Source of the DNA: Natronomonas moolapensis 8.8.11
GTDB taxonomy: Archaea > Halobacteriota > Halobacteria > Halobacteriales > Haloarculaceae
Direction of reading: 5' to 3'
Assembly (NCBI RefSeq): GCF_000591055.1
Contig: NC_020388.1
Span: forward strand, 1,612,001 to 1,676,000
Length of the DNA stretch: 64,000 nt
In this document: piece after piece, positions 1 to 64,000 of the stretch
Position numbering within the stretch: the first letter of the stretch is position 1
Layout: each line of letters starts with the position of its first letter
Translations under genes and position numbers: made by a program
The notes under the pieces: generated by a model
Database searches by the model: none
The model's input: the letters and a program-made list of their open reading frames with translations, nothing else
What the model was told of the DNA's origin: nothing

Positions 1-2650
1 TGCCATCGACGATCAGTTTCTCTGCCGAGCCGTCGATGACGTTGCTCACGGTGAGTTCGATACGCTCAATTTGCTGGCCGTCTTCAACGACATCCACGTT
101 TGGCGGTGAAAAGACCTCGACAGAGTTCCCGTCTTCAGTGAACGTTGGGTCGGTTGGCGACACTGAAAGCCTCGGCGCGTCGTTGACGCTGTCGATGGTG
201 ACTTGAAACGTGTTTCCGGCCACGGTGTTTGTGCCATCTGTCAAGTCGAACTCGAACGTATCAGTGCTGGCCTCCGAACCGCCGTGGCTGTACAGGAGGT
301 TACCGGCATCTATGTCTGCCTGCGTGAACGTTCTTGTGCCGATGGCAGATTCACCGTCCTGCGTGCCGTCGTCGGTCCCGCCGGAACTCCCGTCGATGAA
401 CAGCGTGCCGTCCGAGGGAGCGGTAGCCACGTCATAAGTAATCGACTCGGCCGACTGTTCGAGGTCGCTGGCGGCCAGAGTCGCGTTCGCGATTTGGTTT
501 TCCTTCGACCCCTCGTCGACGGTCATACCCGCGTTCGTGTCCAGTGTCGGCGCTTCGTTCACATTGATGATCGACACCGTCACCGTCTGGGTGTTCGTGT
601 TTCCGACATCGTCCGTGGCCGTCACGATGAGTTCATATTCGTTGTCGGTGTTTGCGTCCGATGGAGTCTCGTAGTCCAGCGCGCTGTCGAGAGATATCTG
701 GCCCGTGTTGCTGTCGATACTGAAGCTACTGGCATCGGTACCGGCGGCGCTGGAGAGACTGTAGTCGGACACTTCCGACCCCGGCGTGCCGTCGTCGCCG
801 GCATCGATGTTCAGGAAGTTGTTCGCTGTGCTTTCTTCGCTGATTGACGCGGTGTTACTGCTGCCGGCACTAAATCCTGGCTTGGTGTTGTCGATAGTGT
901 AGCTCTCGCCGCTGGTGAAGCTACCGTCAGCGCTACCACTAGTGCCTATACCCCCTAAGGCGACGTTGTTGGCCGTGTCTCGTATTGTGCCGTCGTCAGT
1001 CACGTCCAGCCGGAGCTCGCCGTCACCTGAAACCGAGGCGACTGTGACCGTGATTGTATTGCTGGCGGAGGTTGGCCCAAAGCCCTGGATAGTACCATTG
1101 GCGTCCCCACTAAGCGTAAAGTCACTCTCGTCCACCCCACTCACCCCAGTGCTGAAGGTAACATCGAAATCGACGCTGTCTGCGTTGGTGACCTGATTCG
1201 TCGGCGAGGCGCGCGTGATCGACGACACTTCTGGCGCGTCATTGACACTAACCCAAAGTGTCGCTGTGTCTGTGCCACCGTTGCCGTCACTCACTTCGTA
1301 GGTGATACTGACATCACTGCTCTGGTCGGCACCCGGGTCAAACCGAATCTGGCCGTTACTTGGCCCAGTTATTTGCGCAGAGCCGTGGGACGGACCGTTG
1401 ATGATACTGGTTACAGCCAGAGAATCTCCGTTCGGATCGGTATCATTATTGACGACATCGACAGTGACACGAGAATCTTCATCGGCGCTTGCCGAGTCAT
1501 CACGCGCTGTCGGTGGATCGTTTGGCACCTCAATCTGTCCGGTCCCCGAGTCCGACGACCCACTGGACGGCGTCCCGGTTAGCGTCACGTCGTAGTCACC
1601 GGGGCTGTCCGACCCCGGTGGCACCACCGAATCTGGCGGATCCACAGTTATCGTCACTTGCTCCGTGGCACCGGCACTAATCGTCCTCTCGGCGGGTGTC
1701 GTAATACCCCAACCGCTGGGCCCACTCGTGGTGAAACTCGCGGTCGTATCTGCAGTTCCGGTATTCTGAACGTCGAAGGTGAGGTCTACGGTGTCACCGC
1801 TGAGTGTCTGCTTACTAGGGGGCGTCACAACGAGTGACGACAGCGTGAACGACTCGCGGGCGTTGACTGTCCAACTATCCCCATCAGCAAGCGCGCTCAT
1901 CCGCCACTCCATCGCGTAGCCGTTGTCGTGGGAACTCGTGTCGACATTCTCGGTTAGCTCGCCGTTGGCTATGCTACTCCTAATACTGCTATACTTGTCG
2001 CTCTGGTAATTGTACGGGTCAGTGATCCCGCGGAGTGTGAGCCGGTTTTCCTCGCCGCTCACGTCCTTTTTTACCCCGATCGTATTCGTCCCCGAGTTCC
2101 AGAACCCTTCCCCGAAGTCTCCGCCAGCGAGGTAGGTGTCCTTGCCGTGGAGGAGTCGAACGCCGGTGAGGTCACCACCGTTATCGTCGACGTTTGTCAC
2201 TTCCCAAGTAATATCGAAGTACTGCTGGGTACCCGAGTACGTGACACGCTGGACGAGGGTGAATCCCGCACCTGGGTCGCTGTACTCCGTGACGACGGTG
2301 TCGCCACCGTTGGTCGTGTACTGATCGAAGACCTCGAGATTGTTATTTCCGGCATCGGCCGTTCCCCCGCCAGGGATGTCATAGAGTGTGCCGTCAACGT
2401 AGACTGCGGTGTCCGAGGCGTCGAAGTTGTAGTACTGCCGAACGAACGACGACCCATCGTAGCGCTCGACTCCAATATTCCCACCGCAGTCGATCTCAAT
2501 CTTTAACGCGCCGTCAATCTCAGTGCCACCCAGATTGTAGGGGCACGAAGAGCCCTCTGCAACACCTGTTAGCGAGAGGATTGGCAGAGTGCCCCCGAGA
2601 GCCGCTCCGAGGAGCACCACGGTTATCAATACCCTATGTGTGTCATGCAT
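1..2650 (-). CDS. Giant secreted Ig/cadherin-repeat surface protein (3' end outside window)
   Basis: An open frame runs from an ATG at 2650 off the left edge (883 codons visible, no stop). Residues 1-27 or so form a Sec-type signal peptide (M-H-D-T-H-R, then a hydrophobic run). A beta-rich conserved region follows to about residue 290. After it come a NEW3-like domain (L-V-V-T-P-P-S-K-Q), a cadherin-like tandem domain with the ADEDS and VNNDTDPNGD pattern, a bacterial Ig-like domain ending T-I-D-N-T, a cadherin-type domain (D-Y-E-T-P) and a CSPG-like repeat (NEAPTLDTN). Such proteins are secreted and cell-surface attached, and often bind Ca2+ through the D-rich loops. The domain starting EVSSITR is also present in the large protein at 8249-16693, so the two share modules. 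Function and anchor cannot be judged because the C-terminus is missing. Confidence 0.85.
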   Translation of the reverse strand, partial: MHDTHRVLITVVLLGAALGGTLPILSLTGVAEGSSCPYNLGGTEIDGALKIEIDCGGNIGVERYDGSSFVRQYYNFDASDTAVYVDGTLYDIPGGGTADAGNNNLEVFDQYTTNGGDTVVTEYSDPGAGFTLVQRVTYSGTQQYFDITWEVTNVDDNGGDLTGVRLLHGKDTYLAGGDFGEGFWNSGTNTIGVKKDVSGEENRLTLRGITDPYNYQSDKYSSIRSSIANGELTENVDTSSHDNGYAMEWRMSALADGDSWTVNARESFTLSSLVVTPPSKQTLSGDTVDLTFDVQNTGTADTTASFTTSGPSGWGITTPAERTISAGATEQVTITVDPPDSVVPPGSDSPGDYDVTLTGTPSSGSSDSGTGQIEVPNDPPTARDDSASADEDSRVTVDVVNNDTDPNGDSLAVTSIINGPSHGSAQITGPSNGQIRFDPGADQSSDVSITYEVSDGNGGTDTATLWVSVNDAPEVSSITRASPTNQVTNADSVDFDVTFSTGVSGVDESDFTLSGDANGTIQGFGPTSASNTITVTVASVSGDGELRLDVTDDGTIRDTANNVALGGIGTSGSADGSFTSGESYTIDNTKPGFSAGSSNTASISEESTANNFLNIDAGDDGTPGSEVSDYSLSSAAGTDASSFSIDSNTGQISLDSALDYETPSDANTDNEYELIVTATDDVGNTNTQTVTVSIINVNEAPTLDTNAGMTVDEGSKENQIANATLAASDLEQSAESITYDVATAPSDGTLFIDGSSGGTDDGTQDGESAIGTRTFTQADIDAGNLLYSHGGSEASTDTFEFDLTDGTNTVAGNTFQVTIDSVNDAPRLSVSPTDPTFTEDGNSVEVFSPPNVDVVEDGQQIERIELTVSNVIDGSAEKLIVDG

Positions 2651-3110
2651 ACGTACACCCAACCAGCTACTCAGACCGCACTCTCAGTGACCCCACTCGG
2701 CGTGTGAGCCCTCCCCGAGACAGTCCGAACCGTAGCGAGTGGCATTCAGCCTGCATATGATGCGTTTCCAGTTTGTGATTGATAACAAGGATACCAGCAT
2801 GGGGTGGTATCTCCGGGCAGGACTCGCGACTGGCTCGTCAGTGTCGCTGCTAATTGTGCCAGTGCGGACGACCTCCTGGCTTTCCTCATTCAATCACCGC
2901 AGCGAACACCTTCAGCTGTGCCGTCCACACTCATTAGGAGATTGTCACCAACGCACAACAGAGCGTCTAAGCGACTTTGGTCGCACTCTGGACAGACACG
3001 TGCCGGAAAACCTGGATGGTTGTCAAGCCGAAGCCGATGTCTGATGCAGTGAACCGTCTCGGGGTCAAGCCCCGATGCACTCACCCTGTCCCGCCTATAG
3101 ACCTTGTGAA
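2651..3110. other. Intergenic region, no convincing gene
   Basis: About 460 nt between the surface-protein start and the 3' end of tnpB. Short minus-strand frames at 2684-2893 and 2890-3084 show no family I recognise. The second has a lone C-P-E-C and could be a zinc-ribbon remnant. A small hairpin (CGGGG-tcaag-CCCCG, about 3057-3073) may mark the end of the tnpB element. Confidence 0.5.
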
Positions 3111-3175
3111 CTACCCCTGCCTACTCGCCGCCTTCGGCTGCTCCTTGAGGCAGGGGCTTCCTGCTTCCACGACGC
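3100..3175 (-). ncRNA. Candidate omega/sotRNA scaffold overlapping the tnpB 3' end
   Basis: On the minus strand the last codons of tnpB form a stem CCCCTGCC (3156-3149) with GGCAGGGG (3121-3114). It encloses an inner GCCG-aagg-CGGC hairpin and the sequence TCAAGGAGC. IS1341-type tnpB genes in haloarchaea are known to give sense overlapping transcripts from the 3' end, and TnpB nucleases use such RNAs as guides. The fold is seen in the sequence; transcription is inferred. Confidence 0.45.
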
Positions 3176-4343
3176 ACTTTGCAGACACAACGGTGTCCAC
3201 AGGGAGCGCAGTCTCCACAGGCGTTGATTCGGAGTATCCCACTCCTACGTCTTCGAGGCCGCGAGAAAGAATGTTCCACGCCGCGTTCGCATCTCTGTCC
3301 ATCTCGAACCCACACGACGGACATGAATGTTCGCGCACCCAAAGCGGTTTGTCAGTCGAAACGCCGCAGGATGCACACTCTTTCGTCGTTCCACGAGGGG
3401 TCACGGCGACGAAATGCGTTCCTTCGCGTTCACACTTGTATTCGAGCATCCGCAGGAACGTCCCCCACGCCGCACCCGCACGGTTGCGCGAGTTGCCCGG
3501 TAGTTCCACCAAACCCTTCGCGTCCAAATTCTCTACGGCCACAAGGTCGTATTCGCGGGCGTAGTAGTTCGAGAGTTTGTGGAGGAAGTCACGGCGCTTG
3601 TTCTTCAATTCGACGTGTCGTTCGGCCACGACCCGGCGTTGTTTCTCCCAATTCGCTGAGCCGTGCTGTTTCCGCGAGAGGGTGCGCTGTGCGCGTTCCA
3701 ACCGCTCACGCTCGTCGCTGAAGTCAGGACTCTCGATAGCGTACCCGTCGGTGTCGTGAGCGTACTTCAGGATGCCTACGTCAATCCCGACGACTTTCTC
3801 GGGTGTCTCCGGTTTCTCAGGCGTTGCTTCGTCCACGTTGATACCGAATGTGGCGAACCACTCACCCGTCGGTTCCTGCTTGACTGTGACCTGTTTGATG
3901 GTCGCGTTCTCAGGAATGTCTCGGTGGAGGTGAATCGGTATTTCTCCGATTTTGCTCAACCACAGGACAGGCCGACCACTCGTATTCTTGAGTTTGAAGC
4001 CGGACTGGTTGTAGGTGAACGACTGGTAATCCCGAGGCGGTTTCCACTTGAGCATTCTCACGGCACGTCCGTTCTCCTTCTTCGCCTTGAGTGTGGAGAG
4101 ATTATCGTAAACGCGCTTGACGACCATCTGCAACACCTTCGAGTGAACGTCTCCGAGGTCGTCCCACCACGATTTGAGGTCGGGGAGTGTGCCCTGTACC
4201 TTGTAGCGGGCGGGAATCTCGTCTGACTCGTTGAGTTTGTAGAGGACGTGGTTATAGAGTTGCCTACAAGTATCGACGTGGTGCAGAAGCGTCTCCGCGA
4301 GGGCTTCCGGTGGGTCGAGCCGATACTTGTAGTTGTAGTGCAT
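3111..4343 (-). CDS. tnpB: TnpB, IS200/IS605-family RNA-guided nuclease
   Basis: This 410 aa protein has the TnpB layout: an N-terminal OrfB helix-turn-helix (MHYNYKYRLDP), a central beta domain, and a split RuvC nuclease. RuvC residues visible are D in GIDVGILKYA, E in LVAVENLDAKG and D in DRDANAAWNI. The zinc ribbon CASC...CPSC lies between the last two motifs. All catalytic residues are present, so it may be active as an RNA-guided DNA nuclease. The start ATG at 4343 directly follows the stop of the small upstream ORF, which suggests co-translation. The C-terminus (E-A-G-S-P-C-L-K-E) is encoded by the same bases that form the candidate guide-RNA stem. Length is normal for the family. Confidence 0.95.
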   Translation of the reverse strand: MHYNYKYRLDPPEALAETLLHHVDTCRQLYNHVLYKLNESDEIPARYKVQGTLPDLKSWWDDLGDVHSKVLQMVVKRVYDNLSTLKAKKENGRAVRMLKWKPPRDYQSFTYNQSGFKLKNTSGRPVLWLSKIGEIPIHLHRDIPENATIKQVTVKQEPTGEWFATFGINVDEATPEKPETPEKVVGIDVGILKYAHDTDGYAIESPDFSDERERLERAQRTLSRKQHGSANWEKQRRVVAERHVELKNKRRDFLHKLSNYYAREYDLVAVENLDAKGLVELPGNSRNRAGAAWGTFLRMLEYKCEREGTHFVAVTPRGTTKECASCGVSTDKPLWVREHSCPSCGFEMDRDANAAWNILSRGLEDVGVGYSESTPVETALPVDTVVSAKCVVEAGSPCLKEQPKAASRQG

Positions 4344-4469
4344 CTATGAGTCTCGTTCCTCGATAAGTTCGTCCAGTTTCTCTTGGACGAACGAGGAGAG
4401 ATTCAGGTGGTTCTCCTGTATCCACTCCTCTTGGTCGTCTCGGATGGAGATGTTCTTGCGCGTTGTCAC
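4344..4469 (-). CDS. Small RHH/CopG-like ORF upstream of tnpB
   Basis: A 41-codon frame begins with GTG at 4469 and ends with TAG directly before the tnpB ATG. The peptide begins V-T-T-R-K-N-I-S-I-R-D-D and continues into an amphipathic helix with L-S-S-F-V-Q-E-K-L. This is the beta-strand plus two-helix pattern of ribbon-helix-helix proteins. An AT-rich promoter-like stretch (GTGTATAATATG) lies just upstream. Small RHH-like ORFs preceding tnpB are common in haloarchaeal elements. It could autoregulate the element, but that is inference. The start codon is uncertain because no ATG is available in frame. Confidence 0.55.
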   Translation of the reverse strand: MTTRKNISIRDDQEEWIQENHLNLSSFVQEKLDELIEERDS

Positions 4470-4556
4470 AACATATTATACACAAAATACACAAATAAGA
4501 GTTGTGATTACGTGGGCCGGGCGACGAACGTGTTTGAGAACCGTGCGGCGCTGTAT

Positions 4557-4615
4557 CCCCTCCCTACTGCGCTACTCGGTCGCTTCGCTCCTTGCGTTGC
4601 TCCTTGAGGAAGGGG
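4557..4615 (-). repeat. Second copy of the tnpB 3'-end stem structure (solo scaffold)
   Basis: On the minus strand the string CCTCAAGGAGCA, present in the tnpB 3' end, recurs here. It is flanked by arms able to pair (GGAAGGGG at 4608-4615 with CCCCTCCC at 4557-4564, one mismatch). It is probably the leftover 3' end of an older TnpB element. Confidence 0.45.
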
Positions 4616-4673
4616 ACTTAGCGCCTAATTCCAGTTAATTGAACGCAGGCGTTAGCCTCGTGTGCACAGCCCA

Positions 4674-6323
4674 TTACTCGTCTAGCAGTTCGTCGAAGAC
4701 CTTCCGTTGTGCAGCCCGGAGGTGTTGTGTCATCGTTGCACGAGCGATACCGAGCGTCTGGGCTAATTCGGACGCGGACACTTGGCGGGGCCGCTCGAAG
4801 TACCCACGGAAGTACGCTTGGCGGAGGACAGATTCCTGTTTGTCAGTGAGGGAGGCGAGCGGCGACGGTAGCTCCTCAATCGATTCCCTCTCGGTGTTCC
4901 ACAACGCGGTCATCCTGACGGTTTCGAACTGTTCTTCGAGCGTGTCAACGATCGTGGTCGCAGTAGCGTGGTCAGGCACTGCTGATATGAGGTGGACCGT
5001 TCCGTCCGTCGCGGTGACCTCCTCGACTGTCGCCCCATGAATCACTAGCGTTGTTTCCGGTGGGAATACGGTGCTGTAGAGGTCACAGCGAATGCCATCT
5101 GCGGTTTTGACTGGCGACTTCAACTCGAACGTGCCCGATTCCTCAGCAGCCGCCTCAACTTCCTCAATCGAGGTATCTGCGATCATCGTCAGGTACTGCA
5201 GGGTTCCATCGTCTCGTCTGCGCGTCGAGAGCACACGAGCGCAGGTGGAGCCACCGAGGGTAGACGTGAGTTCGGCTAGAGGAACTGACGGGTCGGTTAT
5301 CTCGAGTTCTACCCACTGGCTGGGGTCGCCGAGCAGTGACTGTGCCAATTCTTCGTTGTGTTGTGCGTGGCCGATTACGTCTGCGTACTCGGTGAGCGTT
5401 TTCCAGCGGCGTCCGGTTAACGGCGGATCGTCTGGGGAGAGATACACACAAAGCGTTCCGATTCGAACGTCGTCGTAGGTTATCGGGAGGGCAGCGGCAG
5501 TAGTAAATCCGTGCTCACGCGCGAGTTCGACCCAGCGCTCGGAGCCGAGTTTGTACGCTGTGGGGACTCCCTCGCTGTCTTGGCTCTCGGGCACGGAAAC
5601 GACAACGGGTTCGTTCCGAGAGAGGACTTGCGTTGCTGGATCAGCACTATCCGATCGAATGCCCGCCGAACCAGTTACTGCCTCGAGATACGCCTGACAC
5701 CCTGTGACTGCTCGTGGAACGACCGCACGTTCCGAATCCGTGTCAACTGCGCCGATCCAAGCGCCGGTATACTGATTCTCCTCGACCAGAATCCGACAGA
5801 ACTGTCCCAAAAGCCCCTCAGACAGCGTCGTAGAGCGGAGCAGATCCAGTATCGCCGTCTTGCTCTGGTACTCCCGGCTCAACTGCCGCTGGAAGTTAGC
5901 GGAGGCGATGGCGTTCCGCACCCGGTTGCCAATCAGCGTTGCCTCGCTGTCGTCGTGATTCTTGATGATATAGTCGGTGACACCCCGACTGATCGCCTGA
6001 CTCGCAATCTGTTCGTCACCCCTGCCTGTAACGAGGAGGAACGGGCAGTCCTGCGTCTCCTCTTGGACGTCCTCCAGCAAATCGAAGCCAGTCCCATCGC
6101 CCAGCTGATAATCACAGATGATGCAGCGCCATGGTTCCGCATCGAGCACCTCGCGTCCGGCTGTGAGACTATTCGCGATTGTCACCTTTAGCTTCGGCTC
6201 GGTGGTCTCGAGCAATCGAGCCGTCGCTCGGGCCCACTGCGGGTCGTCGTCCACGAGAAGTACCGGCATAGGGCCGAGTAGTGGCTCAGTTGCTACATCT
6301 CGCCCATCGGTTCGTCCGTTCAC
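4674..6323 (-). CDS. REC-GAF-Bat/HTH_10 transcriptional response regulator
   Basis: This 549 aa protein has three parts. A receiver domain occupies roughly residues 20-135, with acidic pocket V-D-D-D, phospho-acceptor D71 in IICDYQ and K in the KNHDD loop. A GAF-type sensor domain covers about 165-330. The C-terminal half resembles bacterio-opsin activator (Bat), ending in an HTH_10 domain (SASELAQTLGIARATMTQHL). It probably acts as a phosphorylation-controlled transcription factor. It lies downstream of the histidine kinase at 6396-8165 on the same strand and is its likely partner. The GTG at 6323 follows a TATA-like TTATATTC (about 6352-6360) at leaderless distance. The ATG at 6269 (M-P-V-L-L-V) is the alternative start. 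The output gene set is unknown. Confidence 0.9.
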   Translation of the reverse strand: MNGRTDGRDVATEPLLGPMPVLLVDDDPQWARATARLLETTEPKLKVTIANSLTAGREVLDAEPWRCIICDYQLGDGTGFDLLEDVQEETQDCPFLLVTGRGDEQIASQAISRGVTDYIIKNHDDSEATLIGNRVRNAIASANFQRQLSREYQSKTAILDLLRSTTLSEGLLGQFCRILVEENQYTGAWIGAVDTDSERAVVPRAVTGCQAYLEAVTGSAGIRSDSADPATQVLSRNEPVVVSVPESQDSEGVPTAYKLGSERWVELAREHGFTTAAALPITYDDVRIGTLCVYLSPDDPPLTGRRWKTLTEYADVIGHAQHNEELAQSLLGDPSQWVELEITDPSVPLAELTSTLGGSTCARVLSTRRRDDGTLQYLTMIADTSIEEVEAAAEESGTFELKSPVKTADGIRCDLYSTVFPPETTLVIHGATVEEVTATDGTVHLISAVPDHATATTIVDTLEEQFETVRMTALWNTERESIEELPSPLASLTDKQESVLRQAYFRGYFERPRQVSASELAQTLGIARATMTQHLRAAQRKVFDELLDE

Positions 6324-6395
6324 GGCTCTTGTTTCGGTTGTATCATAGACGTGAATATAAGCTGTATACCTTCAAGCGCTGGTATGTGACACCGC

Positions 6396-8165
6396 TCAGC
6401 CACCGACATGTGCGTTTTCGGTCTCGATTTCGGGTGGTCCTGTTTCGATGTGGACGTCGAATCGGGCCCCACCACTCGCACTCTCGGTCGCGGAGATCTC
6501 CCAGCCGTGGGCCTCGAAGATGGTGCGGACGATCGCAAGTCCGAGCCCCGACCCGGAGCCGGTACTCATACCGTAGTCGAAGATTTTCGCATCTTGTGTC
6601 GCAACGAATCCCGGCCCGTCGTCGGCAACGTAGAACCCCGATTCCGTTCGTCCGACAGTGACCGTCGACGCGCTTGTTTCACGCTGGACTGCGTTCGAGA
6701 CGTCGGTCGGCGGCGTAGCAGACGCAGTCGACGAGTCCGGTCGATTCCTTGGCCACTCGGTAGGGACGTTACCGTGCATAACGACGTTCTCGAAGAGATT
6801 CTGAAAGGCCTGTTCGAGACGGGTGTCGTCACCGATGAGCTGGCGCGACGACACGATGTCGAGTTTCAATGGTCCGGTTTCGACAACGTCCCACGCCGAC
6901 GCCGCGACGTCTGCCAGCTCGCAGTCTGTGGGGTCGCCGATCGATGCACTCTCGCGTGCCAGCGTCGGTAACTGATCGGCAAAGGTGGCCAGACGGTCGT
7001 GGACCGCCTCCAGATCGTCGATGGTTTGGGCGGCTTCCGTTCCGGATACGCCCTCATCGAGACGGAGTAGCGTTGTCAGTTTATTCGCGGTCGATAGCGG
7101 CGTTTGAAAGTCGTGTGAGACAATGTGGGCGAGCCGTTCGAGCTGTTCGTTCTGGCGCTGTAATTCCAGCCGCTCCCGCCGGGTCGTCACGTCTTGGATC
7201 AACAGTACAACCCCGCTGGAGTGGATCTGTGAGCGGGTGACCTCGTAGACGCGATCGTTTTGCTTGACGGTGACTACCGGGTCGTCGATTGGGCGGCCTG
7301 CGAACTCGCCGAGAACAGCCGCCGCCGATTCACCTGTGGCTACGTTTGGACGCTCAAGGCCGAGGTACTCCGTAGCAGTCGGGTTACAGCGGATGATGGT
7401 ATCGTCCTCGACGACGACGACACCGGCGTCCAGTTGGTCGAAGGCCTGATCGACTCCGAGGTTCCCTGTTGCGGGCAGCACGCTGAACCCTTCTGCGACC
7501 GCGAAAAAATACAAATAGGCCGCAGCGGCGAACGGTCCGACGACTCGTGGCAACGGAAGTGTTCGGGGGACAATGCCGACGATGCCGACCGTCGCAGCGA
7601 GGAGAAACACCAGCGCGGGAACGGCGAGCACGGCTGCGGTTCGCACTTTGACGACGCGCTGGGCGAGTGCGGCTCGAAATAAGAGGAGACTCCCCATCAA
7701 CAACGCAGCGAGTGTCGATAGCAGAACGACCGAGCCGACCGCGTCGAAACGCGGGCTCGAACTCGGCGTCCCCCAAAGCGAGGCGACGCTCGGCTCGACG
7801 TATATGCCCGGAATAGCCGCCAACAGCAGTGGGAGCCCGACTATTCCCCCCATCACCGCCGCTTGCTGCCACCGCGAGACGTCCGCGAGATAGCCGAGAT
7901 ATCCGAGAACGAACAACACCCAGGTCGCCGTTGCTGCCGGGGCGAGCCCTGTCGTGAGTACCTGTATCCGTTCGATGAGTGCGACGCTGCGCGTGGTGAG
8001 GACGGCGATATCCGACAGTGAAAAGAGGATCATAAAGACGGCACCGAACACGAAGTACCAGACGCCGGGCTTGTGGCGATTCCACCACGCCACGAGGGTG
8101 ACGGCCACGTACGCGAAGAGATTCACGATGAGAACGAGGAGGACTGCTTGAACCTCGCTGATCAT
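6396..8165 (-). CDS. Membrane histidine kinase, 7TM-PAS-HisKA-HATPase
   Basis: This 589 aa kinase has seven hydrophobic segments in residues 1-225 or so (HisKA_7TM type sensor), then a PAS domain (about 235-335) and the HisKA box VSHDFQTPLS with phospho-acceptor H351. The HATPase_c domain shows an N-box (NLFENVVMHGN), G1 (DDGPGF) and G2 (GSGLGLAI). A low-complexity insert of about 35 residues rich in S, T and P interrupts the ATPase domain after the N-box. ATG 8165 sits about 25 nt after a strong TATA (TTATATAAT, 8187-8197), so the mRNA is probably leaderless. It is expected to phosphorylate the REC-GAF-HTH regulator immediately downstream. The signal sensed by the membrane part is unknown. 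Confidence 0.93.
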   Translation of the reverse strand: MISEVQAVLLVLIVNLFAYVAVTLVAWWNRHKPGVWYFVFGAVFMILFSLSDIAVLTTRSVALIERIQVLTTGLAPAATATWVLFVLGYLGYLADVSRWQQAAVMGGIVGLPLLLAAIPGIYVEPSVASLWGTPSSSPRFDAVGSVVLLSTLAALLMGSLLLFRAALAQRVVKVRTAAVLAVPALVFLLAATVGIVGIVPRTLPLPRVVGPFAAAAYLYFFAVAEGFSVLPATGNLGVDQAFDQLDAGVVVVEDDTIIRCNPTATEYLGLERPNVATGESAAAVLGEFAGRPIDDPVVTVKQNDRVYEVTRSQIHSSGVVLLIQDVTTRRERLELQRQNEQLERLAHIVSHDFQTPLSTANKLTTLLRLDEGVSGTEAAQTIDDLEAVHDRLATFADQLPTLARESASIGDPTDCELADVAASAWDVVETGPLKLDIVSSRQLIGDDTRLEQAFQNLFENVVMHGNVPTEWPRNRPDSSTASATPPTDVSNAVQRETSASTVTVGRTESGFYVADDGPGFVATQDAKIFDYGMSTGSGSGLGLAIVRTIFEAHGWEISATESASGGARFDVHIETGPPEIETENAHVGG

Positions 8166-8248
8166 ACAAGACGAAACGCAGTAGAGATATTATATAATTT
8201 CAGTTCGACTGTGCCGGTCAGCGTCTTAGGGCATGCCCCCCGGAGGGC

Positions 8249-11200
8249 TCACGGCTCGTCCCTTCGCCGCAGTGCCCACACGGCGACCACGATCCACACA
8301 GCAGCTACCAGTAGGACGAGGAATTGTCCACCAGGGGCCGATCCGTCGGCTGTGTCGGAGGGCTCATCGGTGGCATCTTCGGCGTCGGTGGTCGATTGTA
8401 CTCCCGCGTCTGTCGTGCGTTCGGACCCATCGGCATCGCTGTCTTCGACGGTGAACTCTCCCAACGATTCTCCTGCGACGGTAAGCGCCAGCCCATCGGC
8501 GTCGGGGACGGTCGCTCGCACGGTTGCCTCGACGATCTCACCCGCCGGCACCGACACCTCGGTCTCTGCGAGGACGACACCGTCACCCCGCAGTCGAACC
8601 GTGTACGTCCCCGGCTCGGTCCCGATGTTCTCGACCGGGACGCTCGCGTCGATCACACCGGTCTCCACATCGGCTTGCTCGAGCGTTGGCCCTCCGAGGT
8701 CGAATATCGGGGCCTCTGTGCCGATCACGAACGTCGAGAAGCCCGGCGTGTCCGCCTCGAAGTAGTAGTACGCGTCGTCTTCGCCAACGCGCCGCGTCGA
8801 CAGCGCGCGGTAGCTCTCCGGTTCCTCGCGGTACAGGGCGACACTCTCGGCGGTCGCGCCAGTGGCCGCCAAATAGCTCTTGCGAACACGGAGCCGGTGT
8901 GTCGCCGTCTCGAGGTCGTCCGAATCGAAGGTGTGTTCGACGGTGATGAAGCCGACGGGTCGAGCGGAAGTCGCCTCGACGAACCGTGTGCTCTCTTCGT
9001 CGAAGGTGTCCGTCGAGAGGTCCACCTCGCCGGATGACTCGCCCTCGCCACGATCCGTGTCCTCTCCGTCGGAAGGCTCGGCGTCGCCATCACCCGATTC
9101 GGCGGCCGTGGCGAAGACATCGACGTCGCGTGCGGTCACGGTGAGTTCGTAGTCGCCCTCCTCGCTGACGGTGAGCACGAGGCCGTCCGATTGGACGTTG
9201 CGGGGCGCCGACTCCCCGGATGGTGTCTCCTCGTTCTCCGTCGACGGCGCCTCCTCGTCTGTGGGTTGGCTAGCCGTCGGTCGGCGCTGTTCGGTGAAGT
9301 CGACGGCGATCTGCTCGCCACCGTCGACGTTCCGCATCGAAACGACGAATCCGGTGGTCGAGGTCGGGGCCACATCGGACTCACCGTCCTGCGCTCCCGC
9401 GGCGTCGGGTTGTGCCATCGAGCGGACGTCCACGTTCGAACGATCGTCATCGTCGTCGTCGCTATCACCGCTGGTACTGGCGCCGTTGCCGCTGTTGTCA
9501 TTACTGTCGCTGCTGTCCTCGTTGCTTTGACCGCTGTCGCGATCGTCGTTGCCATCGCCGCCCGCCCCGGGTGTGGGAGCAAGCTCGTGTATTCCCGGTG
9601 GCGGCGATTGAGTGTTGTTCCGCAGATACGGGTAGGAAACTGCCGCCCCACTGCGGATATCCCACGTGTTCTGGAAGTCGAAGCCGGCCAGACTCTCGTT
9701 GGCATTGAGTTGGCTGGTGTTGAGACCGGTGCCGGCCTCCGAGGACGATTGGGCCGTCGTCTCGGTGTCCCAGTAGGCGCTCTCGACCGTCGGCGACGCC
9801 TGCGTCGTGCCGATCAGACCGCCGACATCGGTTCCCCCGGAGACTGTCCCGGCGGCATACGCCTCGGTTACGTTGGCGTTCGCTCCGGTGTGATTGCCGA
9901 CGAGTCCGCCGACGGCCGTGTCGCCGGTGACGTTGCCGACCGCGTAGCTGTGGACGACCGTCTCGTTGCGGGTCGTTCCGACCAAGCCGCCCACGGACTC
10001 GTTCCCGGTGACGTCACCGGTGGCGTAGGACTCGCGGATGGTTTGTACACGCCTATTGTTACTCTCAGTACCATTGGCGTAACCGACGAGCCCGCCGACG
10101 TGGGTGGCATCCGGCGCGTCGACAGTGCCGGAGGCGCTTGACCGCGTAATGTTCCCGAGGTACATCTGACCGACGAGCCCAGCCACGTACTCGGTGGGCT
10201 CCGCATCATCGGGCACGCTGACGGTCCCGCTGGCGCTCGCGTTGGTAATCGTGCTTCCAGGCTGTCCTTGCGCCCCGTTCGCGCCGACGAGGCCCCCAAC
10301 GGACGTGGTACCCTCAACGGTCGCATTGGCGCTTGCGTCGGTTATTTGCCCGCCAACAGCGACTCCGGCGAGGCCCCCGACATAGCTATCGCCAGTTACC
10401 GTTCCGTTTGCCGAAGAGGTATTTAATACGCTTTTGAAATTTTGGCCAGCGAGCCCTCCCACGAGCGCGTCCCCTGTTACATCGCCACTCGCAGAGGACT
10501 GTTCGATAGTAGCGGTCTTTCCTCTCGCAAAATTGACACCGACGAGTCCACCGACGGATTGGGAACCAGATACGTTTCCGTTCGCACTCGAGTACTTGAT
10601 CGTACCACCGTTAGTTCCAACGAGACCGCCGACGGCCTCTGTACCACTAGTTGTCACGTCAGCGGTCGCTCTTCTGACCGTACCCGTGTTCTCACCGACA
10701 AGACCACCACTGTTTGAATTCCCCTCAGAGGTGGACCTGACTGTTCCATCTACCGAGATGTTACGAAGTGTGCCGCCGTTAGTCCCGGCAACTCCGCCGA
10801 CATGGAGCTCTGCGGTGATGTTCACGTCTGCAACTGTAAGATTATATATGTCTCCGCCTTCGCCAACATAAGAGAATAGTCCAACATAATTTAAGTTCCT
10901 ATTTATATATAAGTTCGAGATAGTTCGGTTGCGTCCGTCGAACGTTCCGACAAATCGCTGCTCGCTGCTTCCGATCGGCTCGAACCCCTTCTCGTCGTTC
11001 GCACTCGCATTAGCCACCTCGTCGTAGCCTGTCGTATTCGAATCAAGATCGGCAACAAGCGTGTAGTTCGCACCCGGGAGCCGACTTACGTTGTCAAGAT
11101 GATACCAGTTTTTGATCTCGAACGGAGACGATTCAGATCCAGTGCCGCCAGCAAACGGACTCTCAAGCCCCGGTGGCGGCGATTGGGTGTTGTTCCGCAG

Positions 11201-14200
11201 ATACGGGTAGGAAACTGCCGCCCCACTGCGGATATCCCACGTGTTCTGGAAGTCGAAGCCGGTCGCGTTTGTCTTCGCATTATCACCCTTCAGCTCAACA
11301 GTGCGAAGCGATTGCGCTCCAGCGCCAGCCGAAGAGGTCCGCTCGGTGGTCTGGTTGTCCCAGTACGTGTTTTGCACCGTTGGCGAGTTGTGGACTGTGC
11401 CGATCAAACCGCCAGCAGCAGGTTCGTCGGCGACAGCACCGACCGCGTACGAGAGGGTGACGTTACCGCCGGAAACGTTCCCAACGAGGCCACCGAGCGA
11501 TGCATTGCCGTCGACGCTCCCGGTCGCGTAGGCGTTCGTGATGTTTCCGCTACGATGGATACCGACCAGTCCGCCGACGTTTTCACCATCGGTCGTGACG
11601 TTGCCAGTTGCAAACGAATCAGCGATTCTCTCACCAGAGCTGTCGCCAACGAGCCCGCCGACAACTGCCCAACTCGCGCTACTGGAAACATCACCGGTTG
11701 CGTACGAGTTGAGGATCTTCCCTCCCTCGTCTACGTCACCGATTAGTCCACCGACTGCTTCTTCGTCACCAGTGACATTGCCAGAGGCGGTTGCATTCTG
11801 CACTACCGATTCGGAACTATCACCGATCAGCCCGCCGACATCAGTGGTACCAGTGACACTCCCAGACGCCGTGACGTCTCTCACCGTTCCAGAACTCACA
11901 CCGATCAACCCACCGGCTTCAGTGTCACCAGTGACGTTCCCAGAGGCAGTTGCATTCCGCACTACCGATGCATCATCATCACCGGTCAGGCCGCCGACCT
12001 CGTCGTCGCCAGTGACGTTCCCAGAGGCTGTCGCGTTCGTTACCGATCCAGAGTTATCACCGATCAGGCCACCAATCTCATCTTCCTGACCTGAGACGTC
12101 ACCAGACGCTGTCGCGTTCGTTACCGATCCAGAGTTATCACCGATCAGGCCACCAATCTCATCTTCCTGACCTGAGACGTCACCAGACGCTGTCGCGTTC
12201 GTGACCGGAGCAGCATTATCGCCAATCAATCCGCCGACATCATTAGCTTCGCCCGAGACGTCCCCGAACGCAGTTACATTCGCCAGTTCCCCACTGGCAG
12301 TATACCCGATCAGCCCACCGACATCATTATCAGAACCTGAGACAGTTCCGGCGGCAGTCGCGTTCGTCACGACTCCCTTACTGTAGCCGACCAATCCGCC
12401 AACGTACTGGTCACCATTGACGTTGCCGCTCGCCATAGAGTTCTCGATACTACTGTCACCGTAGATATCGCCAACGAGTCCACCGGCCCAAGATCCCGAT
12501 GCATTCACTGATCCGGTCGCAACAGACTCTCGTATCGCAGCGTTGGACCACCCCTGTCCGACCAATCCACCGACAGAGTTGGTCGCGTTCACGGTTACAG
12601 AGCCATGCGAGTCGGATATAACGCCACTATCCGCGTATCCGACCACCCCGCCAACGTACTCGTCACCAGTGACGTTCCCAGAGGCCGTCACGTTCGTCAC
12701 CGATCCGGCACTGTCTCCGACTACGACGCCGACCTCATCTCCCCCGGTGACTTCCGCCGCTTCCAACGTGGCGTTTCGTACCTCCCCATCGGTGCCGACG
12801 TGACCGAAGAGGCCAATACCTTCCGTCTGCGGTCGGTCGATTACGAGCTCCGAAATCGTCGAGTCGTTTCCGTCGAACGTGCCGGTGAACGGCTGGCTGG
12901 AGTTCCCGATCGGCTCGAACCCCTTCTCATTGTTCCACCCGCTCGTCGCCGAGGCGTCGACGTCGGAGACGAGTTCGTAGTGCGCATCAAGATCTTGGTT
13001 GATGCACTGGAGTTTCGCCAGCGAGTCGATTTCGTATGGATCATCAGTGGACCCGTCACCGCTGTACTCTACCACTGCGCAATTGACCCCTTCCCGAATG
13101 GTCACTGTCGCAGTATCGGTTATCGATTCGTCCGCTGAAAAGGTTAGATCGTAGGTCCCAGCCGTTTCCTCGGTGAACGTAAACGTAGCTTGACCGTTCG
13201 AATCGGTCGTTTCCGTGTCGCCAGTGTTGATCCCAGAGAGTCCATCCGTGGCGTCGACAGAGATGGACGTCGACTCGAGACGGTTACCGAACTCGTCGGT
13301 TGCGACGACGGTCACTCCGCCGGTCTCATTTACTACCGCAGTCGTGTCCGGTGCATCGATACCGGCGATCGACGATTCTCCGACGGCAGCGGCTTCCCAC
13401 TGAAACACCGGATAGTCGCCGGCGACGCTCTGCCACGTTCCAGCCCAGTCGAAGTCCATGTTCTCTTCGGCAGTGACGCCCTGCATCTCGGCTGTGGATA
13501 GTGCGGTAACGACACCATTAGGTTCGTATCCCCCGACGGCATCGTTTGGACCCTTGTCGGTGTCCCAGTACACGTCTTCGAACGTTGAGGGGACGTTCCC
13601 GCCTCCAACGATCGAACCGGCCACGTCTCCAGTGACAGACCCAACAGTGTAGACGTTCGTGAAGTCGGATGGATTGCCACTGTTTCCGACGAGTCCACCG
13701 GCGTCCGCATTGTCACCGTGAACGCGACCTCGGGCTTCGTCGGCTTCCACCGTCGCTCTGACGTAACTCGTACTCACCGTCGTATCCGACGACGAGCGAC
13801 CGAGGATTCCGCCGACCTCGTCGGAGCCAACGACTCTGCCGGTGAACACGACCTGGTCCTCGAGGGTGATGTCATACCCGTGACCCACGACACCGGCCGT
13901 ATCGAGTTCGCCGGTTACGGTTCCGTTGACGGAGACGTTCCCAACGAATCCGTCCTTCGTATCGATATTATCGGATACTAGCTGCCCGGCTAATCCGCCG
14001 GTATTCTCGCCGCCGGTGATGTTCACTGACGCGAGCCGCAGGTTTGTGAACCGTGCTTCGTCAGCAGCGGCAAACAGCCCCACTCCGTTCGTATCAGGGC
14101 GGTCAACTGTGAGCCCGGACACGGTGTGACTGTTACCGTCGAAGGTCCCGGTAAATTGCTGGCCAGAACATCTCTCCCACGGCTTCGCCTCACCCACTTC

Positions 14201-16693
14201 GGTGCAGCTCCCGATCGGCTCGAACCCCTTCTCATCGTTCCACCCGCTCGTCGCCGAAGCGTTGACGTCGGAGACGAGTTCGTAGTGTGCATCGAGATCT
14301 GCATTGATACACTGCAACTGGCTCACGTTCTCGATCTCGTAGGGATCGTCTGCGCTACCATCGCCCCCCGAAAACGATACCTCGGAACACGTCGGTGCCG
14401 TGTCCTGTGCCGCCGCGACGCCGTCCATGCCCGAGACGGTACTGGTGCCCGAAGTGAGCGAGTTGCCGCTGGTGTCGTCGATACTTCCCGAAATCGTGAC
14501 GTCGACTGTGTCGGTGTCGACTGCGGAAGTCAGATCGATATCGACGGTCGCATCCGCGCCGTTTTCTGATGGTGTGACCGAGGCAATCGAGCCACTGCTG
14601 AGCGAGAAATCACTCGCGTCGATTGTCGACTCGTCGACATCGACGCCGTCTGTGATCGTGGCCCGAATGGTGGTGTCGTCGACTTTCGACGCACCGGACA
14701 GCGTTGGTACCGTGTTGTCGATGGTGTAGCTCTCGCCACTGATGTAACTGCCGTCGCCAGCACTGCTGGTACCGTCCCCACCCAGCGGCACGTTGTTCGC
14801 GTTGTCGATGGTGTCGTCGTCGCTCAGGTCCAGCCGGAAGGTCCCGTCACCGCTGTTGGCGACCGACACGTCCACGGTGTAGCTTGAGCCATCGGCGTCC
14901 CCGGCGTCACCGACGCTGGAGATGCTGGGTGACGGACTCCCGCTGGTCACGGTAGTGGTGAAGTCACTGGTATCAACATCGCTGACGCTCTCGGAGAAGG
15001 TCACGTCGTAGGTGACGCTGTTGGCGTTGGTGTCTTGGCTGGTCGGCGTTTTGCGTGTGATCGACGAGACTTCCGGGGCGTCCTGTATATCGACGTTGAC
15101 GGTGATCGTGTTCGTGGCGGTACCGTCGCTGACCTGCACGTCGAAGGAATCGGCGCTGGTCCCGCTGGTATCGCTCGGTGGCGTGTAGGTCATCCCCGAC
15201 GGGGTGACGCCGCTGCCCGCGCTGACGGCTTCGTCGCCGCCGAAGCCGCTGGTCGACCCGGTTGGAGCACTGCTGATCGACCAGTCCAGGGTGTCTCCAC
15301 CGTCGCTATCGGAGACAGCCAGTTTCGAGTCGAGATTGTAACTGCCGGAATCTTCCTTCACCGTGATCGTGGTCGAGGAGTCATTGTCGAAGGTGGGTGC
15401 GTTGTTCGGAATAACAGGTGGTTCGAAATTGATATCATCAATATTCAGGACAATATTTCCACCAGAGATAGTGACACTCTGGGTGTTTTCGAAACTAGAT
15501 TTCGAGAAAGTGTACGGTTCTTTCGTGACATAAGTACCATTACTTGTGAAACTCACTGAAGCACCACTGTCTGGTGATACCGTCACGTCATTATCTGCAA
15601 GCGCATCGATAGTCATACTCTTCAGCTTAAAGTTGTCCCCATCTGCGTCCTCGATTTTGACACTGGAAACCGAATACTGACCATCTGAGTCGAAAAGCAT
15701 TGCCAGATCTGAACCACCACAAATAGGTATCTTGTCACATTGGCTAGCAGTGATATTGTGAGTGTATGGCGAATTTGTACCAGTTATAGTATATTTTATA
15801 CCGTCATGTGTGAACTGGTCCGTATTCGAGAACGTCGTTGGGTCGGAGTCGTCGTCGTAATTTTCATCCGATGGGATATTCAATACATTCTGATACCGTG
15901 GTACCTGAAACGCAGGGTGAATTCGGTTAGACTCCGTTCTGACGGTGACTGGCTCGGATTCGTTACCTGAGACTGAACTAGCAGCAACCTCCAGTTCCCA
16001 ATCCCCACCCTGACTTTCGGCACCAGTCAAATCGTCAGAGGCCGCCACGTCACCGCCAGTCGCGTTCGCCACGTCGCCGACGAACGCCCGGCCGGTGCCG
16101 TTCTTGGCCACCAGACACCCATAGAGTAACACGTCGCCATCGGCCGCAAGACTCCCGTTGAGTGCCCCCATCAGGCCGCTGTACTGGTCGAGCGTCTCCC
16201 GGTGGAGCGTGTCAGTGCCGATCTGGACTGTCCCGATGGTTCCGTGGGAGAGGACGTGGACCGCCGCTAGATTCGAGCGCTCGGCGAGTGCCGCCTGCAT
16301 CTCCGCGGCGCTGGAGACGTTCACAACGTCCATATGGGCCTCGCGGGCCGCACGGGCGAGCGTGGCGTGATCTTCGACGGTCGTGTCGACGACGGCGAGT
16401 TCCGTCCCCGCGCTGGTCTCGCCCGCGTCGCTGTGACTCACGGTGCTTGGCTCGAAAATCTCGGGCCAGTCCGTGCTGTTTGGAACAGACTGCACGGTTG
16501 CGTTCTGTCCCGGTGCGATCCGGTTCGTCGCCGGACTGGCGGCCGCCGACCCACCTGCCGTGGAGATAGCCGCGGCCTGTGACCCCACTGGTGCCGACCC
16601 ACCAGTCGCGCTGGTCGCTACCGCTGGCGCGGCCGGTGCCAGCAGGAGGGCTGCCAACACCGTCAGCAGCACCGCGCGACGCAGTCGCGTCAT
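8249..16693 (-). CDS. Giant DUF4347 / Ig-cadherin / GLUG-repeat surface protein
   Basis: This protein of about 2,814 aa is exported by a signal peptide (MTRLRRAVLLTVLAALLLAP). Domains in order: DUF4347 at about 95-245, with V-H-V-L-S-H-G (His150) and L-L-Y-G-C (Cys193); Ig and cadherin-like modules to about 750; a first GLUG segment; an Ig-like domain; then two long GLUG arrays. I count about 33 G-G-L-x-G turns in all. An acidic Asp/Ser linker and a PGF-pre-PGF domain (TPGFSTFVIGTE) follow, then a final membrane helix with R-R-R. I chose ATG 16693 over the in-frame ATG 16711 because 16693 overlaps the stop of the preceding small ORF as ATGA. It is probably a cell-surface adhesin. The His/Cys pair in DUF4347 recalls caspase-fold enzymes, which is inference only. 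Confidence 0.92.
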   Translation of the reverse strand: MTRLRRAVLLTVLAALLLAPAAPAVATSATGGSAPVGSQAAAISTAGGSAAASPATNRIAPGQNATVQSVPNSTDWPEIFEPSTVSHSDAGETSAGTELAVVDTTVEDHATLARAAREAHMDVVNVSSAAEMQAALAERSNLAAVHVLSHGTIGTVQIGTDTLHRETLDQYSGLMGALNGSLAADGDVLLYGCLVAKNGTGRAFVGDVANATGGDVAASDDLTGAESQGGDWELEVAASSVSGNESEPVTVRTESNRIHPAFQVPRYQNVLNIPSDENYDDDSDPTTFSNTDQFTHDGIKYTITGTNSPYTHNITASQCDKIPICGGSDLAMLFDSDGQYSVSSVKIEDADGDNFKLKSMTIDALADNDVTVSPDSGASVSFTSNGTYVTKEPYTFSKSSFENTQSVTISGGNIVLNIDDINFEPPVIPNNAPTFDNDSSTTITVKEDSGSYNLDSKLAVSDSDGGDTLDWSISSAPTGSTSGFGGDEAVSAGSGVTPSGMTYTPPSDTSGTSADSFDVQVSDGTATNTITVNVDIQDAPEVSSITRKTPTSQDTNANSVTYDVTFSESVSDVDTSDFTTTVTSGSPSPSISSVGDAGDADGSSYTVDVSVANSGDGTFRLDLSDDDTIDNANNVPLGGDGTSSAGDGSYISGESYTIDNTVPTLSGASKVDDTTIRATITDGVDVDESTIDASDFSLSSGSIASVTPSENGADATVDIDLTSAVDTDTVDVTISGSIDDTSGNSLTSGTSTVSGMDGVAAAQDTAPTCSEVSFSGGDGSADDPYEIENVSQLQCINADLDAHYELVSDVNASATSGWNDEKGFEPIGSCTEVGEAKPWERCSGQQFTGTFDGNSHTVSGLTVDRPDTNGVGLFAAADEARFTNLRLASVNITGGENTGGLAGQLVSDNIDTKDGFVGNVSVNGTVTGELDTAGVVGHGYDITLEDQVVFTGRVVGSDEVGGILGRSSSDTTVSTSYVRATVEADEARGRVHGDNADAGGLVGNSGNPSDFTNVYTVGSVTGDVAGSIVGGGNVPSTFEDVYWDTDKGPNDAVGGYEPNGVVTALSTAEMQGVTAEENMDFDWAGTWQSVAGDYPVFQWEAAAVGESSIAGIDAPDTTAVVNETGGVTVVATDEFGNRLESTSISVDATDGLSGINTGDTETTDSNGQATFTFTEETAGTYDLTFSADESITDTATVTIREGVNCAVVEYSGDGSTDDPYEIDSLAKLQCINQDLDAHYELVSDVDASATSGWNNEKGFEPIGNSSQPFTGTFDGNDSTISELVIDRPQTEGIGLFGHVGTDGEVRNATLEAAEVTGGDEVGVVVGDSAGSVTNVTASGNVTGDEYVGGVVGYADSGVISDSHGSVTVNATNSVGGLVGQGWSNAAIRESVATGSVNASGSWAGGLVGDIYGDSSIENSMASGNVNGDQYVGGLVGYSKGVVTNATAAGTVSGSDNDVGGLIGYTASGELANVTAFGDVSGEANDVGGLIGDNAAPVTNATASGDVSGQEDEIGGLIGDNSGSVTNATASGDVSGQEDEIGGLIGDNSGSVTNATASGNVTGDDEVGGLTGDDDASVVRNATASGNVTGDTEAGGLIGVSSGTVRDVTASGSVTGTTDVGGLIGDSSESVVQNATASGNVTGDEEAVGGLIGDVDEGGKILNSYATGDVSSSASWAVVGGLVGDSSGERIADSFATGNVTTDGENVGGLVGIHRSGNITNAYATGSVDGNASLGGLVGNVSGGNVTLSYAVGAVADEPAAGGLIGTVHNSPTVQNTYWDNQTTERTSSAGAGAQSLRTVELKGDNAKTNATGFDFQNTWDIRSGAAVSYPYLRNNTQSPPPGLESPFAGGTGSESSPFEIKNWYHLDNVSRLPGANYTLVADLDSNTTGYDEVANASANDEKGFEPIGSSEQRFVGTFDGRNRTISNLYINRNLNYVGLFSYVGEGGDIYNLTVADVNITAELHVGGVAGTNGGTLRNISVDGTVRSTSEGNSNSGGLVGENTGTVRRATADVTTSGTEAVGGLVGTNGGTIKYSSANGNVSGSQSVGGLVGVNFARGKTATIEQSSASGDVTGDALVGGLAGQNFKSVLNTSSANGTVTGDSYVGGLAGVAVGGQITDASANATVEGTTSVGGLVGANGAQGQPGSTITNASASGTVSVPDDAEPTEYVAGLVGQMYLGNITRSSASGTVDAPDATHVGGLVGYANGTESNNRRVQTIRESYATGDVTGNESVGGLVGTTRNETVVHSYAVGNVTGDTAVGGLVGNHTGANANVTEAYAAGTVSGGTDVGGLIGTTQASPTVESAYWDTETTAQSSSEAGTGLNTSQLNANESLAGFDFQNTWDIRSGAAVSYPYLRNNTQSPPPGIHELAPTPGAGGDGNDDRDSGQSNEDSSDSNDNSGNGASTSGDSDDDDDDRSNVDVRSMAQPDAAGAQDGESDVAPTSTTGFVVSMRNVDGGEQIAVDFTEQRRPTASQPTDEEAPSTENEETPSGESAPRNVQSDGLVLTVSEEGDYELTVTARDVDVFATAAESGDGDAEPSDGEDTDRGEGESSGEVDLSTDTFDEESTRFVEATSARPVGFITVEHTFDSDDLETATHRLRVRKSYLAATGATAESVALYREEPESYRALSTRRVGEDDAYYYFEADTPGFSTFVIGTEAPIFDLGGPTLEQADVETGVIDASVPVENIGTEPGTYTVRLRGDGVVLAETEVSVPAGEIVEATVRATVPDADGLALTVAGESLGEFTVEDSDADGSERTTDAGVQSTTDAEDATDEPSDTADGSAPGGQFLVLLVAAVWIVVAVWALRRRDEP
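9594..9687. repeat. 94-bp near-identical repeat, copy A
   Basis: It matches 11169-11262 with one mismatch in 94 bp. It lies in the coding sequence of the giant protein and encodes the segment F-D-F-Q-N-T-W-D-I-R-S-G that closes each large GLUG block. The near identity between distant copies suggests recent gene conversion or block duplication. Confidence 0.9.
11169..11262. repeat. 94-bp near-identical repeat, copy B
   Basis: Partner of 9594-9687. Together they bound a block of about 1.58 kb that could be lost or gained by homologous recombination while keeping the frame. Confidence 0.9.
12045..12213. repeat. Exact 84-bp tandem duplication inside the GLUG array
   Basis: Two directly adjacent, essentially identical 84-bp units each encode 28 residues containing Q-E-D-E-I-G-G-L-I-G-D-N-S. 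Period 84 equals one GLUG repeat. This is a recent repeat expansion in a coding sequence. Confidence 0.9.
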
Positions 16694-16884
16694 GTCGCAC
16701 CTCGCCCGCACAGCCTTGCGTTCGGAGGTGCGATGTGGATATGCGGGTCCACTGCGCCGTGTGGTTGGTTATCACTCGGTGCGCTGTTGATCGCTGTGAG
16801 GGGATTACGCTGGGTTGTCCCGGTTATGGGTGGGGTCACGACGGCGACGAGGGCGACAGCGAGCCACACCAGCGAGCGTCTCAC
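16690..16884 (-). CDS. Small exported-type ORF coupled to the giant protein gene
   Basis: A 64-codon frame starts at GTG 16884 and ends with a TGA that overlaps the ATG of the giant gene (ATGA at 16690-16693). The peptide starts with R-R then a hydrophobic stretch (LVWLAVALVAVV), a typical signal or membrane segment. A proline/histidine-rich tail follows, without a family I know. The overlap is the main argument that it is translated. The frame upstream (16881-17120) also overlaps it, as GTGA, but looks less like a protein. It may be a short secreted peptide or a translational-coupling leader for the surface protein. Confidence 0.4.
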   Translation of the reverse strand: MRRSLVWLAVALVAVVTPPITGTTQRNPLTAINSAPSDNQPHGAVDPHIHIAPPNARLCGRGAT

Positions 16885-17371
16885 GCCGACTCACCCTCCC
16901 GAGTAGTTCGGCCACCGACGACACGTTCTCCGTGTCGATGCGGAGACGCACCCACTGCAGAGGATGTTCCCCCGTATCGAGAGGTCGCCGCCCGGTTCCC
17001 TGCCGTCAGCACGTCGATGGGAGGTCGACTCGTTGTCGATCCGGCGCCACTCCCGATCCGGCGTGTCGAAGGACTGCGTCCGTAGGCACTCATACGGAGA
17101 TGATGTGGATGCGGGGGCAAAGGCGAGATACCAGCACTCGGTGGTATGCCGAGCTACCGGACCCGAACTCCATTCGACAGGTGGAGCAAGCCAGGTGCCT
17201 CGGAGGCTGACCCCAGGGCGGTTCACGTCATTCGCGTCATTCGCGAACGGTAACGTGCGTACAGATACGTCGGCTGCATCTTACCACTGACGCGATGATC
17301 TTTGTGTCTCAAAACGCTACGAAGCGAATCAATTACAGCAGACGAGTGATGAATGACAGTGTGTATAACAC
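16885..17371. other. Intergenic stretch with a degenerate coding remnant
   Basis: On the minus strand, protein-like segments occur in different frames. One is D-T-P-D-R-E-W-R-R-I-D-N-E at roughly 17000-17060. Another is L-Q-W-V-R-L-R-I-D-T-E-N-V-S-S-V-A-E-L-L at roughly 16900-16965. A stop or frame change lies between them. This fits a decayed gene next to an IS. I do not recognise the family. Confidence 0.25.
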
Positions 17372-18067
17372 GGCGGTGTTCAGATAAGGATGAAGGGTGA
17401 GGCGGTGCGTTTTTTGAGTGTCTATGCCAGAAAACGCCCGCCTCAACGACAATTTGGACGAGATCGACTTAGAGTTTGTTGAACGAGAAGCGACACCACG
17501 ATTTCTGATGAAGCTTAGTATTCAGCTCCATCTCGCTGGATTATCACTTTCGAATACTGTTTCTATTCTTGAATTATTTGGTGTCAATCGTGCTCGGTCA
17601 ACTGTGCATAATTGGGTTCAGAAAGCAGATCTACAGCCTGAGTCTGGTCAAAATCCGGATCACGTCGCCGTTGACGAGACGGTGATCCGGCTCAATGATG
17701 AACAATATTGGCTGTACGCGGCTGTCGATCCTGAAACAAACGAATTGCTATACACAGCGCTTGAGCCAACCACAAACAGCGTAATTGCTCACGCGTTCTT
17801 TGCCGAACTCCGCGAGAAACACGACGTAGAACACGCCGTGTTTCTCATCGATGGCTCGCACTCATTGAAAGACGCTTGCCGCCGTCACAGTCTCGATTTC
17901 AAATATGAAAAACATGGAAATCGGAATAGCGTCGAACGTGTCTTTCGAGAGATAAAACGTAGAACTACCAGTTTCTCAAACTGTTTCAGCAACGCCGAAG
18001 CAGATACCGCCGACAATTGGCTTCGATCATTCGCCTTCGCATGGAATCAGCTTATCTGAACACTACC
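17372..18067 (+). mobile_element. IS6-family insertion sequence (ISH14/ISH15 group type)
   Basis: Terminal inverted repeats of 17 bp are visible: the left end 17372-17388 and the complement of 18051-18067 share GTGTTCAGATAAG. They enclose a single transposase gene. The flanking 8-mers (TATAACAC and GTTACTCA) do not match, so no target-site duplication is present. This is what recombination between two copies would leave; an inverted relic copy lies at about 19792. Confidence 0.9.
17424..18059 (+). CDS. IS6-family DDE transposase
   Basis: This 211 aa protein (from ATG 17424; a GTG at 17418 is in frame) carries the DDE triad: D in DHVAVDETVI, D in VFLIDGSH and E in NSVERVFREIKRR. The N-terminal region is a helix-turn-helix (LSLSNTVSILELFGV...STVHNWV). 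The length is normal for haloarchaeal IS6 transposases, and the terminal repeats flank the gene on both sides, so the element looks intact. IS6 elements move by replicative transposition and form cointegrates, which then resolve by homologous recombination. Inverted copies can therefore invert the DNA between them. Confidence 0.93.
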   Translation: MPENARLNDNLDEIDLEFVEREATPRFLMKLSIQLHLAGLSLSNTVSILELFGVNRARSTVHNWVQKADLQPESGQNPDHVAVDETVIRLNDEQYWLYAAVDPETNELLYTALEPTTNSVIAHAFFAELREKHDVEHAVFLIDGSHSLKDACRRHSLDFKYEKHGNRNSVERVFREIKRRTTSFSNCFSNAEADTADNWLRSFAFAWNQLI

Positions 18068-18120
18068 GTTACTCACGACCCCTATTTTAAGAAAGACCTA
18101 CTATAGACTGCGTCACTACT

Positions 18121-18145
18121 CCCCCACCCCAGTGTGTCCAGTGTC
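18121..18145 (+). promoter_or_regulatory. ORB-like origin repeat 1
   Basis: Contains CCCCAGTGTGTCCAGTGTC preceded by a C-tract. It differs from repeat 2 at one of 25 positions and points in the same direction. Confidence 0.75.
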
Positions 18146-18226
18146 TTCGTCGATCGATCTGGCCCTCAGGCTAAGCCAACCGGAAAAGTCCTCTCTGAGA
18201 AATTCGATGGGACTGCTGTCCGAATA

Positions 18227-18251
18227 CCCCCACCCCAGTGCGTCCAGTGTC
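18227..18251 (+). promoter_or_regulatory. ORB-like origin repeat 2
   Basis: Contains CCCCAGTGCGTCCAGTGTC after a C-tract. 24 of 25 positions match repeat 1; centre-to-centre distance is 106 bp. Confidence 0.75.
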
Positions 18252-18299
18252 CAAACTACCCGCGTCCGGGCAGTCACAGCTAAAGTCGTTAGAGCCCGA

Positions 18300-18321
18300 G
18301 ACACTGGACGTGCCGGGGTGG
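18300..18321 (-). promoter_or_regulatory. ORB-like origin repeat 3 (inverted)
   Basis: GACACTGGACGTGCCGGGG is the inverse of repeats 1 and 2 with three mismatches in 22. It is preceded by GCCCGA, which is also found before repeat 4. Confidence 0.7.
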
Positions 18322-18349
18322 TTATTTAATGACACTCGACACAAAAGAC

Positions 18350-18397
18350 ACGGTGATTTTATATCCGTTGCCTGCTACGGTGTTCTCAAGGAAACAG
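18350..18397 (+). promoter_or_regulatory. Promoter of orc1/cdc6
   Basis: The TATA-like TTTTATAT (about 18356-18363) lies about 38 nt before ATG 18398. That distance gives a nearly leaderless transcript. It argues against the upstream in-frame start at 18329, which lies before the TATA box. Confidence 0.6.
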
Positions 18398-19615
18398 ATG
18401 GGGTTGTTCGAACCAGACACGGACATCTTTCGTAACCGCGATGCGCTCCGGGAGGATTACCAGCCGGAAGAGATCGTGGGACGGGACGAAGAACTACAGC
18501 AGTATATCGCCGCATTGCAACCGGTCATTAACGGCGATCAGCCGTCTAACATCTTTCTCTATGGAAAGGCTGGTGTCGGCAAAACGGCGTGTACACGCTA
18601 CCTTCTCGATCAACTCAAATCGGATGCGGCCGAGTACGACATCGACGTCACGACGATTCGGACGAACTGTGAAGATCTAAGCACGAGCTATCAAGTCGCG
18701 ATCCAACTCATCAACGAGTTACGCGCCCCCACGGACCAACTGAAGCCGACCGGATATCCACGACGACAAGTAAACGAGTGGCTCTGGGAGGAGCTTGATT
18801 CGATCGGTGGGACGATCGTCATCGTCTTCGACGAGGTCGACCACATCGAGGACGACTCGATCCTCTATCAGATCCCCCGTGCGCGAGCAAACGGCAACCT
18901 CAGCGAGTGCAAGGTCGGTATCATCGGCATCTCGAATGACTTCAAGTACCGCGAACGGCTCAGCTCAAAGGTCCAATCGAGCCTGTGTGAGAAGGAACTC
19001 CAGTTCCCGGCCTACGACGCAAACGAACTTCGAGACATCCTTCGTCAGCGTGCTGAGATCGCTTTCTATGACGGAGTCGTCCCACAGGAGGTGATCGCAA
19101 AGTGTGCCGCCTTCGGTGCGAAAGACGCTGGCGACGCCCGCCAGAGTCTCGACCTCCTGATGGAAGCCGGAGACATCGCAGTCGAGGAGAACGCGGCGAA
19201 ACTCACTGAAGCCCATGTCGATGCCGCCCGAACCGCGCTTGAACGCAGTCGCATCGCCGACGGCGTTGCCGGGCTTACCCAACACGGCCACTTAGTGCTG
19301 TACGCGCTCGTGATGATTCACGAGGAAGGGGACACGCCGGTCCGTGCTCGGACGATCCAGGAGCGATACGAGGTCGTCTGCGATCGGGCAGCGACGGACG
19401 CGCTCGTCCCACGGCGAATGCGGGACCACCTGAACGAACTCGCCATGTTGGGAATCGCCAGCCGGGTCGAGCGGAACAAAGGCGAAGTCGGAGGCCGGTA
19501 CTACGAGTACGCCCTCGATACGAATCCCGAACTCCTCCTCGAGGCACTCGATGAAACGGTGGACATCGTAGGCGTTACCCATGAAGTCCAACGGCGTCTC
19601 GGCCGGAGCCACTGA
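18398..19615 (+). CDS. cdc6: Orc1/Cdc6 replication initiator
   Basis: From ATG 18398 (MGLFEPDTDIFRNRDALRE, the usual family N-terminus) the protein is 405 aa. It is an AAA+ ATPase with Walker A GKAGVGKT (about residues 57-64) and Walker B VIVFDEVD (about 141-147), followed by sensor regions. A C-terminal winged helix covers about 315-400 (YEVVCDRAATDALVPRRM...LAMLGIASR). It binds origin boxes as the archaeal origin recognition protein and loads MCM. Three ORB-like repeats upstream and one just downstream make this a self-contained origin-initiator cassette. Haloarchaea carry many orc1 paralogues, each usually specific for its own boxes. An IS6 copy on each side suggests that the cassette was acquired or moved. 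Confidence 0.95.
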   Translation: MGLFEPDTDIFRNRDALREDYQPEEIVGRDEELQQYIAALQPVINGDQPSNIFLYGKAGVGKTACTRYLLDQLKSDAAEYDIDVTTIRTNCEDLSTSYQVAIQLINELRAPTDQLKPTGYPRRQVNEWLWEELDSIGGTIVIVFDEVDHIEDDSILYQIPRARANGNLSECKVGIIGISNDFKYRERLSSKVQSSLCEKELQFPAYDANELRDILRQRAEIAFYDGVVPQEVIAKCAAFGAKDAGDARQSLDLLMEAGDIAVEENAAKLTEAHVDAARTALERSRIADGVAGLTQHGHLVLYALVMIHEEGDTPVRARTIQERYEVVCDRAATDALVPRRMRDHLNELAMLGIASRVERNKGEVGGRYYEYALDTNPELLLEALDETVDIVGVTHEVQRRLGRSH

Positions 19616-19652
19616 CTCAGACTCGACACAGAGACGTCCGGCCCTAGCCCGA

Positions 19653-19677
19653 GACACTGGACACGGTGGGGTAAGGG
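19653..19677 (-). promoter_or_regulatory. ORB-like origin repeat 4 (downstream of orc1)
   Basis: GACACTGGACACGGTGGGG, in inverted orientation, matches repeat 1 at 21 of 25 positions. It is preceded by GCCCGA as in repeat 3. The boxes therefore bracket the initiator gene. Confidence 0.7.
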
Positions 19678-19791
19678 AGGGTGGATACGATACATCACGG
19701 AATCAGATTCGACGCTAGCAGTAGACGACTGGTCCAGCAACACAATCTGGTACGGGCTTTTTATACCAGCACTCTGGGTGGGGGTCTGGGC
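19678..19791. other. Short intergenic stretch
   Basis: No gene seen. A TTTTTATACC (about 19759-19768) is TATA-like, but no start codon follows at the usual distance before the IS6 remnant. Confidence 0.4.
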
Positions 19792-19885
19792 GGTAGTGTT
19801 CAAATACGCTGATTCCATGCGGAGGCGAAGGGTCGAAGCCACCCGTCGTCGGTGTCTGCTTCGGCGTGGGAATTCTCTTCGCCCC
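19792..19885 (-). pseudogene. 3' remnant of an IS6-family transposase with its terminal repeat
   Basis: The plus strand begins GGTAGTGTTCAAATACGCTG, matching the inverse of the right end of the IS6 element at 17372-18067 (GGTAGTGTTCAGATAAGCTG) with few changes. On the minus strand it encodes A-E-A-D-T-D-D-G-W-L-R-P-F-A-S-A-W-N-Q, against A-E-A-D-T-A-D-N-W-L-R-S-F-A-F-A-W-N-Q in the intact transposase. Only about 27 codons survive. The orientation is opposite to the intact copy, so the orc1 origin lies between inverted IS6 ends. Confidence 0.85.
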
Positions 19886-19915
19886 ACGGAGGTGACACAC
19901 GTCGCATCTGTGCCA

Positions 19916-20962
19916 TTACGCCCACGCCAGCGAGCTGTTCCGCTCTGTGAGATACGTCTCGTCGACGCTCGTCTCCCCGGGAAGCGTAATCTCTTCGCCG
20001 GCTCGACCGAGTATCGTTTGACGCAAGAACGGATGCCCCGGATCGAATTCGGGGTTCACCACGAGTCGCTGGCTGTCCGAAAGCGTGAACAGATCCGCAT
20101 CGAAGGCGCGGTGATGGAGCGAGTTCATCACGAGGACGTTCGCCTCGTCCCCGACGAGATCCGGACGGTCGCTCCGTGCGAGCACGTGTGCAAGATCCAA
20201 CACGGCCGTCTCGTCGATCCCGGTGACGACACACTGGTGTTCGAACCGAGCCAGCATGTCGTCGCGGAACTGGCCGCTGACGACGGCTTCGGCGCGCTCG
20301 ATCCGACGGCGATGCCCGCTCGTATCCTCGATTCGATCCCCGAGAGGCCACCGAGAGATGACGCCGCTTGACGTCCACTCGGTCCACTCGCTTGGTGCGG
20401 ACGCATCGCTGTGCCGTTCGGCCCGTTCGTGGAGCCACGAAACCGGCACTCGAGGGGTGTTCAGAACGGCGAAATTGAACCGGTAGTTCGGTATCCGGGC
20501 TCCCGAATCGTCGTAATAGGTCGCCACTTCGAAGCTCACTGGGACGCACAGGCCACAGAACTGGACGACACCGGGTTCCGGCTTCCGGAAGATCAAAACC
20601 GGGGGCACGGCCGAGCGGTCCCCGCGGGCGGCACGTTCGAACGCGGTCTTGATCTTTTCGTTCTGAATGGACTCATCGTACGCGAGGTCGGCCTTCGCGT
20701 CGCCCCAGTACTCGATGTGTCCCGAAGAGACACTCAGTGAGTCCTGCCAGGGATCTTCGTGTTGGGAGACACCGTCGTCGTTGGAGACGAGGACCAGCGC
20801 GGCAGGCTCGTCAGAGTCCTCGAACGAGAGGTCCCTGATACCGCCCGTGTTTTTGATGCCGGCCGAGAGCGCCCCCCGAAGCCAGCGAAGAAACTGGTCG
20901 TCGTCGTTTCGCCACGACCCCGTATCCCGGTAGCGTTGGTTCACCTCGAACGCTGCGTCCAT
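19916..20962 (-). CDS. HNH endonuclease, probable modification-dependent (type IV-like) restriction enzyme
   Basis: From ATG 20962 (MDAAFEVNQRYRDTGSW) the protein is 348 aa; the open frame extends to 21061 without need. The N-terminal two thirds is a conserved module (Y-W-G-D-A-K, P-P-V-L-I-F-R-K-P, P-N-Y-R-F-N-F-A-V-L-N-T) resembling the DNA-recognition parts of HNH restriction enzymes that read modified DNA. The C-terminal part is an HNH_2 nuclease: CVVTGID, LDLAHVLARS, NVLVMNSLHHRAFD and LFTL. It is divergent from the mazG-like gene at 21136, with 173 nt between the two starts and possibly shared control. Assignment to type IV restriction is inference from architecture; the HNH fold is clear. 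Confidence 0.75.
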   Translation of the reverse strand: MDAAFEVNQRYRDTGSWRNDDDQFLRWLRGALSAGIKNTGGIRDLSFEDSDEPAALVLVSNDDGVSQHEDPWQDSLSVSSGHIEYWGDAKADLAYDESIQNEKIKTAFERAARGDRSAVPPVLIFRKPEPGVVQFCGLCVPVSFEVATYYDDSGARIPNYRFNFAVLNTPRVPVSWLHERAERHSDASAPSEWTEWTSSGVISRWPLGDRIEDTSGHRRRIERAEAVVSGQFRDDMLARFEHQCVVTGIDETAVLDLAHVLARSDRPDLVGDEANVLVMNSLHHRAFDADLFTLSDSQRLVVNPEFDPGHPFLRQTILGRAGEEITLPGETSVDETYLTERNSSLAWA

Positions 20963-21135
20963 ACGGATCCAAACGGCACGAGGCTCATTGGTTTGTCGCC
21001 GATGTCGTCCACTCGCAGTGTGGATCACATTCAGTGGCTCTCGCCGAACTGAGTGACGCACAAATCAACAGTATCGTCAGCAAACCTCTCTGCTCGGTTG
21101 TGAACCTCTTTAGCCACGCCGGTGGTACTGCGACC

Positions 21136-21483
21136 ATGTCGATAAAAGAGATGCACGCCGCAGTACGGGAGTTCTGTGCGAAACGCGGGTGGGACGAGTA
21201 TCACGCGCCGAAGGAGCTTGCGATCGGGATGACTAACGAATCGAGCGAGTTGCTCCAGGAGTTTCGCTTCAAAGATCGAGACGAACAACAGGAGTTGCTG
21301 GCAGATCCCGAGGCCAGAGAAGATATCGAAGACGAGTTGGCCGACGTTCTGTTCTTCGTGCTTCGGTTTGCCGATATGTATGACGTTGAGCTAGACGACG
21401 CGTTGGCGAGCAAACTCGAAAAAAACAGAGCCCGGTTCCCGGCAAACGAATATCAGGAACCCAGCGAAAACCAAGACAAGTAA
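21136..21483 (+). CDS. MazG-like nucleotide pyrophosphohydrolase
   Basis: This 115 aa protein starts at ATG 21136 (MSIKEMHAAVREFCAKRGWDEYHAPKE). A longer in-frame start at 21034 would overlap the HNH promoter. Motifs are ELAIGMTNESSELLQEF (E..E metal site) and EDELADVLFFVLRFAD (E..D site), characteristic of all-alpha NTP pyrophosphatases of the MazG/dCTPase group. It hydrolyses (d)NTPs to (d)NMP and PPi. The next gene begins 6 nt after the stop, so it is the first gene of an operon with the nuclease-helicase and the exonuclease. In this context it may adjust or deplete the nucleotide pool during infection (inference). Confidence 0.85.
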   Translation: MSIKEMHAAVREFCAKRGWDEYHAPKELAIGMTNESSELLQEFRFKDRDEQQELLADPEAREDIEDELADVLFFVLRFADMYDVELDDALASKLEKNRARFPANEYQEPSENQDK

Positions 21484-21489
21484 GCGTCG

Positions 21490-23376
21490 ATGCTCGTCTA
21501 CGAAAACACGAAAGCCGGCTTTCTCGACGGCGCGTTGGAAGCCCAACTCGTCCCGAAAATCAAGCAGGGGTATCAATCACAGGGGGTCGGGATGGGCAGT
21601 CCCGGAGAAGTCCGATCGTGGAAGAACTCCCTGCAGTACATGCACAGCGTCCTGAGTGGCAGTTCCGTCCCGAGCGATGCCGGTGTCGCGATCGAACTCA
21701 AAATCCCGCTGACATCCAAGCGAATCGATTTTCTGGTCTCCGGCTACGACGCGGCGGACAGCGCGAACGTGGTTATCATCGAGCTCAAACAGTGGGAGGG
21801 AGACAGCACGGAACGCGTTGAGACCCAAGACGGCATCGTCAAAACCGCCCTCGGCGGCGGGATTCGCGAAACCCCTCATCCGAGCTATCAGGCCGCGTCG
21901 TACGCCCAACTGCTCTCGGATTTCAACATCACGATCCGCGAGAAACCGATCGAGCTTCATATCTTGGCGTATCTACATAATTTCGAGGCACAACACCGCG
22001 AGACGCTCGATAACGACCTCTACCGGCCCTACATCGAGCAGGCACCGATTTATATTCGTGGCGATGCGAAGAAACTGCGTGCCTTCCTCGAGTCTCAGAT
22101 CGACGTCGGCGACGACCGCGAGAACCTCTATGCGATGAACGAGGGGAAGATCAGGCCAGCAAAATCCCTGCAGAACTCGCTGTTGGAGATGCCAGAGGAA
22201 CGAGACGAGTTCACGCTGATCGACTCCCAGAAGGTCGTCTTCGAGAGGGCCGTCGAATTGACGAGACGCTGCCGACGAGACGGTCAGAAACGGACGCTGA
22301 TCGTCGACGGCGGCCCCGGGACCGGAAAGACCGTGGTGGCGATCAACATCCTCGCGGAGTTGATTCAAAACGACATGGTCGCTCAGTACGTCTCGAAGAA
22401 CCGAGCGCCACGCGAGGTTTACAAGGAGAAACTGCGTGGTGACAAACTGGTCAAAGAGATCGAACACCTCTTTACGGGCGCTGGCAGCTTCGTCGAGACG
22501 GAGTCGAACACGCTGCCCGCGTTGATCGCCGATGAGGCCCATCGACTGAACGAGGAATCGACGTTCTTCGGTCGCGGTGAAAACCAGATCATGGAGATCA
22601 TCAACGCCGCCAAGTTCAATGTGTTCTTCATCGACGAGAGCCAGCGCGTCCACATCGACGACATCGGCTCGAAAGACGAGATCGAAAAACACGCTACCGA
22701 GTTAGGCGCCGAAATCGAGGAGTCGACGCTCGAATCACAGTTCCACTGTAACGGCTCGAAAGGCTACATCGCCTGGGTTGACGACGTACTACAGATCCGC
22801 CACACGGCGAACGCAGACGGGTTCGATCTCGACTTCGACTTGCGCGTGTTCGACTCCCCTGAAGCGCTGCATGCGGCGATCGAAGCAAAGAACGAACAGA
22901 CCCGGCTCTCCCGGGTCGTAGCGGGGTACTGTTGGGAGTGGGAGAAAGACGGCCGTGCCGACCCGGACGCAACCGACATCGAGATCGGCGATTACGAGCG
23001 GAGTTGGAACCTCGACGATAGCGATCCGTGGGCGATCGCGGAGGGCTCGATCGACGAGGTCGGATGCATCCACACCTGCCAGGGCCTCGAATTCGACTAC
23101 GTCGGCGTGATCATCGGTGACGATCTGAAATACCGCGACGGCGAGATCATCGTCGATCACGAAGCACGGGCGAGTACGGACCGGTCGCTGTTCGGCATCA
23201 AGAAGATGTTTGACGAGGAGCCCGAGAAAGCAGCCGAGATAGCCGAAGAACTCATCAAAAACACCTACCGGACGCTCATGACCCACGGCATGAACGGTTG
23301 TTATCTGTACTGCTGTGACGACGAACTCCAAGAGTACCTCGGAACACGCATCGAAACCATCTCCACCACCCACTGA
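21490..23376 (+). CDS. PD-(D/E)XK nuclease fused to DUF2075 helicase
   Basis: In this 628 aa protein, residues 1-170 form a restriction-endonuclease-like fold with D80 (K-R-I-D-F-L-V-S-G) and E98-L-K100 (V-V-I-I-E-L-K-Q-W), the PD-(D/E)XK signature. Residues from about 235 on are a DUF2075 P-loop helicase: Walker A DGGPGTGKT (about 273-281), Walker B ALIADEAHRL and FFIDESQRV, and a C-terminal motif T-C-Q-G-L-E-F-D-Y-V-G-V-I. It probably unwinds and cuts DNA or RNA. DUF2075 helicases linked to nucleases have been reported in phage defence. The operon with a MazG-like enzyme and a DEDDy exonuclease supports such a role, but this is not proven by sequence. Confidence 0.88.
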   Translation: MLVYENTKAGFLDGALEAQLVPKIKQGYQSQGVGMGSPGEVRSWKNSLQYMHSVLSGSSVPSDAGVAIELKIPLTSKRIDFLVSGYDAADSANVVIIELKQWEGDSTERVETQDGIVKTALGGGIRETPHPSYQAASYAQLLSDFNITIREKPIELHILAYLHNFEAQHRETLDNDLYRPYIEQAPIYIRGDAKKLRAFLESQIDVGDDRENLYAMNEGKIRPAKSLQNSLLEMPEERDEFTLIDSQKVVFERAVELTRRCRRDGQKRTLIVDGGPGTGKTVVAINILAELIQNDMVAQYVSKNRAPREVYKEKLRGDKLVKEIEHLFTGAGSFVETESNTLPALIADEAHRLNEESTFFGRGENQIMEIINAAKFNVFFIDESQRVHIDDIGSKDEIEKHATELGAEIEESTLESQFHCNGSKGYIAWVDDVLQIRHTANADGFDLDFDLRVFDSPEALHAAIEAKNEQTRLSRVVAGYCWEWEKDGRADPDATDIEIGDYERSWNLDDSDPWAIAEGSIDEVGCIHTCQGLEFDYVGVIIGDDLKYRDGEIIVDHEARASTDRSLFGIKKMFDEEPEKAAEIAEELIKNTYRTLMTHGMNGCYLYCCDDELQEYLGTRIETISTTH

Positions 23377-23390
23377 GCACGTCTCTACCG

Positions 23391-24128
23391 ATGGGCACTC
23401 TCGTTCTCGACATCGAAACCGCGAGCCCACTCGAAGAACCATCCGCGAACGCGAACGACACGCAGTACTTCGAGTGGGTTGCCGTCGGCCTCGCGTACGT
23501 CGACGCGTTACAGGACACACCTGAAACCGACGTGTTGTTCCGACGCGGAAACTGGGACGACGCCTACACGCGCGATCTCTTCGAACAACTCTTCGAGTGG
23601 TGTGAGAAACGGAACGTAGAGCGGCTGCTCACGTACAACGGAACCTGGTTCGACGGCAAACACCTACTCACCTGGGCCCGCGAGCTCGACACAACGAGTG
23701 ACACGCGACTGAGACAGCGAACCGAGTCTCTCTTCGGGAACCACATCGATGTCGCCCTCGCCGCTGCCGACGAATATTCGGACGAGCTCCTGGATGGCCA
23801 GCCGATCCTCCCGGACTGGAAAGCGTACGATATCGCGGGGATCAACAACGACAGCGTCTGGTACGACGACTACGACTTCCCCGAGACGTACCTCTCGGAG
23901 ATTGACGGGCCAGCCGTCCAGGGCAAACACATCGGACGAGTCATCGGCGACAAATACGTGCAAAACGTCGACGCCGAAATCGAACACACCAGCGTCCATC
24001 GAGAGCTCACGCGACTCCTTGAGGACTACTGCAGGAGCGACGTTGTCGATCTGATCGACCTCTACACCGCACTCGGTGGCCCTGAACTCGACGACACGTA
24101 CCGCCGGCCACCGTCACAAATCGCGTGA
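23391..24128 (+). CDS. DEDDy 3'-5' exonuclease (RNase H-like fold)
   Basis: This 245 aa protein has all four acidic positions of the DEDDy family: D7 and E9 in LVLDIETAS, D in LTYNGTWFDGKHL (about residue 87), and the Y-x3-D motif in DYCRSDVVDL (about residue 216). Such domains remove nucleotides from 3' ends. The protein is free-standing and not fused to a polymerase. Its ATG lies 14 nt after the stop of the nuclease-helicase gene, so it is the third gene of the operon. The combination of pyrophosphohydrolase, nuclease-helicase and exonuclease suggests joint degradation of a nucleic acid. It could alternatively act in repair. Confidence 0.85.
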   Translation: MGTLVLDIETASPLEEPSANANDTQYFEWVAVGLAYVDALQDTPETDVLFRRGNWDDAYTRDLFEQLFEWCEKRNVERLLTYNGTWFDGKHLLTWARELDTTSDTRLRQRTESLFGNHIDVALAAADEYSDELLDGQPILPDWKAYDIAGINNDSVWYDDYDFPETYLSEIDGPAVQGKHIGRVIGDKYVQNVDAEIEHTSVHRELTRLLEDYCRSDVVDLIDLYTALGGPELDDTYRRPPSQIA

Positions 24129-24341
24129 TTCGTTCGACACACCGAAATCTGGAATATTAGCCGTAGAGAATACAGGAGAATGCCCACGGTTTCAGCCGTG
24201 GGAGGGTGCCGAGAGCTAAACCTTCTCCCGCTTGGCCGTGACCGTCGTTGGGTCTCTCGAACGCGAAGAACAGTAAGATCTCTGTCATATCTACTCCACT
24301 ACCGATCCGGCGCACGGTTTTATTCGTTTTAGACTGTTGCC
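24129..24341. other. Intergenic region with solo IS200/IS605-type hairpin
   Basis: Contains CCCACGG-tttcag-CCGTGGG (24183-24202), the subterminal hairpin type of haloarchaeal IS200/IS605 and IS1341 elements, without any transposase around it. A TTTTATTCG (about 24319-24327) about 25 nt before the next start is its likely promoter. Confidence 0.6.
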
Positions 24342-26618
24342 GTGAGTATGGACGAACTGACGGCGAATATCTCGTTCGACAGGTTCGCGGATATGCCGGA
24401 GTTCTACGGGTCGGGGGCTGCGGAATACCGCCTGGCGATGGTGAAAGAGCGGGCCGACTTCCTCGATCTGTTCGCAGGCGCTCGTCACGTAGACGCCGTG
24501 ACGTACGCGGAGACGCCCGACCTGATGGTGAAAATGTTGACCGAGTACGACATCGGCTCACTCGACGTACTCATCGGGAACGCCGACGACTACGCCGACC
24601 AGGTGAACGACGTCTCGACGGCGAGGTCGCTCGTCCGACTGCGACAGAACGACCGACTCACGGTTCGACTGAAGAACCGGAAGACAGTCCACTCGAAGAT
24701 CTATCGAATCGTTATGCCGGACGACACGGTGAAACTCGTCCAAGGGTCGGCCAACCTCTCGCGGAACTCTTGGGAGTACCACACGAACCAGATCTCCGTC
24801 ATTACGACCGACGTCGGGACCGAACTGGACGAAGAGTTCGAGCGATTCATCGACGAGTACCGCGAAGGATACAGCGATCAGACGCTTCTCGAAGGGCTCG
24901 TCGAGGCGCTGGAAGAGGCCGACTCACCGGAAGAGCGGGAGAACCGCATCGAGTACTGGGTCGGTGCTGGCGATCTCGACGTGAGCGACACTGCTGCTCT
25001 GAACCAAGACGCCGTCGAGGATCTGAAAGACGTCGCCGATCAGGTCACTGCGGTCGTTGACGACCCACAAAAGGCCGACGAGACGGTCGCATTCGTCGAA
25101 GCCCCCGAGAACGCTGACCGCAACGTCGTCGAGCCGGACGAGCTAACGGACGAAGACGGGTCGACTGACGCTGCGGACGAGGAGTCACCGGACGTCGGGC
25201 TCGTCGAATCGGATCACGAAACGGGGCTGACGGACGGGCTCGACCGACCGCGTATCCGCGCGCCCGACGAGAAGATCCGAATGGGAACCAGCAAGGTGGA
25301 CAAAGACACCGCCGACGAGTTCGGGGCCGGGCTTCGTGACCGCGGTGCGACCGTCGAGGACCACAGCATCACCGCACCGCTGAGCGCGTACAACAACCAA
25401 GTCAAGGAATCGACAGCCATCCCGACGATGTCGGTCCTGCCGGAGGCCGAGCAAATCGTGATCGGCGAGGACGACGAGATGATTCTCGTCGCCACCGACG
25501 AGCCGACCCCCGAACTCCTGGATCACTGCCTCGAAACCATCGAAGACTACATCGAGACTGTCGACGACCACGGCCACACACAGTCCGAGACCGCAGTAAT
25601 GGCACAGATGTACGAGGCGTTCCTCTACGGGTTCTGGGCCCCGTTCGCCAACCAGTACGCCGAGGCGTTGTCGTCACCGTCACGGACGCTGGACAACGTC
25701 CTACAACACCTCTACATCGAAGGAAAGAGCGACGCGGGAAAGGATAAGCTCACCGAGTACATCCTGCGACTTGTCTCCGACAACACGGTCATTTCCGGTG
25801 TGGATGCAGACGATGTCGGCGTCAAGGAAGTCCGCGGCGTCCGCGAATGGGACACGTGCTTTCCGTACGCCATCATCGACGCCGAAAAAGAGAAGATCCA
25901 GCGATGGAGCCCGATCCGAAACTACTGGGGCGACTGGACGCCCACCAGCGTCGATCAACCGTGTCTCATCTTCACGACCAACGACGCGCTCCCGAAATCC
26001 GAGTTCCGAAACCGAATGAAGATCCTGAGCATGGACGTCTCCTTTCCCTCCAATCCGGAGGACCCGGGCTTCCGCGAAGCCCAACAAGACCTCTCGGAGG
26101 TGTTGGAACGACAGAACCCGATCTTCAGTTATGTGGCCCGGCGAATGCTCACCGAACAACCATGGACCGACGGGAACGGTACAATCGAAGACGTCCGCCG
26201 CATTGTCCGCGAATTCTACGACGAAGCCGGTCGAGAGCAACCCGAGTACTTCCCCGCTGACGAACCGGCCGAGAAAACGTACGACACGGGACGGTTGAAG
26301 TGGCAGCGGGATATTCAAGGCGGCCGTGTCACGTTCGAGTCAGAACCGAATGCCATCACAGCCGACTTCGACCGCGAAGAGTACGAAGTGTACGACTACG
26401 AGAAGCGCCTCCCCAAACGATTCATGTCCGAAAAATCGTCCACAAGCGTCTACATCGGCGCACCCGAGGAATTCGCTGAATGGATCGGATATTCCGTCAA
26501 CGAACTCCTGAACGGGGCGGCCGAAACCGGCACGGACATTGAACAGTCAGACCACACAGAAGACGCGTCGGATACCGACGACTCCGGTGGATTCTTTTCT
26601 CGACTGTTCGGAGACTAA
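24342..26618 (+). CDS. PLD-family nuclease fused to SF3-like ATPase
   Basis: This 758 aa protein has at about residues 105-145 a single phospholipase D motif, V-H-S-K-I-Y with G-S-A-N-L-S (HxK...GSxN), typical of nucleases that dimerise to form one active site. An acidic linker follows (about 165-330). The C-terminal part looks like an SF3-type AAA+ ATPase: Walker A GKSDAGKD (about 460), Walker B YAIIDAE (about 510), sensor IFTTND (about 540) and an arginine-finger-like NRMK. The Walker A ends in D instead of S/T, which may weaken ATP binding. The start is GTG 24342 or ATG 24348; both fit the upstream TATA. SF3 ATPases are usually found in virus and plasmid replication proteins, and PLD nucleases in defence and transfer. 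I do not know this exact fusion. Confidence 0.75.
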   Translation: MSMDELTANISFDRFADMPEFYGSGAAEYRLAMVKERADFLDLFAGARHVDAVTYAETPDLMVKMLTEYDIGSLDVLIGNADDYADQVNDVSTARSLVRLRQNDRLTVRLKNRKTVHSKIYRIVMPDDTVKLVQGSANLSRNSWEYHTNQISVITTDVGTELDEEFERFIDEYREGYSDQTLLEGLVEALEEADSPEERENRIEYWVGAGDLDVSDTAALNQDAVEDLKDVADQVTAVVDDPQKADETVAFVEAPENADRNVVEPDELTDEDGSTDAADEESPDVGLVESDHETGLTDGLDRPRIRAPDEKIRMGTSKVDKDTADEFGAGLRDRGATVEDHSITAPLSAYNNQVKESTAIPTMSVLPEAEQIVIGEDDEMILVATDEPTPELLDHCLETIEDYIETVDDHGHTQSETAVMAQMYEAFLYGFWAPFANQYAEALSSPSRTLDNVLQHLYIEGKSDAGKDKLTEYILRLVSDNTVISGVDADDVGVKEVRGVREWDTCFPYAIIDAEKEKIQRWSPIRNYWGDWTPTSVDQPCLIFTTNDALPKSEFRNRMKILSMDVSFPSNPEDPGFREAQQDLSEVLERQNPIFSYVARRMLTEQPWTDGNGTIEDVRRIVREFYDEAGREQPEYFPADEPAEKTYDTGRLKWQRDIQGGRVTFESEPNAITADFDREEYEVYDYEKRLPKRFMSEKSSTSVYIGAPEEFAEWIGYSVNELLNGAAETGTDIEQSDHTEDASDTDDSGGFFSRLFGD

Positions 26619-26652
26619 TCTCGTCGATTCCCTGCCCGATTCTCCGAGGGGA

Positions 26653-27768
26653 CTACACGAGCTCCATCGCCTGCTCGGTCAGTCGGTAGCGATATGCTGG
26701 GCTGACAAATACGATCTGCCCGTAGTTTTCCGATTTCGTGACCTCTTCAGAGGACTCAATCGCTTCGACAGCTGTATTGAGTCGGTCCACTGGGTCGCCG
26801 GAACGCAGAAAGTCAATGACTTGCTCTGGTTCGATACCGAACTCTGCAGCGAGGATACTTCGGATTGTCCGCCCAGCATCGTCAGCGACGGCGACAGACG
26901 GTGCTGAGGCACGGGCTTGCGGCCCATCTCGCTCCGCAGCATCCTCAGAAAGCGCCGTGACCTGCAGCTCATCGTCGATATGCGCGATGAGGGCCTTCAG
27001 ATTCGCTTCAGCTTCCTCAGTCACTTGCCCGTTCACGATGTCATCAAGCCGCTCGCTAATCGTAAAGACGTCCGGCCCGGGTGGCGCTGTCTGCGCAAGG
27101 ATCCCGATATCCACGAGATGACTAAGTACCGTCCTCGGTTGGTACTCGATATCGACATCAAGCGAGTCAACCATCTCTGCTCGTTTGATACCCTCTTCCT
27201 TGGAGTCGATTCCTGCCTTGTAGAACGCTTTTGCGACGGCTACCTGGTCGGCAACGCTGTGCGTGTTCCCCTTTCGTTCCCGGATATACCGCTCCAAGCG
27301 GTCAAACTCTGTGTCGTCTTCCTCGTCAATCGTGAGCGCGTTCCTGACTGTGTCTGGCAGTTCTGGACGCGGCGCGTCACGGTGCCGCTTGGCTTTCTCC
27401 GACAGGCGCGTGTTATCGTAGAGTGCACGCGCGACCGGAAGCCCACGGAGATACTTGTACTCGTAGAGAATCTCCACACCGTGTTCAGTCAGGCCGTAGA
27501 ACTGACTGGGGAGATCGCGCGCATCCTCATTCGGCGGGTACCGATAACAGTCAATAATATTGTTGTCACTGAGAACCTCCAGCTGATCCCGGATCGCGGC
27601 CTTGTTCTTCGGCATCATGTACGCCAACTCATCAAGTGAGGGGAGATGCTCTGGGTGGCCAAGGATGAACTGCAGAATCAAGTGTCGCGTCTCCTGGGAG
27701 AGCAGGTCGTAGATCTGCCGCTGTTCTTCGAACGGGCCGCCACCCTCCGCGGCAGGCGCATCACTCAT
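26653..27768 (-). CDS. Winged-helix (ArsR-like) regulatory protein
   Basis: From ATG 27768 (M-S-D-A-P-A-A-E-G) the protein is 371 aa. A TATA-like AGTATTATTCG at about 27800-27811 gives a leaderless start there, and the frame extends upstream to 27816. An N-terminal winged helix (QIYDLLSQETRHLILQFIL...SLDELAYMMPKNKAAIRDQLEVL) is followed by a second helical/winged region around residues 175-235 (RAEMVDSLDVDIEYQPRTVLSHLVDIGIL). It is convergent with the PLD-ATPase gene (34 nt between stops) and divergent from 27890. It is probably a transcription regulator, perhaps of these neighbours. No sensor domain is recognised. Confidence 0.7.
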   Translation of the reverse strand: MSDAPAAEGGGPFEEQRQIYDLLSQETRHLILQFILGHPEHLPSLDELAYMMPKNKAAIRDQLEVLSDNNIIDCYRYPPNEDARDLPSQFYGLTEHGVEILYEYKYLRGLPVARALYDNTRLSEKAKRHRDAPRPELPDTVRNALTIDEEDDTEFDRLERYIRERKGNTHSVADQVAVAKAFYKAGIDSKEEGIKRAEMVDSLDVDIEYQPRTVLSHLVDIGILAQTAPPGPDVFTISERLDDIVNGQVTEEAEANLKALIAHIDDELQVTALSEDAAERDGPQARASAPSVAVADDAGRTIRSILAAEFGIEPEQVIDFLRSGDPVDRLNTAVEAIESSEEVTKSENYGQIVFVSPAYRYRLTEQAMELV

Positions 27769-27889
27769 GATCTCACTTGAGAGTACCTTGGCGATGCGAA
27801 TAATACTTTGGGTCAACTGGTGTGGTTAACCGGCGTATTAGCCATATTAGTTAGCAACCTATTTATTCAGTCCCCGAGGAGCACACAGC

Positions 27890-28648
27890 ATGGCTGACCC
27901 CGGCCCGCCTCCAAATGCAGCGGAGATCATGGAGAGCGTGAACGATGCGCTCCAAGGTCTCGAATTAGAACCTCACGAAACATCGGACATACTGGGGTTC
28001 GCCAACCAAGAACTTCCACACCTCCACACTCCCGAAGATTCGTATTTCATCCTCGGCAGCTACCGCGAGCCCTACATTCGACGGCTCCGAATCGTCCAGA
28101 ACGAACTAGACAAGCGACTCGGTACATACCCGTTCCTGATGGGCGATCTCCCAGAATTGGATATTGATCGGCTCCCTGTCTTCCGCATCCGATTCACACT
28201 CCTCGCTGCGCACGCCGACACCATTGTCGCCGTGTATGAACAGGACGCCGGCGGCGAAATCACCGAACTCGGAAAGATCAGCACGACACCATACTTCGAC
28301 AAATCCTACGTGCTACCGCGGGACTACGCGTGGATGACCGAACAGAACCTCAACACCGAAGCAGACGTCATCGCCGCTGCCGCCACGATCTACTTCAACG
28401 ACGATCTCGACGAAGCTACCACCGAAGAAGAACTGGACTCACTCATCACAGCGGCGAACAAGAACGATATCGATCTTTCGACATCAGACATCATAGAGCG
28501 ACTTGAAGATAGAGACGACAGCGAAGACGCCCCAGTTTCATACAGTTGGGTGCATCTCAACGAATTCCGCCTCTTCGAACTTCACAATCGATGCTTCGCT
28601 TGGTCCAACCCAGATGGTCTACGCGATGTCCTAAATGAAGTTCCGTAG
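27890..28648 (+). CDS. Unassigned protein with Rossmann-like N-terminal half
   Basis: This 252 aa protein is not assigned with confidence. Residues 45-150 alternate strand and helix: S-Y-F-I-L-G-S-Y-R-E-P-Y-I, a central F-R-I-R-F-T-L-L-A-A-H-A-D-T-I-V-A-V-Y, then G-G-E-I-T-E-L-G-K-I. This resembles nucleoside-deoxyribosyltransferase or TIR-like folds, in which the conserved E of an E-L-G-type motif is catalytic; that comparison is by eye. The C-terminal 100 residues are acidic and helical. It is divergent from the winged-helix gene (121 nt between starts) and ends 26 nt before the IS200/IS605 left end. It may be the effector of a small system with its neighbours (inference). Confidence 0.5.
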   Translation: MADPGPPPNAAEIMESVNDALQGLELEPHETSDILGFANQELPHLHTPEDSYFILGSYREPYIRRLRIVQNELDKRLGTYPFLMGDLPELDIDRLPVFRIRFTLLAAHADTIVAVYEQDAGGEITELGKISTTPYFDKSYVLPRDYAWMTEQNLNTEADVIAAAATIYFNDDLDEATTEEELDSLITAANKNDIDLSTSDIIERLEDRDDSEDAPVSYSWVHLNEFRLFELHNRCFAWSNPDGLRDVLNEVP

Positions 28649-28808
28649 TACTGGATCAGTGATGATAAAGTTACGAGCGCATACCCCCGTCTTTAGGCGG
28701 GGGTCAAGCGGACCATAGCCTACACACCCGCCGATGACGCCACGGCTGGATTTCCCACCGTTCTATCGGTAGTATTAAGCAGACAACGGGCCATAGTGTA
28801 CAACACAG

Positions 28809-29198
28809 ATGAAGACCACACGGCACGCGACCTACAACCTCAACTACCACATAGTGTGGTTGCCGAAGTACCGACAGTCGGTACTCGTCAACGGGGTCGC
28901 CAGTCGTGTCAGGTCCATCCTCTATGAAATAGCCGACGACAAAGGCGTCGAAATACTCGACCTCACCGTACAGCCCGACCACGTTCACCTGTTCGTCAGT
29001 AGCCCACCCAAGAACGAACCGGCACTACTCGCCAATTGGTTCAAGGGCATCTCCTCGCGCAAGTACAACCACCGATACGCCGACCACGACGGCGAGAAAA
29101 TCGGATGGGCGCGAGGATACTACGCAGGGACCGCCGGGCACGTTTCGAGTGAGACTGTCGAGAACTACATCCGGCAACACAAGGAGGGCGATTCGTGA
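28809..29198 (+). CDS. tnpA: TnpA, IS200/IS605 Y1 (HUH) transposase
   Basis: This 129 aa protein has the length of single-strand transposases. The HUH motif is Q-P-D-H-V-H-L-F-V. The catalytic tyrosine is most likely in V-E-N-Y-I-R-Q-H-K near the C-terminus. It cuts and joins single-stranded DNA at the TTAC and TCAA sites of this element using its subterminal hairpins. The stop overlaps the tnpB GTG start, so the two are translated together. As the only complete TnpA in the window, it could also mobilise the tnpB-only element and the solo hairpins at 24.18 and 34.74 kb. Confidence 0.95.
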   Translation: MKTTRHATYNLNYHIVWLPKYRQSVLVNGVASRVRSILYEIADDKGVEILDLTVQPDHVHLFVSSPPKNEPALLANWFKGISSRKYNHRYADHDGEKIGWARGYYAGTAGHVSSETVENYIRQHKEGDS

Positions 29199-30430
29199 CC
29201 GAACTCACGAAGACGCTGGAACTCAAACTTGTGGACCCGAACGCCCACAAGCGGAGGAAACTTCGTGAGACGCGAGAGGCGTACCAGAACGCCCTCCAAG
29301 ACGCCTTCGACGCTGGGTGTACCACGCAGACCGAAGCGAACGACGTGGTGGTCAACTACGACCTGAGCGGGTACGCGAAGAACGCGCTCAAGAAGTACGT
29401 CCCGCAACTCACGACGACGTACAACGCGGGCGAACTTCACGACGACCACCCCGTCCGCTTCACGAACGAAGGGCTACGGCTCGACCACAAGCCCGAGAAC
29501 GCTATCGAGTGGTACGTCAAAATCCCGCACCACGAGGACTACCACCTCTGGATGCCCGCCCAACCGAACCCTGAACAGCGCGAGTGGTTGGAAGCGTTAA
29601 ACGCGGGAGACGCCACGATGGGCGAGAGTCGGCTGTTCGAGCGGGACGGAAAATGGTATCTCCACGTCACCGCCACCCGCGACGTAGAGGAACGCTCCGA
29701 GGGGTCCGCCGAAGAACGGACGCCCATCGGAGTAGACATCGGGGAAGCGTCACTCGTCACGGTGTGTCACCGCGACGACCACGGATCTCCGACCGCGCCC
29801 GAACTGTGGGCCGACGAAGGCAAGACCGTCCGTCGGCTCCGCAAGACCTACTTCACCGCCAAGCGCCGACTCCAGACGCGCGGAAGTGACCGTATCGCAG
29901 AGTCCTTCGGGGACGATATATGGAACCAGATAGACGACGTGTTCCACCGTGTTACCCGCGAGGTCGTGGAGTACGCTGAGTCCGTCGAGAATCCCGTTCT
30001 TGTTCTGGAAGACCTGACGCACATACGGGAGTCGATGGACTACGGTGACTTCATGAATCGGCGTCTCCACGGATGGGGATTCGCCAAACTCCACGCGCAG
30101 ATACGCTACAAGGCCGTCGAGAAGGGCATCCCCGTCGAGACGGTGAACCCGCGCAACACGTCGAAAGAGTGCCACGCTTGCGGTGAAGTGGGGTATCGCT
30201 CGCGACAGGCGACGTTCAAGTGTACGAACGACGCTTGCTGGATGGGCGAGTACCAAGCGGACGTGAACGGCGCGATAAATATCGCAGACCGCTACCTCAG
30301 CGGTGAGAGCCATTCAAGAGAACACACGGATGGCGATGACTCGGCTGAGGATGGGGGGCGTTTGACCGCCCCACAAGACACCCAAGCCGATGCTACCAAC
30401 CAAGAGACGCTTGGGACGTATGCGTCTTGA
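29195..30430 (+). CDS. tnpB: TnpB, RNA-guided nuclease of the IS200/IS605 element
   Basis: This 411 aa protein starts at GTG 29195, overlapping the tnpA stop. RuvC-like residues are D in GVDIGEASL, E in VLVLEDLTHI and D in YQADVNGAINI. The zinc ribbon is CHAC...C...C. It differs strongly from the TnpB at 3111-4343 (different N-terminus and zinc-ribbon spacing), so the two elements belong to separate subgroups. It probably makes an RNA-guided cut that helps keep the element at its donor site. Confidence 0.94.
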   Translation: MTELTKTLELKLVDPNAHKRRKLRETREAYQNALQDAFDAGCTTQTEANDVVVNYDLSGYAKNALKKYVPQLTTTYNAGELHDDHPVRFTNEGLRLDHKPENAIEWYVKIPHHEDYHLWMPAQPNPEQREWLEALNAGDATMGESRLFERDGKWYLHVTATRDVEERSEGSAEERTPIGVDIGEASLVTVCHRDDHGSPTAPELWADEGKTVRRLRKTYFTAKRRLQTRGSDRIAESFGDDIWNQIDDVFHRVTREVVEYAESVENPVLVLEDLTHIRESMDYGDFMNRRLHGWGFAKLHAQIRYKAVEKGIPVETVNPRNTSKECHACGEVGYRSRQATFKCTNDACWMGEYQADVNGAINIADRYLSGESHSREHTDGDDSAEDGGRLTAPQDTQADATNQETLGTYAS

Positions 30431-30538
30431 AACCATAGGGCCACGACCGGCCTGAAATCCCGTGGTGGGATTCCCGCGTCTTCAGGCGCGGGAGGAGGTC
30501 AAGACACCAACAACGTTCAGCAGTAAGGATCTGTTCAC

Positions 30539-30679
30539 TCATAGCGCCCACTCGGGTCTCCGATAGGGGAGCGTCGTCACGTCGAAGGCGTTGTAGTGTC
30601 GGTCGCAGGTGAGGATATGATCGATCTCTAACTCGACCACGTGTGACGCGACGATCCGGCGGCGATCGCGAAAGTCCAT
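30539..30679 (-). pseudogene. C-terminal fragment of a PIN-domain (VapC-type) toxin
   Basis: The last 46 codons of this minus-strand frame read M-D-F-R-D-R-R-R-I-V-A-S-H-V-V-E-L-E-I-D, then H-I-L-T-C-D-R-H-Y and V-T-T-L-P-Y. This is the standard end of a PIN ribonuclease with the fourth acidic motif (T-x-D). The preceding codons do not resemble a PIN N-terminus, and no antitoxin is next to it. It is thus a truncated toxin gene beside the IS200/IS605 right end. Confidence 0.6.
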
Positions 30680-31124
30680 TTCTAACAAAAATCCCGCCTT
30701 TTCGACGTACGGTCGTGGCTGCGCGCGCACGCGAGCGACAGTGAGAGCGAGCACGGAGCGGAGGGTGGGGCGGCGGTTGGTGGGTGGTGGTCGAATGAAG
30801 CGCGACGCCGGATAGCTCACGCAGCCCTCGAACTGCCCCGATACGGCCGGCCCATCACACACGAATCGTCACAGCCGCCCGTTCCGAACTCCGTATCGGT
30901 ACGCCCGATCGCGAGTGCCCTCAAAACAGAACGTCTGTCCCGCGTGTCGACCGCACCAGAAAGCACCGCCGACAGGACGCGACCCGGCTTCGAACGGCTT
31001 CCACGACCGGCCCCGGGCGATCCGCCACGACGCCCCTCGGTTCGCCCACACCGACGCCCTCGATTTCTCCCCCCACAAGCGAGGCCCCCGATTCCCACCA
31101 GCAAAAAAGGGGGCTCGGCTCCCG
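30680..31124. other. Intergenic, nothing recognised
   Basis: About 445 nt. Open frames here are in the wrong frame for normal codon use and show arginine/proline-rich shadow composition. No promoter or repeat seen. Confidence 0.5.
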
Positions 31125-32111
31125 CTACTCGAGCTCCTGGAATCGCGCCCGGACGGTCGCTCGCGAGACGTCCGCCGCCTCCGCGAGTTCGCCCTGGGTC
31201 ACTCGCTCGCCTGTCTCCCGACCGGCCAGGTACAGCGCCCCGGCCGCGACCCCACCGGGGTGGACGCCCCCGGTCGCCACCGTCTCGGCCGCCTCGAGCC
31301 GCTCTCGGGCGCGACGCTGCGTCCTTCGGCTGGCGTCGACCTCGGAGGCCACCTTCGGCAGGTACGCCTCCGGGGCCAGCGGTGGCACCGGCAGCCCCAG
31401 CTCCCGATTGCACACCGTGTAGCCGTTCTCGATCCGCGTTGCCGACACCACCGCCACCGAGGCGAGTTCCGCTATCGTCCGCGGGTGTTCGTTGATCCGA
31501 CAGACTGCATACAGCACTCCGGCCGCGATCGCCTCGATCGATCGCCCGCACAACAGCCCCTCGTCTTGGGCCGTCCGGAACAGCTGACACGCCTGCGCTC
31601 GGGTGCTCTTCGGCACGCCCAGCGCCCCCGCCATCCGCCGGATTTCGAGGAAGCCTTTCATCCGGTTGCGTTCGGCCTTCGAGTCGAACTTCGCGCGTCG
31701 GTGCTCGCGACGCAGTCGGTGCAATCGTGAGCGCTTCTTCGAATCGACGCTCGACTCGGACCCGTTTGGCGAGTACCCGATGTCCGTCCCGATCCCGCGA
31801 TCGTGTCGTTCCACCGTGTTCGGCCGCCCGACGTGTCGCCCCGCCGCGTTCCCCTCGTCGTCGACCGTCCACTGGGGCCCGCGGTCGATCTTGTTTTCGT
31901 CGATCACGAGACCACAGTCGTCACACACCGTCTCGTCGACGTTCGCTGTCACCCGACCGCCACATTCGGGGCACGTGTTGGCGTCGTTCTGTTCGACGTC
32001 CTCGTCGAAGCCACGCTCGTACGCACCGTCCGTCCGCCCGCTCCGCGCCGCCGCCTGTTCACCGCGCTGTTCGACCGAATCCTTATTTGCTGTTACGTTC
32101 GTATCGTACAT
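31125..32111 (-). CDS. tfb: Transcription initiation factor TFB (TFIIB)
   Basis: This 328 aa protein has a zinc ribbon (C47-P-E-C50 ... C63-D-D-C66), a B-reader/linker (N-K-I-D-R-G-P-Q-W...R-H-D-R-G-I-G-T-D-I-G) and two cyclin repeats (about 130-220 and 230-325). The second ends in a helix-turn-helix (TQGELAEAADVSRATVRARFQEL) that reads the BRE. It recruits RNA polymerase with TBP. Haloarchaea have many TFB paralogues, often specialised by condition and placed in accessory regions. This one has an N-terminal extension of about 45 residues rich in E, D and Q. No TBP gene lies nearby. Confidence 0.95.
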   Translation of the reverse strand: MYDTNVTANKDSVEQRGEQAAARSGRTDGAYERGFDEDVEQNDANTCPECGGRVTANVDETVCDDCGLVIDENKIDRGPQWTVDDEGNAAGRHVGRPNTVERHDRGIGTDIGYSPNGSESSVDSKKRSRLHRLRREHRRAKFDSKAERNRMKGFLEIRRMAGALGVPKSTRAQACQLFRTAQDEGLLCGRSIEAIAAGVLYAVCRINEHPRTIAELASVAVVSATRIENGYTVCNRELGLPVPPLAPEAYLPKVASEVDASRRTQRRARERLEAAETVATGGVHPGGVAAGALYLAGRETGERVTQGELAEAADVSRATVRARFQELE

Positions 32112-32873
32112 TGGAACTCACAGGTTCCTGAAGGCGCCAACCACGGCGTCCGAAACCGCGATGTCACACCATCGCGGATTTCTCTGCATCACCCGACCAG
32201 TCACGTCGCGCCCTCGCTCGCGCCTTCGCGAGCGCCCTTGGGCGCGAGCGAGGGCGCGTCAGCCTCGGGACACAGCCAGCCGCCCGCGCCGCCCCGGCGA
32301 GGGGGGCGACCGCAGGGAGCCCCCACGAGTCGGGGCTCGGGCGCTCGCGGTGTGGAGAGCGCCCGATCACGAGGACCGACGCGAGCGTCCAGCGGAGTAA
32401 GCGTGGCGGGGTGAGCACCCACGGCGCGCAACCCCCCGCGCTTACCCGCTGGCGTCGAGACCAGACGCCCGGAACGGGCGCGGGCAGTGCGGAGAGCGCC
32501 CGCACGCCCGGACTGGTCGGTCGCGAGCGACCGCGACCGGGCCCGACCGGCGTGAGCGCGAGCGAACGCCGCAGCGGGGCCGGAAGCGGGCGTCGGTCCG
32601 AGTGGCGAGGGCGGCGTGCCGTGGGCGGGAGTTAGACAGCGGCCGCCACAGCTCGGCTCGCTTGCGGCCTCCGGCGCGCGAGGAATCGATCGTCGCCGGT
32701 GGACTCGAGGACGCGCGAGGGGAGGGGGGCGAGGCAACGGGCTGGCGGGGACGGAGCGTGCGGCGTCACACGCGCCGCTGGCACCGGCTAGGAGGGCTCA
32801 ACACAGCCTGAAGTGCCCTGGTACCGCGACCCTCGGAAGGGTTATCCCACGTTGCACACTCTATCTGTATGTA
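32112..32873. other. Very GC-rich structured intergenic block
   Basis: About 760 nt, with the part from 32200 to 32780 extremely GC-rich and without a plausible gene. It contains an 18-bp inverted repeat (32207-32258). A second region can pair CCAGCGG and GTAAGCG (32389-32403) with CGCTTAC and CCGCTGG (32439-32452). Open frames are arginine-rich shadows. A structured non-coding RNA or a GC-rich transposon scar is possible. Confidence 0.4.
32207..32258. repeat. 18-bp perfect inverted repeat
   Basis: Arms 32207-32224 (CGCGCCCTCGCTCGCGCC) and 32241-32258 are exact complements with 16 nt between. It could form a very stable hairpin on either strand, about 95 nt upstream of the tfb start. Confidence 0.85.
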
Positions 32874-33080
32874 ATGGCAAACGGTACGGTTGACTTCTTC
32901 AACGATACGGGCGGCTACGGTTTCATTTCGACAGACGACGGCGACCTCGACGACGACGAAGACGTGTTCTTCCACATGGAGGACGTCGGTGGTCCGGACC
33001 TCGAGGAGGGCACCGATGTCGAGTTCGACATCGAGTCCTCACCCAAGGGCCCCCGCGCGGCGAACGTCGTTCGACAGTAA
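32874..33080 (+). CDS. cspA: Cold-shock domain protein (CspA family)
   Basis: This 68 aa protein starts at ATG 32874 (M-A-N-G-T-V-D-F-F-N-D). A longer frame upstream is GC-rich and not protein-like. RNP-1 (G-G-Y-G-F-I) and RNP-2 (V-F-F-H-M) are present in the five-strand OB fold. It binds single-stranded RNA/DNA and acts as an RNA chaperone. The loop D-D-G-D-L-D-D-D-E-D is a haloarchaeal acidic insertion. A likely promoter (GGTTATCCC...) precedes it, but no clear TATA was found. Confidence 0.93.
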   Translation: MANGTVDFFNDTGGYGFISTDDGDLDDDEDVFFHMEDVGGPDLEEGTDVEFDIESSPKGPRAANVVRQ

Positions 33081-33842
33081 CACCGGTATACACCTGTCGC
33101 TCACACCGACAGACACCGATTCCGACTTTTCAGTCCGCTTCGACGTCTTGACCACCGTGACCTAACGAGAGAGTGAACTCCGATCCGTCGTCAGCGTTAC
33201 CAAGCGACTCCGGAATGAGTTGGTCTTCGAGGCGATATATCACACTGAGAGACCCGAACCGAAGCCCCAACCCTCGCGGTGGGAGTCGTTCACCCAGCCG
33301 GTGTCGGGTCAGTGAACGTACTCAGGTTCCACAGCGACCCGAGGTGACACCTTGCCAATATACGCGCCGTTGTTTAAATACTAATACGAACCAATCGGCT
33401 GTAGAAGCGCGGAAGCCCGACCGCAAGAGGGACGACCGCAGGGAGGACCGGCCCGACGACGTGCGGTGCGGGCGCGGGAGGACGCGTCAGTTTGGATCGC
33501 GTTACTCAACTTCGACCACGGTCGAATCGTTTGGTGACCGAATCGATCGGCCGTGCTCCATCGTGAGATCGTCCATGACCAGCCAAACATTGCGCTTGTT
33601 GGCCTTCCAGACGAAATCAAAGAGGGCGCATCCACACGGTTGCCGGGTGATCCGAGGTGGTGAACACCCCTGGCATCGTCTCACTCTCACTCGCATCTTG
33701 GCGGTCCGGGACACACACGACGGAGCAATACCGCGATCAATCACAAACAGGAACCCAAGGGATAGCGGAAGTACTGGAACTGTCCGGAACGTCCGCGATT
33801 CGCCACCGAACGCTTTTGACAGCTATCCGCCTATCGAAGCGT
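33081..33842. other. Intergenic region with a possible small RNA and a possible gene fragment
   Basis: A strong TATA-like TTTAAATA (33373-33380) is followed by GC-rich sequence (33400-33490) with no start codon at the right distance. On the minus strand a frame ending near 33502 encodes F-V-W-K-A-N-K-R-N-V-W-L-V-M-D-D-L and may be the tail of a decayed gene. Neither is certain. Confidence 0.3.
33390..33490 (+). ncRNA. Possible small non-coding RNA
   Basis: This is the region downstream of the TATA-like TTTAAATA at 33373-33380. It is GC-rich and contains GACGACCGCAGGGAGGACCG, related to GCGACCGCAGGGAGCC at about 32307-32322 in the GC-rich block. A promoter-like element, no ORF and a shared motif are the only grounds. 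Confidence 0.25.
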
Positions 33843-34268
33843 ATGGACGCACCCAGCCGCGACGACCGGTCGATCCGCGACACCGTGGCCGAGACGCTGG
33901 CGGACCATCCGGTCAGCGTAGCGTTCCTCTTCGGCTCCCGGGCACGCGGCGAGAGCCACGACCGAAGCGACATCGACGTCGCTGTCGCCTTCGAAGCCGG
34001 TGGATCCGGGAGCCTAGACTCACGCCTGTCACTCGGGGCAGACCTCGCCCTCGCGCTTGGAACCGACGATGTCGACGTGATCGACCTCCGGGCAGCGTCT
34101 CCAGCACTCGTTCGCGCGGTCTTTCGTGACGGCGACCGTCTCGTCGGTACCGAAGCCGAGGCACGTTGGCTCCACGACGCACTGCTTGAGGACGCCGACG
34201 AGAAGTTGCGGTCACCGGCCGAGCGCCTCGACCACGCACTCGCCGCCATCGACGACCATCTTGCATGA
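33843..34268 (+). CDS. mntA: MntA-type nucleotidyltransferase antitoxin
   Basis: This 141 aa protein starts at ATG 33843; the open frame extends upstream without protein-like sequence. The minimal nucleotidyltransferase motif G31-S-R-A-R-G-E-S-H-D-R-S-D43-I-D45 is complete. In HepT/MntA pairs this enzyme adds AMP to a tyrosine of the HEPN toxin and blocks its RNase. Its stop overlaps the hepT start (ATGA), the typical antitoxin-toxin order. The protein ends in an acidic helical tail (RLDHALAAIDDHLA). Confidence 0.9.
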   Translation: MDAPSRDDRSIRDTVAETLADHPVSVAFLFGSRARGESHDRSDIDVAVAFEAGGSGSLDSRLSLGADLALALGTDDVDVIDLRAASPALVRAVFRDGDRLVGTEAEARWLHDALLEDADEKLRSPAERLDHALAAIDDHLA

Positions 34269-34708
34269 AGATCTCCGACGACGATATCGAACGGATCGTG
34301 AGCGCGGCCGAAACAATCGAAGAGAGCCTGTCAGTCCTCGCGGCAAAGCAGTCGCTGTCCCGCGAGTCCTATCGGGCTGACCGAGAGACCCGAGACGTGG
34401 TCGAGCGACGGTTTGTCAAGGTGACTGAGGCCACGCTCGACATCGCTCGGACGCTCGTCGTTCACGAACGCGGTTCACCCCCGAAGAGTAACCCGGCGAC
34501 GATGCTTGCACTAGACGAAGTCGGCGTTCTCAACCGTACGACTACCAAAGAGATGGTGCAGGCAGCCCGCTTTCGGAACGTCCTCGCACACACGTACGGG
34601 GACGCCATTGACCACGACGACGTGTACGCCGCGCTGCAAAGCCTCGAACGCTACCGGGATTTTCTCCACGACGTGCGGGCGTATCTCGACGACACCGGGG
34701 CACTTTGA
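34265..34708 (+). CDS. hepT: HepT-type HEPN ribonuclease toxin
   Basis: This 147 aa all-alpha protein carries the HEPN catalytic motif R-N-V-L-A-H-T-Y (about residues 104-111). The tyrosine after the histidine is the residue that MntA enzymes modify. HEPN toxins cleave RNA (tRNA or mRNA). The start overlaps mntA by four bases, so the two are translated together. All key residues of both partners are present, so the pair should be functional. Confidence 0.9.
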   Translation: MKISDDDIERIVSAAETIEESLSVLAAKQSLSRESYRADRETRDVVERRFVKVTEATLDIARTLVVHERGSPPKSNPATMLALDEVGVLNRTTTKEMVQAARFRNVLAHTYGDAIDHDDVYAALQSLERYRDFLHDVRAYLDDTGAL

Positions 34709-35078
34709 ACGTATTCGGCGTGTTGTGTCGGGGTCGGATTCCGCCCACGGCTAAAGCCGTGGGCTTTCCTTGCGTCTCTGTGAATCCCTTGGAGTCCGGA
34801 CTTTTCTAACGGCGTCCGAGACAGAGCCGCGCCCACTCATTTCCCCATCCTCTTTCCGGTGCTATCGTTCGCTTCGGAGCTGCTGTCAGACCGCTCTGAC
34901 ACACCTCTATCACCGTTCCGACGAGCCACATCCCGAGAGTTGACAACGGTCGTCTGGAACTGCTCAGAGATGGATCCGCCGAATACGAACACTCAGATGC
35001 TGTTTTCGAATCGAATTCTGTAACGACTCTCGAAACTATACGGCCGTATTCGCACCACATTTTACATACTATCAGTAT
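34709..35078. other. Intergenic region with solo IS200/IS605-type hairpin and promoter
   Basis: Contains GCCCACGGC-taaa-GCCGTGGGC (34743-34764), a perfect 9-bp hairpin of the same kind as at 24183, without a transposase. TTTTACATA (about 35060-35068) is the likely TATA of the following gene. Confidence 0.6.
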
Positions 35079-38000
35079 ATGCCAAAGCGATATGCGACCG
35101 ACGTCGACACGTACCTTCGGGTCACCCTCGACACCGACCCGCTGGACGCCGCCCGCCTCGAGGCCGCCTTCAGCCGCCTGCACTCGCTCGGATACGACGT
35201 CCGACTCGACGTCCGCCTCGTCGCCACCGAGGGACAGATCGCCTACTACGTCGGCACCGCCGGCACGCACGCCGCCACCGTCGAACACACTCTCCGGAGT
35301 ATCTTCCCCGAGGGCACCCAACTTGATCGTGAGACGCCGCCCGAACTCCCCGCGGAGCCGACGGCCGCCCTCGAACTCCGCGGCCGCGGCGAGCGTCGCG
35401 AGGACTGGCAGACCCGACTCCAGCCCGTCACTGACGGCGACGGGACCCACACCCAGTTCCCCCTCGCCGCCGCCGTCGACGCGCTCGCCGACGCCGACGC
35501 CACTGTCCACTATCAGGCCCTGCTCGCGCCCAAACCCGACTGGGGAGCCGACGCCTCGCTCCGCATCGACCGACTCACACGTAACCGCGACACGCCCGCC
35601 CAGCGCTTCTTCGACTTCCTTCTCGACGAGTACACGGTCGATCCCGACGTCGAGGACGCCGATCCCGCCCACCAACGCCGCATCCGCTCGATACAGGCCA
35701 CCGACCCCGGCCGCTCGTTTGCCGTCTGCGCTCGAGCGGTCGCTTCCGGCGACGGCGCCGAGGCCACCCTCGAGGAGTTCGGGACTGCACTCCGCCCCGC
35801 CGACGGTCCCTTCTATCACGTCCACCCCGTCGTCCGACGGAGCGAAGAGCGCGTCGGCCGCCTCGCCGACGCCATCGAGGCGGGCACACGCCCCGAGGAG
35901 CCCTCGTTGTTCGACCGCCTGAAAGCCCGCCTGCCGATCACCGCCAACACCGCCCCCGAACTCGTCGCCGACGCCCACACCGCGCCGAACCTCTGTCTCG
36001 TCGACGGCGACGCCCTCACCGCCCGCGGCCGACGCGCCCTCGAAGCCACGCCCGAGGAACGCACCGCAGTGCCCCGCCCCGACGACGCCTTGCTCGCCCA
36101 GTACGACTCGGGCATGTTAGTGGGCTACCCGCTCACCGGCGACGATACCGCCGCTGACGCGCCCGTCCGCCTCCCGCCCTCCCTGCAGACCCTTCACGCG
36201 GCGTGGTTCGGCAAAACCGGCTCCGGGAAGTCCACCTCCCTCATCAACGCCATCCTCGAGAATCACGAGGCCACGGCGGGCGCCGACATTCTGATCGACC
36301 CCAAGGGCGACGGCATGCCCGCCGAGTATCTCAAAGCCCACTACGCCCGCCACGGCGACCTCGAGGACGTCTACTACTTCGACTGCGCGGAGACGCTGCC
36401 CGCCCTCTCGTTTTTCGACATTCGCGAGCAACTCGCCGACGGCATCGACCGCACGACGGCCGTCGAGGACGTCACCGACCATTACATCGAGATGTTGATC
36501 GGCGTGATGGGCCGAGAGCGATTCGAACGGGCGGTACGCTCGCCCGACATCATCCGCTATCTCGTCAAGGCGATGTTCGATCCCGTCCACGGCGACGACG
36601 CGTTCGCCCACAGCGAACTCCAGGCCGCCGCGACCCGGATGCGAGACACACGTGACGCACCGCCGGTCGTCGATCCCGAACTCCGGCGGATGCTCGCCGG
36701 CGTCGCCGCCAACAGCAAACGCTCCTTCGACGAGTTGATGCAGGGCGTCGCCAACCGCATCGAGAAGATCCCCCTCGACGACCGCCTCGGGCAGCTGTTC
36801 AACCACGTTCCCGAGGGCGACGATCCGCACTTCGAGTTGCGCGACGTCGTCGACGAGGACGCCGTCGTGTTGCTCGATACGGGCGGGTTGCGCCGGGAGA
36901 GCCGCCGCGTCGTCACGCTTGCGCTGTTGTCGCAGTTGTGGACGGCGCTGCGACGGCGACAGCGGAGTTCTACTCACGATGGCGACCACGCGCTGGTAAA
37001 CCTCTATCTCGAGGAGGCCGCAACGGTGGCGTCGTCCGGGCTGGTCACGGAACTGCTCGCCCAGTCGCGGGCGTTCGAGCTCTCCGTGACGCTGGCGATG
37101 CAGTTTCCCGCCCAGCTGCGGCAGTCGGACGCGGAGGCGTACGCGGAGGTGTTGAACAACGTCTCGACGGTTGTCACGGGCAACGTCTCTGTGGACGCGG
37201 ACCTGAAGCGACGGTTGGCGACGGAGTCGATGCCCCCAAACGAGGTGGCGAATCGGCTGCGGGCGTTGCGGCGCGGGCAGTGGTTCGTCTCGCTGCCCTC
37301 CGAGTTCGGCACCTCCGAGCCCCGGCCGTTTCTGGTCGAGAGTGCGCCGATTCCGGCGGGCCACCACGAAAGCGACGAATCGCTGTCGGGGGCGCGACGC
37401 ACGGCCTTCGAGGCGGCCTTCGACGCCGTCCGCGACCGGACGCGACTCGAGTGTGGGTTGGACCTGACGGTGAGTCGGTTCTACCGCCCCGACACTGGAA
37501 CGGAGACGGAGACGAAAGCAGATACGGACGCGAATGCGGCGGCCACAGCGGCCGCTGAGGCCGATCCCTCGCCGGCCGAGGCGCAGAGCCCGCCCGGCTC
37601 GCTGTTGGCGCACACGAAGCGGATGCCGGCGTGTGTCAGCTACGATGGGGCGCGCCACGCGGTGGTGTGTGACTCGTGTGACTCCCGGTACGATCCGACG
37701 CGGGCGGGACTGAAGCGAGCCATCGAGTGCTGTCACAGCCTCGAGAGCGTGGACCGCGACGACGTCCCGGTCTGTTCGGTGAGTCTGAAGCTCTCGGCCG
37801 ACGAGCGGGCTCAGAGCCGCTATTCGGACGCGCAGTTGCGGTTCCTGCAGGCGGTGTATGCGGCCCATCAACGGCGCTTCGATCCGGAGCTGGAGTACGA
37901 CCTCCTGAACGACAGCATGGTGCGGTTACGCGAGTACGTCGGCGTCGGAACGGACGAGATCGAGCGGTTACTCGAGGACGGGTTGCTCGCGAAGGACTGT

Positions 38001-38555
38001 ACGCACCCGCACGTCCTGTACACGGTGACGCCCGAGGGCCGGGCGGCGGCGAAGATCCGCCACCGGGAGGGCGTCGCCCACGGCGACGGCGCGGGCGATC
38101 TGAGCGAGTCGAGCCTTCACGTCGCGATGGTCGAGTTGGGTAGACGGTACGTCCAGGCAGCGTTCGTCGAGAGCGACGACTCGGCGGCCGTCGAGGTCAG
38201 CCCCTATCACGACGTCGCGGACGGCCGCCTGGACGTCGCGGGGCTCGATGCCGACGGCGAGGTCGTGGTGGCGGTGGAGGCCGAGCGGTCGAATCACGAC
38301 ACGTTGCGGGCGGTGCCGGAGGACTACGACAAGATGGCCCGCCACGAGCCCGAGGCGGCGATCTGGATCGTCGAGAACCGCGATGGCGGCCACGACGTCC
38401 TCGAGGCGCTGAACGAGCCGGGCGAGGGCGACCCGCGAGTCGAAAAGACCTACAGTCGAACGACGGCGACACGTCTGTTCACTATCGATACCCCCGGGCT
38501 GACCGAGATGCACACGTTCAGTTACCTGCGCGATTCGGTGTTGGACGACGAGTGA
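35079..38555 (+). CDS. Conjugation-type P-loop ATPase (VirB4/VirD4/HerA group) with C-terminal wHTH and nuclease-like region
   Basis: In this 1,158 aa protein, residues 1-370 are a beta-rich N-terminal region like TraC/VirB4. The motor follows: Walker A FGKTGSGKSTS (about 375-385), L-I-D-P-K-G-D-G, and Walker B L-Y-L-E-E-A-A-T-V (about 645). From about 850 come a Cys cluster (C-D-S-C-D-S, then C-C), a winged helix (about 920-985) and a C-terminal segment G-R-L-D-V-A-G-L...V-V-V-A-V-E-A-E-R-S. The spacing of D and E-x-E in this segment recalls a restriction-endonuclease fold. The protein probably pumps DNA through the membrane in plasmid transfer. No other conjugation genes are next to it, so the system is incomplete here. 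ATG 35079 lies just after the TATA. Confidence 0.85.
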   Translation: MPKRYATDVDTYLRVTLDTDPLDAARLEAAFSRLHSLGYDVRLDVRLVATEGQIAYYVGTAGTHAATVEHTLRSIFPEGTQLDRETPPELPAEPTAALELRGRGERREDWQTRLQPVTDGDGTHTQFPLAAAVDALADADATVHYQALLAPKPDWGADASLRIDRLTRNRDTPAQRFFDFLLDEYTVDPDVEDADPAHQRRIRSIQATDPGRSFAVCARAVASGDGAEATLEEFGTALRPADGPFYHVHPVVRRSEERVGRLADAIEAGTRPEEPSLFDRLKARLPITANTAPELVADAHTAPNLCLVDGDALTARGRRALEATPEERTAVPRPDDALLAQYDSGMLVGYPLTGDDTAADAPVRLPPSLQTLHAAWFGKTGSGKSTSLINAILENHEATAGADILIDPKGDGMPAEYLKAHYARHGDLEDVYYFDCAETLPALSFFDIREQLADGIDRTTAVEDVTDHYIEMLIGVMGRERFERAVRSPDIIRYLVKAMFDPVHGDDAFAHSELQAAATRMRDTRDAPPVVDPELRRMLAGVAANSKRSFDELMQGVANRIEKIPLDDRLGQLFNHVPEGDDPHFELRDVVDEDAVVLLDTGGLRRESRRVVTLALLSQLWTALRRRQRSSTHDGDHALVNLYLEEAATVASSGLVTELLAQSRAFELSVTLAMQFPAQLRQSDAEAYAEVLNNVSTVVTGNVSVDADLKRRLATESMPPNEVANRLRALRRGQWFVSLPSEFGTSEPRPFLVESAPIPAGHHESDESLSGARRTAFEAAFDAVRDRTRLECGLDLTVSRFYRPDTGTETETKADTDANAAATAAAEADPSPAEAQSPPGSLLAHTKRMPACVSYDGARHAVVCDSCDSRYDPTRAGLKRAIECCHSLESVDRDDVPVCSVSLKLSADERAQSRYSDAQLRFLQAVYAAHQRRFDPELEYDLLNDSMVRLREYVGVGTDEIERLLEDGLLAKDCTHPHVLYTVTPEGRAAAKIRHREGVAHGDGAGDLSESSLHVAMVELGRRYVQAAFVESDDSAAVEVSPYHDVADGRLDVAGLDADGEVVVAVEAERSNHDTLRAVPEDYDKMARHEPEAAIWIVENRDGGHDVLEALNEPGEGDPRVEKTYSRTTATRLFTIDTPGLTEMHTFSYLRDSVLDDE

Positions 38556-39824
38556 GCGGACGGTGACTCACCGGATCATACTGTTTGACCGGTGTCGATC
38601 TACGAGGCGAGTTCGATCGCCGCAGTACGTACGTTTACTGACACGAACGACTCATGCAGACGACGGACCCCCCACCGGTCGTATCGGTCGAGTCGGAGCG
38701 ATAGGTCGGGCGATGGACGGATGCGATCCCAGTTGCTCGAGTGACATTCCCCGCGAACCGTGTTCGAACCGTTCGTCGAACCCCCTCGGCACGTGCGCCG
38801 CTGACGACCCACAGTTTGACTCGAGTCCCGGACCACCCGGTGGACGATCGTCAACCGATGCTCGGCATCGGGGCGCGCGCTCGACGTCCGTGTTCGCTCC
38901 GGTCGGTGGGTCGGTTCGACTCGGGATGACACACCGGCGATGATGCCGGCGGCCGACCCACTCCAATACTATCACACTTGATACGTATGTGTAACGGCGT
39001 TGGCATACGAGCGCTCGACGACGGCGTCGTCGCCGTGCCGTTGGAACCGTTCGCCGATCGGAGCTCGGGACGGGGGCGCAGTCCCGTCTGCACTCGCTGC
39101 CGGGCGTCGATTGGCAAAAACGTCCTCGGTCAACCGGTGTTGTTCCCCCAAAATGTAACATCCCGTCAGAGACCGAATTCGAGTTGTTAGGTCCTCTCGA
39201 GAGCCGTTTCGGGACGTAACAATCAGCTCGGCTCCCTCAGTGTGTCTGGGTGTTCGACGCGGTAGTGGTGGCGCTATCGTACTCGAGTCGAAACCGTCCT
39301 TCTACGTCCCCGAAGCTGGCTGTAAACACCGCTGAGAGACGCTGTATAGTACGATTTTGAACATGAGGTCGACGGCGATGCCGGGGCGAGGCGCCTGAAT
39401 GCACCCATCACGAAATTGGAAAACAGACAAAAAACAGCAGTAACACGGCATTGTTGGGGGTTTTCAGGTTTTGGAATCTCCCGGCACGTACCGATTCTGA
39501 GACGGTTGGGTACGACCGACGCTATTTCCCGTATATTGGCCGTTTGAGGCCCGTATTTGCCGTTCCACCGGAAACGATGGGGGTGTCGAACGGGGCTTCG
39601 AACGCTCGAATATGGCTGGATCGCGCGAAATCAGGGCAACAACACGCGAAAACAGCCCACCTTGCGGGAGAAATCCCGATTGTTACGTCCCGAAACAGAG
39701 TGTCTCAGACCATCTAAAGCACAAACTCGATTTTGAGCCGTTGTTGGATTTCGCTCAACAGCCTGGGCCGGCGAGTCGGCCCGAACAGTTTTATTCACCC
39801 CGTATGAGAAGAAACCAACAGCCG
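38556..39824. other. Long intergenic stretch without convincing gene
   Basis: About 1.27 kb. Frames here are short, overlap on both strands and lack family motifs. A weak candidate is a 65-codon plus-strand frame from ATG 38987 with C-T-R-C. TTTTATTC (39788-39795) is the promoter of the next gene. The region may hold decayed plasmid sequence. Confidence 0.4.
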
Positions 39825-41033
39825 ATGTCCGAGCCGATCCCGACCGAATCCGAGCTCCCGAACACGCTCCTCGCTCGTGGGCAGTGGCTCTGTTGGCGGG
39901 CCGAAGAGCGTGACGGGAAAATGACAAAAATTCCCACTGACCCCGCGTCGGGGGAGTTCGCCTCGACGACCGATCCAGCCACCTGGGGGACCTTCGAGAC
40001 GGCTCGCGACCGGGCTACTTCACCCACTACGGACGCCACTGGCGTCGGGTTCGTGTTCACCGATGACGACCCGATCGTCGGCGTGGATCTGGACGATTGT
40101 CGTATTCCGGAAACCGGGAAGACTCGCCAGTGGGCGAGTGACATCGTCGATCGCTTGGACTCGTTCACCGAGATCAGCCCCTCCGGAACGGGCTATCACG
40201 TCCTCGTCAAGGGGGCGCTTCCGGAGGGCCGCAACCGGAAGGACGACGTCGAGTTGTACGAGACGGCGCGGTTCTTCACCGTCACTGGCGACCACGTCGA
40301 TGGGACGCCAACGACTATCAACGAGCGTACACGATCGCTCCACGCGATCCATCGCGAGTACGTCTCTCCGGCGGACGACGGCGCCAAGTCACCCTCGAGT
40401 GAGAGCGACACGAACGGCGTTGACGAGAGATCTCGACCGCCCCCGACGTCGGCCTCGCTCTCGGATGCGGACCTCCTCGAGCGTGCGAAGAACGCGGCGA
40501 ACGGCGAGAAGTTCAGCCGGCTTTGGCGCGGCAACACCGCCGGCTACGAGAGCCACTCGGAGGCCGACATGGCGCTGTGTTCGCTGTTGGCGTTTTGGAC
40601 CAGCGGGGACGTGACCCGACTCGATCGACTGTTCCGCGAGTCGGGGCTGATGCGCGAGAAGTGGGACGAACGGCACTTCGCCGACGGCAGCACCTACGGT
40701 GAGAAGACGGCCGAACGGGCCATCGCCGGGACGAGCGAGTTCTACGAACCGTCGGGTGACGCTTCGACAACGGGGGCCGACGCTACGGATCAATCGGGCG
40801 GCGAGCGACAATCGATGCCGAACGATACCGGTCTTCAGAACGTTCGCGCCCGGGAGGCGGATCGCCTCGAACGGATCGAGGAGCTCGAAACGAAACTGCA
40901 GGAGACGCTCGAGGAAGCCGAACGACTGCAATCGGAACTCGACGCCGAGCGGGAGCGACGGCGCGGACTCGAAGCCGAACTCGAGGCCGAACGCGAGAGT
41001 GCAACGAGTGAGTCGTGGCTCCCGTGGCGGTGA
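39825..41033 (+). CDS. Primase-polymerase of the NrS-1/AEP type
   Basis: This 402 aa protein starts at ATG 39825 (M-S-E-P-I-P-T-E-S-E-L-P). The ATG at 39804 lies too close to the TATA box to be used, and the frame extends to 39612 without need. The AEP catalytic core shows V-G-V-D-L-D-D-C-R (D-x-D metal site), S-P-S-G-T-G-Y-H-V-L-V-K (conserved H) and the third-acid region. A middle helical domain follows (W-R-G-N-T-A-G-Y-E-S-H-S-E-A-D). The C-terminal 60 residues are a coiled coil (L-E-T-K-L-Q-E-T-L-E-E-A-E-R-L). These enzymes prime and copy phage or plasmid DNA. No helicase domain is present, so it needs a partner. It supports a plasmid or virus origin of the island. Confidence 0.85.
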   Translation: MSEPIPTESELPNTLLARGQWLCWRAEERDGKMTKIPTDPASGEFASTTDPATWGTFETARDRATSPTTDATGVGFVFTDDDPIVGVDLDDCRIPETGKTRQWASDIVDRLDSFTEISPSGTGYHVLVKGALPEGRNRKDDVELYETARFFTVTGDHVDGTPTTINERTRSLHAIHREYVSPADDGAKSPSSESDTNGVDERSRPPPTSASLSDADLLERAKNAANGEKFSRLWRGNTAGYESHSEADMALCSLLAFWTSGDVTRLDRLFRESGLMREKWDERHFADGSTYGEKTAERAIAGTSEFYEPSGDASTTGADATDQSGGERQSMPNDTGLQNVRAREADRLERIEELETKLQETLEEAERLQSELDAERERRRGLEAELEAERESATSESWLPWR

Positions 41034-41172
41034 TCGGCCGTCACGCTCTGCATGAATGAGCCGTCGCAAGTCGTGACCCATATCCAGCACTGCGCTGAAT
41101 TTGCCCGAGCGACCGGGGAGAGACGAACACCGACCTGAACTGTTTTGTGTGCATATCACCAATGACCGACCG

Positions 41173-41478
41173 ATGCCGACGACGTGTGCATTGTGTCGGC
41201 GAGTGATTTCGGACGAGCGGATTGCCGATCCACAGGTCGTCCAAGAACACCACCTCCGCCCCGAGGAGCGAGCGACGAGCCCGACCGTAATGCTCTGTCG
41301 GCCGTGCCACAAGCAGATCCACGCAGTCTTCACCAACGAAGAACTGCGAGACGACTACGATACCATCGAATCGCTGCGGGAGGCGACACAACTCGGAGAG
41401 TACCTCTCGTGGATCCGTGGCACCGAGAAACTCGACATCCAGGTCACGACGAGCAATCGCGTCCGTGACCGTCGCTGA
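41173..41478 (+). CDS. Small HNH endonuclease
   Basis: This 101 aa protein starts at ATG 41173 (M-P-T-T-C-A-L-C-R-R-V). It has C-A-L-C, E-H-H-L-R-P, V-M-L-C-R-P-C-H-K-Q-I-H and a following helix, i.e. the complete Zn-HNH fold with both CxxC pairs. Stand-alone HNH proteins of this size nick or cut DNA and are frequent in plasmids, prophages and defence islands. It is the next plus-strand gene after the primase (139 nt gap), though co-transcription is uncertain. Confidence 0.8.
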   Translation: MPTTCALCRRVISDERIADPQVVQEHHLRPEERATSPTVMLCRPCHKQIHAVFTNEELRDDYDTIESLREATQLGEYLSWIRGTEKLDIQVTTSNRVRDRR

Positions 41479-41678
41479 ACGGTTTCGATACGGTGGACGA
41501 TGGGAGGCGTGAGGTTCGAGCTGCTCACCTAGTGCAACAGACCGTGGCAGCGTCAACGAGATAGCGAAGACAGTCTAGGCTCGATCGCTTCGTGAGTATT
41601 TCACCGACGTCACGATGATCCGAAGAGCAAACCTATTGATTGCTTCCGATACTGCAGTCATCCCGCTACCGGTATCGC
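41479..41678. other. Short convergent intergenic region
   Basis: Nothing recognised. Transcription from both sides ends here. Confidence 0.5.
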
Positions 41679-42404
41679 TCAGACGAAGAGCGATACAGCC
41701 GCTAACATCGCACTGTATATGACGTACAGCACGCTGAATGACGCGAGAGTCGGATAGAACAGATCTTTGAGGTGTTGTAGAGAGAGGCGATTATAAACTG
41801 GGGATCTAACCTCTGGCTCAAGATCATCGGGAAGAGCTCGCTCGATCCCGTTGACATGATCGGCCCCGACAATTGCGACGACTCGGCCACCGTCTTCAGC
41901 TGCCTTCTCGATCATCTCAGCGATCCGTATGTCACGCCCAACAGTCCCTCGACGTGATTCGTGACTCCGTACGAGGAGTAGAGGGAACAACGAGCTCACG
42001 AGAAGCCACAGTGACCCCTGGAGAACGTGTCCAAGCCATCCGATCATAAGAGCGGTCGCAAACAATACAAAAAACAACCCCGCACTGGCGATTTCAACCA
42101 AGATATGTGCGTTCTCGAGTATAGAAGCGTTCGATTCGCGGGTTGGTTGTGGCTCAACGTCTTGAAGCTCAGCTAGATCCTTGATGATCGTCTTATCGAC
42201 GTAGAGGGATCGAGCAAAGAGGAATTCAAATATCATTAATACCCATCCAAACCAAATTTGGCTCCACCCGAACTGCCAGTTCTCCTGTTCGGGTCCTTCA
42301 AAAATGAGGTGATCGACACCGTCTTTGATCAGTGTCCGTTCCTCCTCCAGATCACCGCGGGACGTATGCAACTCCCCTTTGATTAGTATCTCTGTGTGGT
42401 TCAT
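41679..42404 (-). CDS. TraB/PrgY-like membrane protein
   Basis: This 241 aa protein has I-K-G-E-L-H-T-S-R near the N-terminus, L-I-F-E-G, and V-V-A-I-V-G-A-D-H-V-N-G-I, the conserved motifs of the TraB family (a Tiki/GumN-type metalloprotease-like fold). R-D-x-x-I-A-E-M-I also matches. There are two or three central membrane helices and one or two at the C-terminus. TraB proteins lower pheromone activity in Enterococcus plasmids, and archaeal roles are unknown. It is shorter than the usual archaeal TraB (about 400 aa) and has a rearranged central part. GC content is lower than in neighbours, which suggests transfer. Confidence 0.7.
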   Translation of the reverse strand: MNHTEILIKGELHTSRGDLEEERTLIKDGVDHLIFEGPEQENWQFGWSQIWFGWVLMIFEFLFARSLYVDKTIIKDLAELQDVEPQPTRESNASILENAHILVEIASAGLFFVLFATALMIGWLGHVLQGSLWLLVSSLFPLLLVRSHESRRGTVGRDIRIAEMIEKAAEDGGRVVAIVGADHVNGIERALPDDLEPEVRSPVYNRLSLQHLKDLFYPTLASFSVLYVIYSAMLAAVSLFV

Positions 42405-42692
42405 TGGTCAGTGATTGCCAGCCCAGTTCTGTGGACTGTTCGAAAAGGTGGGCCCACCCCACGTCGGCTGTCGACGCGAAAGCGAACGGGTGCATCCCTA
42501 GCCAGGTCCCCAGACCCGAACACTTGTAATCAGCGCTCCTGATTACCCAACTGGCAATGCCCGAGCATTGCAGGCTACCCTGGATGCGCAGGGATGATGA
42601 ATCGATGAGATGTTTAATGTGTGAACCGGATTGTATACATCTACAATCCGATTTCAGCTATTTCAAACGCCGTTTCGTCAGGTGATGTCGTA
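42405..42692. other. Intergenic region
   Basis: About 290 nt. Several small inverted repeats around 42550-42590 (GCATTGCAGG, CCTGGATGCGCAGG), no gene. A strong terminator or promoter is not apparent. Confidence 0.4.
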
Positions 42693-43232
42693 ATGCGACA
42701 TGCCACGGACGTCATCCAGGGATTTGACATAACAAAACCAACAGGTCGGAAGAAAGCACGGCTCGTGGAATGGTTCCAAGAGCGTCCGGGAACCCGGTTC
42801 GATGTCGCGGAGGTGTACGCCGCGCTCGGCGAGGAGTTGGGTGTCGGGGAGGGACAGACCCGGAACTACTTGAACGACCTGGCCGATGATGGCGTCCTCC
42901 AGCGACACGGCGAAAAGCGGATCGCCTACAGATTAGCGGACGACATCGTCGTTCCGATGCGATATCAGGCGTTGGCTGTCTTGAGCCACCTCGGGGAGAT
43001 CTTCAACATCAAGCGCTGGGGACTCGCTGGCTTCCTGACGATTATGACGGTCACTTGGGCGGCACTGACGCTGCCGTTTTGGTTCATGTGGGGGACGCTG
43101 GTAATCTACCCGACGAACAGTTACGGATCGATCACCCGTCCCGAATTTCTACAGATGGCGATCGCGATGACGGTCTGGCTGGTTGTGTTTATCGCCGGTA
43201 GCACCGTTGTGTACCGATTCCATCGATGGTAG
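42693..43232 (+). CDS. Winged-helix membrane protein
   Basis: This is a 179 aa protein from ATG 42693 (M-R-H-A-T-D-V-I-Q-G-F-D); the open frame allows 42621, but the extra residues look non-coding. Residues 10-80 form a winged helix (K-K-A-R-L-V-E-W-F-Q...Q-T-R-N-Y-L-N-D-L-A-D-D-G-V-L). Two membrane helices follow (A-G-F-L-T-I-M-T-V-T-W-A-A-L-T-L-P-F-W-F and M-A-I-A-M-T-V-W-L-V-V-F-I-A-G). It may be a membrane-bound transcription regulator. The partner gene is unknown. Confidence 0.65.
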   Translation: MRHATDVIQGFDITKPTGRKKARLVEWFQERPGTRFDVAEVYAALGEELGVGEGQTRNYLNDLADDGVLQRHGEKRIAYRLADDIVVPMRYQALAVLSHLGEIFNIKRWGLAGFLTIMTVTWAALTLPFWFMWGTLVIYPTNSYGSITRPEFLQMAIAMTVWLVVFIAGSTVVYRFHRW

Positions 43233-43334
43233 CAAAGGTGCCGTGGACCCTGTCGATGAAGATCTGCTACAAAGGCTCCTATCGGAGATGACGGACTAGA
43301 CGTACCAAAGCGTCTGTTGCTCCGGCGGAATCAG

Positions 43335-43550
43335 GTGAAAGACCAGCGTAAGACGGTTGGATTCGGCCTTCAGAAAGAAACTCGCGATCTTGAGGATGAG
43401 ATACTTACAGAGGTGAAGGCTGATCTAGATATCGAGACGCTCCCTGCGACCGATCTTCGCGAGGTTGCTTATCTCGCAGGTCTACAGGACAAAGAGCGAC
43501 TCAAGCAAATCCTTCTCGAGTGGGGCTATCAATTTCGAACGGGCGATTAG
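43335..43550 (+). CDS. Small hypothetical protein
   Basis: This is a 71-codon frame from GTG 43335 (V-K-D-Q-R-K-T-V-G-F-G); TTG 43317 is an alternative. The predicted peptide is helical and charged (T-D-L-R-E-V-A-Y-L-A-G-L-Q-D-K-E-R-L-K-Q-I) and could be a small DNA-binding or antitoxin-like protein. No family recognised. Confidence 0.35.
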   Translation: MKDQRKTVGFGLQKETRDLEDEILTEVKADLDIETLPATDLREVAYLAGLQDKERLKQILLEWGYQFRTGD

Positions 43551-43563
43551 AAGGCCCATTAGA

Positions 43564-43842
43564 TCACAGTGTTCCGACTATGACGAGGAGCTCAGTTGCT
43601 CGATAGATCCTCTCAGCGATTTCATCAATGATCCCATCGTCGGATAACATCTCGATGGCGTTGGAGACGGCTTTCTTTGACCGATCACTCCCTTCTTGAG
43701 CGCGAATCGCCAGACTCCACGCGCTACGGAAATCGCGGAACTCAAAATATTCAGCTGACGGTTGAGTCTTGCCTACCTGCCGAATGCTTTTATTACAACA
43801 TGATGTATAATACTGTATGAGTACACAGTCGGATGAAGACAA
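43564..43842 (-). CDS. Doubtful small ORF opposite the hicB promoter
   Basis: A 92-codon frame of which the last 55 residues (R-S-A-W-S-L-A-I-R-A-Q-E-G-S-D-R-S-K-K-A) look protein-like and helical. The N-terminal part overlaps the hicB promoter and start on the other strand. It may be a truncated gene; no family known. Confidence 0.25.
   Translation of the reverse strand: MSSSDCVLIQYYTSCCNKSIRQVGKTQPSAEYFEFRDFRSAWSLAIRAQEGSDRSKKAVSNAIEMLSDDGIIDEIAERIYRATELLVIVGTL
43786..43816 (+). promoter_or_regulatory. Promoter of hicBA
   Basis: TTTTATTAC (about 43788-43796) lies about 25 nt before ATG 43817, giving a leaderless mRNA. Confidence 0.55.
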
Positions 43843-44089
43843 GTTGACGATGCCGACTCAGATTTCATTAGAGTTGTCTGATGACGGTACGATTTGGATA
43901 GCCTGCGATGAGGAGACAGACGTAGCGGCCGAGGGAGAGACGAGACAAGAGGCGCTTGCGATGTTGGATGATGCTGTTGCGGCATACAGGGGAGAGGCTG
44001 GCCGAGAGCCGACAAACGAAGAACTCCGAGACATCGGGATTGAGCCTGAAGCTAACACATCTGGAGACCTTGCAGATATTCTGAAGTAG
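43817..44089 (+). CDS. hicB: HicB-type antitoxin
   Basis: This 90 aa protein has the partial RNase H-like HicB fold: Q-I-S-L-E-L-S-D-D-G-T-I-W-I-A, then E-T-D-V-A-A-E-G-E-T-R-Q-E-A-L-A-M-L-D-D-A-V-A. It neutralises the HicA RNase, whose frame follows directly. The C-terminus is a short acidic tail without the HTH seen in some HicB proteins. ATG 43817 is fixed by the TATA position. HicB-first order occurs in several archaeal loci. Confidence 0.85.
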   Translation: MSTQSDEDKLTMPTQISLELSDDGTIWIACDEETDVAAEGETRQEALAMLDDAVAAYRGEAGREPTNEELRDIGIEPEANTSGDLADILK

Positions 44090-44094
44090 GCTGT

Positions 44095-44352
44095 CTGACG
44101 GGCACACGAGGTTTCTCTGGCGATGATATCGTCAAAGTACTGTGTAACGTCGGCGGGTACAAATGGATCCGCACGACTGGCAGTCACATGATTCTGAAGT
44201 GGATACCTCCAGAAGATCACGATACTGAGCCTCGAACGGTCTCTGTTCCCCGGAAGGATCGTATCCGGGTTGGTACTTTGCGGAAGATTGCGGAGCAAGC
44301 TGGTGCAGACGAGTTTGACGACTTCTGTAGGTGGATTGATCGCAACCGCTGA
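44095..44352 (+). CDS. hicA: HicA-type mRNA interferase without a standard start codon
   Basis: The frame ending at TGA 44350-44352 encodes a clear HicA: G-F-S-G-D-D-I-V-K-V-L, then Y-K-W-I-R-T-T-G-S-H-M-I-L-K-W with the catalytic His, then T-V-S-V-P and G-T-L-R-K-I-A-E-Q-A-G. HicA is a double-stranded-RNA-binding-fold toxin that cleaves mRNA. No ATG, GTG or TTG lies in this frame at its beginning. The only candidates are CTG 44095 or a start inside hicB. The gene may use a rare start coupled to hicB termination, or the start may have been lost by mutation. It is about 85 aa, normal for HicA. Confidence 0.75.
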   Translation: MTGTRGFSGDDIVKVLCNVGGYKWIRTTGSHMILKWIPPEDHDTEPRTVSVPRKDRIRVGTLRKIAEQAGADEFDDFCRWIDRNR

Positions 44353-44756
44353 GACGCCCTGTTTTGCTGGCACTACCTGTTCCGGTTAGACACGCCCCAG
44401 TCCGAATAAAGAGGAACAGCACAACCTCGGAGGCACAGTTTGGAGCGGACGAGACGGTCGCTCAGGTCACCGATCCAAACACACCACTCGGTGAAGCGGG
44501 AAATGAGGGTCGACACAATCATGATTCTCCCGCTTCAACGACTTTGATCTCACGACGTGATCCACTGCCCGCTAGTGATTAAACACAGGCCTATCAGGAG
44601 ATCCGCAACCTCGCCCGCGGCCCTCAACGGTTGGCCGGAGCCTTCCATCGGCATCTGCTATCGTTATACAGCGGCTGCGCCGCACACACGTTCTGACCGC
44701 CTACCGGCTGCGAAAAAAGTAGATCCCTGGACGGCGTAATCATTTTGCCGCTAGAC
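44353..44756. other. Intergenic region
   Basis: About 400 nt, no convincing gene. A 72-codon plus-strand frame from 44364 has no recognisable motif. Confidence 0.4.
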
Positions 44757-44758
44757 GT

Positions 44759-44818
44759 GGTTTAGTCTGTTAACAACATTTTATATATGGTTTAGTCGGC
44801 TAACAGCGTTTCCATATA
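44759..44818. promoter_or_regulatory. Duplicated operator, two 30-bp units
   Basis: GGTTTAGTCTGTTAACAAC (44759-44777) and GGTTTAGTCGGCTAACAGC (44789-44807) are direct repeats exactly 30 bp apart, each followed by an AT-rich TATATAT-type stretch. The core TTAGTCGGCTAA is close to a palindrome. A TetR-like repressor or an activator dimer is the likely ligand. The next TATA (CCTTTTATCC, 44823-44832) serves the genes downstream. Confidence 0.65.
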
Positions 44819-44868
44819 TGAACCTTTTATCCATAATCATTAACTATGAGGAGGCATACCATACATTG

Positions 44869-44961
44869 ATGTCCGGTAATGACCCAACCGACCGGCCCGA
44901 ACCGCAATCGGTACTGACACTTGCTGTGGCGACCACCGCAACGGAGAAGATGGACCAATGA
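44869..44961 (+). CDS. Small ORF coupled to the monooxygenase gene
   Basis: A 30-codon peptide (M-S-G-N-D-P-T-D-R-P-E) starts at ATG 44869, about 15 nt after a GAGGAGG ribosome-binding-like motif. It ends in a TGA overlapping the monooxygenase ATG (ATGA). An even shorter frame (M-R-R-H-T-I-H) precedes and overlaps it as TGATG. The overlaps point to a translated leader that controls re-initiation at the enzyme gene. It has no known family. Confidence 0.45.
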   Translation: MSGNDPTDRPEPQSVLTLAVATTATEKMDQ

Positions 44962-46796
44962 GCTCGATAGAGCAGACGTCCGAACAGCTCGCCGATGCTG
45001 ATGTCGACCATGCGACTGAGACAGCACAGGCGTTTCTAGAGGAGTTTGAAGATGCGATGCTCCGAGAGGATGCCGCCGCTGCGGCGGAGATGTTCTGTCC
45101 GACGAGTTACTGGCGCGATCTAGTCGCGTTCACCTGGAACATCAAGACGGTAGAGAATCCCAGTGGCGTCGAGGACATGCTTGAGGAGACACTCGCGCAC
45201 ATCGGTCCGTCGACCTTCAAGCTTACCGAGCCCGCGGAGGAGGAGGACGGGATCATCACCGCCTGGTTCACCTTCGAGACCGAGGTGGGTCGTGGTGAGG
45301 GTGTCGTCCGGCTGAAAGATGGCGGTGCGTGGACCTTCCTAACCGCACTGACGGAGCTGAAGGGGTATGAGGAGCCTAAGGGTAGAAACCGACTGAAGGG
45401 TACAGAGCAGGTTGCGGACCAAGAGCGCAATCCGTGGACAAATCTCCGTGAGGAGGAACTGGAGAACCTGGGGTACACCGAGCAGCCACACACCGTGATC
45501 ATCGGCGGGGGACAGGGTGGCATCGCGCTCGGTGCACGGCTCCGCCAGCTCGGCGTGCCTACAATCATCGTCGAAAAGAACGACCGGCCAGGAGACTCTT
45601 GGCGCAACCGGTATAAGGGGCTCGCGCTGCACGACCCTGTCTGGTACGACCACCTCCCGTACATCAAGTTCCCCGACAACTGGCCAGTGTTCTCACCGAA
45701 GGACAAGCTCGGTGATTGGCTGGAAATGTACACGCGGGTGATGGAGCTGAACTACTGGTCGAAGACCGAGGCTACAAATGCACGGTACGACGAGGAGGCG
45801 GGCACTTGGGAAATCGAGGTCAACCGCGACGGTGAGGAGCTCGTGCTGCGCCCACAGGAGCTCGTGATGGCGACGGGCATGAGCGGCAAGCCCAACGTGC
45901 CCGACCTCTCCGGCGAAGAGCGCTTCAACGGCGAGGTGCACCACTCATCCGAGCACCCCGGTCCCGACGAGAAGTATGAGGGCAAGTCCGTTGTAGTGGT
46001 GGGCTCGAACAACTCAGCCCACGACATCTGTGAGGGGCTCTGGGAGGTTGGCGCAGACGTGACGATGGTGCAGCGGTCATCGACGTGCGTCATCAAGACG
46101 GAGTCAATACTGGAGCATGGACTCGGTGATCTGTACTCCGAGCGGGCCGTCGAGAACGGCATCGACACCCACCGGGCGGACATGATCTTCGCATCCGTCC
46201 CGTACCGCATCATGAATGAGTTCGAGAAACCCAAATACGACAAAATCAGGGAAATCGACTCCGAGTTCTACGATGCACTCGAGGACGCCGGCTTCTGGAC
46301 CGACTTTGGTCCCGACGAATCGGGGTTGTTCATGAAGTACCTCCGCCGTGGCTCGGGCTACTACATCGACACCGGCGCCAGTCAGCTCATTATCGACGGA
46401 GAGATCGATATGGCCCATGGGCAGGTGACCGAGTTCACCGAGGATGCGATCCTGCTGGAAGATGGCACCGAGCTCCCGGCCAACCTTGTCGTGTGCGCTA
46501 CGGGGTTCGGTTCGATGAACCACTGGGTGGCTGACCTGATAGATGAGGAGACGGCACGGCAGGCGGGGAAGGTCTGGGGGGTCGGTTCAGACACGCCTAA
46601 AGACCCCGGACCGTGGGAGGGCGAGCAGCGCAACATGTGGAAGCCGACGCAGGTGGAGCATCTGTGGTTCCACGGTGGCAACCTGCACCAGTCACGCCAC
46701 TACTCGCTGTATCTGGGGCTGCAGCTGAAGGCACGCTATGAGGGGATCCCCACGCCGATGTACGGCAGGCAGGAGGTCCACCACGAGGGGATCTAG
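44958..46796 (+). CDS. NTF2-like domain fused to flavin-containing monooxygenase
   Basis: In this 612 aa protein, residues 1-140 are an NTF2/SnoaL-like domain (A-Q-A-F-L-E-E-F-E-D-A-M...E-M-F-C-P-T-S-Y-W-R-D-L). From about 175 there is a flavin monooxygenase with the FAD site G-G-G-Q-G-G-I-A-L-G-A-R, the NADP site G-S-N-N-S-A-H-D and the later motif V-V-C-A-T-G-F-G. It probably oxidises a small organic compound with NADPH and O2 (Baeyer-Villiger or N/S-oxygenation). Proteins of this NTF2-FMO layout are common in bacteria and fungi but unusual in haloarchaea, so transfer is likely. Expression seems controlled by the duplicated operator and the leader ORF. Confidence 0.85.
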   Translation: MSSIEQTSEQLADADVDHATETAQAFLEEFEDAMLREDAAAAAEMFCPTSYWRDLVAFTWNIKTVENPSGVEDMLEETLAHIGPSTFKLTEPAEEEDGIITAWFTFETEVGRGEGVVRLKDGGAWTFLTALTELKGYEEPKGRNRLKGTEQVADQERNPWTNLREEELENLGYTEQPHTVIIGGGQGGIALGARLRQLGVPTIIVEKNDRPGDSWRNRYKGLALHDPVWYDHLPYIKFPDNWPVFSPKDKLGDWLEMYTRVMELNYWSKTEATNARYDEEAGTWEIEVNRDGEELVLRPQELVMATGMSGKPNVPDLSGEERFNGEVHHSSEHPGPDEKYEGKSVVVVGSNNSAHDICEGLWEVGADVTMVQRSSTCVIKTESILEHGLGDLYSERAVENGIDTHRADMIFASVPYRIMNEFEKPKYDKIREIDSEFYDALEDAGFWTDFGPDESGLFMKYLRRGSGYYIDTGASQLIIDGEIDMAHGQVTEFTEDAILLEDGTELPANLVVCATGFGSMNHWVADLIDEETARQAGKVWGVGSDTPKDPGPWEGEQRNMWKPTQVEHLWFHGGNLHQSRHYSLYLGLQLKARYEGIPTPMYGRQEVHHEGI

Positions 46797-47017
46797 CGAC
46801 CGCTCTCTCAGAAACGGTCGTCTAGCAGGCGATCCTCCTTCGGCGGTAGGATGGCTGGTCGGCATCACCTCAGGTGGTACTCCCCGTCCGCACTCACCGG
46901 TCGAGCTGCGCTGCAGGTGGTGTGTTGGCTTGTTTCGCCGCATAGTGGCAACGGTCTCAGACGCTCTTAGTACAATATTCCGTCAGATTGACCCGGAAAT
47001 GGACGCCATCTGGCGAT
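46797..47017. other. Intergenic region
   Basis: About 220 nt; nothing recognised. Borders a transposase remnant. Confidence 0.4.
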
Positions 47018-47245
47018 ATGGCATCGCTCAGACGGCTGGCGTGGATGTGCCGAGACTTTGCCAAACAGCACGTTGACGATCCGGACGTACCCGCCGCGCC
47101 GGACGGCGCGGACGGGTACGTCGAGTGGGTACAGATTGCGTTGATTCTGTACCGAGGCGAGCTCAAAAAGAGTCTCCGCGAGACGGAAGAGTATTTAACG
47201 AGATGCCCGGCGTTCTCGCCGTGTTTGATCTCGACGACATCTCCG
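47018..47245 (+). pseudogene. Frameshifted N-terminal remnant of an IS5-family transposase
   Basis: The frame from ATG 47018 reads L-A-W-M-C-R-D-F-A-K-Q-H-V-D-D-P-D-V-P-A and continues L-Y-R-G-E-L-K-K-S-L-R-E-T-E-E-Y. The line then continues in another frame as F-N-E-M-P-G-V-L-A-V-F-D-L-D-D. This is the conserved N-terminus of haloarchaeal IS5-type transposases, broken by a frameshift near 47197. The rest of the element, with the catalytic domain, is missing. Confidence 0.8.
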
Positions 47246-47302
47246 TTGTTCCCAGACCCTCAGCCGAGGTATTGAACGAACGACAACGACTCGACTACAG
47301 AG

Positions 47303-49039
47303 TTACCCAGCGGCTGACGCCGTTCCGTTATTCCGCACTCGCTCGTCGTCAGGGCCGACGATAGTCGTCCCCTGACCGGGCTCGACCGGGATCCGTTCGA
47401 CCACGTCCCCGTTTTCGTCGGTAACGAGCACGTAGTAGATGGCATTGGCGGTCCCCTCGCCGTCCTCGATGGGCTCGAGGTTCTCGTCCATCACCTCGCC
47501 GGCGACGAACGACCGGACGGCCTCGTCGTCGCGTATCTCGACTGTCCGACCTGTGTCGGCGTTGACGAAGACGTTCCGCGTCACGTCGGTAAAGTCGGTC
47601 GGCGAGACCTTGATGTGCCACCACAGGCTCCCGTCGATCGTGACCGGAACCGGTTCGGTGACGACGAAGTTCTGCCCCCAGTTCGTCCGCGAGTCGGCCG
47701 AGCGGGCGATGCCCATCGCGCGCTCGGGGCCGGTCAGCGTCTCGTCGCCGGTCCCGAAGAAGGTGTACTCGCCCGTCTCGGCGTCGGCGAACCACACCTC
47801 GTCGAGGCCGCGGGTGTCCTCGCCGTGCGGCTCCATCGCGGTCACGTACGACATCCGTTCGCCTTCGAGGTCGATGACGAACGGCTGGGCGTTGTCGGCC
47901 TCCGAGGGGAGCCTTGCGACCTCGATTTCTCCCTCGTGTGCGCCGACAGTCGGGAGCTGATTGATGATGCCGTTTCGGTAGCCGAGCGAGCCCATCTCGG
48001 CGCGCGTGAGCGTCATCGGGTAGAGCCGCTGGCCCTCCAAGATCGGCTCGGAGCGAGCCTCTTCGGGCGTGAGATGGTCGATCCGCCCGTCGGGGTGGAC
48101 CAAGGCCCCGCCGTCCCACGTCGGCGTCGTATGCGGGAACGGCGTCAGGTGCCACTCGTGGCCCGTCTTCGGGTAGTACATGTAGGGCTGCCCGTCGTGG
48201 CTGAACTCGACGGCGTCGTCGTCGTACTTCGTGATGTAGTCGGACGTCTTGAGGTTCCAATCCGCCGAGCGGTGGAGTAGCATCCCTTCGCCGTAGGTGA
48301 AGTCCTCTTCGTAGACCTGGATCTGTCTGTCGTCCATGCGGGTCATGTCGGTAACGAGCACCCCGCGTTGGTTCTCGATCAGGGTGTTGCGGAACCCGTC
48401 CGGTTGGATCGCGTACGACCACGCCAGCGAGCCGTCCTCCTTTCGGGCGATATCGCTCGTCCCGAGGCGGTGTTGGCGGTAGGAGACGGAGCCACGCGTC
48501 GTGATGTCCGCCACCTGCCGGGGGACGACACGCGGGTTCTCGGGGTTCGCCTGCGGGAACGTCTCGACTTGGGTCGCATCGTCCATCGTCGTCTGGGCGA
48601 GCGTCCGCTGTTCGAGCATTCCCGCGGGCACGCTGACCAGCACGGAGAGTACCGCGAACACGCCGACAGCGGTGACGAACAGCCGAAGCTTCCGTCCCGG
48701 AGAACCCTGCAGTTCCAACAGCACGTCGACCGGACTATCGGCCTCCCGGAGCACGCGCCCGAGCGGGCGGTCCGCATCGCCCGTGTCGAAGGGTGGGAGA
48801 AACCACAGCACGAGTGCCGCGATGATCGACCCGCCGCCGAACACCGTCAGCCCGGGCGAATAAAGGACACCGTAGACGAACCCGTGCCAGAGCGGGCGGG
48901 TGAGGTACCACAGCAGGACGACGATACCGACGCCGAGCAGTCGGGTCGCGGCGTGGATCGCGAGCGACCGACCGTCCGGCCCGCCTCCGGAGGAACCCGA
49001 CGAATCGCCGTCGCGGGTGGAGGGGCTTTCGTTTGCCAT
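47303..49039 (-). CDS. Conserved haloarchaeal membrane protein, function unknown
   Basis: In this 578 aa protein, three hydrophobic segments occupy residues 28-145 or so (L-L-G-V-G-I-V-V-L-L-W-Y-L, then F-G-G-G-S-I-I-A-A-L-V-L-W-F, then L-F-V-T-A-V-G-V-F-A-V-L). A large extracytoplasmic region of about 430 residues follows, beta-rich with many tyrosines and tryptophans. It has repeated P-x-x-Y/F-x-V-D type strands late in the sequence (F-T-D-V-T-R-N-V-F-V-N-A-D-T-G). I do not recognise the family. Codon use is typical of the core genome, and the start M-A-N-E-S-P is well placed. Confidence 0.8.
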   Translation of the reverse strand: MANESPSTRDGDSSGSSGGGPDGRSLAIHAATRLLGVGIVVLLWYLTRPLWHGFVYGVLYSPGLTVFGGGSIIAALVLWFLPPFDTGDADRPLGRVLREADSPVDVLLELQGSPGRKLRLFVTAVGVFAVLSVLVSVPAGMLEQRTLAQTTMDDATQVETFPQANPENPRVVPRQVADITTRGSVSYRQHRLGTSDIARKEDGSLAWSYAIQPDGFRNTLIENQRGVLVTDMTRMDDRQIQVYEEDFTYGEGMLLHRSADWNLKTSDYITKYDDDAVEFSHDGQPYMYYPKTGHEWHLTPFPHTTPTWDGGALVHPDGRIDHLTPEEARSEPILEGQRLYPMTLTRAEMGSLGYRNGIINQLPTVGAHEGEIEVARLPSEADNAQPFVIDLEGERMSYVTAMEPHGEDTRGLDEVWFADAETGEYTFFGTGDETLTGPERAMGIARSADSRTNWGQNFVVTEPVPVTIDGSLWWHIKVSPTDFTDVTRNVFVNADTGRTVEIRDDEAVRSFVAGEVMDENLEPIEDGEGTANAIYYVLVTDENGDVVERIPVEPGQGTTIVGPDDERVRNNGTASAAG

Positions 49040-49217
49040 AGCCGGAATAGGACGCGACGGCGGATAAAAACGCCGACGGCCGACGGGGGTCCCAGCGGCG
49101 AGAGCGGAACACGGACGGCGAGTGCGGGACGTCGCCGACGGGGACGGGTGGCCGATGCCGAACCCTTACGGTTTAATCGCCCCGCCCCGTACGGGCGGAC
49201 AAGATCCGACAAAAAAC

Positions 49218-49754
49218 ATGATCGGAACACTGTTTTCCATACTCGGTGGGGGGCTCGAAGCGCTGGTCGAATCGGCGACCGGCTGGGTGGGGATGGGAGT
49301 CGTTTTCCTGTACTCGTTTCTCATCGCGTTCGTTCTCCCCGGACCGAGCGAGGTCGTGTTGCTCGCCCCGATCGATCTCGGCGCCTCGCCGGCCGGGAAC
49401 CTCCTGAGCATCATGTTGGTGAGCGCGACCGGAAAGGCCGCTGGCAGCGTGTTCGCCTTCCACATCGGCCAGGAGGCAAAACAGGCCGGCCCGGTCGTCC
49501 GCTGGCTGCGGCGCTCGCGGTTCGACGTCCTCGAGTGGTCCGAGCGGCGATCGGTGCAGTTGGCTCAACGCTATGGCTACGGCGGCCTCGCGGTCGCGCT
49601 GTCGGTTCCGTTTTTTCCCGACACGATCTCGATCTACGCGTTCGCCATCCTCGAGACCGACTACGTCAAATTCGCCGTCGCGACGTTCCTGGGGAGCTTG
49701 GGTCGTCTCGCGGTCACGGTCGGCCTCTTCGGCGGCCTCGTGACGGTGTTTTGA
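49218..49754 (+). CDS. VTT/DedA-like (YqaA-type) membrane protein
   Basis: This is a 178 aa protein from ATG 49218; an upstream extension to 49122 is unlikely. There are four or five membrane segments, with an N-terminal re-entrant-like loop containing S-F-L-I-A-F-V-L-P-G-P-S-E-V-V-L-L and a central A-K-Q-A-G-P-V-V-R-W-L. V-A-L-S-V-P-F-F-P-D-T corresponds to the conserved proline-rich helix of SNARE-associated (VTT) proteins. Bacterial relatives act as lipid scramblases or flippases; the role here is inferred. Confidence 0.7.
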   Translation: MIGTLFSILGGGLEALVESATGWVGMGVVFLYSFLIAFVLPGPSEVVLLAPIDLGASPAGNLLSIMLVSATGKAAGSVFAFHIGQEAKQAGPVVRWLRRSRFDVLEWSERRSVQLAQRYGYGGLAVALSVPFFPDTISIYAFAILETDYVKFAVATFLGSLGRLAVTVGLFGGLVTVF

Positions 49755-49828
49755 GGCCTCCGGCGGTAGCTCACAGCGCAGTATGAGCCATCCCCGTAGT
49801 TATCTTCTGGCCGCACCGGGACCGACAC

Positions 49829-50602
49829 ATGACCCTCCAGCTCGGGCGGGCGATCGGTGACGGAATCAAGCGAGTACTCACGCCGACCGGCGGGATCCTG
49901 TTCGCCGGGTTTCTCGTGCTTCAGTTGCTGACGCAAGCGTCGGTCAACACAGTGGCAACCAGCGTCTTTTCGGACGGACCGGCCGGCGAAATCGAAGCGG
50001 CCCTCGGAGTGACTCTTCCCGTCTCGGGGACTGTCGCCGGTGGCCTCTTCGTCGCGGCGGTCGTCCTCAGCTCCGCGTATTTCGTCGTCCTGTCGCGGGC
50101 GCTCACCCGGCCGCCGGGCGAACTGTCGAGCTTTCCGAGCGACCTCTATGTGGATCGGATGGGACGAGCCACGCTCTCGATGTTCGTCGGCGGACTCGTC
50201 GTCGGCCTCACCATCATGGTCGGGTTCGCGCTGTTGTTCGTTCCCGGGGTCTTCCTCGCGATCTGTTTCCTGTTTTTCACGTTCGCCGTCGGCGTCGAGG
50301 ACCGGGGCATCATCGGCGGGCTCAAACGGAGCTGGGGGCTGGCGCGTGGGCATCGATTGAAGCTCACGGTGCTCGTATTTTTCGCCGGCGCCGTCGGAGG
50401 CGTCAGTGGTATCGTCGGGACGCTCTTTGATCTCGCCGGGTCAGCGATCGTCGGGGAACTCGTCGTGAACACGATCAACAGTGTCCTGTTCGTGTTGTTG
50501 TACGGAATAATCGCCGCGGCTTACCTGCAACTGCAGGACGGCGGCCCACAGCGTCCCGGCGCGAGTGGGGGTCCCGACTCGCTCGACGGCATCGGGGGGT
50601 AG
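49829..50602 (+). CDS. DUF7847-type haloarchaeal membrane protein
   Basis: This 257 aa protein has about six membrane helices (residues 18-30, 63-90, 113-150, 170-200 and 205-225, with a gap at 90-110) and a C-terminal Gly/Pro-rich tail. The sequence resembles the family annotated as membrane domain of glycerophosphoryl diester phosphodiesterase/DUF975-like proteins in haloarchaea. There are no catalytic residues. It follows the VTT-type gene by 74 nt and may share its transcript. Function unknown. Confidence 0.7.
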   Translation: MTLQLGRAIGDGIKRVLTPTGGILFAGFLVLQLLTQASVNTVATSVFSDGPAGEIEAALGVTLPVSGTVAGGLFVAAVVLSSAYFVVLSRALTRPPGELSSFPSDLYVDRMGRATLSMFVGGLVVGLTIMVGFALLFVPGVFLAICFLFFTFAVGVEDRGIIGGLKRSWGLARGHRLKLTVLVFFAGAVGGVSGIVGTLFDLAGSAIVGELVVNTINSVLFVLLYGIIAAAYLQLQDGGPQRPGASGGPDSLDGIGG

Positions 50603-50723
50603 CCGGGGATCCCGTTCCGGCGGGTATCGAACCCGTCGGGACGCCGCCGTCCCTCGAACGGAGCGCCTCGTTCGTGACGAAATATATAAAAAATTTGATC
50701 ACCCCTGAACAAGACCCACGTGA
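50603..50723. other. Intergenic region with promoter
   Basis: AAATATATAAAAAATTT (about 50679-50695) is a strong TATA region for the small gene at 50724. A sequence at 50620-50640 has a T-loop-like hairpin on the minus strand but no tRNA shape. Confidence 0.5.
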
Positions 50724-50897
50724 ATGCCCTCCATCTTCGACAACCCGACCGTCCGCTACGGTGTAACCTTTTTTAATGCCGCGGTCGTCGCTGTCATCGC
50801 ATTCGCCCTCCTCGATGGCACGATCCGTTGGGTCGCACTCGGGATCGCCGCACTCGAAGTGATCGTCACCCCACAGATACTGAAACGCGTGGAGTGA
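50724..50897 (+). CDS. Small membrane protein, 57 aa
   Basis: This is a complete short gene with ATG 50724 and stop TGA 50895-50897, preceded by a strong AT-rich TATA region. The peptide M-P-S-I-F-D-N-P-T-V-R-Y-G is followed by two membrane helices (F-F-N-A-A-V-V-A-V-I-A-F-A-L-L and V-A-L-G-I-A-A-L-E-V-I-V) and a basic end (I-L-K-R-V-E). No homologue recognised. The promoter and the clean two-helix profile make it likely real. Confidence 0.65.
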   Translation: MPSIFDNPTVRYGVTFFNAAVVAVIAFALLDGTIRWVALGIAALEVIVTPQILKRVE

Positions 50898-51022
50898 TCG
50901 TCACGCTCTACGGCGACGCACGTCTCGTACACGATGCGCCGGGTGGCGTCACGGTGTTCGGGCGGCGAACGCCGCTCGGAGTCACGTTTATTGAACGCCG
51001 GGCCGACGGTGTACACACGGTA

Positions 51023-52603
51023 ATGTGTTCGTCTCCCGTCCAGAACAGGGCCATCGTTCCGTCACCGGATCCGCCGGACGGGGACGGTGGGTGCGTGGTG
51101 TGGCACTGCCGGCAACTGCGAACGACGGATCATCCGGCGTTGACGTACGCGGAACGGGAGTACGATCGCGTCCTGCCCCTCTTTATTTTTGACCCATCGT
51201 TCTACGGCGAGGACGGACTGGCGTGTGATGCACGCATCCGGTTCGTGCACGAGTCGGTGGCGGATCTCGCCGCGCAGTACGCCGACCGAAGCGGTGGGCT
51301 CACCCTGGCGTATGGTGATCCGATCGCGGTGTTGCGATCGTTTCGGGACGCCGGATGGGACATCGCTACGACTGCTGATCCGACCGGTCGGTATGGGCTT
51401 CGCCGCGACAACGCGGCGGCGGAGGCGTGTAACGTGACGTTCCTCGACGCTGACGGGCTGGTTCGGGGGACGGAACGCTCGCGCGAGAATTGGAGCGACC
51501 ACGTCGAGGCGTGGTTGACCGACGAGCAAGTCACGTGGGACGAAACCGCCGTCGAACTCGACCACATCGAAACCCCCGTGTCCGTCGAAGCCATCGAAGC
51601 GAGACACAGTGTCGATCCGGAGAAAACGATCGAGAGACGCGGGGGGACGGCAGCCGCGTGGGCGGCTGTCGAGTCGTTTGCGGATCGGCTGGCCGCGTAT
51701 CCGGGGCGCATTTCAGCGCCGAGCGACGCCCGGACCGGCACGAGCCAGCTCTCGCCGTATCTCCGATTCGGCTGCGTGTCGGTCAGACAGGTGTATCAGT
51801 TCATCGATGAGGACTGCCGTGACGGGCGAGCAAAGCAGATGTTCGTCTCGCGGCTCTACTGGAACAAACACTACAATCAGAAGCTCGCCGACTGGCCGGG
51901 GTGGATGGAGACGGCAGTCAATCCCGTGTTAGAGGAGTTCCATGCGGAGACGCACGATCCGGCGCTGGTCGCGGCGTGGAAACGCGGGGAAACCGGCTAC
52001 CCGATGGTCGACGCGTCGATGCGGTGTCTCGAGGAGACCGGCTGGTTGAATTTCCGAATGCGGGCGATGTGTGCGTCGTTTCTGTGCGATCTCTTACAAC
52101 AGCCCTGGAAGATCGGCGCGGACTGGTTTTATTACCACCTGCTGGACGCCGACCCCGCGATCAACTACACGCAGTTCCAGATCCAAGCCGGCGTCGACGG
52201 CACCAACATGATGCGGATCTACAACCCTCGGAAGCAAGTTTCCGACAACGATCCGGACGGTGCGTTCGTCACGAACTGGGTGCCCGAGTTGGCGGATCTC
52301 CCGACCGAGCACCTGCCGCGGCCGGAGAAGACGCCACTCCACGTCCAAGAGGACTGCGGCGTCTCGGTCGGTGACGACTACCCCTACCCGATAGTCGAGT
52401 ACGAGGCTGCCCGAAAGCGGATCCTGGACAAGTTCGCGGCCGTCGAATCGGAGGCCAAACGCGCTCTACGAGACCCCGAAGTGCGCCGTCGGGCCTCGCT
52501 GTCCCAGCGCGGTGGTGCCGACGACACCGACGCGGGAGCGACGAGCGAACCCCCGCCGGACGATTCCGGAAGCGAACAGTCCTCGCTCGCCCGCTTCGAG
52601 TGA
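51023..52603 (+). CDS. Photolyase/cryptochrome-family flavoprotein
   Basis: This 526 aa protein starts at ATG 51023 (M-C-S-S-P-V-Q-N-R). TTTATTGAAC (about 50984-50993) fits as its TATA, and the frame is open from 50828. It has an N-terminal Rossmann-like antenna domain (W-H-C-R-Q-L-R-T-T-D-H-P-A-L). The FAD domain contains S-Q-L-S-P-Y-L-R-F-G, W-K-R-G-E-T-G-Y-P-M-V-D-A-S-M-R, and N-F-R-M-R-A-M-C-A-S-F-L with W-F. The segment usually reading G-N-W-Q-W is here Y-T-Q-F-Q-I-Q-A-G-V-D-G-T-N-M-M-R-I-Y-N-P. This indicates a divergent subgroup with possibly different lesion specificity or a signalling role. It repairs UV damage with light, or acts as a photoreceptor. Confidence 0.9.
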   Translation: MCSSPVQNRAIVPSPDPPDGDGGCVVWHCRQLRTTDHPALTYAEREYDRVLPLFIFDPSFYGEDGLACDARIRFVHESVADLAAQYADRSGGLTLAYGDPIAVLRSFRDAGWDIATTADPTGRYGLRRDNAAAEACNVTFLDADGLVRGTERSRENWSDHVEAWLTDEQVTWDETAVELDHIETPVSVEAIEARHSVDPEKTIERRGGTAAAWAAVESFADRLAAYPGRISAPSDARTGTSQLSPYLRFGCVSVRQVYQFIDEDCRDGRAKQMFVSRLYWNKHYNQKLADWPGWMETAVNPVLEEFHAETHDPALVAAWKRGETGYPMVDASMRCLEETGWLNFRMRAMCASFLCDLLQQPWKIGADWFYYHLLDADPAINYTQFQIQAGVDGTNMMRIYNPRKQVSDNDPDGAFVTNWVPELADLPTEHLPRPEKTPLHVQEDCGVSVGDDYPYPIVEYEAARKRILDKFAAVESEAKRALRDPEVRRRASLSQRGGADDTDAGATSEPPPDDSGSEQSSLARFE

Positions 52604-52686
52604 ACGCAGGCGCGTTCTCGGTGCGTACTCGCTCCGCCGTCGATCGGTCACCGGTTCCGACTTTCGGGGTCCGTTTCCCCGCCGCA

Positions 52687-54144
52687 TCACCCCTTTATAT
52701 TGCAGATCGGCTCGACGCGGACGACGGGGTCGCCGATCCCGAGCGCCTCGGAGACGCGGACGACCTCGTCCACGTCTTTGTACACACCGGGAGCCTCCTC
52801 GGCGATCGTCGCGCCGCTTTGGGCCTTCACGTACACCTCTCGGCCCTCCAGCTCCGACTGTACGTCCCCGCCCCGGAACTCGTTTTTCGCCCGCGTTCGG
52901 CTCATCAGCCGCCCGGCGCCGTGGGCCGTCGAGCCGAAGGAGACGTCCAGAGAGTTCGCCCCCCCGCGGAGGACGTACGATCCCGCGCCCATGCTACCGG
53001 GGATGACGACCGGCTGGCCGACGTCGCGGTAGGCGTCGGGCACCTCCGGGCGGGCGGCCGGGAACGCCCGCGTCGCGCCCTTCCGGTGGACGTACAGCTC
53101 CCGGTCCTCGCCGTCGACGTCGTGGACCTCCTTCTTCGCGATGTTGTGGGCCACGTCGTAGAGCAACTCCATCCCCAACTCCTCCCAGGGCTCCCCGAAG
53201 ACGTCGGCGAAGACGGTCCGCGTCCGGTGGGTGATGAGCTGTCGGTTGACCCACGCGAAGTTGGTTGCCGCACACATCGCCCCGTAGTACTCCTCGGCGA
53301 GCTGTGAGCCCGCCGGAGCCGCCGCGAGTTCCTTGTCGGGGAGGGCATCGACGAGGCCGCTGTGGGTCGTCTCGATGCGTCGGAGGTACTCCGTGCAGAG
53401 CTGGTGGCCCAGCCCTCGCGACCCACAGTGGATCAACACGACCACCTGGTCGGCCTCGAGCCCGTAGGCCTCGGCGGTTTCCGGGTCGAACACCTCCGCG
53501 ACGCGTTGGACCTCGAGGAAGTGGTTCCCGGAGCCGAGCGATCCCATCTGGTTCTGCCCGCGGTCCTTCGCGCGCTGGGGGACGGCCTCGGGGTCGGCGT
53601 CGCGGCGAACGCCGTTGTCCTCGCAGTGTTCGAGGTCCGACTCGACGGCGTAGCCGGCCTCGAGACACCACTCGACGCCGCGTTCGAGCGCCGACTCGAG
53701 GATGCCGTGGTCGCCCTCGAGAACGCCGCCGCCGCCGAGCCCCGAGGGGACGGCCTCGAAGAGCGCGTCGACGAGTTCCGTCTCGCGACCCCGGAGGTCG
53801 GCGTAGGAGAGGTCTGTTTTTATCATTCTCACGCCGCAGTTTACGTCGTAGCCGATCGCTCCCGGTGAGATGCAACCGTTTTCGGCGTCGATGCCCGCGA
53901 CGCCGCCGACCGGGAAGCCGTAGCCTTGGTGGCCGTCGGGCATACAGATCGCGTACTTCCGGATGCCCGGCAGGTGGGTCGCGTTGCGGAGCTGTTCGAG
54001 GGTCCTGTCCTCGACGATCTCCTCGAGCAGGCGTTCGCTCGCGAACACTCGCGCCGGGACACGCATGTCGCCCTCCTGTGGGATCTCCCAGACGTTCTCC
54101 CGAACCTTCCGGAGCGTGATGTCGCCGGCCTCGAACGTGGTCAT
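52687..54144 (-). CDS. rtcB: RNA-splicing ligase RtcB
   Basis: This is a 485 aa protein from ATG 54144 (M-T-T-F-E-A-G-D-I-T-L-R-K); the frame is open to 54186. Metal-site motifs C-G-V-R-M-I, G-S-L-G-S-G-N-H-F-L-E and H-C-G-S-R-G-L-G-H-Q are present. The guanylylated histidine is in F-G-S-T-A-H-G-A-G-R (about residue 405), preceded by G-S-M-G-A-G-S-Y-V-L. It joins 2',3'-cyclic phosphate (or 3'-phosphate) and 5'-OH ends using GTP, chiefly in tRNA splicing and RNA repair. No intein or Archease gene is seen here. Length and motifs are complete. Confidence 0.96.
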   Translation of the reverse strand: MTTFEAGDITLRKVRENVWEIPQEGDMRVPARVFASERLLEEIVEDRTLEQLRNATHLPGIRKYAICMPDGHQGYGFPVGGVAGIDAENGCISPGAIGYDVNCGVRMIKTDLSYADLRGRETELVDALFEAVPSGLGGGGVLEGDHGILESALERGVEWCLEAGYAVESDLEHCEDNGVRRDADPEAVPQRAKDRGQNQMGSLGSGNHFLEVQRVAEVFDPETAEAYGLEADQVVVLIHCGSRGLGHQLCTEYLRRIETTHSGLVDALPDKELAAAPAGSQLAEEYYGAMCAATNFAWVNRQLITHRTRTVFADVFGEPWEELGMELLYDVAHNIAKKEVHDVDGEDRELYVHRKGATRAFPAARPEVPDAYRDVGQPVVIPGSMGAGSYVLRGGANSLDVSFGSTAHGAGRLMSRTRAKNEFRGGDVQSELEGREVYVKAQSGATIAEEAPGVYKDVDEVVRVSEALGIGDPVVRVEPICNIKG

Positions 54145-54378
54145 GCGCGTCGTTTGGAGGGGGACGTCCAATACCTTACGACCCACGCGGCGGGGCGTCC
54201 CGTCGGCGCTCGCCGTCCGTGACGAACGCTGAGTCCGAACGGGCCTTCATATGGGTACCGAAACAGTTCCAAGTATGAGAGCGTCGGGAACACCGCGTCG
54301 TCGGGAGGTTTCGGAGGGTTCGTACCGCCCGATAGCCCGCCGACTGAGCTGCCCCAGTTGGTCGGTGATGCGGGACAC

Positions 54379-55485
54379 ATGACGCGGACGAAGACCACCC
54401 AACGTGGCGGAACCGACCCGGTGAGCGCCGTCGTCGTCGACGACTCGCAGTTCATGCGGACGGTTATCTGTGATATGCTCGAGGATGCGGGGATCGACGT
54501 GCTCGGGACCGCTTCGAACGGCGCGGACGGCGTCGAGACCGTCGTAGAAACCGGCCCCGACGTCGTCACGATGGATCTGAAGATGCCCGGCGTCGACGGC
54601 ATCGAGGCCGTCGACCAGATCATGACCGAGCGGCCGACACCGGTGTTGGTGCTGTCGGCCCACGCCGCCGACGGCGCGGAGTTGACGTTCGAGGCGATGG
54701 AAAAGGGTGCCGTCGACTTCTTCGAGAAGCCGAGCGGCGAGGTGTCGGTCGGCCTCAAACAGCAACAGGAGTCGTTGGTGTCGGCGGTTCGGTCGGTCGC
54801 GAACGCCGACATCTCCGCGACGGAGGCGGCCGCCGAACGGGCCCGACAGAGCACGACCGGCGGCCCCTCGTCCGGATCGACGCCGCCGATGACGGAGTAC
54901 CCCGACCGCCCCACGCTCCTCGTGGGGTCCTCGACGGGGGGGCCGACCGTCGTCGAGGGCATCCTCGAGACCCTCCCGATCGAGGCGGACTTCCGGGTGC
55001 TCGTCGTCCAGCACATGCCGGACGGGTTCACGGAGCGCTTCGCGGCGAGGCTCGACGACGCCAGCGAGTATTCGGTTCGGGAGGCCACGGACGGCGATCG
55101 GATCGGCGGCGGCGAGGCCCTCGTCGCGCGGGGCGGCAGCCACCTCGAGGTGTCGGGCTACGGGGGCGGCCGGCTCCGCGTCTCGCTCACCGAGGCGGAG
55201 CCGGTCAACAACGTCCGACCCGCGGTCGACGTGACGTTCCGAACGGCGGCCGATCGGATCGACGATCCGCTCTCGGCCGCCGTGCTGACCGGGATGGGGT
55301 CCGACGGAGCCGCCGGCGTCGAGGCCGTGAACGCGGCCGGCGGGGCGGTGATCGCACAGGACGAAGAGACATCAGCGGTGTTCGGAATGCCACAGCGGGC
55401 CATCGAGACGGGCGTCGTCGACGAGGTGCGCCCCCGCGAGGAACTCGTTGCGGGGATCCTGAACGCCACCACGAAGCAACAATGA
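54379..55485 (+). CDS. cheB: CheB chemoreceptor methylesterase
   Basis: From ATG 54379 this is a 368 aa protein; an in-frame GTG/ATG upstream adds seven codons. The receiver domain has D21-D22, phospho-acceptor D66 in V-T-M-D-L-K-M-P-G, and a K in F-F-E-K-P. The C-terminal methylesterase has the catalytic Ser in V-G-S-S-T-G-G-P, His in V-Q-H-M-P and Asp in T-G-M-G-S-D-G-A. It removes methyl groups and deamidates receptor glutamines once phosphorylated by CheA. Its stop overlaps the cheA start (ATGA), making it the first gene of the che cluster. Confidence 0.97.
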   Translation: MTRTKTTQRGGTDPVSAVVVDDSQFMRTVICDMLEDAGIDVLGTASNGADGVETVVETGPDVVTMDLKMPGVDGIEAVDQIMTERPTPVLVLSAHAADGAELTFEAMEKGAVDFFEKPSGEVSVGLKQQQESLVSAVRSVANADISATEAAAERARQSTTGGPSSGSTPPMTEYPDRPTLLVGSSTGGPTVVEGILETLPIEADFRVLVVQHMPDGFTERFAARLDDASEYSVREATDGDRIGGGEALVARGGSHLEVSGYGGGRLRVSLTEAEPVNNVRPAVDVTFRTAADRIDDPLSAAVLTGMGSDGAAGVEAVNAAGGAVIAQDEETSAVFGMPQRAIETGVVDEVRPREELVAGILNATTKQQ

Positions 55486-57686
55486 ACGACGACCACATAC
55501 ACGCGTTCGTCTCGGAGTGTCGAGAGAGCATCACCGACCTCAACAACGCCCTCCTCGCGCTCGAGGACGACCCCGGCGACGACGAGGCGATCGAATCGGT
55601 GTTCAGGACCGCCCACACGCTGAAAGGCAACTTCGGCGCGATGGGCTTTTCGAACGCGAGCGAACTCGCACACGTTCTCGAGGACCTCCTCGACGAGATC
55701 CGCGACGGCGAGATCGAGGTCACACCGGCGATCATGGACGCCGCCTTCGAGGGGGTCGATCGGATCGAGACGATCGTCGACGAGATCGACCGCGACGGCG
55801 ACACACAGACTGATCCGGACGAGACGACGGCCCGGCTTCGGGCGGCCATCGAGGGCGGCGCCGGGACGGGGAAAAAAGAGGAGACCGACACGGACGCCGA
55901 AAGCGGGGGCAGCGGGCCCGGGGGCGCGACCGACGGCGCGGCGCCGACGTTCGCCCACGCCGAGGAGGTGCCGACGACGGACGGGTGGGAGGGTCTCGTC
56001 CACGCGCTGGTCGGCGTCGACCCCGACGGGATGCTCGGCGTCGACGCGATGTTGGTTCTCGAACCGCTCGCGGACGCCTTCGAGGACCTGCGGACAGCTC
56101 CCGCGCGCGACCGGATCGAGGAGGGCGAGTACGACGGCACGTTCGACGTGTTCGTGCCCGCCGAAAGCGCCGACCGCCTCGCCGGCGAGCTCGAGGGGAT
56201 CGGCGCGGTCGAATCGTTCGACGTGACCGAGGTCGGCGGAAACGGCGGCGCTGACACGACGGACGCGGATACTGACGCCGACAGCGGGGCTGTCCAGGAC
56301 GACACAGACGACTCTGGGGCGGACGGCGACGTCGACACCACAGGCGACGATGCCGACGGTTCCGAGGAGGGCGACAGCGACGCCGAACGTTCGGGAGGCG
56401 GCGGTACCTCGTCGACGTCGGCCGGCGGGAACGACATCTCCTCGGTTCGGGTCGACGTCGACCGCCTCGACGAACTCCACGGCCTCGTCGAACAACTCGT
56501 CACCGGACGGATCACGATCCGGCGGGCCATCGAGGACGGCGACATCGAGACGGCTTCGACGAGCCTGAACGACTTCGATAAGGTGACTTCGCGGCTACAA
56601 AACACCGTGATGGATATGCGTCTCATTCCGCTTCGGCGGGTCGTGAGCAACCTTCCCCGGGTCGTCAGGGACGTCGCCAGAAGCCAGGGTAAGGATATCT
56701 CCTTCGAGATGCACGGACAGGACATCGAACTCGACCGTTCGATCCTGACCGAGATCGAAGACCCGCTCATCCACATCCTCCGGAACGCGGTCGATCACGG
56801 CGTCGAATCCCCCGAGGAGCGCGAGGCCGCAGGCAAACCCCGGGAGGGAACGATCGAACTCGACGCCGCCAGACAGCGCGACCACGTCACGATCGTGGTT
56901 TCGGACGACGGTGCCGGGATCGATCCCGACGCGATGCGACAGAAGGCGATCGACGAGGGCGTCGTGCCACAGTCCGAGGCCGAGTCGATGAGCGACGACG
57001 AGGCATACGACCTCGTCTTCCATCCCGGGTTTTCGACCGCGAGCGAGGTGACCGACGTGAGCGGTCGGGGCGTCGGGATGGACGTCGTCCACAGCACGGT
57101 CGAACAACTCGACGGCACCGTCGACGTCGACAGCACGCCCGGCGAGGGGACGACCGTCGAACTTCGCCTGCCCGTCTCGGTCGCCATTGTCAACGTGTTG
57201 TTCGTCGAGGTTGGCGACCGAGAGTACGGCATCCCGATCAAGAACATCGACGAGTTGACCCACGCGAGCGACACCGAGACGGTCAATGGGAAATCGGTCG
57301 TCAGGCACGACGACGACGTATACCCCGTAATCAGGCTAGATAAGGCCCTCGAAATCGACGACGCGATCGGCAACGACGCGGCGGCCGCGTCGGGCGATCC
57401 CGGTGGGACCGAGTTCGCTGCTGACGGGGGCGACGATGTCGGTGCTCTCGGGGCCGGGGGTGTCGACGCGGATGGTGACGGTAGTCCGGACGGCGGGATG
57501 CTCGTCCGGATCCGCGAGTCGGTTCGCCCGGTCGCGCTCAGGTGTGATTCATTCAGCGATCAAGAGGAAGTCGTTGTCAAGCCCCTCGAGGGGTCGCTCA
57601 GCGGAATTCCGGGTCTCTCGGGCACCGCCATTCTCGGCGACGGAAACATCGTTCCGATCCTCGACGTGGTGAGCTTGGAGGAATGA
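55482..57686 (+). CDS. cheA: CheA chemotaxis histidine kinase
   Basis: This 734 aa protein has an HPt domain with phospho-His45 in F-R-T-A-H-T-L-K-G-N-F-G, a P2-like domain (about 160-250), and a long acidic linker rich in D and G. The dimerisation domain (R-V-D-V-D-R-L-D-E-L), the HATPase (N-A-V-D-H-G-V-E, D-D-G-A-G-I-D, G-R-G-V-G-M-D-V-V) and a CheW-like domain at the C-terminus follow. A second Asp/Gly-rich insertion (about 635-675) lies inside the CheW-like domain. It phosphorylates CheY and CheB in response to receptors. Start and stop overlap cheB and cheR by four bases each. Confidence 0.97.
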   Translation: MNDDHIHAFVSECRESITDLNNALLALEDDPGDDEAIESVFRTAHTLKGNFGAMGFSNASELAHVLEDLLDEIRDGEIEVTPAIMDAAFEGVDRIETIVDEIDRDGDTQTDPDETTARLRAAIEGGAGTGKKEETDTDAESGGSGPGGATDGAAPTFAHAEEVPTTDGWEGLVHALVGVDPDGMLGVDAMLVLEPLADAFEDLRTAPARDRIEEGEYDGTFDVFVPAESADRLAGELEGIGAVESFDVTEVGGNGGADTTDADTDADSGAVQDDTDDSGADGDVDTTGDDADGSEEGDSDAERSGGGGTSSTSAGGNDISSVRVDVDRLDELHGLVEQLVTGRITIRRAIEDGDIETASTSLNDFDKVTSRLQNTVMDMRLIPLRRVVSNLPRVVRDVARSQGKDISFEMHGQDIELDRSILTEIEDPLIHILRNAVDHGVESPEEREAAGKPREGTIELDAARQRDHVTIVVSDDGAGIDPDAMRQKAIDEGVVPQSEAESMSDDEAYDLVFHPGFSTASEVTDVSGRGVGMDVVHSTVEQLDGTVDVDSTPGEGTTVELRLPVSVAIVNVLFVEVGDREYGIPIKNIDELTHASDTETVNGKSVVRHDDDVYPVIRLDKALEIDDAIGNDAAAASGDPGGTEFAADGGDDVGALGAGGVDADGDGSPDGGMLVRIRESVRPVALRCDSFSDQEEVVVKPLEGSLSGIPGLSGTAILGDGNIVPILDVVSLEE

Positions 57687-58498
57687 GCCGAACGGAAGCC
57701 GAGGGACTCGCGGACGTAATCGAGTACATCGCCGATCGGATGGCGTTCGAGCCGGATTCGTACAACGAGTCGTATCTCGACCGTCGGATTTCGGCGCGAA
57801 TGCGGCGGACGGACTGTGAGACGTACGCCGAGTACCTCGAGGTGTTGTCGGCGAACGACGGCGAGCGCGCGGCGCTTTTGGACGCGTTGAGCATCAACGT
57901 CACGAGCTTCTTCCGCAACCCGCCGGTCTGGGAGCGGCTCCGGGACGTGCTGGCCGATCTGACGGCCGACGGGGGGACGGTTCGCTGTTGGAGCGCCGCC
58001 TGTGCCGACGGTCGGGAGCCGTACTCGGTCGCGATGCTCGCCCGCGACGATCCGGACATACGGGAGCGTGCAGTCGAGATAACGGCGACGGACATCGACG
58101 CCGAGATACTCGAGACCGCCCGCGAGGGCGTCTACGAGTCGACCCGGACGACGGACATCGCCGAGCAGCTCGAGCCGCTGTCGGCCCCCAAAGAGCACGT
58201 CGACATCGACGCGGACGCGCGGTCGTTCGCCGTTCGCGACCGGGTCAAGCGGATGGTCTCCTTCGAGCAACACGATCTCATAAGCGGGACCCCCAAACGC
58301 GGGTACGACCTCGTACTCTGCCGGAACCTGTTGATATACATCGACAGCTCGTACAAGACGCCGATCTTCGAGACGCTGACCGCCGCGGTCGAGGCGGATG
58401 GCTTCCTGACGATCGGCAAATCCGAGACACTTCCCCGGTCGTTCCGGGCGGAGTACGACGCCTACGACAGGGGTAACCACATCTACCGGAGAGAGTGA
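57683..58498 (+). CDS. cheR: CheR chemoreceptor methyltransferase
   Basis: This 271 aa protein has the CheR N-terminal helical domain (residues 1-75) and the SAM-dependent methyltransferase core: V-R-C-W-S-A-A-C-A-D-G-R-E-P-Y-S-V-A-M, A-T-D-I-D, and Y-D-L-V-L-C-R-N-L-L-I-Y-I. It transfers methyl groups to glutamates of receptors, opposing CheB. It overlaps cheA (ATGA) and is followed one base later by the HEAT-repeat gene. Confidence 0.96.
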   Translation: MSRTEAEGLADVIEYIADRMAFEPDSYNESYLDRRISARMRRTDCETYAEYLEVLSANDGERAALLDALSINVTSFFRNPPVWERLRDVLADLTADGGTVRCWSAACADGREPYSVAMLARDDPDIRERAVEITATDIDAEILETAREGVYESTRTTDIAEQLEPLSAPKEHVDIDADARSFAVRDRVKRMVSFEQHDLISGTPKRGYDLVLCRNLLIYIDSSYKTPIFETLTAAVEADGFLTIGKSETLPRSFRAEYDAYDRGNHIYRRE

Positions 58499-58499
58499 G

Positions 58500-59819
58500 A
58501 TGTCGCTGTATCAACTGCAACGGGAGCGCGACCTGGCCGAACTCGTCGAGACGCTTCGCCGGAGCGACGATCCGGCGATCCGCTGCCGGGCGGCGGAGAT
58601 CATCGGCGGGATATTCGAGACCGACGACATCGACGAGTCCGATCTCGTCCTCGAGGACGGCCCCGGGGGCGACCCGATCCTCGGAGCGGCCGAGGCGGGT
58701 GGGCGCGAAACGGTCATCGACGCGCTGGTTTCGAGCGTCAAAAACGACGACGCGGACGCGGTCCGGGCGGCTGCGATCGACGCGCTCGATCACCACAGCC
58801 AGGAGTCCCTCGAGCGCGTCGTCGACGAACTCTCCGGGAAGGACCTCGCCGCCGCCGCCGACTGGGTCGCGGCCCGGGCCTTCGCGGAGGTGCTCGACGA
58901 CGGCCAACCCGAACTCCGGATGGCGGCCGCGACCGGGTTGGGACGCGTCGGGGACCCGAGCGTGACCGCCGCGCTGGTCGAGCGGCTCTCCGACCCGGAT
59001 TCGCGCGTCAGGGCCCGCTCGGCGGTCGCCTGCGGCCGGATCGGCGACCCGCGGGCGGTCGAGGCGCTCGAGTCGCGGCTTCGCGGAGACCCGAGCATCG
59101 ACGTCCGAGCGGCCGCTGCCGAGGCGCTCGGCGAAGTCGGGACCGAGGCCGCACTCCGGGTGCTGTTGGCGGTCGACAGCGACGACAGCGAATCGGTCCG
59201 CCGCGTCGTCGCCGACGCGCTCGGGCAGTTCGGCAGCGTCGCCCCCGTCGACGCCCTCGTGGGCTACCTCGAGGACAAAAGCGAGACCGTCCGTCGGACC
59301 GCGATGTTCTCGATGGTCGAGATCCTCTCGAACGCCCCGCCGAAGCGGAGCCACGACGTGCGCGAAGCCGCGGCCGACCGGCTCGGCTCGGCGACGGCCG
59401 ACGAGGTCGTCCCGCCGCTCTCCGAGATCCTGGCGGAGAGTTCGGGCGCGCCACAGCGGCGAAACGCCGCGTGGCTCCTCGGCCGCGTCGTCGGCGACGG
59501 GTACGAATCGATGGCCAGAGAGGCGCTGCTGTCGGCGCTCGGCGACGACGACGGGATGACGGCACAGTTTGCCGCGACGAGCCTCACGACGCTCGAGGCC
59601 CCCGGTCTCGAGGAGGAGCTGCTCGATCTCGTCCACGACGGCGACGCCGAGAGCGAGGCGCGCTCGAAGGCGCTTTTCGTTCTCGGAAAGGTCGGCGGCG
59701 ACGACGCGCGGGCGGCGCTCGGCGAGTTCGTCGACCGAACCGACGACGACGGCCTCCGCGAAGCGGCCTTCTCGGCGCTGTCGAAGCTCGGTGGCATCGG
59801 CGGGGGTGACGGACCGTGA
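58500..59819 (+). CDS. HEAT-repeat (PBS-lyase type) protein of the che cluster
   Basis: This 439 aa protein consists of about 12 HEAT-like helical repeats of about 30 residues (A-A-A-T-G-L-G-R-V-G-D-P-S-V-T-A-A-L, S-A-V-A-C-G-R-I-G-D-P-R-A-V-E-A-L, and others). A homologous HEAT_PBS gene lies beside cheF in Halobacterium salinarum, where its product belongs to the chemotaxis protein interaction network. It is probably a scaffold or adaptor. It ends overlapping the cheF start (GTGAG), so the five genes cheB-cheA-cheR-HEAT-cheF form one operon. Confidence 0.88.
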   Translation: MSLYQLQRERDLAELVETLRRSDDPAIRCRAAEIIGGIFETDDIDESDLVLEDGPGGDPILGAAEAGGRETVIDALVSSVKNDDADAVRAAAIDALDHHSQESLERVVDELSGKDLAAAADWVAARAFAEVLDDGQPELRMAAATGLGRVGDPSVTAALVERLSDPDSRVRARSAVACGRIGDPRAVEALESRLRGDPSIDVRAAAAEALGEVGTEAALRVLLAVDSDDSESVRRVVADALGQFGSVAPVDALVGYLEDKSETVRRTAMFSMVEILSNAPPKRSHDVREAAADRLGSATADEVVPPLSEILAESSGAPQRRNAAWLLGRVVGDGYESMAREALLSALGDDDGMTAQFAATSLTTLEAPGLEEELLDLVHDGDAESEARSKALFVLGKVGGDDARAALGEFVDRTDDDGLREAAFSALSKLGGIGGGDGP

Positions 59820-60679
59820 GCAAGTCCGAGCGGAAACTGCTCGACACCACCGGCCGGTTCACGCAGGTCGTACGGGACGGGACGAAACTCGGCGACATCG
59901 GGTGGACCGACGGGCGGATCCTGCTTTCGAACCGGCGGCTCATCCTCGCCGGCGCGGACGGCAAGCGGACGATCCAGCTCTCGAAGGTCGACACCATCGA
60001 GGGTCGCTACGACGTCAACCAGGCGATCGCACAGGTGACGGACTACGTCAGTGTCCGGATCGGCCGGGACGTCTTTCTCGTTTCGACCGGCGAGTCCGAG
60101 GACTTCGAACGGACGCTACACAAGACGATCCTCGACGGCAACATTGTTCTCCTGAAGCATCCGGCGATCGAGGGCGGCGTCGTCCAGAATGTCGGCTGGA
60201 AGAAGGCCCGCGTCAAGATCGGCGAGGAGGCGGTCAACCTCGCCGTCGAGGACGGCTCGTTCGTCCGGATCGAGATCGACGACATCGGGACCGTCGAACG
60301 GGACGAACGGAGCGTCCGATCCGCGGAGCGTCCGGTCCTCGAGGCCGAACACACCGAGGAGGGGACGAGCGTCGAAACGTACCTCTCGGGCAACGAGAAA
60401 CACTGTTCTGTACTCGGGTCGGTGCTCGAACGCGGCGCCGAGCAGAACGCCTCCTCGATCGATCTCGGCAAGGACGAAGAGGAGGTGTTGATGGCGCTAT
60501 ACTCCGGCGTCTCCTCCTTCGAGGTGCCTGAGTTTCTGGACATGGACCCCGACGACGTCGAGGAGATCTACGAGGAACTGGTCGAGTTGGACGTCCTCCA
60601 GGAGGTACGGATCCGACGCGAGGTCGCGTTGAAACCCCGCGGGCGGAACATCGCCAGCGAATCGATGAACAGCCAGTAG
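59816..60679 (+). CDS. cheF: CheF (DUF439), archaellum switch adaptor
   Basis: This is a 287 aa protein from GTG 59816. It has the full DUF439 layout: an N-terminal beta domain with V-R-D-G-T-K-L-G-D-I-G-W-T-D-G-R-I and F-E-R-T-L-H-K-T-I-L-D-G-N-I-V-L, and a C-terminal winged helix (D-E-E-E-V-L-M-A-L-Y-S-G-V...V-E-E-I-Y-E-E-L). CheF binds CheY-P and links the bacterial-type Che system to the archaellum motor. It is exclusive to archaea. Here it is the last gene of the che cluster; no archaellum genes lie in this window. Confidence 0.93.
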   Translation: MSKSERKLLDTTGRFTQVVRDGTKLGDIGWTDGRILLSNRRLILAGADGKRTIQLSKVDTIEGRYDVNQAIAQVTDYVSVRIGRDVFLVSTGESEDFERTLHKTILDGNIVLLKHPAIEGGVVQNVGWKKARVKIGEEAVNLAVEDGSFVRIEIDDIGTVERDERSVRSAERPVLEAEHTEEGTSVETYLSGNEKHCSVLGSVLERGAEQNASSIDLGKDEEEVLMALYSGVSSFEVPEFLDMDPDDVEEIYEELVELDVLQEVRIRREVALKPRGRNIASESMNSQ

Positions 60680-60721
60680 GCAGGTCGTCTCGTTCGGGCA
60701 GTCACGACGGCGTCCGTCCGG

Positions 60722-61777
60722 CTACCACGTCCCGTGGAACGTATCGAACGAGAGGCTCTCGAGGGGCTTCTCGCCGATCGCGATCTCGTACTCGCCGGGG
60801 GTCAACATGGGCTGTTTGAACTGCGGTCCGTCGTCGGTCGTGATCCGAGGGCAGCCAGTGTTGACGTAGGCGTCGAACCCGAAGTTCGTGAGCCGATCGG
60901 GCGTGACTTCGTCCATCGTCAACAGGTAGGCGTTCTCGTTGTTTTCGACGATCTCCTCGGCGACGTCCCAGCGGCCCTGACCGATCTTCGTACAGAAGAC
61001 GACGCCCCACTCCTCGGCGTCCATCGCCCGGTGAACCGCGCCGTAGCGCTGTTTCATGAACTTCTCGGTGTCGGCGATGGTGACGACGTTGTTGACCGGG
61101 TCGGCGATAATTACGTTCTTTTCAGGGTGTTCCATCGCCAGCCCCAGCGGGTGGAACTTCCCGCCGCCGACGTAGAGAATCTGGTCGGCGTCGACGTCCG
61201 CCGAGGCGTAATTACAGCCGAGTACCTGCCCCTCGTGTGTCAATCGCTCGTCGCCGCGGCGGGTCTCGACGTCGTAGCCGCGCGCCTCCAACCACGATCG
61301 CATCTCGTCGAACTGGTTCATGTGCTGGGCCGTCGTCACGAGGCCGACGGCCGCGTCGTCCTCGGGGTCGGTCAGCTCTTCGAGCGACTCCTCCATGATC
61401 GGCGTCACGTCGACGTTCGAGAACAGCGGCACGTAGATGATCTTCTCCGACTCCTTCATCGGCGAGTGGCCGAAGTGAACGAAGACGTCCGTCCGCCGCA
61501 TCATGTAGGTGTCCAGATCGCAGGCGCCATAACAGGGCTGCCCGGAGATGAGCACCGTCGCATCGTCGGGCAGCAACTCCCGGAGGTCGTCTGCGACCCG
61601 CCCGGCACGCCGTTTCAGTCCTTCGGGAAACTGCAGTCCGACCTTTTTTGCGTCGCGTTCGTCGACCGCCTCGACGATCCGATCGAGTTCGTAGTCCCAC
61701 GTCCGCTCGTGTTTGAGCGCCATCCCGGTGTTCCGGAGGTCGCCCGCCGTTCGCTCGGTGTCCGATTTCTGGCTCAT
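60722..61777 (-). CDS. dph2: Diphthamide synthase Dph2
   Basis: This is a 351 aa protein from ATG 61777 (M-S-Q-K-S-D-T-E-R). Three cysteines that bind a 4Fe-4S cluster stand in separate domains: S-G-Q-P-C-Y-G-A-C-D, V-L-G-C-N-Y-A and N-T-G-C-P-R-I. It is a noncanonical radical-SAM enzyme, which makes the 3-amino-3-carboxypropyl group on a histidine of aEF2, the first step of diphthamide. Archaea use a homodimer. It is convergent with cheF and divergent from the ylbF-like gene (115 nt between starts). Confidence 0.95.
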   Translation of the reverse strand: MSQKSDTERTAGDLRNTGMALKHERTWDYELDRIVEAVDERDAKKVGLQFPEGLKRRAGRVADDLRELLPDDATVLISGQPCYGACDLDTYMMRRTDVFVHFGHSPMKESEKIIYVPLFSNVDVTPIMEESLEELTDPEDDAAVGLVTTAQHMNQFDEMRSWLEARGYDVETRRGDERLTHEGQVLGCNYASADVDADQILYVGGGKFHPLGLAMEHPEKNVIIADPVNNVVTIADTEKFMKQRYGAVHRAMDAEEWGVVFCTKIGQGRWDVAEEIVENNENAYLLTMDEVTPDRLTNFGFDAYVNTGCPRITTDDGPQFKQPMLTPGEYEIAIGEKPLESLSFDTFHGTW

Positions 61778-61892
61778 TACCCCCCGTTGTGGGCCACGGC
61801 CTAAAACGGCCGCGTTTCGGTGCGTCTCCGACCGCACCCCTGATCGTTCCGCATCCGCCACGATTATACGACATCGCTCCGAGTTCGACATA

Positions 61893-62276
61893 ATGAGCAT
61901 CGAGACGACCCCGGACGCCCGAGCGACCGAACTCGCCGAGGAACTCGGCGAGGCGATCACCGAGTTGCCGGCCTACGAGGCGTTCCTCGAGGCGAAGGCG
62001 GCGGTCACCGACGACGAGGCACTCCAGCAGGAAATGGAGGCGTTCGAGCGTCTCCGCGAGGAGTTCCTGATGGCCAGAGAGGCCGGGACGGCCACCAACG
62101 ATGATCTCCTCGAGTTGCAGGCCGCCCAGGAGGAACTCCACGACAAACCGAAGATGTCGGCGTACCTGGAGGCCAAATCCGACATCGAACTCCGTCTGCA
62201 GGAGCTCGATCACATCATCTCCGAACCGCTCGCGGTCGAGTTCGGCGAGACGGCGGGCGGCTGCTGTCAGGACTGA
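61893..62276 (+). CDS. YlbF/YmcA-family protein
   Basis: This 127 aa all-helical protein (A-I-T-E-L-P-A-Y-E-A-F-L-E-A-K-A-A-V-T-D-D, Y-L-E-A-K-S-D-I-E-L-R-L-Q-E-L) starts at ATG 61893 and ends in C-C-Q-D. It matches the YlbF/DUF964 family. Bacillus members act in RNase Y complexes. The two terminal cysteines could bind an iron-sulfur cluster, as reported for Bacillus YlbF/YmcA, or act in a redox switch (inference). The archaeal role is unknown. Confidence 0.85.
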   Translation: MSIETTPDARATELAEELGEAITELPAYEAFLEAKAAVTDDEALQQEMEAFERLREEFLMAREAGTATNDDLLELQAAQEELHDKPKMSAYLEAKSDIELRLQELDHIISEPLAVEFGETAGGCCQD

Positions 62277-62662
62277 TCGACCCGTCGGTCCGGTTTCAAA
62301 ACGACGGACTTCGAGCCATCTCGTCGCCATCACCGCCTCGCGTCAGCCCCGTGTGGGTCCCACCTACACGAGGTCACCGGGATCATTTTCGGGATCATTT
62401 ATACAGGTTCGACGGTCGTTTTTACCTCCCCACCGACGACACCGCTTTTGTACCTCTAATCGACGGCGCTTTTATACTCTCAGCCGGCAATTATTTATAT
62501 ACCGCCGCCGGAGATTATTTTTATACCCCGCCGGCAACCCTTTTATATTCCCCACGAGCACGCTTCGGGTTCAGGCGACGGTGACATCCCGAGGGCTACG
62601 GCCGGGCGAGCGCCCGGGAGCGGACCGCCCAGCTTTTTGATCTCGGGTACCCCTGATCGGAT
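62277..62662. other. Intergenic region with tandem TATA-like boxes
   Basis: About 385 nt upstream of the MBL-fold gene. Positions 62396-62550 contain the TATA-like array described separately. TTTTTGATC (62632-62640) fits as the gene's own leaderless promoter. Confidence 0.6.
62396..62550 (+). repeat. Array of about seven TATA-like boxes with about 24-bp period
   Basis: TTTATAC (62398), TTTTTACC (62419), TTTTGTACC (62446), TTTTATAC (62470), TTTATATACC (62494), TTTTTATACC (62517) and TTTTATATT (62541) follow one another. The spacings of the TAC/TAT positions are 21, 28, 24, 25, 23 and 23 bp. GC-rich spacers (GCCGGC, CGACGG) separate them. In one frame (GTG 62351 to 62584) the sequence also reads as an imperfect eight-residue repeat (D-G-A-F-I-L-S-A, G-N-Y-L-Y-T-A-A, G-D-Y-F-Y-T-P-P), so a repeat-peptide gene is an alternative. 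Confidence 0.7.
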
Positions 62663-63490
62663 ATGGCCATCCACTCCGATTGGGGCAATTGGCTCCCGCA
62701 GGCCGTCGCCGATGCCGATCCCGACGGGCTCGCCGTCTGGTATCTCGGCTGCAATGGGTTCGTTCTGAAAGCCGCCGACGGTACGACCGTCTTCGTCGAC
62801 CCGTACCTCGGAACGGGCGACCCGCCCCGGACCGTCCGGATGATTCCGGTCCCGTTCGCCCCCGAGGACGTCGCCGCCGCCGACGCGGTGCTCGCGACCC
62901 ACGAGCACACCGACCACACCCACGGTCCCTCGCAGGCACCGATCCTCACCGGGACCGACGCGACGTTCTTCGGTCCCTCCGCGTCGGTCGAGATCGCCGA
63001 CGGGTGGCGCGAGGACCACGGCGTCGATTCGGGCGATATCGCCGAGGTCTCGGAGGGCGACAGCCTCGAGGTCGGATCGCTGTCGATCCACGTCGAATCG
63101 GCTCACGACCCGGACGCCGACCACCCCGTCTCCTACGTCGTCGAGTGTGAGGCCGGCACGTTCTTCCACGGTGGCGACGCCCGTCCCAGCGAGGCCTTCG
63201 AGGCGATCGGCTCGGCGTACGACATCGACCTCGCCGTCGCGGCCTTCGGCTCCTCGGGGACCATCCCAGACAAGGAGACCCGCGAACCCGCGTACACAAA
63301 GTGGTACTCCGACGAAAACATGGCCGCCGAAGCGGCGAACCAACTCCAGACGGATCGGCTCCTCCCGACACACTGGGACATGTGGAAAGGCCTCACCGCA
63401 GACCCGACCGTTCTCTTCGATCACGTCCGGCGCTTCGAGTACCCCCGAACCATCGAGATCCTCGAGATCGGCGACCGGACGGACCTCTGA
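62663..63490 (+). CDS. MBL-fold metal-dependent hydrolase (UlaG-like)
   Basis: This 275 aa protein has the HxHxDH motif in T-H-E-H-T-D-H-T-H-G (about residues 79-88), the second histidine in V-E-S-A-H-D-P-D, the aspartate in H-G-G-D-A-R-P-S and the last histidine in L-L-P-T-H-W-D. These form the two-metal site of metallo-beta-lactamase-fold hydrolases of the UlaG/L-ascorbate-6-phosphate lactonase type. The substrate is unknown. Complete and of usual length. Confidence 0.9.
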   Translation: MAIHSDWGNWLPQAVADADPDGLAVWYLGCNGFVLKAADGTTVFVDPYLGTGDPPRTVRMIPVPFAPEDVAAADAVLATHEHTDHTHGPSQAPILTGTDATFFGPSASVEIADGWREDHGVDSGDIAEVSEGDSLEVGSLSIHVESAHDPDADHPVSYVVECEAGTFFHGGDARPSEAFEAIGSAYDIDLAVAAFGSSGTIPDKETREPAYTKWYSDENMAAEAANQLQTDRLLPTHWDMWKGLTADPTVLFDHVRRFEYPRTIEILEIGDRTDL

Positions 63491-63609
63491 AGTCTCCCCG
63501 GCCCGAGACTCCAGCGGACTTGCCGGTCGCCGTCGATCGCCGTCAACTGCCGTCGATCGCCGTCAATCGATATAGCGGACCGCAGTGTATCGTTCTTTTC
63601 GTCGAACAC

Positions 63610-63641
63610 ACGCGACGGTTCGAGCGCTCGAACCGTCGCGT
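63610..63641. promoter_or_regulatory. 32-bp perfect palindrome upstream of the last gene
   Basis: ACGCGACGGTTCGAGC followed by its exact complement, with no spacer, lies directly before the TATA-like TAGCTTTATG (63641-63650) and 33 nt before the ATG at 63674. It is probably an operator or transcription-factor site for the gene at 63674; a cruciform or terminator is less likely because there is no T-run. Confidence 0.7.
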
Positions 63642-63673
63642 AGCTTTATGCGCCGCCGCGTGAACCGATCCGT

Positions 63674-64000
63674 ATGCCCGACGCCGATCCCTCCGGTACC
63701 GTGACGACGGCGACCGACGGCGTCACGGTCGAGAAGTCGTTCGAACCCGACGACTTCCCCGTGCCCGCCATCGCGTTCGACCTCCGTTCGACCCGCGACA
63801 CCGCTGCTTCGGTCCGGCTTGTCGACACCGTTCCGGACGACGTCGGCCCCGAGAACATCGGTTTTCATCCGAAGTACGGCGCGGAGTTTTGGGACGTCGA
63901 CGGCGACCGGATAGTGTTCGAACGCGAGATAGCGCCCGAGGAGTCCTATACGACGGTCTACGGGCTCCGCGGCGGTGACGTCGACGTCGCTGCGACGTTT
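63674..64000 (+). CDS. Haloarchaeal conserved protein, 5' part only
   Basis: An open frame runs from ATG 63674 off the right edge (109 codons). The sequence reads S-F-E-P-D-D-F-P-V-P-A-I-A-F-D-L-R-S, then V-R-L-V-D-T-V-P-D-D and N-I-G-F-H-P-K-Y-G-A-E-F-W, a beta-sandwich-like pattern conserved in haloarchaea. I recall similar N-termini in haloarchaeal proteins annotated as HTR-like, which cannot be checked here. The TATA-like TTTATG at 63645 gives a leaderless start. Confidence 0.7.
   Translation, partial: MPDADPSGTVTTATDGVTVEKSFEPDDFPVPAIAFDLRSTRDTAASVRLVDTVPDDVGPENIGFHPKYGAEFWDVDGDRIVFEREIAPEESYTTVYGLRGGDVDVAATF

Follow-up and report, generated by a model that had tools for sequence, protein, structure and literature searches.

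Gene organization and predicted proteins of the Natronomonas locus

The DNA analysed here, referred to as the window, is a 64,000-nucleotide stretch of the Natronomonas moolapensis 8.8.11 genome (G000:C1:1612001-1676000) on a 2.9 Mb contig whose relatives are haloarchaea. Within it, the genes for a putative nucleotide pyrophosphohydrolase (mazG), a putative nuclease-helicase (slfn) and a predicted DEDDy-type exonuclease follow each other on the plus strand with spacers of 6 nt (mazG/slfn) and 14 nt (slfn/DEDDy gene), which confirms the compact three-gene unit recognized in the sequence-only reading. The features of the locus are:

19916-20962, minus strand: HNH gene, encoding an AspBHI_N (SRA-like) plus HNH_2 modification-dependent endonuclease; a neighbour outside the cassette
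20963-21135, no strand: divergent intergenic region of 173 nt between the HNH gene and mazG
21136-21483, plus strand: mazG, 115 aa, DCTPP1-like all-alpha NTP pyrophosphohydrolase; core gene
21490-23376, plus strand: slfn, 628 aa, predicted PD-(D/E)XK nuclease plus SLFN-g3 (DUF2075) SF1 helicase; core gene
21490-22179, plus strand: predicted PD-(D/E)XK nuclease domain of slfn (aa 1-230; D80, E98, K100)
22288-23319, plus strand: SF1 helicase domain of slfn (aa 267-610), the same span as the PF09848 alignment
23391-24128, plus strand: DEDDy-type predicted 3'-5' exonuclease gene, 245 aa, recognized by motifs; optional third gene
24342-26618, plus strand: gene for a 758-aa protein with a PLD-nuclease-like N-terminus and an ATPase-like C-terminus; a neighbour

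Because close homologues and identical spacing recur in other genomes, the arrangement of the three genes is not a matter of chance. The HNH gene starts at 20962 and thus leaves exactly the 173 nt of shared upstream region that had been read from the sequence. A TTTAG element ~27 nt ahead of the mazG start codon may be TATA-box-like, and TTTATT is found at a comparable distance upstream of mazG in Haloarculaceae archaeon CSSed162cmA_77 (locus L034). The nearby IS elements and origin noted earlier were also recovered, as transposase genes close to the cassette and orc1/cdc6 at 18329-19615; a tRNA integration site was sought in the window, which contains no tRNA. Other genes of the window include an IS605-type TnpB with a Cas12f1-like TNB domain (3111-4343), a second gene pair that is TnpA/TnpB-like by sequence (28809-30430), a 2820-aa open reading frame with matches to DUF4347, GLUG repeats and Peptidase_M26_N that encodes a giant surface-type protein (8249-16711), and a gene whose 473-aa product contains an NrS-1 polymerase HBD domain, which suggests a further plasmid or virus remnant (39612-41033).

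The mazG product matches PF03819 and PF12643, both above gathering cut-offs in the Pfam search, and its EXXE..EXXD residues E34, E37, E66 and D69 are invariant in 14 homologues; family profile and metal site place it among the MazG all-alpha NTP-PPases. Its best PDB relatives are 4qgp (1.3e-27) and then DCTPP1/RS21-C6 (E = 2.7e-25), which is matched over nearly the full length of MazG with identical metal-binding acids, whereas the window MazG comes from a small, separate gene linked to a nuclease-helicase gene. DCTPP1 acts on dCTP and C5-modified dCTP (PMC7162842), and by analogy dCTP or a modified dCTP may also be the substrate of the window MazG. Most of the C-terminal GS.KY motif common to its close relatives is missing from the window protein, whose substrate may therefore differ.

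The slfn protein matches PF09848 over 354 of 354 model positions (E = 2e-109; 366 bits vs a cut-off of 24). Its Walker A (GPGTGK) and DEAH-type Walker B motifs are conserved in the homologue alignments, and full-length match and helicase motifs together assign it to the SLFN-g3/DUF2075 helicases, in line with the DUF2075 annotation of its relatives. The N-terminal domain has no match in Pfam. In an AF2 model of the protein (pLDDT 85), this domain shows the order alpha-beta-beta-beta-alpha-beta, in which successive strands carry D80 and E98xK100, and D80, E98 and K100 are invariant in 45 homologues; these residues and this strand order, w/o a profile match, support its prediction as a PD-(D/E)XK nuclease with moderate confidence. 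The first match found by Foldseek with the model is human SLFN11 (E = 3.3e-10), and a second structural comparison (VIA) superimposes residues 6-610 of the model on 399-899 of SLFN11, so that the likeness to SLFN11/SLFN14 covers their linker and helicase half. In the same VIA comparison, however, UvrD (Z 20.8) outscores SLFN11 (Z 18.3) and the Schlafen match is therefore not exclusive: the slfn helicase belongs to SF1, and its tie to the Schlafens comes mainly from PF09848. The human proteins also differ from slfn at the N-terminus, where they carry an RNase core instead of the predicted PD-(D/E)XK nuclease.

No Pfam family matches the third protein. It contains the DxE, N..FD and YxxxD motifs of DEDDy exonucleases as D7xE9, N83GxxFD88 and Y213xxxD217, all invariant in 21 homologues, and its label as a predicted exonuclease rests on these motifs. 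A fold model built from two sequences has a pLDDT of 36, an hhalign comparison with an RNase_H_2-containing protein reached no more than 17% for the Exo II motif, and the match to Deep Vent polymerase is weak (E = 0.46, residues 188-226). The conserved residues recovered in the alignments of mazG, slfn and DEDDy homologues bear out the intact catalytic motifs proposed before.

The HNH gene product matches PF18062 (3e-36), PF13391 (5e-8) and the PADLOC model mREase_II (9e-23). With an AspBHI_N reader and an HNH_2 nuclease domain it is a modification-dependent restriction enzyme, in agreement with the restriction type suggested for it, and homologues occur in 40 of 387 haloarchaeal genomes. Its candidacy as a fourth member of the cassette was rejected, since it is missing from nearly all other loci: profile matches were found in 4 of 95, two of them to the HNH half only and non-adjacent. 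On the other side of the cassette, the product of the 24342-26618 gene matches PLDc_2 slightly under gathering (1.8e-5), and its ATPase part is recognized from sequence motifs only. Homologues are present in 76 of 392 genomes, and those in other genera of haloarchaea reach 97% identity; one adjoins a DEDDy gene (L178), and another lies 66 nt from an HNH homologue (G129). It is probably a recently mobile defence gene.

Linkage, mobility and genomic context of mazG and slfn

The exact three-gene order was found in the window and in one other genome, that of Haloarculaceae archaeon CSSed162cmA_77, where an 80.2% DNA match begins slightly downstream of the mazG start and ends shortly ahead of the DEDDy gene's stop (21163-24117), with no match in the sequences flanking the cassette. 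This recurrence at ~80% DNA identity between unrelated flanks shows that the triad moves as a cassette. The DEDDy family itself is found in 86 of 392 haloarchaeal genomes, and wherever else it shares a genome with slfn the genes lie apart. It takes part in many unrelated helicase/ATPase operons, and its neighbours include a HamB-like helicase gene (4-nt overlap), a MrfA/DruE-like helicase locus, and genes for a GHKL ATPase, an AAA_11/12-PDDEXK protein and a PLD protein. As an independent family whose only other triad found is that of L034, the DEDDy gene was rejected as an obligatory member, and we read it as an optional, promiscuous accessory nuclease gene by prediction; the family (23391-24128; L165-L184) may mark other haloarchaeal defence systems.

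The mazG-slfn pair is found more often. Proteins with 61-80% identity to slfn occur in 16 of 392 haloarchaeal genomes, its own included, a patchy distribution (4%) that leaves out all 10 of the other same-genus genomes listed. Close MazG homologues (E below 1e-30) are encoded in 11 genomes, all among these 16 and always adjoining slfn, typically with 5-6 nt between the genes. Three further slfn genomes have a MazG of a different subfamily downstream, which brings adjacency to 14 of 16, and two have none. The flanks differ from genome to genome, except in two pairs of near relatives; with adjacency kept between unrelated flanks, mazG and slfn move together. Halalkalicoccus jeotgali has an endonuclease/exonuclease/phosphatase gene in the position 3' of slfn. 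Rare adjacency in other genomes, which had been named as grounds for giving up the three-gene proposal, applies to the triad and not to the pair.

Relatives of slfn extend well beyond haloarchaea: at least 454 candidate stretches scanned encode them, and a scan of species genomes yielded 80 loci (48-85% identity) from haloarchaea, Firmicutes, Methanobrevibacter, a Woesearchaeote and others. Scored with a purpose-built MazG profile, MazG is directly adjacent in 56 of the 80, in Bacteria as well as Archaea, lying upstream in 30 (L084 counted here), downstream in 23, divergent in two and fused in one, a single 806-aa open reading frame of a Coriobacteriia MAG that joins the slfn region to a C-terminal MazG domain (L103:5862-8279). 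MazG is found ~0.6-1.2 kb upstream in three more loci and at 4.9 kb in one. It is missing from the remaining 20, two of which are near contig ends, and is therefore not obligatory. The same profile gave no match in 514 kb of comparison DNA, for which 20 loci were drawn from the same bacterial genomes and 20 from haloarchaea. By a quick method that left some branches open, the position of MazG switches at least 19 times on the helicase tree, and the retention of linkage despite such reordering argues for a joint function. MazG and the PD-(D/E)XK/SLFN-g3 nuclease-helicase form a module shared across domains, with copies borne on plasmids and many others on large chromosomal contigs.

Enrichment beside known defence genes, proposed earlier as a check, was seen in the bacterial loci tested. 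Among 102 proteins flanking 20 bacterial loci (MazG and slfn excluded), 106 PADLOC families were matched at E<=1e-15, vs 8 among 123 proteins from one control locus in each of these genomes, where families and not proteins are counted and overlap of related models makes the ratio overstate the effect. The loci are practically all from Firmicutes, and the figure applies to bacterial loci; the haloarchaeal loci L027/L028 and L034 have ordinary neighbours. Type IV, I and III restriction enzymes are among the matches, as are the models LmuA, MkoA/MkoC and PbeA. Recurrent neighbours in the 80 loci are SauUSI-like PLD-helicase, DUF2357-PDDEXK_7 and MutT Nudix genes (8 each), HNH_4 (7), macro (6) and Fic (5) genes, and a second MazG-like gene (5), so called from sequence resemblance, with no Pfam match for the one tested; cyclases and signal synthases are not among the regular neighbours in these loci. 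On a Priestia plasmid, MutT, DUF3578, MazG, DUF2075 and restriction-modification genes are consecutive, and the locus lies in a restriction island. An AspBHI_N-like gene stands between mazG and slfn at L068:3655-7038, and an HNH gene lies directly before slfn in L041. Separately, in L051, L063, L073, L080, L104 and L108 the SauUSI-like PLD-helicase gene adjoins MutT and/or the second MazG-like gene, a parallel pairing of nuclease-helicase and nucleotide hydrolase, and a Hymenobacter plasmid (L187) carries a tandem DUF2075 gene pair behind a restriction-methyltransferase locus.

A putative mobile defence cassette and its alternatives

From this context we infer a role in defence: the cassette is probably a mobile system against invading viruses or plasmids, built on MazG and a Schlafen group-3-type PD-(D/E)XK-SF1 helicase. 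Of the joint antiviral or anti-plasmid module proposed from the sequence, the mazG-slfn part stands, as a conserved mobile pair whose bacterial relatives have defence-rich surroundings, while the DEDDy gene does not hold its place as a necessary component.

A mycobacterial MazG hydrolyses 5-OH-dCTP (PMC3855555), and SauUSI cleaves m5C/hm5C DNA (PMC3874153). Given this chemistry, that of DCTPP1 and that of slfn itself, the module might cut foreign DNA and trim the dCTP pool, perhaps with modified cytosine as its target. Judged from the domain chemistry, the slfn helicase would load on and translocate along invading or replicating DNA, which the fused nuclease would cut. MazG, by likeness to DCTPP1, would hydrolyse dCTP or C5-modified dCTP/dNTPs and thereby leave less substrate for viral DNA synthesis or prevent modified bases from entering DNA. 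The DEDDy exonuclease, added downstream in the lineage of the window, would probably digest the ends produced. Our confidence is highest for the defence role and lowest for the substrate. A more specific version, in which one unit of Schlafen-type nuclease-helicase and dCTPase acts in both domains against viruses with C5-modified cytosine, MazG stripping modified dCTP and the nuclease-helicase, often aided by a modified-base reader, destroying modified DNA, is offered tentatively and is rather doubtful.

Genome maintenance, with MazG clearing damaged dCTP and the nuclease-helicase processing lesions, would suit MazG enzymes as house-cleaning NTP-PPases (PMC3855555), as well as the MutT neighbours in eight loci and the SF1 helicase fold of slfn. 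We consider such a sanitation and repair operon unlikely, for slfn is carried by merely 4% of haloarchaeal genomes and by plasmids, and restriction and defence genes flank the loci tested. It is just as unlikely that the two genes form a self-regulated toxic pair, slfn arresting growth and MazG lowering a controlling nucleotide signal such as an alarmone or modified NTP. Tight pairing with changes of order and a fusion agrees with such a pair, and macro and Fic genes lie nearby in some loci, but a strict antidote would not be missing from 20 of 80 loci, and a cyclase or signal synthase does not recur beside the genes.

The plasmid copies, and a Microcystis phage in which MazG adjoins a slfn-type helicase, could instead point to a tool with which plasmids or phages shape dNTP supply and cut rival or host DNA. 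Such a use is improbable given that 4 of 50,697 phage records match slfn, three of them weakly, that scans of viral contigs with slfn and the DEDDy gene gave pattern matches and no confirmed relative, and that large chromosomal contigs carry many of the copies. Least probable is that the three genes are mere co-resident passengers of a variable island. The promiscuity of the DEDDy family and a triad found only twice agree with this reading, but for mazG and slfn it is already contradicted by a linkage that has survived reordering and fusion in both Bacteria and Archaea.

If the defence reading is correct, a helicase family labelled simply DUF2075 in annotations, with its at least 454 candidate stretches in hundreds of genomes, gains a role and a partner, and DNA destruction is joined to nucleotide-pool control in one two-gene system. 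The helicase half of the vertebrate antiviral Schlafens would gain a prokaryotic relative, and a promiscuous haloarchaeal exonuclease gene would flag defence-like operons.

Comparison with known systems

The catalogues searched (PADLOC 2.0.0, NCBIfam and PHROGs) contain no full match to the whole module: PADLOC matches are partial, those of the window slfn covering the helicase motifs only, and NCBIfam matches fall far below cut-offs. DUF2075 and MazG were not found together in the open literature searched, an earlier mention in older papers being possible, and MazG and Schlafen appear together there in an unrelated context only. The description of the module as undescribed thus holds for PADLOC 2.0.0, NCBIfam and open papers; it does not hold for MazG itself, which DefensePredictor already names among predicted, unvalidated defence domains, although a Schlafen/DUF2075 partner is absent from its main text (PMC13092281).

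SauUSI, a modification-dependent type IV enzyme, shares with slfn the fusion of nuclease and helicase, and genes resembling it occur next to the module, in some cases beside MutT, but its PLD nuclease and its other type of helicase with DUF3427 give it a different architecture. The PADLOC candidate PDC-S41 is matched by all 45 slfn homologues (best E = 9e-22) and has a similar length (657), whereas the window match is confined to residues 254-324 and the candidate is a single gene w/o MazG. Nhi provides immunity as a single-protein nuclease-helicase. Through their SF1 helicase motif region, 42 of 45 slfn homologues match Nhi (best E = 9e-18) and 41 of 45 match AbiO (best E = 2e-19), but the window slfn covers only positions 187-316 of the 470 in the Nhi model and so falls outside Nhi as a whole, and slfn differs from both in its N-terminal part and its partner MazG gene. 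Hence the cassette would represent a new variant of nuclease-helicase immunity, in which the coupling to MazG is the new element.
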